Origin: a virus
Virus record (IMG/VR): IMGVR_UViG_3300012012_000704
Location: 1 to 27,049 of that record
Direction: 5' to 3' (one strand)
Length of the DNA: 27,049 nt
This document shows, piece by piece, positions 1 through 27,049 of this stretch. Under the pieces are notes generated by a model. It did no database searches. It was not told the DNA's origin and saw nothing but the letters and a program-made list of their open reading frames with translations. Every line of letters begins with the position of its first letter. Positions within the stretch are counted from its first letter, which is position 1. The position numbers and the translations under genes are program-made.

Positions 1-805
1 TAGAACCAATACCTATTGCAGTGGCAGCACCAAAGGCATTAACTGTAGTAGCAGTTGCATTTAATAGATTAAACGTAGCTGCTGCAGTGGTTAGATCTCC
101 ACCATCAATATTCAGGTCTCCAAGAATTTGGGTATCTCCAGTTCTAGTAACACTGAATCTTGTAGTACCTCCAATTTGAAGATCAATAAGTTTAGATGCT
201 GCTGCAGAAGCAGTATTTGTAATATTTAATTTTATTCCATTAAATGTTACTCCACCGTCATTCCAAGTACTTGTCGCACTTAATATTGGATTATCTGTGG
301 TTATTGTTCCTTGGGTTATTGTTACAGACCCATTAACACTATTGACAGAAAATCTAGTAGTTGATCCATCAGTAATATCAAATGTTTGTGAAGCACCTCC
401 AATAAATTTTAAAACACCAGTTCCAACTGGATCTAATTCTATATCACCATTAGTGTTGGTTGAAGATATTTTATTTCCATCAATCGTAATATTATCTACA
501 TTCCATTGATTAACTTTACGATTACTGTCAAGGATAGCGACAAAACCATTTGCTGGTGTCGTTGGATTGACTTGATCCGCAACTAATCCAGGAGCAATAC
601 TTAAAAGATCTGTATAATATTTACCACCAATTACTACTGGATCTGTATCAGCAATATCTGGAGATGTCGAGTTATCACCTACAAATAATCTACCACCAAA
701 ATTTCCATGACTACCTATACCAATTGTAAGACCAAGTTCACCATAATAGAGAGATGCTGGAGCAACAGTTCCTGTGGATCTTTTAATCCTGATTATACTT
801 GCCAT
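1..805 (-). CDS. Tail-fibre-like virion structural protein, 5' part (runs off left edge)
   Basis: An open frame of 268 codons starts with ATG at 805 and has no stop before the window edge, so the 3' end is missing. The protein begins MASIIRIKRSTGTVAPASL, then YYGELGLTIG and GGRLFVGD. This is the N-terminal pattern I recognise from cyanomyovirus fibre and other structural proteins. The rest is a low-complexity, Thr/Asn/Gly-rich beta chain with recurring units such as TTRFSV (twice) and a stretch reading LNIDGGDLTTAAATFNLL, typical of repetitive fibre shafts. The start is supported by GGAGG about 11 nt upstream, inside the end of the preceding gene, whose stop lies one base away. The likely role is a trimeric fibre or baseplate decoration. 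Receptor binding, if any, would lie in the missing C-terminus. Confidence 0.75.
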   Translation of the reverse strand, partial: MASIIRIKRSTGTVAPASLYYGELGLTIGIGSHGNFGGRLFVGDNSTSPDIADTDPVVIGGKYYTDLLSIAPGLVADQVNPTTPANGFVAILDSNRKVNQWNVDNITIDGNKISSTNTNGDIELDPVGTGVLKFIGGASQTFDITDGSTTRFSVNSVNGSVTITQGTITTDNPILSATSTWNDGGVTFNGIKLNITNTASAAASKLIDLQIGGTTRFSVTRTGDTQILGDLNIDGGDLTTAAATFNLLNATATTVNAFGAATAIGIGS

Positions 806-806
806 T

Positions 807-1031
807 TTAGAAATTTCCTCCGTTGATGTCTAAATTCTGTGTTGCGCCTGGTGTCAGTATTAATGTAGAGTCCCATTTATGAGTTTGGGCATTATAAACA
901 AGAAGTTCGCCACCAGTTGGTGATACAATATTAACATCATCTAATCCTTCTAAAGTTCCAGTTGTACCGGAAATAGAAGATACAACTTTAATAGCATTTT
1001 GAGAACCAACTCTGACTTTTATGTCTGCCAT
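807..1031 (-). CDS. Small conserved cyanophage structural protein (74 aa)
   Basis: A 74-residue protein begins MADIKVRVGSQNAIKVVSS and is rich in Gly, Thr, Val and Asn with almost no Cys. It resembles short proteins found beside fibre genes in cyanomyoviruses, and its N-terminus looks like the fibre-type start of the next gene. LLVYNAQTHKWDSTLIL suggests a short beta hairpin of the kind seen at fibre bases. An AGGA Shine-Dalgarno about 8 nt before the ATG overlaps the stop of the upstream gene, and the stop lies one base before the next start, so translation is probably coupled. Function is unknown. A fibre connector or small virion protein is an inference from position. Confidence 0.7.
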   Translation of the reverse strand: MADIKVRVGSQNAIKVVSSISGTTGTLEGLDDVNIVSPTGGELLVYNAQTHKWDSTLILTPGATQNLDINGGNF

Positions 1032-1036
1032 TTTTG

Positions 1037-1375
1037 TTATCCTGTGGTAATTCCAGCAGTAACAAGTGCGCTACCTTCAACGACTCTAGTTTTTCTGGTT
1101 CCATCATTTACTAATACATCATAACAATATCTTCCTGGTTTCAATCCAGAAGTTATTGATGAACCCAATGATATCGATAATGTTCCATTAGTTGGATTTG
1201 GAAAAGAGACAATAAACACAGCAGAAGTAGAACTAGATGAAGAGTGTTTCTTCATTTTTGAAGTAGCAGTATGTCCAGTTAAGTTTACTGGTGTATTTGC
1301 AATATTTTCAAGATAAAATGTCTGAGTAAAATCAGTTCCAACGTCAATTACTATGTTGCTAACATATGCTGCCAT
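1037..1375 (-). CDS. Conserved beta-rich virion protein (112 aa), BppU-N/Ig-like in pattern
   Basis: This 112-residue protein starts MAAYVSNIVIDVGTDFTQTF. The pattern is alternating beta strands: a TFYLEN strand, PVNLTGHTATSKMKK, a Ser-rich loop (SSSSSTS, about residues 45-51), GTLSISLGSSIT, LKPGRYCYDVLV and a TRKTRVVEGSALV end. It matches a family common in cyanomyovirus tail clusters and resembles N-terminal beta-sandwich domains of baseplate proteins such as BppU. That resemblance is by eye only. No Shine-Dalgarno sits at normal distance before the ATG, and GGATG lies about 20 nt upstream. A late promoter motif lies 27 nt upstream, so this gene may head its own late transcript with the 74-aa and fibre genes. 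Confidence 0.75.
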   Translation of the reverse strand: MAAYVSNIVIDVGTDFTQTFYLENIANTPVNLTGHTATSKMKKHSSSSSTSAVFIVSFPNPTNGTLSISLGSSITSGLKPGRYCYDVLVNDGTRKTRVVEGSALVTAGITTG

Positions 1376-1402
1376 TGATTGAAAATATATTACATCCTAA
1401 TG

Positions 1403-1410
1403 TATTTATC
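1403..1410 (-). promoter_or_regulatory. T4-type late promoter motif GATAAATA
   Basis: The minus strand reads TGATAAATACAT here, an exact fit to the NATAAATA late consensus of T4-like cyanophages. It lies in the 33-nt gap between the 72-aa and 112-aa genes, and its first two bases belong to the upstream TGA stop. By analogy with T4 late promoters, transcription would start about 6 nt downstream, giving a leader of roughly 20 nt. Confidence 0.55.
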
Positions 1411-1627
1411 ATTTAGATAATATTAATTTTGTTAATAAATCTTTTATTTCGTCAATATCATTTTTAATGTTTTTTACATCCTCTTCTATTTGTTTTGATT
1501 TTTCTATTTCTTTTATTTTATCTTCTTTTGCTTTTAGATATTTTTGATATTCAAAGTCAGAACAGTTGATAATAGCATTGGTGTTTTCATCACGAAATAA
1601 AAATTTATTATTTTCTACTGGTATCAT
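1409..1627 (-). CDS. Small coiled-coil protein (72 aa)
   Basis: This 72-residue protein starts MIPVENNKFLFRDENTNAII, a start I recognise from small proteins near tail genes of cyanomyoviruses. Residues about 28-70 are highly charged, with Ile/Leu at heptad-like spacing (KIKEIEKSK, VKNIKNDIDEIKDLLTKLIL), consistent with a parallel coiled coil. The start overlaps the stop of the DUF4815 gene as ATGA, so it is probably made by coupled translation. A coiled coil between a giant baseplate protein and fibre genes could be a trimerisation or attachment peg, or a small assembly chaperone. Both are inferences and no function is established from the sequence. Confidence 0.75.
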   Translation of the reverse strand: MIPVENNKFLFRDENTNAIINCSDFEYQKYLKAKEDKIKEIEKSKQIEEDVKNIKNDIDEIKDLLTKLILSK

Positions 1628-4600
1628 GATTTAGTTGCAATTACTCGTAAATCTTTAATTTTTGGATATAAAGCTTGATTTGTTCCAGACATTAAAATTT
1701 TAATTTGAAGTCCATTAAATAGTGGAACATCATTTGCTGTAAATTCATAATTTCCAAAATCATTAAAACCCAAAGAAGGAAGCACTAAAGTATCAGATAA
1801 ACCATCATTATCTTTTTGATTTATTACCTTTCCATTATTATCTAAATTTTTATATCCTGGGAATAATTCAAATATTTGTTGATTTGATAATGTATCATCT
1901 CTGAATATTCTATACAATACTCTAATATCACTAGATGCGTCTCTATATGCATCAAATAATACTTTTATACTATCTGCAGATTGTTTTAGTTTAATAATTT
2001 TTGAAATATAAATTGCCGCATGTGGGTCACGAATTGAACTATTTACTCTAGGATCTTTTGCATAATTACTTATTGGTTTGTTTAATCTTGCCATTGTAGT
2101 AATAATATTGACTCTATCTAAGTCGATCATTGGTGATACTTTTGTATCATCAGTAGAAAGTACCATTTCTAAAGTAAATGATTTTGCTGCTGGATAATCT
2201 GATAATTTTGCCTTTTCATTTATTTCTGAAGCAATAATTCTTGGTGATGTTAAAATATTATCAGAAATTAAAGAAATATCTTCAAATCCTTGATCTACAA
2301 ATGATATTTCATTACCATCAGCACTTGTTCCGGAAAACGTTCTTATTTTAGCACTAATTTCTGTAGATTGTGGTAATAATGTTCCAACAATTGGTCTTAC
2401 AATATTAAATTGAATATTTTGAGATGCTTTTGGTCCTTTTGTAGATCCAACAACAGGAGAAAATGCTTCATATGTTCCTCCTGATTTTGTTTCATTAAAA
2501 AATAACTCAGGATGTTCGTTATTTGCAGTAGATCTATTTAAACCTTCCGTTGTTTGGTCTAACTTGATGCTATATTCATCTAAATCGATATTATAATCAT
2601 TAGAAATTGTATGAACTTTATTAATTCTTTTTAGGGAAACACCGTTCATTTCATATTTAAATACTAATTGATTAGCATCATATGACTCTGGAATAGTACC
2701 TCTGACGATTCCGGTTATAGTATTTGTTGCCGTATCTGCCGTGGTATATCCAATAATTTCATCTTTAATTAATATATAACCCGTATTTCCTGCACCTACT
2801 GGAATATTTTCAAACGTTGTAAGTATTCCAACAGAAGATGTAAATGATATTGGAGTATTGCCAGATGATGTCTTACTATATGATGCCGATAATGATAATG
2901 GTGCCAAATCAGATTCAATTCCACTCAAAATTACTTTATTTTGTGAAGAATACATTCCATGATTATTATGATTAACTTTAAATCTTAATCCATCCGTAAT
3001 TTCAGAGACAGATGTTATATTCGAATTTAATATTACATTATTATTTCCATATTTAAGAGTTTTTGTTGGATCATTACTAATTAATTGTCCTTGAATATTG
3101 TCAACAATTAAACTATTTACTGATGTAATAATTCCAGAACTGTTTGGAATACTCAATATAAGGTTTTTTCCAAGATTGTCTGTATTTTCTGGTGAAATAG
3201 TTAAAATATCTCCTGTAGCATAACCAGTTCCACCAACAGAAACTGTTGCTGCTACTGCTACTCCACCATTTATAGTTAAATTTACTTTAGCTCCTCTACC
3301 AAAACCACTAAGACTAACCAGATCTGTATTTGAATATAGTTTTGATGTATTCGTATACCCTGTTCCTGGATTTGTTATCGTTAATGTTCCTGGTGTTCCT
3401 GTACTAATACCACCCAGAACTTTTAATAACTTTGAAGAAAAATTAGCATTATTTGTTTGTGTAATTTTAACACCAGAAACTAAACTAGATTGGTCTGCAG
3501 AAGAAATACTGGTCCCAATACCAATGAAACTCGATTTTGAATACATTTGAATTGGATTTGACCTTAATGATACAACTTGATCATTTCCAACATCTAAATT
3601 TGGATTATAAAATCTTACAGATGCAGAAGTAGTTACAAAATTTGCACGATAAAGAGTAAATTTCAAATCTTCATATTGACTTGAGTCCCAAGTAGAACCA
3701 TTTTGAGATTTAAAAAATGATCCCAAAAGTGGTTGTTGTGAAACTGTTTTTTCGTCTTTTGTTCCTATTGTAGAAAACACAATAGACTTCCTTCCGTCTC
3801 CTGCCATTGCAGAAATCCAAACTACATATTCTTTAGATGCAGTTAAAAGAACTAAAGCAAATTCGTTTTTTCCGAGATAAACAGGAGATGGAAATGTGAA
3901 TGTGGTTGGAATTAAACCATTATCAGATATAGATATATCTTTCGCATCCAAAACAACCTCACCAAAAGGTAAAATTACCTGAGTGGGAGAACCATCACGC
4001 ATCGTTCTGATTTGTAATGTAACTGGAAGATCTGCTGTTGATTTATTTTTAAAGAAAATATCACATTTAGTTACAAATACGCCATTATCATCTGTAACTT
4101 CAAATGATTGTGCGAGAGGGTCTACATATACAGTATTTTGTGTAGTTGAGAAATTAGATGTGATGCTTGATACTAATCTAACATCTGTTGTTGATGATGA
4201 TCGAGGAACATCAGTTTGTGCAATTCTTGATATTTCTGCATTTCTAATACTTAATGTTACGTCTTCGACATTATCTAAAGTTCCACTAGAAGAAAAATTA
4301 GATTGAGCTTTACTTTGACTAGTAGAACCAGAAAATGATTCATTTGTCTTACTTGTTGATAATGCAAATGTTTTTGTTCCTGTTGTAAATTCAGGTGCTG
4401 ATGGAGAAAGTGAATCTGGTATAAAAAATGACCCAATAAATACCCCGAATTTATCACTAATTAATCTTAAATCTTTAACATTTGCTTCTGCTCCACTACT
4501 TTTACCTATTAATTTCATTCCAATATCAATACATCCATAAAAACTAGATTCTGATTGTAATTCCAAACTTGCAGTATCAACATTCAATATTTTGGTAGTT

Positions 4601-7600
4601 GAAGAATATGCTGAAGAAATTGTACTTTTTTCTTCATATGGATTTGATGTATATGGATCTATAGAACTAGTATAAGGACCATATTTATGATCTTGTTTTG
4701 CTAATCTAAATTTAATAGATTTAGATCCCAATTGTCCAGTAACAGTTTCTCCAATACTAAAAGTTCCACTAATCATAGAAACTTCTAATAATTTTGGTAT
4801 TATATATTTTGTAACATCAATATTGTCAAAAAATGCAGTAAATTGACTAAATGGTAAAAGTCTTTTTGCGATTACTTCGATATTTCTAGATCTCATAAAT
4901 TTTACAATTTCTCTAGAAACTACTCTGTCTCCAAGATTTACGGAATTAGTTTTTGGGGAAACCTTATATTGAATTCCTTGTCTAGATTGATTTGTTGTTG
5001 TTGTTGTTGTTTGATTTGAGAAATTAATAAAACTATTTTGAAATGTATTAGTTGTAGTTATTGGGATTCCAAAATTTTGTCCATTATTTACAAATCCACC
5101 ACTTTGAAATGAGTTTTGTTCAACTAATGTACTTCCAGTTTGTGATGTAAAAACTGGATCACTTGTTGATTGGTCAGTAACTCCAGACCATGTTGTTTCC
5201 CAAGCACCCCAATCTATTGGAGATAATCCAGTAGTTGTATCGGCATTTAGTTGTTGCATTGCTGAAGTATATGAACCCTCAACCTCTAAAGGTCTTTTTG
5301 TTTTTCTGGTTTCAATCCAAGTATCAGATGATGGATTCAGTTCAATACCACCTATCCAAGTTGAAACATGAAATGGATTTACGTTACAATCTGTTGTTGC
5401 ATATTCATTTTTAACAAGTACTACTTCGGTATAATTCAAACATACAACATCACCAACTCTTTTAATGTCATTAGATCCAAGATCTGTTACGAACCTTAAG
5501 TCTGCATTTGGATTTGAATTTTCTCCAATGCCAAGATATGATTCTGACCCCAGTAAAAGATCAATACTTGTAGTATATGGTTGTGGTTTTAATTCTCCAG
5601 CATTTGCATCAACACTAGATTTATATTGAGAATTTGCAATATCACCACCATTGTATGATTTAAAATTATCTACAAAAAAACCACATTTAAATCTATCTAA
5701 TTTTGTAGTTTCGTCTCTAATTGTTAAATTTTGAGTATCAGACTCAAGTAAAGATAAAGAAGTGTAATATTCTACATTTGTAAGTCTTTTATCGAGACTT
5801 GAAATATCTTTCATTCTATATCGTTTATGTGTTGCTAAAGATATTTTTACATTTGACATATCGAACACATATGCTGGCAAATATAAGGTTGCTATCTCTA
5901 ATGATGTATCAAGGCCATTTGGTAGTTTTGGAGTAAGTGATGGAATTCCTTTTTTTACAATAAAAACACCATCTTTATCTAAAAATAATCTATCTATTCT
6001 AGGTAAATAATAATCATAAGATAAGTTTATGTTTTTGTCTTTTGCAAAAATATCAGTTGATGAACCATTTGATGGTTCAAATATTCTTGATTTAAAGTCA
6101 AATGGTGAGAAACTTCCAGAGTAATTAGATATTCTTGGTCTACAATCCAAAACATCAGACAATCTAATACCATCAACGAATGATATATCTCGTTCATATC
6201 GATCTTTGTCGTAAGAATTTACACCAACAAAATCACCAGTATCCGAAGAAGATACAGTATAATGATTATAGATTATTCTAATTCTTTTAGATGGTGCAAT
6301 TCCATCAGGCTTTCTTATGATTCTTGAAAAGTCCAAATATTCAGATCTTTGTCCATTATCGAATATATAATTATTTTTTATATTTTTATCACCAGGAAAC
6401 AAAGACGAAACAGATGCTTGAATTTTTGATTCCTGAAAAATGACAGTTTCATTTACGGTGAATAAATTTTCATTTAAATAAACTATATCAACTGTATTTC
6501 CTCCTACAGATGATACTAATGTTGCTACTGCTCCACTATTATTTCCTACAATTAACTCTCCTTTTACTGCATTTAAAAGGTTTGATGATATATTTAAAAG
6601 TTGCAAACTTGGTAAGGATGGATTTCCATCTGTTGATGATTCGATAATTGCAATAATATCTGAAACATCTGGAACATTTAAAGAGATTTCTTCATCTTGA
6701 ACTCTAAGTCCATATGTTTGACTGTAAGACAGTCCATTAATAGAACTGGTAGATATTGATTTATTAACAACGATTGATGAACATCTGTTGAAGATTTTCT
6801 TTTTGGTTTTAGCATTTATCTTATTTAAAGTATAAGTAAATCTTGCTTCTCCATTTTTACTTATATTAAATAATTTTTTATTTGAAATATCAACTTTTTG
6901 ACTTGAAAGTTCCTCTACGGATCCATCTGTAAAAGTTAAATTGTAATCTTCTTCATCAAATGGAACAAAAGTTAAATCTGCAGAAGTTAATAATGAATTT
7001 AAAGAACATCCACCATTAGAAACGGTAACTGTCGAACTTCTTCTGATTGTAATATCGGACCCGGTTAAATCTAAATTAGCAACATTTGATTTGTTTATCT
7101 TAGAATACAAAGATACATCTGAAGTATTTAAAACTTCAAGAGTAACTTTTTTGAGGTCATTAGTTGTAATTTGAGAACTTGGAAGATTTCCCGAACAAAT
7201 TCCAGAAACAGATGGTAATGATACAATTGATAAACTTCTACCGGAAGTATTAATTGCATTCACCTTATTAAATGTAGCAACATTTTCTCCTGTTTTGCTG
7301 TAAGAAACAATATCTCCAATTTTTATTCCAGTATAAAAATTTTGATTTGAAGATGTGATTGTACTAATACCGCCGGAAATGCTAGAAATAGTAAATGTTG
7401 CTGCAGATGGTGCAATTGAAATATTATAAGAAAGTAATGGGTCACCAGTAAAAGATACTCCATTTCCAACTATTTGATGAACATCTGAAAAATTATAATC
7501 CCTAATATCAATAATTGTCCTTTCTATATTTTCATTTATTTCTATTGTTTCTTCTTTCACAAAAGAACCAGAAACCTGATACAATTTCATAGTAGATGAT

Positions 7601-9105
7601 TCATTGATCGCATCGACAAGATATCCAGACGCTCCACTATTTTTTCCTTTAATAAATGCTGGTAATGTCTGAGATAAAGAAGAATTTAAGGTTAAAATTG
7701 TATATGTTTGTATATCATACAATGATATTTCATATTGAGTTGTTGCATTAACGTGTGGACTATTTTTTAATTTAAAATCATAAACTCTAGAAACGCCAAT
7801 TTGTTCTCCCGAAGATATACCAGCAGTTGCAGTTCTTCCCGTATATAAATTTACATGAGAATATGTATTAAAACCAACTGGAACCGAACCAGTTACATTA
7901 TTTAAAATTATTTGTCTGCCAAGATTAAATGGAATTGCTTGATTGTAATCGTTTCCGGTAGTTCTTGGTTTTTCAATATCAATTATCACATTATCGATTG
8001 TTTCTACTTCATAACCTCTTATATAAGCTTTTCCTGGACTTACTGAAAGGCAAAGTAAATCTTTTGATACTTGATTTCCTTGTTTTGTTTTTTGGCCTTC
8101 AAAATATATTCCATTATTTCCAGTCCTGTTATTTAAGCATTCCTTTGAATCTATATCAAATGGCTTAACATAATAATCACCACTTTCGTCATATGTTCTT
8201 CTTGCAAATTCATCACGAATGAAACTATATTTTGTAGTATCTGTAAATTTTACTAATATTCCATTTTCTACTCTTATAAGTTCAACAAAATTTTCATCAT
8301 TTATATCTTCAATATTTTTTTTAATAAATGATGTAGATATTTTTAATCTATCTGCTCCTGGAGCTGCATAATTTGAAAAACCCTGAGCATTATCAAATAA
8401 ATCAAGATATTGATCAGATGCTGTAACTATTTCTTCATTAATTAAAAGTCCTATTCTATAACTTGGTCTATTTGTATATTGATCAAGTATTACTGTTTGC
8501 CTACCTACAGTTACAAAAAAACCATTAACGAAATAGATACCTTCTTCGATTTTAGCAGCAGAACCAACAGCAATAGAATTTGAAATTATTGAAGTTGCAA
8601 ATGTTGTTCCACTTCTTATTGTTGATAATGAATAAGAAACATCTTCTAAAGATATTAAATTTTCTCCATCTACAAATGTTTTTGTATTAAAATCGACTGT
8701 ACCAGAACTTTGATATTTAATATAAAGTGTGTAGTTGCCATTATCAGATTCTACGTCTGTGATATAATTTTCTACTATTGCTTTAACGCCACTAATTTCA
8801 CCTTGAATTAATTTTCCAACCAAACTTTCAATATAAAGAGAAACAGGAAGACCCAAATGAGATTCATCTATTTGAACACAAGTATATTGTGGATCATATG
8901 CTGATTGTCCAGGAATAACCATGGCACCTTCTTTAAATAGATGCCTACCAAATTTTTCAACTTGATTTTGTAATATCGACTGTAATGTTGTTAATTCTCT
9001 AGCTTGTATTGGAGTTCCGGGTTTAAATAAAACTCTTTGATAATTGTTTGAATCGGAATAATCATCAAAATATGGTGATACATTTAAATTGGTGTTTTGT
9101 GGCAT
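1624..9105 (-). CDS. Giant DUF4815-domain baseplate/tail structural protein (2,493 aa)
   Basis: The N-terminus contains RVLFKPGTPIQARELTTLQS (about residues 24-43) followed by FGRHLFKEG, the signature start of DUF4815 phage structural proteins. GKAYIRGYEVE (about 355) and YYLPRIDRLFLDKDG (about 1032) continue the same family pattern to about residue 1220. Next come a low-complexity Gln/Asn/Thr linker with a hexa-threonine run (about 1300-1375), a segment FTAFFDNIDVTKYIIPKLLE (about 1420), and a conserved block from DPLAQSFEV to YVVWISAMAGDG (about 1660-1775). Two GxGY modules lie near 1890-1960, and a KDEIIGYT...GIVRG module near 2113. It follows gp8 by 6 nt. In T4 this position holds gp9-gp10, but I cannot show homology to either. 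It is probably a peripheral baseplate protein. The leader has only weak AAAGA as a ribosome site. Confidence 0.85.
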   Translation of the reverse strand: MPQNTNLNVSPYFDDYSDSNNYQRVLFKPGTPIQARELTTLQSILQNQVEKFGRHLFKEGAMVIPGQSAYDPQYTCVQIDESHLGLPVSLYIESLVGKLIQGEISGVKAIVENYITDVESDNGNYTLYIKYQSSGTVDFNTKTFVDGENLISLEDVSYSLSTIRSGTTFATSIISNSIAVGSAAKIEEGIYFVNGFFVTVGRQTVILDQYTNRPSYRIGLLINEEIVTASDQYLDLFDNAQGFSNYAAPGADRLKISTSFIKKNIEDINDENFVELIRVENGILVKFTDTTKYSFIRDEFARRTYDESGDYYVKPFDIDSKECLNNRTGNNGIYFEGQKTKQGNQVSKDLLCLSVSPGKAYIRGYEVETIDNVIIDIEKPRTTGNDYNQAIPFNLGRQIILNNVTGSVPVGFNTYSHVNLYTGRTATAGISSGEQIGVSRVYDFKLKNSPHVNATTQYEISLYDIQTYTILTLNSSLSQTLPAFIKGKNSGASGYLVDAINESSTMKLYQVSGSFVKEETIEINENIERTIIDIRDYNFSDVHQIVGNGVSFTGDPLLSYNISIAPSAATFTISSISGGISTITSSNQNFYTGIKIGDIVSYSKTGENVATFNKVNAINTSGRSLSIVSLPSVSGICSGNLPSSQITTNDLKKVTLEVLNTSDVSLYSKINKSNVANLDLTGSDITIRRSSTVTVSNGGCSLNSLLTSADLTFVPFDEEDYNLTFTDGSVEELSSQKVDISNKKLFNISKNGEARFTYTLNKINAKTKKKIFNRCSSIVVNKSISTSSINGLSYSQTYGLRVQDEEISLNVPDVSDIIAIIESSTDGNPSLPSLQLLNISSNLLNAVKGELIVGNNSGAVATLVSSVGGNTVDIVYLNENLFTVNETVIFQESKIQASVSSLFPGDKNIKNNYIFDNGQRSEYLDFSRIIRKPDGIAPSKRIRIIYNHYTVSSSDTGDFVGVNSYDKDRYERDISFVDGIRLSDVLDCRPRISNYSGSFSPFDFKSRIFEPSNGSSTDIFAKDKNINLSYDYYLPRIDRLFLDKDGVFIVKKGIPSLTPKLPNGLDTSLEIATLYLPAYVFDMSNVKISLATHKRYRMKDISSLDKRLTNVEYYTSLSLLESDTQNLTIRDETTKLDRFKCGFFVDNFKSYNGGDIANSQYKSSVDANAGELKPQPYTTSIDLLLGSESYLGIGENSNPNADLRFVTDLGSNDIKRVGDVVCLNYTEVVLVKNEYATTDCNVNPFHVSTWIGGIELNPSSDTWIETRKTKRPLEVEGSYTSAMQQLNADTTTGLSPIDWGAWETTWSGVTDQSTSDPVFTSQTGSTLVEQNSFQSGGFVNNGQNFGIPITTTNTFQNSFINFSNQTTTTTTNQSRQGIQYKVSPKTNSVNLGDRVVSREIVKFMRSRNIEVIAKRLLPFSQFTAFFDNIDVTKYIIPKLLEVSMISGTFSIGETVTGQLGSKSIKFRLAKQDHKYGPYTSSIDPYTSNPYEEKSTISSAYSSTTKILNVDTASLELQSESSFYGCIDIGMKLIGKSSGAEANVKDLRLISDKFGVFIGSFFIPDSLSPSAPEFTTGTKTFALSTSKTNESFSGSTSQSKAQSNFSSSGTLDNVEDVTLSIRNAEISRIAQTDVPRSSSTTDVRLVSSITSNFSTTQNTVYVDPLAQSFEVTDDNGVFVTKCDIFFKNKSTADLPVTLQIRTMRDGSPTQVILPFGEVVLDAKDISISDNGLIPTTFTFPSPVYLGKNEFALVLLTASKEYVVWISAMAGDGRKSIVFSTIGTKDEKTVSQQPLLGSFFKSQNGSTWDSSQYEDLKFTLYRANFVTTSASVRFYNPNLDVGNDQVVSLRSNPIQMYSKSSFIGIGTSISSADQSSLVSGVKITQTNNANFSSKLLKVLGGISTGTPGTLTITNPGTGYTNTSKLYSNTDLVSLSGFGRGAKVNLTINGGVAVAATVSVGGTGYATGDILTISPENTDNLGKNLILSIPNSSGIITSVNSLIVDNIQGQLISNDPTKTLKYGNNNVILNSNITSVSEITDGLRFKVNHNNHGMYSSQNKVILSGIESDLAPLSLSASYSKTSSGNTPISFTSSVGILTTFENIPVGAGNTGYILIKDEIIGYTTADTATNTITGIVRGTIPESYDANQLVFKYEMNGVSLKRINKVHTISNDYNIDLDEYSIKLDQTTEGLNRSTANNEHPELFFNETKSGGTYEAFSPVVGSTKGPKASQNIQFNIVRPIVGTLLPQSTEISAKIRTFSGTSADGNEISFVDQGFEDISLISDNILTSPRIIASEINEKAKLSDYPAAKSFTLEMVLSTDDTKVSPMIDLDRVNIITTMARLNKPISNYAKDPRVNSSIRDPHAAIYISKIIKLKQSADSIKVLFDAYRDASSDIRVLYRIFRDDTLSNQQIFELFPGYKNLDNNGKVINQKDNDGLSDTLVLPSLGFNDFGNYEFTANDVPLFNGLQIKILMSGTNQALYPKIKDLRVIATKS

Positions 9106-9111
9106 TTTCTT

Positions 9112-10683
9112 TTAAAATTCCAATACGATTTTTACGTCTTCTTTTTGACTAGAAGATCTGGGAATTGCTGATCTATTATCTATGTATATGATCTCTCCGG
9201 ACCTTTTATTATATTCTGCTGTTGCAATACCGGAATTAAAAGTAATTCCAAGTTGATATGTTCGATTATTTTCGACTATGGATACTCCATTAAAAGTAGA
9301 ATCAATTGATAATGGTGTAGTTCCATTCATAGATGAACCAGTAATCAATAAACTACCACCAGACCCAGGAGATGAAGTAAATTTATTTATTTTATATCCA
9401 ACACCAGTTGTCCCTAATCCAACTGGTTGATAATATTTAAGAACTCCTGTAATATTATCCCAAGATGCTACAAAACCAATAGCAGTAGTTCCAGTACTAA
9501 TGGTTTGAGTAATCGTAGAATCTACAGCATAAGTTGTTGCTGTGGTTCCAGCTCCACTAAACTTGAGAGCATTAAGACCACTCACCAAAGAAGTATTTAA
9601 AATTTCAGTATTACTTCCTGATATTGTAGGATTTTTTATAATACCAACTCTTGCAAAATCATTACCAGAAATAATATCAGGATTTGATTCTAAAGTTTCA
9701 TATCTAGAATATACAAGAACACGATATGCTCCTAGTTCTCTGTAAATATCATATCCATGCCCACCTTTTGGTGGTATGATTACATCAAATATAGCAAATT
9801 CTGAGGTACTATTTGTCAAATTTGTAATATTTGGAGCACCTGGTTCAAATTTTATAGTGCCATAAGTATAACCATTTCCACCATCAGTAATATAAACTTC
9901 TGATACTTTTCCAAAAGAATCTGTAGTTACTGTTACTTTACCCCCAGACCCATCTCCAAGAATTGGTATATCTGTAAATGTTGAAGATGTTGGGGCATAT
10001 CCATTTCCTCTTTGTTTAATGACAACTGCGTGTATTTTTCCGTCTATAGCATTTTCTTTGACTGATATACTTTCTCCATCTATTCCCCAATTTTCTGGAA
10101 CAGGTATAAATTCAATTGAATCAAATTTTACAATTTCTGATGGTTTGATTGTATAAAGATATTTCCAAATATATTCATCTCCACTTGTTCCTGCTGGTCT
10201 TTGTTCTAGGTCAACAAATGTTGGTTGGTCATATGATGGTCTTCCTTTTTCATGATCTTTATCTGTTCCATTATGAATGCAAATATAAACTCTTAAATCT
10301 TCATTAACTACATAGTAATTTGCTTGATATAAACTTGACTGTTGTGTTACTGGTGTTTGGTTATAAATATTATAATCATTTCTATACATTTCATATGTTG
10401 TTCCAGCAGTCCAAGTAACTTTTCGAATCATTCTACGAACATCATTCGTAGTGACTTTTTTCATTGCAATTATTGTATCTTTGATATCGTTTTCCTCTTT
10501 AAATCCATCTAGTGGAGATGGACCAGTTCCCCAAGAAGATGATCCTCCAGCTAAAGAATTTGTAGAATTCGGTTGACCAATAAATGTATAATATCCATTT
10601 GAAGTATTTCCAACTCCAACAAAACTTTTAACAAAAGTTTCGGCATTTAATATTCTAAATTGATCAGATATAATAGCAGGCAT
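9112..10683 (-). CDS. 8: Baseplate wedge subunit gp8
   Basis: This 523-residue protein begins MPAIISDQFRILNAETFVKS, the typical cyanomyovirus gp8 start, and continues with YYTFIGQPN, DVRRMIRKVTW and YYVVNEDLRVYICIHNG, all matching the gp8 wedge family. In T4, gp8 dimers bind gp7 and gp10 in the wedge. It is longer than T4 gp8 (334 aa). Two GxGY repeat units (GNGYAP near 223, GNGYTYG near 270) and a Gly/Thr-rich beta region make up much of the extra length. The ATG is fixed by family fit, yet no Shine-Dalgarno is visible: the leader reads CAAATAAA directly before ATG. Two late promoter motifs lie just upstream. The next gene follows after 6 nt. Confidence 0.9.
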   Translation of the reverse strand: MPAIISDQFRILNAETFVKSFVGVGNTSNGYYTFIGQPNSTNSLAGGSSSWGTGPSPLDGFKEENDIKDTIIAMKKVTTNDVRRMIRKVTWTAGTTYEMYRNDYNIYNQTPVTQQSSLYQANYYVVNEDLRVYICIHNGTDKDHEKGRPSYDQPTFVDLEQRPAGTSGDEYIWKYLYTIKPSEIVKFDSIEFIPVPENWGIDGESISVKENAIDGKIHAVVIKQRGNGYAPTSSTFTDIPILGDGSGGKVTVTTDSFGKVSEVYITDGGNGYTYGTIKFEPGAPNITNLTNSTSEFAIFDVIIPPKGGHGYDIYRELGAYRVLVYSRYETLESNPDIISGNDFARVGIIKNPTISGSNTEILNTSLVSGLNALKFSGAGTTATTYAVDSTITQTISTGTTAIGFVASWDNITGVLKYYQPVGLGTTGVGYKINKFTSSPGSGGSLLITGSSMNGTTPLSIDSTFNGVSIVENNRTYQLGITFNSGIATAEYNKRSGEIIYIDNRSAIPRSSSQKEDVKIVLEF

Positions 10684-10692
10684 TTTATTTGA

Positions 10693-10710
10693 TATTTATG
10701 TTTATTTATT
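10693..10710 (-). promoter_or_regulatory. Two tandem T4-type late promoter motifs upstream of gp8
   Basis: The minus strand carries AATAAATA (10710-10703) and CATAAATA (10700-10693), both exact NATAAATA matches, in and at the edge of the 22-nt gap before gp8. The distal copy contains the TAA stop of the giant gp7-like gene. The proximal copy lies only 9 nt from the gp8 ATG, so a transcript from it would be nearly leaderless, and the distal copy would give about 14 nt of leader. AT-rich DNA produces such octamers by chance, so function is unproven. Confidence 0.5.
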
Positions 10711-13700
10711 TACTTTTAAATAAACCTCTGGTTCTTGTAACTTCTGGAGCAGTCGAAAGTCCAACTAAACCATTATTAGTGTTTACTGTAAATGATTTTG
10801 GAGAACCAAGTGATCTATTTTGATAATCATATATCTTACCCCAACTGTAATTTCCAAAATAACCATTTGTTGTTAATCCAGGATTTATTGTAAAATCAAT
10901 TCCTAATGGTGGCGAAATTAATGGATTGGGAAGAAATCTACAAGTGACAGTTACAATTCCTACCACAGAGGAATTAATTGGTTTTTCTACTGCCTCTGCA
11001 TAATAAACACCATCGATAAATGAAGTTGCAGTACCAACAACAACATTATCAGTAGTTATACAAGTTAAGGCATGTCCACACTGAATATTGCTATTATATA
11101 TTACAAAATAATCTCCTACCGAAATTCCACTTGATTGTATACCATAACTATTAAGGGCAGAATATCCTATTCCTAATTGAGTATTATCATAAGATTCTGT
11201 TTTTAATTTAAATTTTATTCGTGGTATAGTATTAGGTCCGGTAATTAGTGATATTCCAGACAAAGAAGTATCGATGCCGACTATAACACCAAAATCACCC
11301 TTTGCCTTGATTGATTCGATTTCTTCTATTTTTGTTTTTTCTGATTGAATTAATACTTTAGGTGGGTCTGATTGATTATAACCAAATCCTGGATTTGTAA
11401 TTGTAATACCTGTTATGATTCCAGATGTTGCATTTGATGTTGCCGATGCAAAATTATAACCAGGAATTGAATAGAATGAATGTCCAGTAATGGATGATGG
11501 TGGCGAAAGTTCATTATACATTGTAGTATTAGATCCAACAGAAATATATCTATCTTCAGTAATTGAATAATTAATATCTTTTAATATATTTATTTGGTCA
11601 TCTGTATAAAGTTTGAGAGTCCATTGTGTGAGATTGTATGAGTAATATAATCCAGCTGGTCTGTTGTTAGTCGGTGAGGTTAATACTGTATATAATTTAT
11701 ATAATGAATTGTAATGTATGGTTGTGAGATTAGCCGAAGAAATATAAACAAGATCCTGATAACCTAAAAGATTAGATGTAATATTATTCCAAGTATTTCC
11801 ATCCGTAGAAGTTTTAATTGAAGCCTGAGAACCAACAGCTACAAATTGAGATCCAGTCCAAATGACTTTATTTAAACTGGAACCGTTAAGTCCAGATATA
11901 ACTGACCAACTATTTCCTCCATCAGTACTTCTTACTCCACCATTATCACCAACTACAACAATAAGACCAATACCTATTGCAATCGATCTCAAATTACTAG
12001 TTGTATTTGATGTTACTAATTTAAATGAAGTACTACCAACTCCAACTGCATCAAAAATCGAACCACCAGCACCAACACAAATCCATTTATCGTAAGCTGA
12101 TGAATATTTAATATCTTGAAGTCCAGCAACATAACCACTTTCTAATGGGACAGTATTACCTCCAAAAATATTGATATATTCAAATTTTTTAATTTCTGAC
12201 CAAGATGATATTGTTGTACCAAATCCAACAGATCTTACAATTTTTCCTTGTTCTCCAACAGCAATATAGTAATTAGTTAACCCCAACCCAACAGAATTAA
12301 AATTAATTGTTCCGGCATATCCAATATTTGACGTTGTATTGAATGATTTTCCATCTATTGAAGTTACCACAATTCCACTTTGCCCAACTGCAACTATGGG
12401 ATTTCCAATAACCACCGACAATAATGAAGAAGTTGTCGATAAACCGCTCGTAGGTAACCAATTAAAGATTGGTTCTTTAATTTGCGATTGTGGATGAGAA
12501 AACGAAACTGTCGGAGAATTTATTGTATATCCACTTCCTCCAGTAGAAATTGCAACATTAGAAATTATACCTGCATCTGATACTACTGCAGTTCCAAGTC
12601 CTGATGATGTTTCTTTATTATCAATTATTAATATATTATCTTCTGACCCTTGAATTGGATCAACATCATTAAATAAAGGATATGCATTATTTACATATAT
12701 TGACGTATCTGTAGTATTTAAGTTTTTAATAATTCTAGTTGTAGGTCTAATTGTCGGAATTAAATTTGGTCTTGCTTTAGAAACTAAAGAACCAAGAATA
12801 ACTCTATCTTCTGTTTGTTTTGTCCATTTTAATGGTCTAATTTTATCCGAATTTGTATTGATACCAATACTATCATAATTATAAGTATCAAGTTGATCTG
12901 ATGCTACAATCTTTTTAACCACTCTTTCGAATTGTTCTCTATCCAAATTGTCATTAATATTTTCACCAATTTGAACAATGTCTCCCTCTTTAATTGTTTT
13001 TAGTGGAGTAACAGTTTCTATGTCTAAAGACGAACCTCGGTAAAATATAACAGAACATAATGAATTTGGTTTTGGTGCTTCACTAAAAACTATTCTAGAT
13101 CCAAAGAATGTATAAGATTCACCAGGAACTTGAAGTATATCATTCAGGTATATAAAAATATTATTTTGCAATACAAGATCAGATCCAGGTTCCTTTCTCA
13201 AATCAATTATTTCAGTATTTCCACCATTAGTTTGCGTTAATGTAAATTTTTTGCGAAATCCATCAAAATATTGAGAAAAATCATCAAAATAAATAAATTG
13301 TCCAGGATAAAACCCACTAAATTTATCTGTTAAAGTTTCTGTCACTGTAAGTTTAAATTCTTCAAATCCTGCACCAATCGTTGGATTTGTAGTTAATCCA
13401 ACTACTTTAAGAATATCCCCAACTTTATATCCAACTCCAGGATTATCCAAATTAAAACCAATAATACCTGAACCAGATCCAACTTGAACTGAAACTTTTG
13501 CATTGGTTCCAACTCCAGAGGAACCACTAGTATATGCAACGCCAAGATTGCTGTATGCAAGAGGTAAGTCAATATTTACATATACTGGTGAAGATGAAGT
13601 ATACCCGATTCCACCACTAACAATTGAAAGTGAAGATAAACTACCACCAACACCAACAGTGGACGTTATAGAAGCACCAGAACCAACATCAGAGGCAATA

Positions 13701-16700
13701 CTAATACTTGGAGGAGTTCTATAACCACTACCACCACCTTTTATAGTAATTGAGGTAATTGTCCCTGCAGATGAAACTGATGCTGTTGCTGCTGCTCCAA
13801 TCAATGGTTGATAACCAAATCCAGTTGTAATTGCTACATTTACAATTTTTCCGGCATTTGGGACACCAGTCAAAAACTTAATAGTATTATTTCCGGGAGT
13901 ATCGATCAAATAATCTACTCCTGGTCTTTGGAAAATATTGTTTATAAGTATGATTGGATTATTGTTAATGTCTGTAGAACTATTTGTATTTGTATATAAT
14001 CCAACAACACCGTTTCCATTTGATTTTAAATTAAATTGTGTTGCTGCAATTCCAGTAAAATCAGCAGAAATATCATCTAAAATTAAATTTTTATCATTTG
14101 GATTTGAAGAATCAAATGCCCTAGAGAATGCTCTACCAGAGAAGAAAGATGATACTTTAAATTGAGGATCTGTTGATGCTATTGCTGGTCCATATGGTGG
14201 AGTAGAAAAATATATTACATCATCTATGATATTAAAATCACCAGTATGAACAGTAACCGCAGAACCTATTGTGTGCCCAGCAGCAACTGTTCCCATAAAT
14301 GAACGAGCAACATCTATTTTATTTGTAGATCCAATACCAACAGAAATAACTTTTAAAAATTCATTGTTAATTTTTAAAATGTCTGATCCTGATACAGAAT
14401 TAATACCAGAAGAAACATATATTGCTGTTGATCCAATACCTACTGATGTAGAAAGACCTATTGTGATATTTTTTTGATGAACTGCACTTTGAATTATATT
14501 ATCTATAGAAATTATTACATTTTCATTTTGATTTTTAAAACTAAATGATTGAGTTCCAGAACCAACAGATGTTAAATCAAAAGGAGATGAAATTGCCGTA
14601 GGTACTCCACAAAGTTGAAAATTATTTACGTCAATTTTACGAACAAAAACATTTGATGGTAAAGTTGTTCCGGGTGCATGAAATGTCGCAGCAATTCCTA
14701 TAGAGGTTCCAGCTCCAGAATTGTAAATTATTTCTTGTCCACTTTGAAATCCATGATTTGGAATAATAAATTTATTATTTGCCAAATCGACGATTGTAGT
14801 AGCAGAACCAACAAATTCTTTATAAAATAATGGATTTCCTGCACTTTTAAGTTTAAATGAAGACAAACCAACAACTTCTCCGCCAATTGTACTAGTAATT
14901 CCTGTAAATTGTGAACTAATATCATCAATTGATAAAACTTTATTGGTCTTATTTAATATAAAATTCATTAATTCAATTCCTTCTGGAAAATATATTCTTT
15001 CTACAGATTTGTCATCTAATACATCTTCTTCATATACCATCGAAAAATTATGTTTTGTATATAAAGAATCAAAGCTATCCATATTTACAAGTAATGTTGT
15101 TTCTGATGATGCAATAGAAACTTTCATATTTGTAGATTTAGCAATTCCAAGATTGACTGGACCAATACTGGGCATTGTAATTATATCTAAATCGGAAAAT
15201 TCTTTAAATCCAGATGGATGTATAATTGACTTTACAGATTCTTTCCAAGTCGAATATGGAACTTCACTTTTGATTGAATATGAAAATTTTTGATAATAAT
15301 TATTATCTGATATTCTTTGTTGATAATCATTCAAAAAACCAATTTTATCATCAAAATTATTAATTTTGTCTCTAGAAACTCCCAAAGATGCAGAAAGATC
15401 AAATGTAGATACAAATTTTACTACTCCATTTAATTTTGATTTTTCGCCATAAAGTTTATCGCCAACATTTAATACTCCTTTAACATTTATCAATCTTAAT
15501 TGATTTATGTCATTATCCCAACCATCTTCCATTACTTGTGCTGAAAAATTCGTAGATGATACTTTTTCTCCAGAAAAATATTGAGCATCATCAATTATAT
15601 TCATTTCAAAAATAGGCATATCTTTTTTATTGACAACATAACCAAGAGTAAAATCTGAATTATATACACCAAATGGTTTTGTTTGCAAACCATTCATATT
15701 ATAGTTTATGATTCTATTTGTTGTGTTTATTCCTGTTACTGTGAAAAAGTTATAATCATAATCTTTCGAATTAAAGGTATTTTTAGTTTTAGTTGCATCA
15801 GTCAATCTACATTTTTCGATAAAAATGCTATCACCAATTGCAAATGGAAATTCTGTTATTGTTGACCCATATCCAATTGCGATTGGTTCAAATAAAACTG
15901 GATCATTTACTAAATTTATTATTCCATCTCCATTATTATTCACAGTTATGTCATCAATTTCATATCCATTCGAATTATTATATGGAACAATCTTAAATGG
16001 ATTTTTTAAATCAAAAACATTTTTTGTTATTTCTACACTAATTACAGATCCACCTTGAATTTTCGATGTCAGTTCAATTTGATCATTTCCAATAACTTTT
16101 AATTTTGGTGGAGTATTGTAATTTTTTCCTCCTGTTAAAATACCAATAGAATCTACTCTAGATATTTCTTTAATAATACAAACAGCAGGAACACTCAATT
16201 GTGGCAATATAGTAGGATCTGTAGGGTAATCAAATCCATTTTTAATTCTATCAAATGATAAAATTTCTCCAATTTCAGATGAAATTGGTGTTAATAATGC
16301 AGATTTTCCAGAAGAAGTTTTAACGAAATTTATAGATGGAATAATTGGATAAGATATTCCTTTTGAATTAATTTTGACTTTTGATATAGAACCACTTGCA
16401 TTTTTAGAATCTGTATCATAAAAGACTGAAGAAATTCCTGTCGTTTGTGTATATTCTACATATTCTGGTTTTTGTTTTAAATTAAATTTAAAAATATTGG
16501 AACTGACACCAATAATAGAGTGTTCACCTGATAGGTTACTTGGTCGAATATCGATTCGATTAAAACCAAAAACTTCTTTATCTATAGATAATTGATTTTT
16601 TTCTGGATCTGAAGATACTGGAGTAAATTTATAATAAAGTGTTTTTGGAATGAATCTTTCTTTAGTTTGTAAACTTACTGAGGTATTGGTTCTTCCGATT

Positions 16701-19700
16701 GCTAATGGTTCTTTTTGTTTTTTGTCAATTTCAAATTGCTTTTTAAAATCTTGATCTATATAAAAATTTAATATAAATTTATCATTATTGTTTATAAACA
16801 AATTTGATATATCAAATACTACTGTATTTCCTTTTGAAAATGATAGTGGTGGATTTATAAGAGCAATATTTTGAGTACCAATTCCAGCATTAGAAAATGA
16901 TATTCCAAATCCAATAGTCACGTCATGTGAATACTTACAAAGTTGTATTTTATCTGGGTGTTCTTTTAACACATAATAAACTGATTCATTTTCTAAACCA
17001 CCAATAGCAGTAGTTCCAGAGTAATAAACAATTTTATCTCCATTCTTTAATATATTAGATCCAATATCAATTGTTGATGTAGAACCGGTAGAAACTTTTG
17101 CTGTAGAAAATCCTATAAGATCGGTTGTAATTTTTCTATTTTTTTTATCAAATCTAAAAGATACATTTTCTGTTCTTGATGGTATAATTGTAAATTTAAT
17201 TTTATCCCGATCAATTAAATTGTGAGGTTCTGAAGTAGACACGATTCCAGAATAATTTTCAACTCTTGCAGTTACTGTTTTATATGTTGTTTTGAATGAA
17301 TTTAAATCACTAACATTCGAATTGGATATAAAATATAAAGAATTTAATGTACTTCCAATTCCAACTGAAGTAGTAAAACCCAATGTAGATATTCCTAGAT
17401 AATTATTTCCCAAATTTACAGCATATATTGTTTGGTTTTTAGTTAAACTGAATGCAAATGAAGGATTGCTATCATATACACTCAATCCTATACCAGAACC
17501 AACAGGACAATCATATGTCAATTGTTGTCCAGTATAAAATTTATGATTCGGAATATAAATCACTCGTGATGGAACAAATCTATTCACTATATTACTTACT
17601 CCAATACCAACGAGTGAATAATTAGTTCCAGTAGTTCCAAATCCAACACTATTTTTTGGATTAAAATATACTTCTTGATTTTCTGGTAAAAATGAAGAAT
17701 TTAGTTCAACTTCAGTAAATTCAAACTTTTTGGGAAGCAATTTGACACTATCAATTCCTGCAGTATGAATTCCGCCAGATGCTAATCTGTTCACTAATAA
17801 TTGTGACGTTTCTGGTATAATATTTGTGATGGTTAGTATTTCTGTTCCGATTCCAATTGAATCATTAACTTCAAAACCAGAAATATCTGTAACATTTATA
17901 TTTGTAGAAACTCCAGTAACACCAAAATTCGGTAAACTAGATGTCAATCCGACCACTTTTTGATTTACAACTATAGTTTTTGTACCTTCAAGTTGAAATA
18001 ATGAAAATGTAGATATTCCTGAAATAATTACTTTATCATTAGATACTAAATTATGTACAGTTAAAGCAATTCCTACAATTTTATTGCCTCTAGTTGCAAA
18101 TACAACATCATTGAAGGTAGATACTCCAACAATTAAATTTGATATTGTTTTTCCAAACACTCTATCAATTTCCGCACCTGCACCTACTCCTTCTTTTTCG
18201 TTTTTAAAAATTATAGCATCTTTTATACGATAATTTTCACCAGAAGAATCAATTGATATAGATGTAATACCAGATTTTTTAATTTGTTTTACTATAAAAT
18301 CTTGTTTTAACTCTGGAGTATTTTTAGTTAAAACATCATAACCAGAGTTTTCAGAATCCAAAAAGTAATTTGCTGTATTTCTTATTAAATTAAGATTCTT
18401 CAAGTCTAAATCTTGAGTAAAATTAGGATCAAAATTTTCAATAACTGGAATATCTTTAAAATAATTTCCAATTACATATGGATATTTTGGTTTTGCTTCA
18501 TTTTCATTATTTCCATTAGATATAATATCAAAAGTCGCAAAATAGGCATATGTTCCATATGGATATTCCGTTGTTTTACAAAATCTTCCATTATATTCAT
18601 CCAAATCTCCAGAATTATCAAACTTATAATCGTTTACAAAATAACCATTGACAAAAGAATTTGGTCTTTCTTTATCATTAGGTTTAGGTTTTTTTGTATA
18701 ACTAGAATTAATTAATTTAATACTAGTGCCAGTTAAACTTGTATATCCATATGGACCATAAATCGGATTTCCATCATAAGCCCATCCAATAATTGGACTA
18801 TGTTGGAGTCGTGTTTTTTCGGTATTATTCTCTTTAATATTATCACCAATATTTTTTCTTAATGCTTTTGGTAAGTAAAAATTGATTACTTTTAGTCCAA
18901 GAGATTGGTCAATATTTGGAAATGTTATTGTTTCGTCATCTCCACCATAAGATAATATTGTATCTTTATTTTTTTCAATTTGATTGATTTTCCACTCAAA
19001 TACATTTGCAATAAATTGTAAATCTTTTCCTCTTCTGACTACTTCTGTTCTTGTGTTTGATTTTTTATACCCAACACCACCATCAATTATTATAAATGAA
19101 GTAATTTTTCCGTCTGTAATAACTGGTTTAATGTCAGCATATTTTCCTTCCCCATAAATTATTACTTCAGACCCATTATCATATCCTTTTCCCGAAAAAA
19201 TAATTTGAATATCTGTAATAGATCCATTTATAATTACCGGTTTTAGCAAAGCAGAAGTAATTGGTTTTAAATTAACATTTGGTCTTCTGTGGAAATTAAT
19301 AATCTCAGAAGAACCATAAGAAACCCCACCATTTTCAATATAAACACTCTCGGCACTTCCAAGCACTATTGGAGTCAGCACTGGAGATACGATTGATGTT
19401 AAACCTATTCCCGATAAAGTCTCTATTTTAATACTAATTGGAGGATATGCAAATGTGTGTGTACCAACTCCTAAAGAATTAAATTTAATATATTTTTTAT
19501 TAATATAATTTAAATTAGTTGATGTAGTTCCAATACCAGCATCAGATAGTTTAAATTTATCTTTATCAATAATTGTAATATAATATTCTGTAGTAGTGGA
19601 TAATCCAGATATTGAAGTACCAGTATGAGAATATACAACAAAATCACCATTTTTAAATCCATGCATTTTGGCAAAAATGTAATCATCAAATGTACTAATT

Positions 19701-22492
19701 CCAGAAATTTGATAATCTAAAGACGGATATGAAACAGAAGATACTTTAACTAATCTATTTGAATATCCAGAACCTGAATTTTTAACATAAATTTTATTAA
19801 TAATATTTTTACTATTAAGTGTTCTAAATTCATGAAATCCAGAACTTATACCAGTAATGTTAATAGTGTTAATTCCTGCTAAAACGTCTAATCTATTTTT
19901 ATGTAATTTGATTTCTTTTGGATTTATAATATTTACAAAATATTTCGAGTTATCTATTAATCCAGGAACAACTGTATTCCCATTTGAATGATAAACTATT
20001 TCTTCATAATTGACAAAATTATGATTATCTATAAATGTTATTTTATCTGTGGAGGTATCAATCGATTCCAAATCTGATTTAAATGTTGCAGTAATATTTG
20101 TTTTAACTAAATTGGATTCTAATAATGCACCAGAACCATTACCACCTATTAAAGTTAATGTTGGTTTTTTGGTATATCCAATTCCTGGAGAATTTATTTT
20201 TACATCTTCTAATGATCCAGAAAGAATTAAGTTTGCTTTACATTCAGATCCAATGTTTTTTATGTTTAAACCAATACCTACAGAATCACTTATAATTAAT
20301 TCGGGAGGATTTATTACATCATAATTTTTTCCTGGATTTGTTATTTGGATCGAATCTACTTTTCCATAATAAATATTTTCATCAAATAGAGTAGGTGAAT
20401 ATAACTCTACGCCATTAATAAATAATCCAAGATTTCTATTGAATGTGGTTCTGCTAGTTTCATTATCAAAATAATTAAGATTGTCGGTTAAATTAAATTT
20501 TCTTAATATTTTTTGATCTTTAATAGTTTTATTTTCATAACCAAGTTTAAAGATAAAACCACTTGTAGTCCTAATACCAACTTTAATGTATTCTTCGGCA
20601 AATAAGTTAGTATCACTATAAGATAATGATATATTATTATCGTCGATTTTTTTTACAAAATAAATTCCAGATTCAATTCCTACAGAAGTTTTTGGGTCAT
20701 AGTAAATTTTATCTCCAGATGATAAATTATGATCATTTATTGTCAAAATTGTAGTTGGCTCTGTTAGTATAGGAACAACTATTTTCGTATCTGTAGAACT
20801 AATTTGATAATTTGGAAAACCAGAAGTTGTTACATATAAATATTTTTCTTCTTTGTCAATATAAGTATTTTGAATTGCTGAATTTATACTTGATATACCA
20901 ATAAAATTTGAAAAATTAGTTTTATTAATTGTTTTTTGAATTCTAATTTTATTAACATCTGAATTTTGTAATCCACTTTCACCTGCATCCAAATCAATTT
21001 GTGTAGGATTTATAATCTGAGTAATGTTGGCAGATACATTTTTTGGAATTGTGGTTGCAATATTAATAACAACCTTTTCTCCTTTATAAAATTTAATATT
21101 ATCTTTTAATGTTATAGTATAATTACCACCACCACCAGATGTTATTCCACTTATATTATGATATGTTGGTATATTGTAAATCCAACTATCAAAATTTGTA
21201 TTTCCTGATAAGTTTTTTCCAAAAGAACTAAGTGATATTTTATCTCCAATTTTTAATCCAGAAGAATTTTTAGTATCAATTTTATCAATTACACTAATAA
21301 TTCTAAATTCATTTAAAGATGGTGTATCTGATTGATTGTCATATGCATATGCTAATTTTTTTTCGTAAATAAAGTCTCCGAAATATAAGGTTTGTCCAAT
21401 ACCAGAAACATTTAAAAATTGAGTGCTTGTTTTGTCTGTATAATTTAAAGTTAATTGTGTTAAATTTGCTTTTTGTGCAATAATTGTTCCTGACTGTGCA
21501 AATCCAACTGTAGAATCGACAGTAATTGTATTATTTGATGGAAGAACAGTTTCAACTACTTTAGTTGATCCTGTAATTTCAAAGTTTCCAGTAAAAGATG
21601 TAGAATCTAAAGATATTTCATAAAAATCTTTATTCTTTATTGGTCTATACTCAACATTATAGATAGCAGCAGTAACTGTGCCAATCCCACTTATAAATTG
21701 ATTTAATGTTTCACCATTCAATGAAGTAGCATTTTTTCCAGAAATTTTTTCAACTAAAATATTTTTTGTTGCAAAATAATTACTATCAGATGGCCTCAAC
21801 ATATATTCTTGAGGATTTATTGTTTCTATTTCTGATCCATATAATATCGAAAAAAGAATTTTAAAAGATTGTGATGTTCCTTTTGAAGAATAAAAATCCC
21901 TTGCTCTTGATAAAATATTTTCCAAAGAAATATTAGGAGAAAGATTTCTTTCTTCGAAACCAGGCAGAAACTGATATTTGAACTTTTTGAATATTTCAAA
22001 AAAGAATATAAAATTTAAATTTTTTAAAGGTGTATTTTTTTTATGTTCAGATGCTTCAGTAATTGAAAAATTTAAAAGTTCTGGAGTATTATCTTTTTCT
22101 AAACTATCGATACCACTAAATCCACGAATACAACCAGTAAATTTATTTGTTGTTATTCCTGTGTAAGTAATAATTTCATTATCAATTTTAATTAATCCAT
22201 ATTTACTTGGATATCCAATTGTATGAGATACGGAAATAGTATCATCAAAAGATAAAACATCAGAAGTCAATACAGATGGAAGATTTAAATCTATTAATGT
22301 TTCACTATTAAAATTTTGTATTTTTTTATATTTTTGAATATTAGATGATAAATCAACTATTCCAGTTTGATGTTCCTGTGACGTATAATATTGATTTAAA
22401 AATTCTTGAAAAATTGGTGATTCTTCATTCAAAAATTCAGGAATTTGTGAATCTAAAATATGATTGATTTTTATTCTTTTAATTTCCGTCAT
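10706..22492 (-). CDS. 7: Giant baseplate wedge protein, gp7-like, with YHYH-like and beta-propeller domains (3,928 aa)
   Basis: The position between gp6 (1-nt gap) and gp8 is that of T4 gp7, the wedge initiator. The N-terminus (IPEFLNEESPIFQEFLNQYY, then YSSKGTSQSFKILFSILYG to about residue 245) fits cyanophage gp7-type proteins. At 3,928 aa it is nearly four times T4 gp7 (1,032 aa). An EIITYTGI...GCIRGFSG module lies near 104. Repeated HGF/GD..YY modules lie near 577, 817, 940, 1644, 1815 and 2577. About sixteen GxGY units are spread along the chain. A YHYH-like domain spans about 1230-1320, WKESVKSIIHPSGF lies near 2415, and Q-PG-Y modules near 2850 and 3115. A beta-propeller-like region with Asp-boxes (STDGGNSW at 3522) spans about 3340-3660. 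The C-terminus is APEVTRTRGLFKSK. The frame has no internal stop, so it looks like one intact gene. The ribosome site is weak (AAGA). Confidence 0.85.
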   Translation of the reverse strand: MTEIKRIKINHILDSQIPEFLNEESPIFQEFLNQYYTSQEHQTGIVDLSSNIQKYKKIQNFNSETLIDLNLPSVLTSDVLSFDDTISVSHTIGYPSKYGLIKIDNEIITYTGITTNKFTGCIRGFSGIDSLEKDNTPELLNFSITEASEHKKNTPLKNLNFIFFFEIFKKFKYQFLPGFEERNLSPNISLENILSRARDFYSSKGTSQSFKILFSILYGSEIETINPQEYMLRPSDSNYFATKNILVEKISGKNATSLNGETLNQFISGIGTVTAAIYNVEYRPIKNKDFYEISLDSTSFTGNFEITGSTKVVETVLPSNNTITVDSTVGFAQSGTIIAQKANLTQLTLNYTDKTSTQFLNVSGIGQTLYFGDFIYEKKLAYAYDNQSDTPSLNEFRIISVIDKIDTKNSSGLKIGDKISLSSFGKNLSGNTNFDSWIYNIPTYHNISGITSGGGGNYTITLKDNIKFYKGEKVVINIATTIPKNVSANITQIINPTQIDLDAGESGLQNSDVNKIRIQKTINKTNFSNFIGISSINSAIQNTYIDKEEKYLYVTTSGFPNYQISSTDTKIVVPILTEPTTILTINDHNLSSGDKIYYDPKTSVGIESGIYFVKKIDDNNISLSYSDTNLFAEEYIKVGIRTTSGFIFKLGYENKTIKDQKILRKFNLTDNLNYFDNETSRTTFNRNLGLFINGVELYSPTLFDENIYYGKVDSIQITNPGKNYDVINPPELIISDSVGIGLNIKNIGSECKANLILSGSLEDVKINSPGIGYTKKPTLTLIGGNGSGALLESNLVKTNITATFKSDLESIDTSTDKITFIDNHNFVNYEEIVYHSNGNTVVPGLIDNSKYFVNIINPKEIKLHKNRLDVLAGINTINITGISSGFHEFRTLNSKNIINKIYVKNSGSGYSNRLVKVSSVSYPSLDYQISGISTFDDYIFAKMHGFKNGDFVVYSHTGTSISGLSTTTEYYITIIDKDKFKLSDAGIGTTSTNLNYINKKYIKFNSLGVGTHTFAYPPISIKIETLSGIGLTSIVSPVLTPIVLGSAESVYIENGGVSYGSSEIINFHRRPNVNLKPITSALLKPVIINGSITDIQIIFSGKGYDNGSEVIIYGEGKYADIKPVITDGKITSFIIIDGGVGYKKSNTRTEVVRRGKDLQFIANVFEWKINQIEKNKDTILSYGGDDETITFPNIDQSLGLKVINFYLPKALRKNIGDNIKENNTEKTRLQHSPIIGWAYDGNPIYGPYGYTSLTGTSIKLINSSYTKKPKPNDKERPNSFVNGYFVNDYKFDNSGDLDEYNGRFCKTTEYPYGTYAYFATFDIISNGNNENEAKPKYPYVIGNYFKDIPVIENFDPNFTQDLDLKNLNLIRNTANYFLDSENSGYDVLTKNTPELKQDFIVKQIKKSGITSISIDSSGENYRIKDAIIFKNEKEGVGAGAEIDRVFGKTISNLIVGVSTFNDVVFATRGNKIVGIALTVHNLVSNDKVIISGISTFSLFQLEGTKTIVVNQKVVGLTSSLPNFGVTGVSTNINVTDISGFEVNDSIGIGTEILTITNIIPETSQLLVNRLASGGIHTAGIDSVKLLPKKFEFTEVELNSSFLPENQEVYFNPKNSVGFGTTGTNYSLVGIGVSNIVNRFVPSRVIYIPNHKFYTGQQLTYDCPVGSGIGLSVYDSNPSFAFSLTKNQTIYAVNLGNNYLGISTLGFTTSVGIGSTLNSLYFISNSNVSDLNSFKTTYKTVTARVENYSGIVSTSEPHNLIDRDKIKFTIIPSRTENVSFRFDKKNRKITTDLIGFSTAKVSTGSTSTIDIGSNILKNGDKIVYYSGTTAIGGLENESVYYVLKEHPDKIQLCKYSHDVTIGFGISFSNAGIGTQNIALINPPLSFSKGNTVVFDISNLFINNNDKFILNFYIDQDFKKQFEIDKKQKEPLAIGRTNTSVSLQTKERFIPKTLYYKFTPVSSDPEKNQLSIDKEVFGFNRIDIRPSNLSGEHSIIGVSSNIFKFNLKQKPEYVEYTQTTGISSVFYDTDSKNASGSISKVKINSKGISYPIIPSINFVKTSSGKSALLTPISSEIGEILSFDRIKNGFDYPTDPTILPQLSVPAVCIIKEISRVDSIGILTGGKNYNTPPKLKVIGNDQIELTSKIQGGSVISVEITKNVFDLKNPFKIVPYNNSNGYEIDDITVNNNGDGIINLVNDPVLFEPIAIGYGSTITEFPFAIGDSIFIEKCRLTDATKTKNTFNSKDYDYNFFTVTGINTTNRIINYNMNGLQTKPFGVYNSDFTLGYVVNKKDMPIFEMNIIDDAQYFSGEKVSSTNFSAQVMEDGWDNDINQLRLINVKGVLNVGDKLYGEKSKLNGVVKFVSTFDLSASLGVSRDKINNFDDKIGFLNDYQQRISDNNYYQKFSYSIKSEVPYSTWKESVKSIIHPSGFKEFSDLDIITMPSIGPVNLGIAKSTNMKVSIASSETTLLVNMDSFDSLYTKHNFSMVYEEDVLDDKSVERIYFPEGIELMNFILNKTNKVLSIDDISSQFTGITSTIGGEVVGLSSFKLKSAGNPLFYKEFVGSATTIVDLANNKFIIPNHGFQSGQEIIYNSGAGTSIGIAATFHAPGTTLPSNVFVRKIDVNNFQLCGVPTAISSPFDLTSVGSGTQSFSFKNQNENVIISIDNIIQSAVHQKNITIGLSTSVGIGSTAIYVSSGINSVSGSDILKINNEFLKVISVGIGSTNKIDVARSFMGTVAAGHTIGSAVTVHTGDFNIIDDVIYFSTPPYGPAIASTDPQFKVSSFFSGRAFSRAFDSSNPNDKNLILDDISADFTGIAATQFNLKSNGNGVVGLYTNTNSSTDINNNPIILINNIFQRPGVDYLIDTPGNNTIKFLTGVPNAGKIVNVAITTGFGYQPLIGAAATASVSSAGTITSITIKGGGSGYRTPPSISIASDVGSGASITSTVGVGGSLSSLSIVSGGIGYTSSSPVYVNIDLPLAYSNLGVAYTSGSSGVGTNAKVSVQVGSGSGIIGFNLDNPGVGYKVGDILKVVGLTTNPTIGAGFEEFKLTVTETLTDKFSGFYPGQFIYFDDFSQYFDGFRKKFTLTQTNGGNTEIIDLRKEPGSDLVLQNNIFIYLNDILQVPGESYTFFGSRIVFSEAPKPNSLCSVIFYRGSSLDIETVTPLKTIKEGDIVQIGENINDNLDREQFERVVKKIVASDQLDTYNYDSIGINTNSDKIRPLKWTKQTEDRVILGSLVSKARPNLIPTIRPTTRIIKNLNTTDTSIYVNNAYPLFNDVDPIQGSEDNILIIDNKETSSGLGTAVVSDAGIISNVAISTGGSGYTINSPTVSFSHPQSQIKEPIFNWLPTSGLSTTSSLLSVVIGNPIVAVGQSGIVVTSIDGKSFNTTSNIGYAGTINFNSVGLGLTNYYIAVGEQGKIVRSVGFGTTISSWSEIKKFEYINIFGGNTVPLESGYVAGLQDIKYSSAYDKWICVGAGGSIFDAVGVGSTSFKLVTSNTTSNLRSIAIGIGLIVVVGDNGGVRSTDGGNSWSVISGLNGSSLNKVIWTGSQFVAVGSQASIKTSTDGNTWNNITSNLLGYQDLVYISSANLTTIHYNSLYKLYTVLTSPTNNRPAGLYYSYNLTQWTLKLYTDDQINILKDINYSITEDRYISVGSNTTMYNELSPPSSITGHSFYSIPGYNFASATSNATSGIITGITITNPGFGYNQSDPPKVLIQSEKTKIEEIESIKAKGDFGVIVGIDTSLSGISLITGPNTIPRIKFKLKTESYDNTQLGIGYSALNSYGIQSSGISVGDYFVIYNSNIQCGHALTCITTDNVVVGTATSFIDGVYYAEAVEKPINSSVVGIVTVTCRFLPNPLISPPLGIDFTINPGLTTNGYFGNYSWGKIYDYQNRSLGSPKSFTVNTNNGLVGLSTAPEVTRTRGLFKSK
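11510..12470 (-). other. Beta-propeller-like region with Asp-box/BNR repeats in the gp7-like protein
   Basis: Residues about 3340-3660 hold a recurring unit of a hydrophobic strand, then (A/V)VG..G.(I/V), then a strand ending in an S.DG.(S/T)W-type turn. Examples are AVGQSGIVVTSIDGKSF, AVGEQGKIVRS, VVGDNGGVRSTDGGNSW and AVGSQASIKTSTDGNTW. STDGGNSW fits the Asp-box S-x-D-x-G-x-T/S-W. The pattern is that of BNR, sialidase or Ycf48-like propellers. Five to seven blades are plausible. Such folds usually bind ligands, proteins or sugars, but no catalytic residues are evident. Confidence 0.6.
18520..18806 (-). other. YHYH-like domain inside the gp7-like protein (residues about 1230-1325)
   Basis: H1231 begins HSPIIGWAYDGNPIYGPYGY. 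About 65 residues later comes LDEYNGRF, and then EYPYGTYAYFAT. These three blocks, in this order, are the hallmark of YHYH-domain proteins (usual form HSPLIGYAxDGxPIYGP, LDECNGR, YPxGTYAYF). The Y-H-Y-H tetrad that names the family is not visible upstream, so this may be a reduced version. The trailing PKYPYVIGNYF is also typical of phage copies. The biochemical function of the domain is not known to me. Confidence 0.7.
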
Positions 22493-22493
22493 T

Positions 22494-24377
22494 TTATCTT
22501 GTATAGTGTCCGTTTAAGTAACTCGATGTTGATAGATATTCAGTAGCAGAAGTATTTTCTCCTGAACTGATTACATCTTGTATAGTATTTACCACAGTAT
22601 TAAACATATCTATTTTTAGGTAAATATCCTTTAACGCAAGTATATCATTTGATTCTGGCATTGCTTGTATTTCTATTGTATTATTTGGTAATGATGTTGA
22701 TGAAATATTTACTATATTTAATTTAATTTCTCCATTCAAATAATCAACTGTTCCTGCATTCGAAGATACAATTGTTGGAATATTATTTACAAGTTTAAAA
22801 AATATTATCTTTCCAGTCAAAGAATCATTTGGAGAATCAGTCAAGTATAAGGTATCTGCAACATCTTTAATATTAAATCCTGAAGATTTGATATTATATT
22901 TTTCTGTTTTTTGGTGAAATTTATTTCCAAAACATATTTCATATGTAGCAAACTTATTCAATTCTGCAGAAAGATCCCTTCTCATTCTAACTTTAGTAAT
23001 ATTTGAAGTAATTGCTCGATTAGTATTATCAATTATTGTATTTAATTTACTATATTTGAATCTTCCTCCAAAATTATTTACTTCAGAAGAATTTGAATAA
23101 AAAGTTAAACTATTTAAAACTTGATTTTTAAGTAAAACAGGATCAGAAGTAAATGATGCGTCATAATAAATTGTAGAATCAATTTCGACATATAAGTACT
23201 TCAAATCGATAATTTCCGGTTTAATCCCAGCAATTGAATATTGTTTTAGTTTTTTCTTAATTTCATTTTTTGTAATTTCTGATAGAAAATTTCCATTTCT
23301 TGGTTTGATTGAAATAAAAACTTTTCCATATTGTGGTGGTGTCAGTTCATCGCCACCATATGCAGTCACTGAATCTACATTCGAATATAGATAAGGTATC
23401 AAACCTCTATAGTCATTTGCAGTTACAGCTCTATATTGAGAAGCATATACTCTTGGAGCAAGATATTTGATTGAGTCTATTGTTTCAATATCATCTCCAT
23501 TTTCTGATGATACCAGTGTAGTAATTAAAGAAATACCACTTGTAATATTGTTTTTGTTATTATCTTTAATATTTCCAGAAAAAGTAAAGTTTGCAGATCC
23601 ATCTGCAGATTTTCCATTAGTTACAATATAAGAAATATTAATTACACTACCATTTTCTGGTTTTTTTCCTATAAGATTATCACCAAATAAAATTTGATAT
23701 TTCTCATCTTCAATTTCTTGAATTAAAAATAATTTAGATGTCTTATCTACATTTATAATATTTTCATATAATGAATATACTTCAGTTACAGTTTTAGTAT
23801 TATTAGTATTAGTTGTAGTTACACGAATCGTTGATGTATCTACATTTGAATTTGGTATTATAAATTTTTGATTTGATTGACTATAATCAATTGTGTATTG
23901 TTTTGTTAAATAAGATCCTTCGTAAATATCTAAATTATTAAAAATTGCTTCCTTTAAATTATTTACAGGAACTGTTACATCAGATGGTATTGAGAATATA
24001 TAATTACCATCTTGAACTGCACCCAATGCAACTGGTCCTGCTTTTAATGTTACTGTTCTAGAATTATATGATTGTGTATTTACTGAAAAACTTATTTTTG
24101 CTTTGGAAGCTCTTTTTGAACGAGGCACATAACCAATATTACGAGCATGAGAAACTACATTTTCTCTTAATGTTGCACTATCCAAAAATGCTTCATTTGC
24201 CTGCATATTAGTATTATATGCAGTAATATAGGAATTGTATGCAAGAACATCAATCAGAACAGAAAAATTAGATCCTTCAAAATCAAAATCAGTAAAATTA
24301 GAATTTGATCTCAGATAGTCTTTAATCTGAGTACGTAAATCATTAAAATCTAAATTGGTAAATTGATTGAAGGACAT
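22494..24377 (-). CDS. 6: Baseplate wedge subunit gp6
   Basis: This 627-residue protein is close in size to T4 gp6 (660 aa). The N-terminal block NMQANEAFLDSATLRENVVS, followed by ARNIGYVPRSKRASKAKISF (residues about 58-97), is the conserved gp6/baseplate-J signature. VTANDYRGLIPYLYSNVDSV, then AYGGDELTPPQYGKVFISIKP (about 318-360), is the second family hallmark. In T4, gp6 dimers form the ring that ties the six wedges together around the hub. Its ATG shares one base with the gp25 stop (TAATG), and its own stop lies one base before the giant gp7-like gene, so gp25, gp6 and gp7 are probably translated as a coupled series. The product is cytoplasmic until assembled. Confidence 0.95.
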   Translation of the reverse strand: MSFNQFTNLDFNDLRTQIKDYLRSNSNFTDFDFEGSNFSVLIDVLAYNSYITAYNTNMQANEAFLDSATLRENVVSHARNIGYVPRSKRASKAKISFSVNTQSYNSRTVTLKAGPVALGAVQDGNYIFSIPSDVTVPVNNLKEAIFNNLDIYEGSYLTKQYTIDYSQSNQKFIIPNSNVDTSTIRVTTTNTNNTKTVTEVYSLYENIINVDKTSKLFLIQEIEDEKYQILFGDNLIGKKPENGSVINISYIVTNGKSADGSANFTFSGNIKDNNKNNITSGISLITTLVSSENGDDIETIDSIKYLAPRVYASQYRAVTANDYRGLIPYLYSNVDSVTAYGGDELTPPQYGKVFISIKPRNGNFLSEITKNEIKKKLKQYSIAGIKPEIIDLKYLYVEIDSTIYYDASFTSDPVLLKNQVLNSLTFYSNSSEVNNFGGRFKYSKLNTIIDNTNRAITSNITKVRMRRDLSAELNKFATYEICFGNKFHQKTEKYNIKSSGFNIKDVADTLYLTDSPNDSLTGKIIFFKLVNNIPTIVSSNAGTVDYLNGEIKLNIVNISSTSLPNNTIEIQAMPESNDILALKDIYLKIDMFNTVVNTIQDVISSGENTSATEYLSTSSYLNGHYTR

Positions 24378-24778
24378 TATACCCTAGTTGGTTGTAAGAT
24401 AAACTCTATATTTTGAGTTGGAAATGGCAGTCCAACAATATCATAAGTAATTTTAATGTTTAAATCATTTGTATCGTCTGGGATTTCAATTTCGACATTG
24501 CGTAATAATATTCTTGGTTCGAAATTATTCAATAAGGTTGTAATTTCTTCTTCTAAAAAAGAAAATATATCAGAATTTCCTATTTCGAATAATGTATTAT
24601 CAACCGATGTTCCTATTAGATTATTAAAAAATCTTTCATTTAAACGAGTCCTGACAAGATTTATAACAGATTTTTTAATAGCATCTTCATTTTTTAAAAT
24701 AATTAAATCATTAGTAACTGGATGTTTCGTAAAAGATAAACTAATATCTTTAAAACTACGAGAAATTGTTACTGCCAT
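24377..24778 (-). CDS. 25: Baseplate wedge subunit gp25
   Basis: This 133-residue protein matches the gp25/gpW-like lysozyme-related wedge family in length (T4 gp25 is 132 aa) and motif. It contains DAIKKSVINLVRTRLNERFF, then NNLIGTSVDNTLFE (residues about 33-66), the usual R..ERFF.P..G..v...LFE pattern. The C-terminal half carries the beta strand pair EIEIPDDTNDLNIKITYDI, as is normal. In T4, gp25 binds gp6 and gp53 in the inner baseplate and helps set sheath polymerisation. The 35-nt leader is AT-rich and has no clear Shine-Dalgarno or exact late promoter octamer. The family start (MAVTISRSFKD) fits the chosen ATG. The stop overlaps the gp6 start by one base. Confidence 0.95.
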   Translation of the reverse strand: MAVTISRSFKDISLSFTKHPVTNDLIILKNEDAIKKSVINLVRTRLNERFFNNLIGTSVDNTLFEIGNSDIFSFLEEEITTLLNNFEPRILLRNVEIEIPDDTNDLNIKITYDIVGLPFPTQNIEFILQPTRV

Positions 24779-24813
24779 TTAAACTTTATTTCTTTATATA
24801 TCTATAATACTTT

Positions 24814-25053
24814 TTAGCATAATTTTCCATATGAAGGTTCTGTGCCATATTCCCAATCATCATAATCTTCATCATTACGAATTTTTTCATGAAGATCAGT
24901 TTGTTTTTTTAAATTATGATTGGGTGCCAAATCATGCATAATTTCTTGAATGATTCTTTTTGGCGGTTCTGTTTTATAATCCGTAATCAAATGCGTAGTT
25001 CCCCACATTTGACGCATATATTCTTTGTCTCTATTGACTGATAAATTGGACAT
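24814..25053 (-). CDS. Conserved small protein of unknown function (79 aa)
   Basis: A 79-residue charged protein (MSNLSVNRDKEYMRQMWGTT...) is rich in Asp, Glu, Lys and Trp/Tyr near its C-terminus (DEDYDDWEYGTEPSYGKLC). It has no signal peptide or membrane segment. I recognise the type as one that sits beside gp25 in cyanomyoviruses, but I know no function for it. The ATG is well supported by AGGAG four bases upstream. That ribosome site abuts a perfect 8-bp AT-rich hairpin (25061-25080), whose stem takes in the first two bases of AGGAG and could limit access. SpeD ends 63 nt upstream. Placement suggests a late tail-assembly or accessory role, which is inference. Confidence 0.75.
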   Translation of the reverse strand: MSNLSVNRDKEYMRQMWGTTHLITDYKTEPPKRIIQEIMHDLAPNHNLKKQTDLHEKIRNDEDYDDWEYGTEPSYGKLC

Positions 25054-25060
25054 TTTTCTC

Positions 25061-25080
25061 CTGTTTTAAAAATAAAACAG
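25061..25080 (-). promoter_or_regulatory. Perfect hairpin abutting the ribosome binding site of the 79-aa gene
   Basis: An 8-bp perfect stem with a 4-nt T loop (minus strand CTGTTTTA / TAAAACAG) ends in ...ACAG, and the ribosome site AGGAG begins with the last two bases of the stem. No U-tract follows, so a terminator is unlikely. A leader element that tunes translation is possible. Confidence 0.45.
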
Positions 25081-25091
25081 AACTTTTATGA

Positions 25092-25109
25092 TGGAGGTTT
25101 CTATCTCCA
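25092..25109 (-). terminator. Weak hairpin downstream of speD, possible terminator
   Basis: Minus-strand TGGAG pairs with CTCCA around an 8-nt loop, 7 nt after the speD stop. The stem has only 5 bp and the following bases (TCATAAAAG) are not a U-tract, so termination would be poor. It could instead protect the 3' end or be chance. Confidence 0.25.
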
Positions 25110-25116
25110 AATATAT

Positions 25117-25443
25117 TTAACGATTTAGATTTCTGATTTTATAATTGTATGAATTAAAATATTTTAAAAGTTCAATTGCAACAATTTTTGGATTTCCTTC
25201 TCCACAAGTATAAATGTCAATTGCAATGCATCTTTTTTCCGGCCATGTATGCGCCGAAAAATGACTTTCTGATAATGCAATCACAATCGTAAGACCTTGT
25301 GGTTCAAATTTATGAGTAAAGATATTTAAAATAGTCATCTTTGCACGAGAAATCCCCCTTTGGATTACTTCCAATAGAGGGATTATGTCATTTAACAAAT
25401 TATATTCAATATCATATACCTCCAATAAGAGGTGATTGCCCAT
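25117..25443 (-). CDS. speD: S-adenosylmethionine decarboxylase proenzyme SpeD (108 aa)
   Basis: SpeD converts S-adenosylmethionine to decarboxylated SAM, the aminopropyl donor for spermidine. From the ATG at 25443 the protein starts MGNHLLLEVYDI, as the bacterial class does. The core reads ALSESHFSAHTWPEKRCIAI followed by DIYTCGEG. Autocleavage between Glu59 and Ser60 in ESH would give the pyruvoyl Ser60, with His65 and Cys80 at +5 and +20. That is the same spacing as Ser63/His68/Cys83 of the Thermotoga enzyme, so the proenzyme looks active. An upstream in-frame TTG at 25458 would add five residues, but ATG with GGA about 10 nt before it is preferred. A late promoter motif lies 36 nt upstream. 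speD is a known auxiliary metabolic gene of cyanophages. Polyamines may help DNA packaging or host metabolism. Confidence 0.9.
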   Translation of the reverse strand: MGNHLLLEVYDIEYNLLNDIIPLLEVIQRGISRAKMTILNIFTHKFEPQGLTIVIALSESHFSAHTWPEKRCIAIDIYTCGEGNPKIVAIELLKYFNSYNYKIRNLNR

Positions 25444-25477
25444 AGAAAATTGTTCCAATAAATATGATACTAAAAAA

Positions 25478-26134
25478 TTATTTATTATGTTTTTCTTCTA
25501 TAGTTTGGTAAAAATATTCATTAGTATCTCCAAGCGTACCCCAACTTATATCATTTTCAACCTCAAAATATTGAGTCGATACTTTAAAATCGGGGGTTTT
25601 TGCATTTGTTGGAGTCAATGATATGTCGTAAATACGACAACGATTATTTGGATATAATGCATACTGTCCATTTTGAAGTTCAATTAAATTAAATGATTTG
25701 TGCTCTTCTGGTATTTCACTTGTACTATAATCGATTTGATCCGTTCCTTCATGATAATTATCTAATGTTGAAATGTATGATCCACTCATTTCTCCAAAAT
25801 CACGAGTATGAATTTTCCAATGCATCGATCCAGTGAATTGTTTATGTATGTTTGTTACTCCATAATCCATACAGTTCCAAAATTGTAAATTTTGTAAACT
25901 TAGGTCTGGATCTGGTAATTGTGGACGAGATAGAAAAGCAGAAATTGGTAGTTTATCGAACATTGCTGCATATTCTGGTAAATATGTTTCAAAATAAAAA
26001 GCACGTCCTGGTATAGATTTTGCTGATACCCAAATACCTTCTACAAATTCTCCATATCCATCTTTTAGATCTAAAAGATATTCTTTACGTACCCATACTT
26101 TTTGAGCCGGTAAATTAGTAATTAAGCAACTCAT
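25478..26134 (-). CDS. Conserved cyanophage protein of unknown function (218 aa)
   Basis: This 218-residue soluble protein starts MSCLITNLPAQKVWVRKEYL. The central motif GRAFYFETYLPEYAAMFDKL, followed by PISAF (about 43-67), and the block WNCMDYGVTNIHKQF (about 86-100) are features I associate with a protein widely conserved in cyanomyoviruses, always without a known role. It is rich in aromatic residues and has no transmembrane segment or signal peptide. The start overlaps the stop of the 45-aa gene as ATGA, with GGTAAAGG as the ribosome site, so the two are co-translated. The stop codon lies inside a late promoter motif that probably serves speD. Conservation beside the baseplate genes hints at a structural or assembly role, but that is inference. 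Confidence 0.75.
   Translation of the reverse strand: MSCLITNLPAQKVWVRKEYLLDLKDGYGEFVEGIWVSAKSIPGRAFYFETYLPEYAAMFDKLPISAFLSRPQLPDPDLSLQNLQFWNCMDYGVTNIHKQFTGSMHWKIHTRDFGEMSGSYISTLDNYHEGTDQIDYSTSEIPEEHKSFNLIELQNGQYALYPNNRCRIYDISLTPTNAKTPDFKVSTQYFEVENDISWGTLGDTNEYFYQTIEEKHNK
25479..25486 (-). promoter_or_regulatory. T4-type late promoter motif AATAAATA upstream of speD
   Basis: The minus strand reads AATAAATA, an exact NATAAATA match, formed by the last codons and TAA stop of the 218-aa gene (AAT AAA TAA). It ends 36 nt before the speD ATG, a plausible late leader length. A chance match in AT-rich DNA cannot be excluded. Confidence 0.45.
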
Positions 26135-26268
26135 CCTTTACCTTGTCCTCTATATTTTTTTCGAGCGGAATTTCGACTTGTCTTCGAATACTTTGTATTC
26201 TTTCCTTGTCCTTGAATTGTACTCTTTGGATTACTATCAATCTTTTGATCTTTTTTATTCAGAGCCAT
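26131..26268 (-). CDS. Very small basic protein (45 aa), conserved type in cyanophages
   Basis: This frame encodes 45 residues: MALNKKDQKIDSNPKS, then TIQGQGKNTKYSKTSRNS, ending ARKKYRGQGKG. Lys, Arg, Ser, Gly and Gln dominate and there are no Cys, Trp or long hydrophobic runs, so it is probably disordered and nucleic-acid- or protein-binding. The sequence holds two GQGK repeats (about 20-23 and 41-44). The ATG is well supported by AAGGAG about 9 nt upstream, and the stop overlaps the start of the 218-aa gene as ATGA, which argues for a real coupled gene. It resembles tiny basic proteins I recall from cyanomyoviruses, whose function is unknown. It is the first gene after the promoter at 26419-26447. 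Confidence 0.75.
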   Translation of the reverse strand: MALNKKDQKIDSNPKSTIQGQGKNTKYSKTSRNSARKKYRGQGKG

Positions 26269-26378
26269 TTTAATTTTTTCTCCTTTTGGTTCAAAAAAAC
26301 GGTTTTTGACGGGGGTTTTTGCGTATTTTTTTATAAGGATGTTATAAGAAGCAGTTCCTATACATCTCTGAGATATAG
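26269..26378. other. Non-coding part of the gap before the 45-aa gene
   Basis: No frame of useful length is present on either strand. The minus strand holds two CAAAAACC direct repeats (around 26292-26315), an 11-bp palindrome ATCTCTGAGAT (26364-26374) and the AAGGAG ribosome site of the 45-aa gene. This stretch is probably the untranslated leader of a transcript starting near 26412. Confidence 0.5.
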
Positions 26379-26421
26379 AAAAATACCTCTATAAGACTTG
26401 TTTAAATCTCATAAAGGTATT
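26379..26421 (-). terminator. Rho-independent terminator after the glycosyltransferase gene
   Basis: On the minus strand AATACCTTTATGAG (26421-26408) pairs with CTTATAGAGGTATT (26395-26382) in a 14-bp stem with a 12-nt loop. It is followed by three further T residues, so the run reads TTTTT counting the last two stem bases. Two pairs are G-U wobbles that exist only in minus-strand RNA and become mismatches on the other strand, which fixes the direction. The left arm overlaps the -10 box of the promoter at 26419-26447. Confidence 0.7.
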
Positions 26422-26447
26422 CTAAGTTAAACCACTGAAAACGTCAA
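26419..26447 (-). promoter_or_regulatory. Sigma70-type promoter TTGACG-N17-TAGAAT
   Basis: On the minus strand a -35 box TTGACG (26447-26442) is followed by a 17-bp spacer and a -10 box TAGAAT (26424-26419). Each box differs from consensus by one base and the spacing is optimal. Transcription would begin near 26412, within the left arm of the terminator hairpin, and lead into the 45-aa gene and the genes after it. It would use host RNA polymerase, probably before late expression. Confidence 0.55.
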
Positions 26448-26453
26448 GAAATG

Positions 26454-26473
26454 TCTGAGAGATAATACTCAGA
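26454..26473 (-). other. Short hairpin spanning the glycosyltransferase stop codon
   Basis: Minus-strand TCTGAG pairs with CTCAGA in a 6-bp stem with an 8-nt loop, including the TGA stop. No U-tract follows, so it is not a convincing terminator by itself. It may stabilise the 3' end or be incidental. Confidence 0.3.
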
Positions 26474-27049
26474 TAATTCTCATCTTTTCATGTCCGACAC
26501 GAATTTGTGGATCACACCAAATTTCAAATCCTGCTTCTTTTGCATCAAGACAGAAAGATACATCTTCTCCACACATATCTTGTACTTCGCCAGATTCAAA
26601 GACTTGCATCTTAGGAGCAAACCAAGGATATTCGAGTTTTTCAAATACTCCTTTCTTAATCAGAACCCAACCAAATCCTGTATAATCAACTGTAAATGGT
26701 TTGCGCCTTTTACTTATGGTATCTCCAGTTTCATGATTCATGACTCCTCCATTGCCCCTAAAATCCTCTTCATCCAACCAATGAGCAACTGAGGTTGTAT
26801 GACCATCTTCAGTCATATACCACCCTGCCGCGATGTCTTTATCCATTGCTACAAGACGATAAAACTTTTCTGTGTCAAATACAATATCACTATCAATCCA
26901 AAGTTGATAATCATAATTCAATTTTCCATCCCAAGGTACTTGCTTAGGACCTCTGAGAACATTTGCACCTAAACATTTGCAACGTGCAAAGTTGACCATG
27001 GAAGAATAATCCTGTGATATTTGAATGCTTGCACCATTCTGCACAAGAT
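26469..27049 (-). CDS. Glycosyltransferase-like protein (GT-A type), 3' part (start outside window)
   Basis: The frame is open to the right edge. The in-frame GTG at 27044 is probably internal, since coding continues with LVQNGAS, so the gene is 5' truncated. Numbered from that GTG, VNFARCKCLG (17-26) is followed by YDYQLWIDSDIVF with the D51-S-D53 motif that binds metal and nucleotide sugar in GT-A enzymes. Then come WYMTEDGHTTSVAHW, a DYTGFGWVLIKKGVFE strand-helix, and CGEDVSFCLDAKEAG, where the acidic residues may include the catalytic base. Homologues in cyanomyoviruses are strongly similar in my recollection. It probably transfers a sugar in the cytoplasm, but acceptor and donor are unknown. 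Two structures follow the stop: a short hairpin and a terminator. Confidence 0.75.
   Translation of the reverse strand, partial: LVQNGASIQISQDYSSMVNFARCKCLGANVLRGPKQVPWDGKLNYDYQLWIDSDIVFDTEKFYRLVAMDKDIAAGWYMTEDGHTTSVAHWLDEEDFRGNGGVMNHETGDTISKRRKPFTVDYTGFGWVLIKKGVFEKLEYPWFAPKMQVFESGEVQDMCGEDVSFCLDAKEAGFEIWCDPQIRVGHEKMRII

Follow-up and report, generated by a model that had tools for sequence, protein, structure and literature searches.

The giant baseplate gene described here encodes a true and correctly placed member of a known protein family, already annotated as gp7 (PHROG_2885). Profile comparisons indicate that its conserved core is a homologue of the C-terminal core of T4 gp7 and is divided into two halves. 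Cyanophages are among the most abundant viruses in the ocean, and this oversized tail-baseplate protein occurs in most T4-like viruses that infect marine cyanobacteria. The gene was studied within a window of 27,049 bases, the whole stretch of DNA that was analysed, which is a fragment of a T4-like cyanophage.

Locus and family membership

The gene occupies positions 10706..22492 on the minus strand and was assigned from its open reading frame and translation, its match to PHROG_2885 and its full-length homologues. The frame comprises 3,928 aa with an ATG start and no internal stops. It makes up 43.6% of the window, in keeping with an earlier sequence-only reading that had described one uninterrupted gene covering more than 40% of it. 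On the same strand, the gene is preceded by gp25 (24377..24778; PF04965) and the gp6 baseplate wedge protein (22494..24377; Pfam Gp6 domains, PHROG_219), and is followed by gp8 (9112..10683; PF09215, PHROG_438) and a VrlC/DUF4815-type structural protein (1624..9105; PF16075, PHROG_358). This minus-strand order of gp25, gp6, giant gp7, gp8 and VrlC matches that of annotated cyanophages and includes the gp25-gp6-gp7-gp8 arrangement of the giant cyanophage gp7 family. The match to PHROG_2885, labelled ‘baseplate wedge subunit’, scores 2,453 bits and falls into four stretches, the best of which covers aa 5-2530.

Other genes of the window include a small gene of S-adenosylmethionine decarboxylase (speD) type beside the baseplate genes (25117-25458) and, upstream of gp25, a PHROG_3704 gene labelled ‘ferredoxin’ (25478-26134) and a glycosyltransferase-like gene (26469-27047). 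The VrlC-type protein has one weak GSGY-type module in common with gp7. At the opposite end, a fibre-like frame with weak likeness to a short tail fibre family is cut by the window edge (2-805).

Complete, uninterrupted copies of the gene are present in other IMG/VR contigs, with products of 3,888 aa (90% identity), 4,070 and 4,073 aa (80%), 4,068 aa (68%), 4,077 aa (61%) and 4,094 aa (50%). A 3,884-aa protein of the cultured phage S-CAM9 is co-linear with window aa 2-3920 in one piece. These uninterrupted copies and the one-piece alignment rule out an assembly chimera, a concern raised in the earlier reading, which on these sequence comparisons can be regarded as excluded for practical purposes. 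Relatives of aa 1-2900 were found by tblastn in 470 phage records, nearly all of them from cyanophages.

The predicted protein is 3.8 times the length of T4 gp7 (1,032 aa), which agrees with the nearly fourfold length given in the earlier reading. In a non-random sample across Kyanoviridae, however, gp7-position proteins measure 3,048 aa in S-PM2, 3,495 in ACG-2014e, 3,884 in S-CAM9, 4,067 in Bellamy, 4,156 in S-SM2, 4,454 in P-HM2, 5,172 in S-SCSM2R, 5,195 in P-SSM2 and 6,483 in Syn19, and a protein of 6,619 aa has been described in S-SZBM1 (PMC9146016). The window protein is clearly no outlier within this sampled and published range of 3,048-6,619 aa, and its length is ordinary for the family. 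Distant relatives are shorter, with 503 aa in Stenotrophomonas phage Marzo, 607 aa in the freshwater Synechococcus phage BUCT-ZZ01 and 1,007 aa in Sinorhizobium phage phiM12.

With the giant gp7, or ‘baseplate wedge initiator’, of Kyanoviridae (PHROG_2885; S-CAM9, S-SSM7, P-SSM2), the window protein shares its position, co-linear sequence, split core, beta modules and YHYH-family domain. Identity to the nearest cultured relatives is ~43% over aa 1-2900. The window protein differs in being without an insert at aa 2609 and in carrying a propeller cassette that most of its relatives lack.

A wedge core in two halves

Two blocks are common to the giant and the short proteins, an A-half (aa 1-262) and a B-half (aa 2305-2458). 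The first part of the A-half, aa 1-57 (22322..22492, minus strand), is common to Marzo, BUCT-ZZ01 and phiM12 and is probably helical; the second part, aa 165-262 (21707..22000, minus strand), contains the motif YSSKGT. A small beta module within the A-half (aa 77-124; 22121..22264, minus strand), recognised with a repeat HMM, is absent from the short relatives, and a second copy of it was found by the same approach at aa 314-363. The B-half (15119..15580, minus strand) carries the motif HPSG. In Syn19 (L010:2655-22106; 6,483 aa), the A-half is further split by an insertion of ~500 aa.

Profiles of each half, built with T4 excluded, were compared with PDB sequences. For the A-half, the top match among 177,635 PDB sequences was T4 gp7 725-758 (E=1.8e-6), and the top match of the B-half profile among all PDB sequences was T4 gp7 865-890 (E=0.018), a score that is weak taken alone. 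Both halves thus have T4 gp7 as their top PDB match, in co-linear order. A local test, in which the profiles again contained no T4 sequence, recovered T4 gp7 at E=3.4e-5 (A-half) and 0.01 (B-half), calculated for 100,000 sequences, and none of ~400 reversed decoy sequences was reported at E up to 10. Conversely, a search with T4 gp7 670-1032 recovers the A-half from almost every family member and the B-half from the majority, with their order kept, while T4 gp7 1-670 gave no significant match to family members. A single-sequence phmmer search of the whole protein against the PDB returned no matches, and T4 gp7 was reached by profiles only.

Between the two matched stretches of T4 gp7 lies its domain V (766-861; 96 aa by Pfam). 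The YS[ST]KG and HP[SV]G motifs are 148 residues apart in T4, 250-310 aa apart in the short proteins of Marzo (503 aa) and BUCT-ZZ01 (607 aa), and 2,223 residues apart in the window. The Pfam family PF23786 (Baseplate_wedge) matches the window protein at 21.3 bits (E=2e-4), under the curated cut-off of 27, which is a score threshold and not a biological defining feature; the two blocks that this model matches lie apart in the window protein, and the short relatives pass with 29-33 bits. The Pfam families Gp7_helical, 5th and 6th gave no match in the window protein.

Because the N-terminal 640 aa of T4 gp7, its helical domain and domains V and VI are unmatched, we classify the window protein as a gp7-type wedge protein and not as a copy of T4 gp7. 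The two proteins are alike in lying between gp6 and gp8, in the co-linear order of both core halves and in bearing an insertion at the same site, which in T4 is domain V. They differ in that neither T4 aa 1-670 (FN3 and the part after it) nor domains V and VI are detected in the window, where the insertion measures ~2,040 aa instead of ~100 and is joined by a 1,470-aa C-terminal extension. The gp7 proteins of Marzo, BUCT-ZZ01 and phiM12 also follow gp6 directly and contain the A-half and B-half by profile, but they lack the C-terminal extension and the greater part of the inserted modules.

These results modify the earlier description of a gp7-like N-terminus with large additions behind it. 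Homology to gp7 and the presence of large additions both stand. However, the two halves match the C-terminal core of T4 gp7, so the presumed N-terminus is the start of that core, corresponding to T4 aa ~725-758 in the C-terminal third, and is itself interrupted. The additions form one internal insertion, at the place of domain V, plus the extension at the C-terminus.

Insertion, C-terminal extension and a predicted propeller cassette

The insertion (aa 263-2304; 15581..21706, minus strand) carries GSGY- and PHGF-type modules and a YHYH-family domain. Module HMMs identified 11 GSGY-type modules, 6 of PHGF type and 2 of a third type in the protein, whereas whole-protein BLAST for internal repeats gave nothing beyond the self match. 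The YHYH-family domain (aa 1228-1322; 18527..18811, minus strand) matches PF14240 at 81 bits against a cut-off of 25. An AlphaFold2 model of aa 930-1420, covering beta modules and this domain, reached pLDDT 59 and pTM 0.38 and had no usable PDB match. Frames of cyanophage gp7 type, 900-2,100 aa long and with a YHYH domain that lacks the family motif, also occur in contigs labelled as Gammaproteobacteria, Euryarchaeota, Flavobacteriales, Planctomycetaceae and others (L126-L129, L131-L134, L136, L137, L144, L146, L168 and L169). They probably derive from phages and were assigned to bacterial or archaeal genomes by binning.

The C-terminal extension of ~1,470 aa (aa 2459-3928; 10709..15118, minus strand) is a separate polypeptide in some relatives. 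Its beginning overlaps a hot spot of fission and insertion at aa 2440-2720 (14333..15175, minus strand). Here the gene is split in DSL-LC02 (2,514 + 1,432 aa), S-SSM7 (3,007 + 340 + 3,001 aa) and several IMG/VR loci, and relatives carry inserts of 204-354 aa at aa 2609, which makes the part behind this point a separable unit. In S-SSM7, a gene with a T4_gp9_10_N domain (L003:27054-28076) lies exactly between the two pieces of the split giant gp7.

Within the extension, aa 3340-3690 (11423..12475, minus strand) form a predicted Asp-box beta-propeller cassette with a YCF48-like fold, assigned from AlphaFold2, Foldseek and its distribution. The predicted model has a pLDDT of 82 and a pTM of 0.80. 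Its best PDB matches by Foldseek are YCF48 structures (E=7e-11, probability 1.0), and its best viral match is gp7 of S-SSM7. The likeness to the YCF48 Asp-box propeller lies in the predicted fold (TM ~0.7 by target length); identity is 12-16%, and a function in photosystem assembly is not implied. Of the features recognised in the sequence-only reading, the chains of small beta modules are real, and the YHYH-like domain and the propeller-like domain are supported.

By direct tblastn, the propeller was found in just 5 phage records, compared with 470 for the rest of the protein, and most giant-gp7 cyanophages are without a detectable copy. Profile searches revealed further, diverged copies in S-CAM9 and DSL-LC02; in Bellamy the propeller is absent. 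No sequence relation was found between the propeller and T4 gp7. The fastest-changing stretch of the protein, aa 3481-3680 (11453..12052, minus strand), overlaps the cassette. Compared with the 90% relative, its dN/dS is 0.98, against 0.14-0.55 elsewhere in the protein and 0.32 overall; comparison with the 80% relatives gives 0.81-0.87. Most other close pairs show a dN/dS of ~0.05-0.3 in this stretch. Such ordinary constraint leaves a family-wide arms-race signal unsupported and assigns the rapid change to this lineage and not to the family. Judged from these ratios, the rate reflects a lineage-specific burst or relaxed constraint and is no proof of a general arms race. There is no sign that the propeller was simply acquired from a different lineage among those sampled, as L018 remains the nearest relative in that stretch too.

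Alternative explanations

T4 gp7 has been described as absent from cyanophages, with VrlC substituting for it (PMC7029224), and on that account the giant protein would be an unrelated structural protein. The phmmer search without a PDB match is consistent with this published statement. However, the window and S-SM2 each carry a gp7-position protein together with VrlC, the latter after gp8, and two independent, co-linear profile matches lead to T4 gp7. With VrlC placed after gp8 and the gp7 core located in the giant protein, the statement does not fit and is disfavoured; we regard the substitution as highly improbable. A different proposal would take the YHYH domain as a metal-dependent hydrolase and the whole protein as a baseplate enzyme directed against the cell wall. 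YHYH domains in general have been predicted to be tail-associated metal-dependent hydrolases (PMC7824862), and the PF14240 score of 81 bits agrees with such a role. Yet the YH.H motif, found 26-45 residues upstream of DG in 12 of the 12 bacterial YHYH proteins that could be inspected, is absent from the window protein and from the cyanophage and phage-like homologues examined. The Pfam match also begins at profile position 89 of 193, with the earlier part missing. The missing YH.H makes a hydrolase role unlikely in the cyanophage versions, and we give very little credence to an enzyme of this kind. One His and one Asp nevertheless remain conserved. The domain probably serves a structural or binding function.

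Two further explanations concern the outer parts of the protein. The C-terminal 1,400-1,500 residues might function as a protein of their own, whether released by cleavage or folded by themselves and attached non-covalently. That this part has its own gene in DSL-LC02, S-SSM7 and several IMG/VR loci, and that inserts occur at aa 2609 in relatives, argues for such independence, but the frame is unbroken here and in ~10 other loci holding the whole gene, and proteomic evidence of cleavage was not found; we consider this possible but rather doubtful. The sequence-only reading had envisaged a docking platform that replaces the separate peripheral proteins gp9, gp11 and gp12. T4-type versions of these three were not recognised in the window, and XM1 gp17 illustrates a gp7 orthologue able to hold spikes itself. 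However, their absence here says little, because the window is a fragment that ends inside the fibre-like frame (2-805) and also includes an L-shaped tail-fibre assembly-family gene (1037-1375). Moreover, Syn19 and S-SSM7 have separate T4_gp9_10_N genes in addition to a giant gp7, and in S-SSM7 this gene sits at the gp7 fission point. Replacement is therefore not borne out by the relatives, and we judge it unlikely.

Proposed role in the baseplate

The explanation that we favour, and consider probable, is that the window protein occupies the position of T4 gp7, XM1 gp17 and ‘triplex protein II’ as the wedge partner of gp6 in the T4-like cyanophage baseplate, with arms that reach outward and a propeller that makes contacts. 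The wedge of contractile tails consists of two gp6-type chains and one gp7-type chain. In the window protein, the two core halves would come together to build the portion that forms a bundle with two gp6 chains. At the point where T4 gp7 has domain V, the insertion would leave the core, and the C-terminal extension would leave it after the second half. These arms may extend outward as a shell around the baseplate where fibres dock. The propeller, an optional cassette that evolves fast in this lineage, may contact either the surface of the host or a fibre partner.

The XM1 orthologue of gp7 (242 aa) holds tail spikes via an internal loop and its C-terminus (PMC10457771). By analogy, the insertion and the extension of the window protein would form the outer wedge surface where fibres dock. 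XM1 gp17 and other minimal wedge proteins probably have the same role as the window protein, alongside a gp6-type dimer, and their extra parts are likewise internal and C-terminal (PMC10457771). In contrast to the window protein, XM1 gp17 is 242 aa long, and the likeness is one of probable role.

Published data on relatives are consistent with a structural role. The 6,619-aa S-SZBM1_208 was detected in virions by mass spectrometry with 71 peptides (PMC9146016), and T4-GC969, the cluster to which Syn19_088 belongs, is present in S-SM1 virions (PMC3037559). S-PM2d081 is encoded between gp6 and gp8 and contains the A-half (E=1.9e-66) and the B-half (E=1.2e-24); it gained non-synonymous mutations in co-culture with its Synechococcus host (PMC9910659). 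The earlier suggestion of a host-contact platform can be kept in part. Host contact by the propeller cassette is plausible given the dN/dS of 0.81-0.98 in comparisons involving the window, but the ratios are ordinary in most other close pairs.

More speculatively, the wedge core of T4-like phages may offer one open slot, at the place of T4 domain V, and a free C-terminus, from which marine cyanophages would have built a huge shell encoded by one gene, with a swappable receptor-binding propeller in place of or beside fibres; we put this forward tentatively. Our analysis locates the conserved core in a protein of cyanophages, from which T4 gp7 had been described as absent (PMC7029224), and finds this core split. 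The map of the split core and of the points at which its cargo exits may guide cryo-EM and deletion tests. The analysis further singles out one candidate domain for host contact, within a protein whose size otherwise makes it hard to approach.
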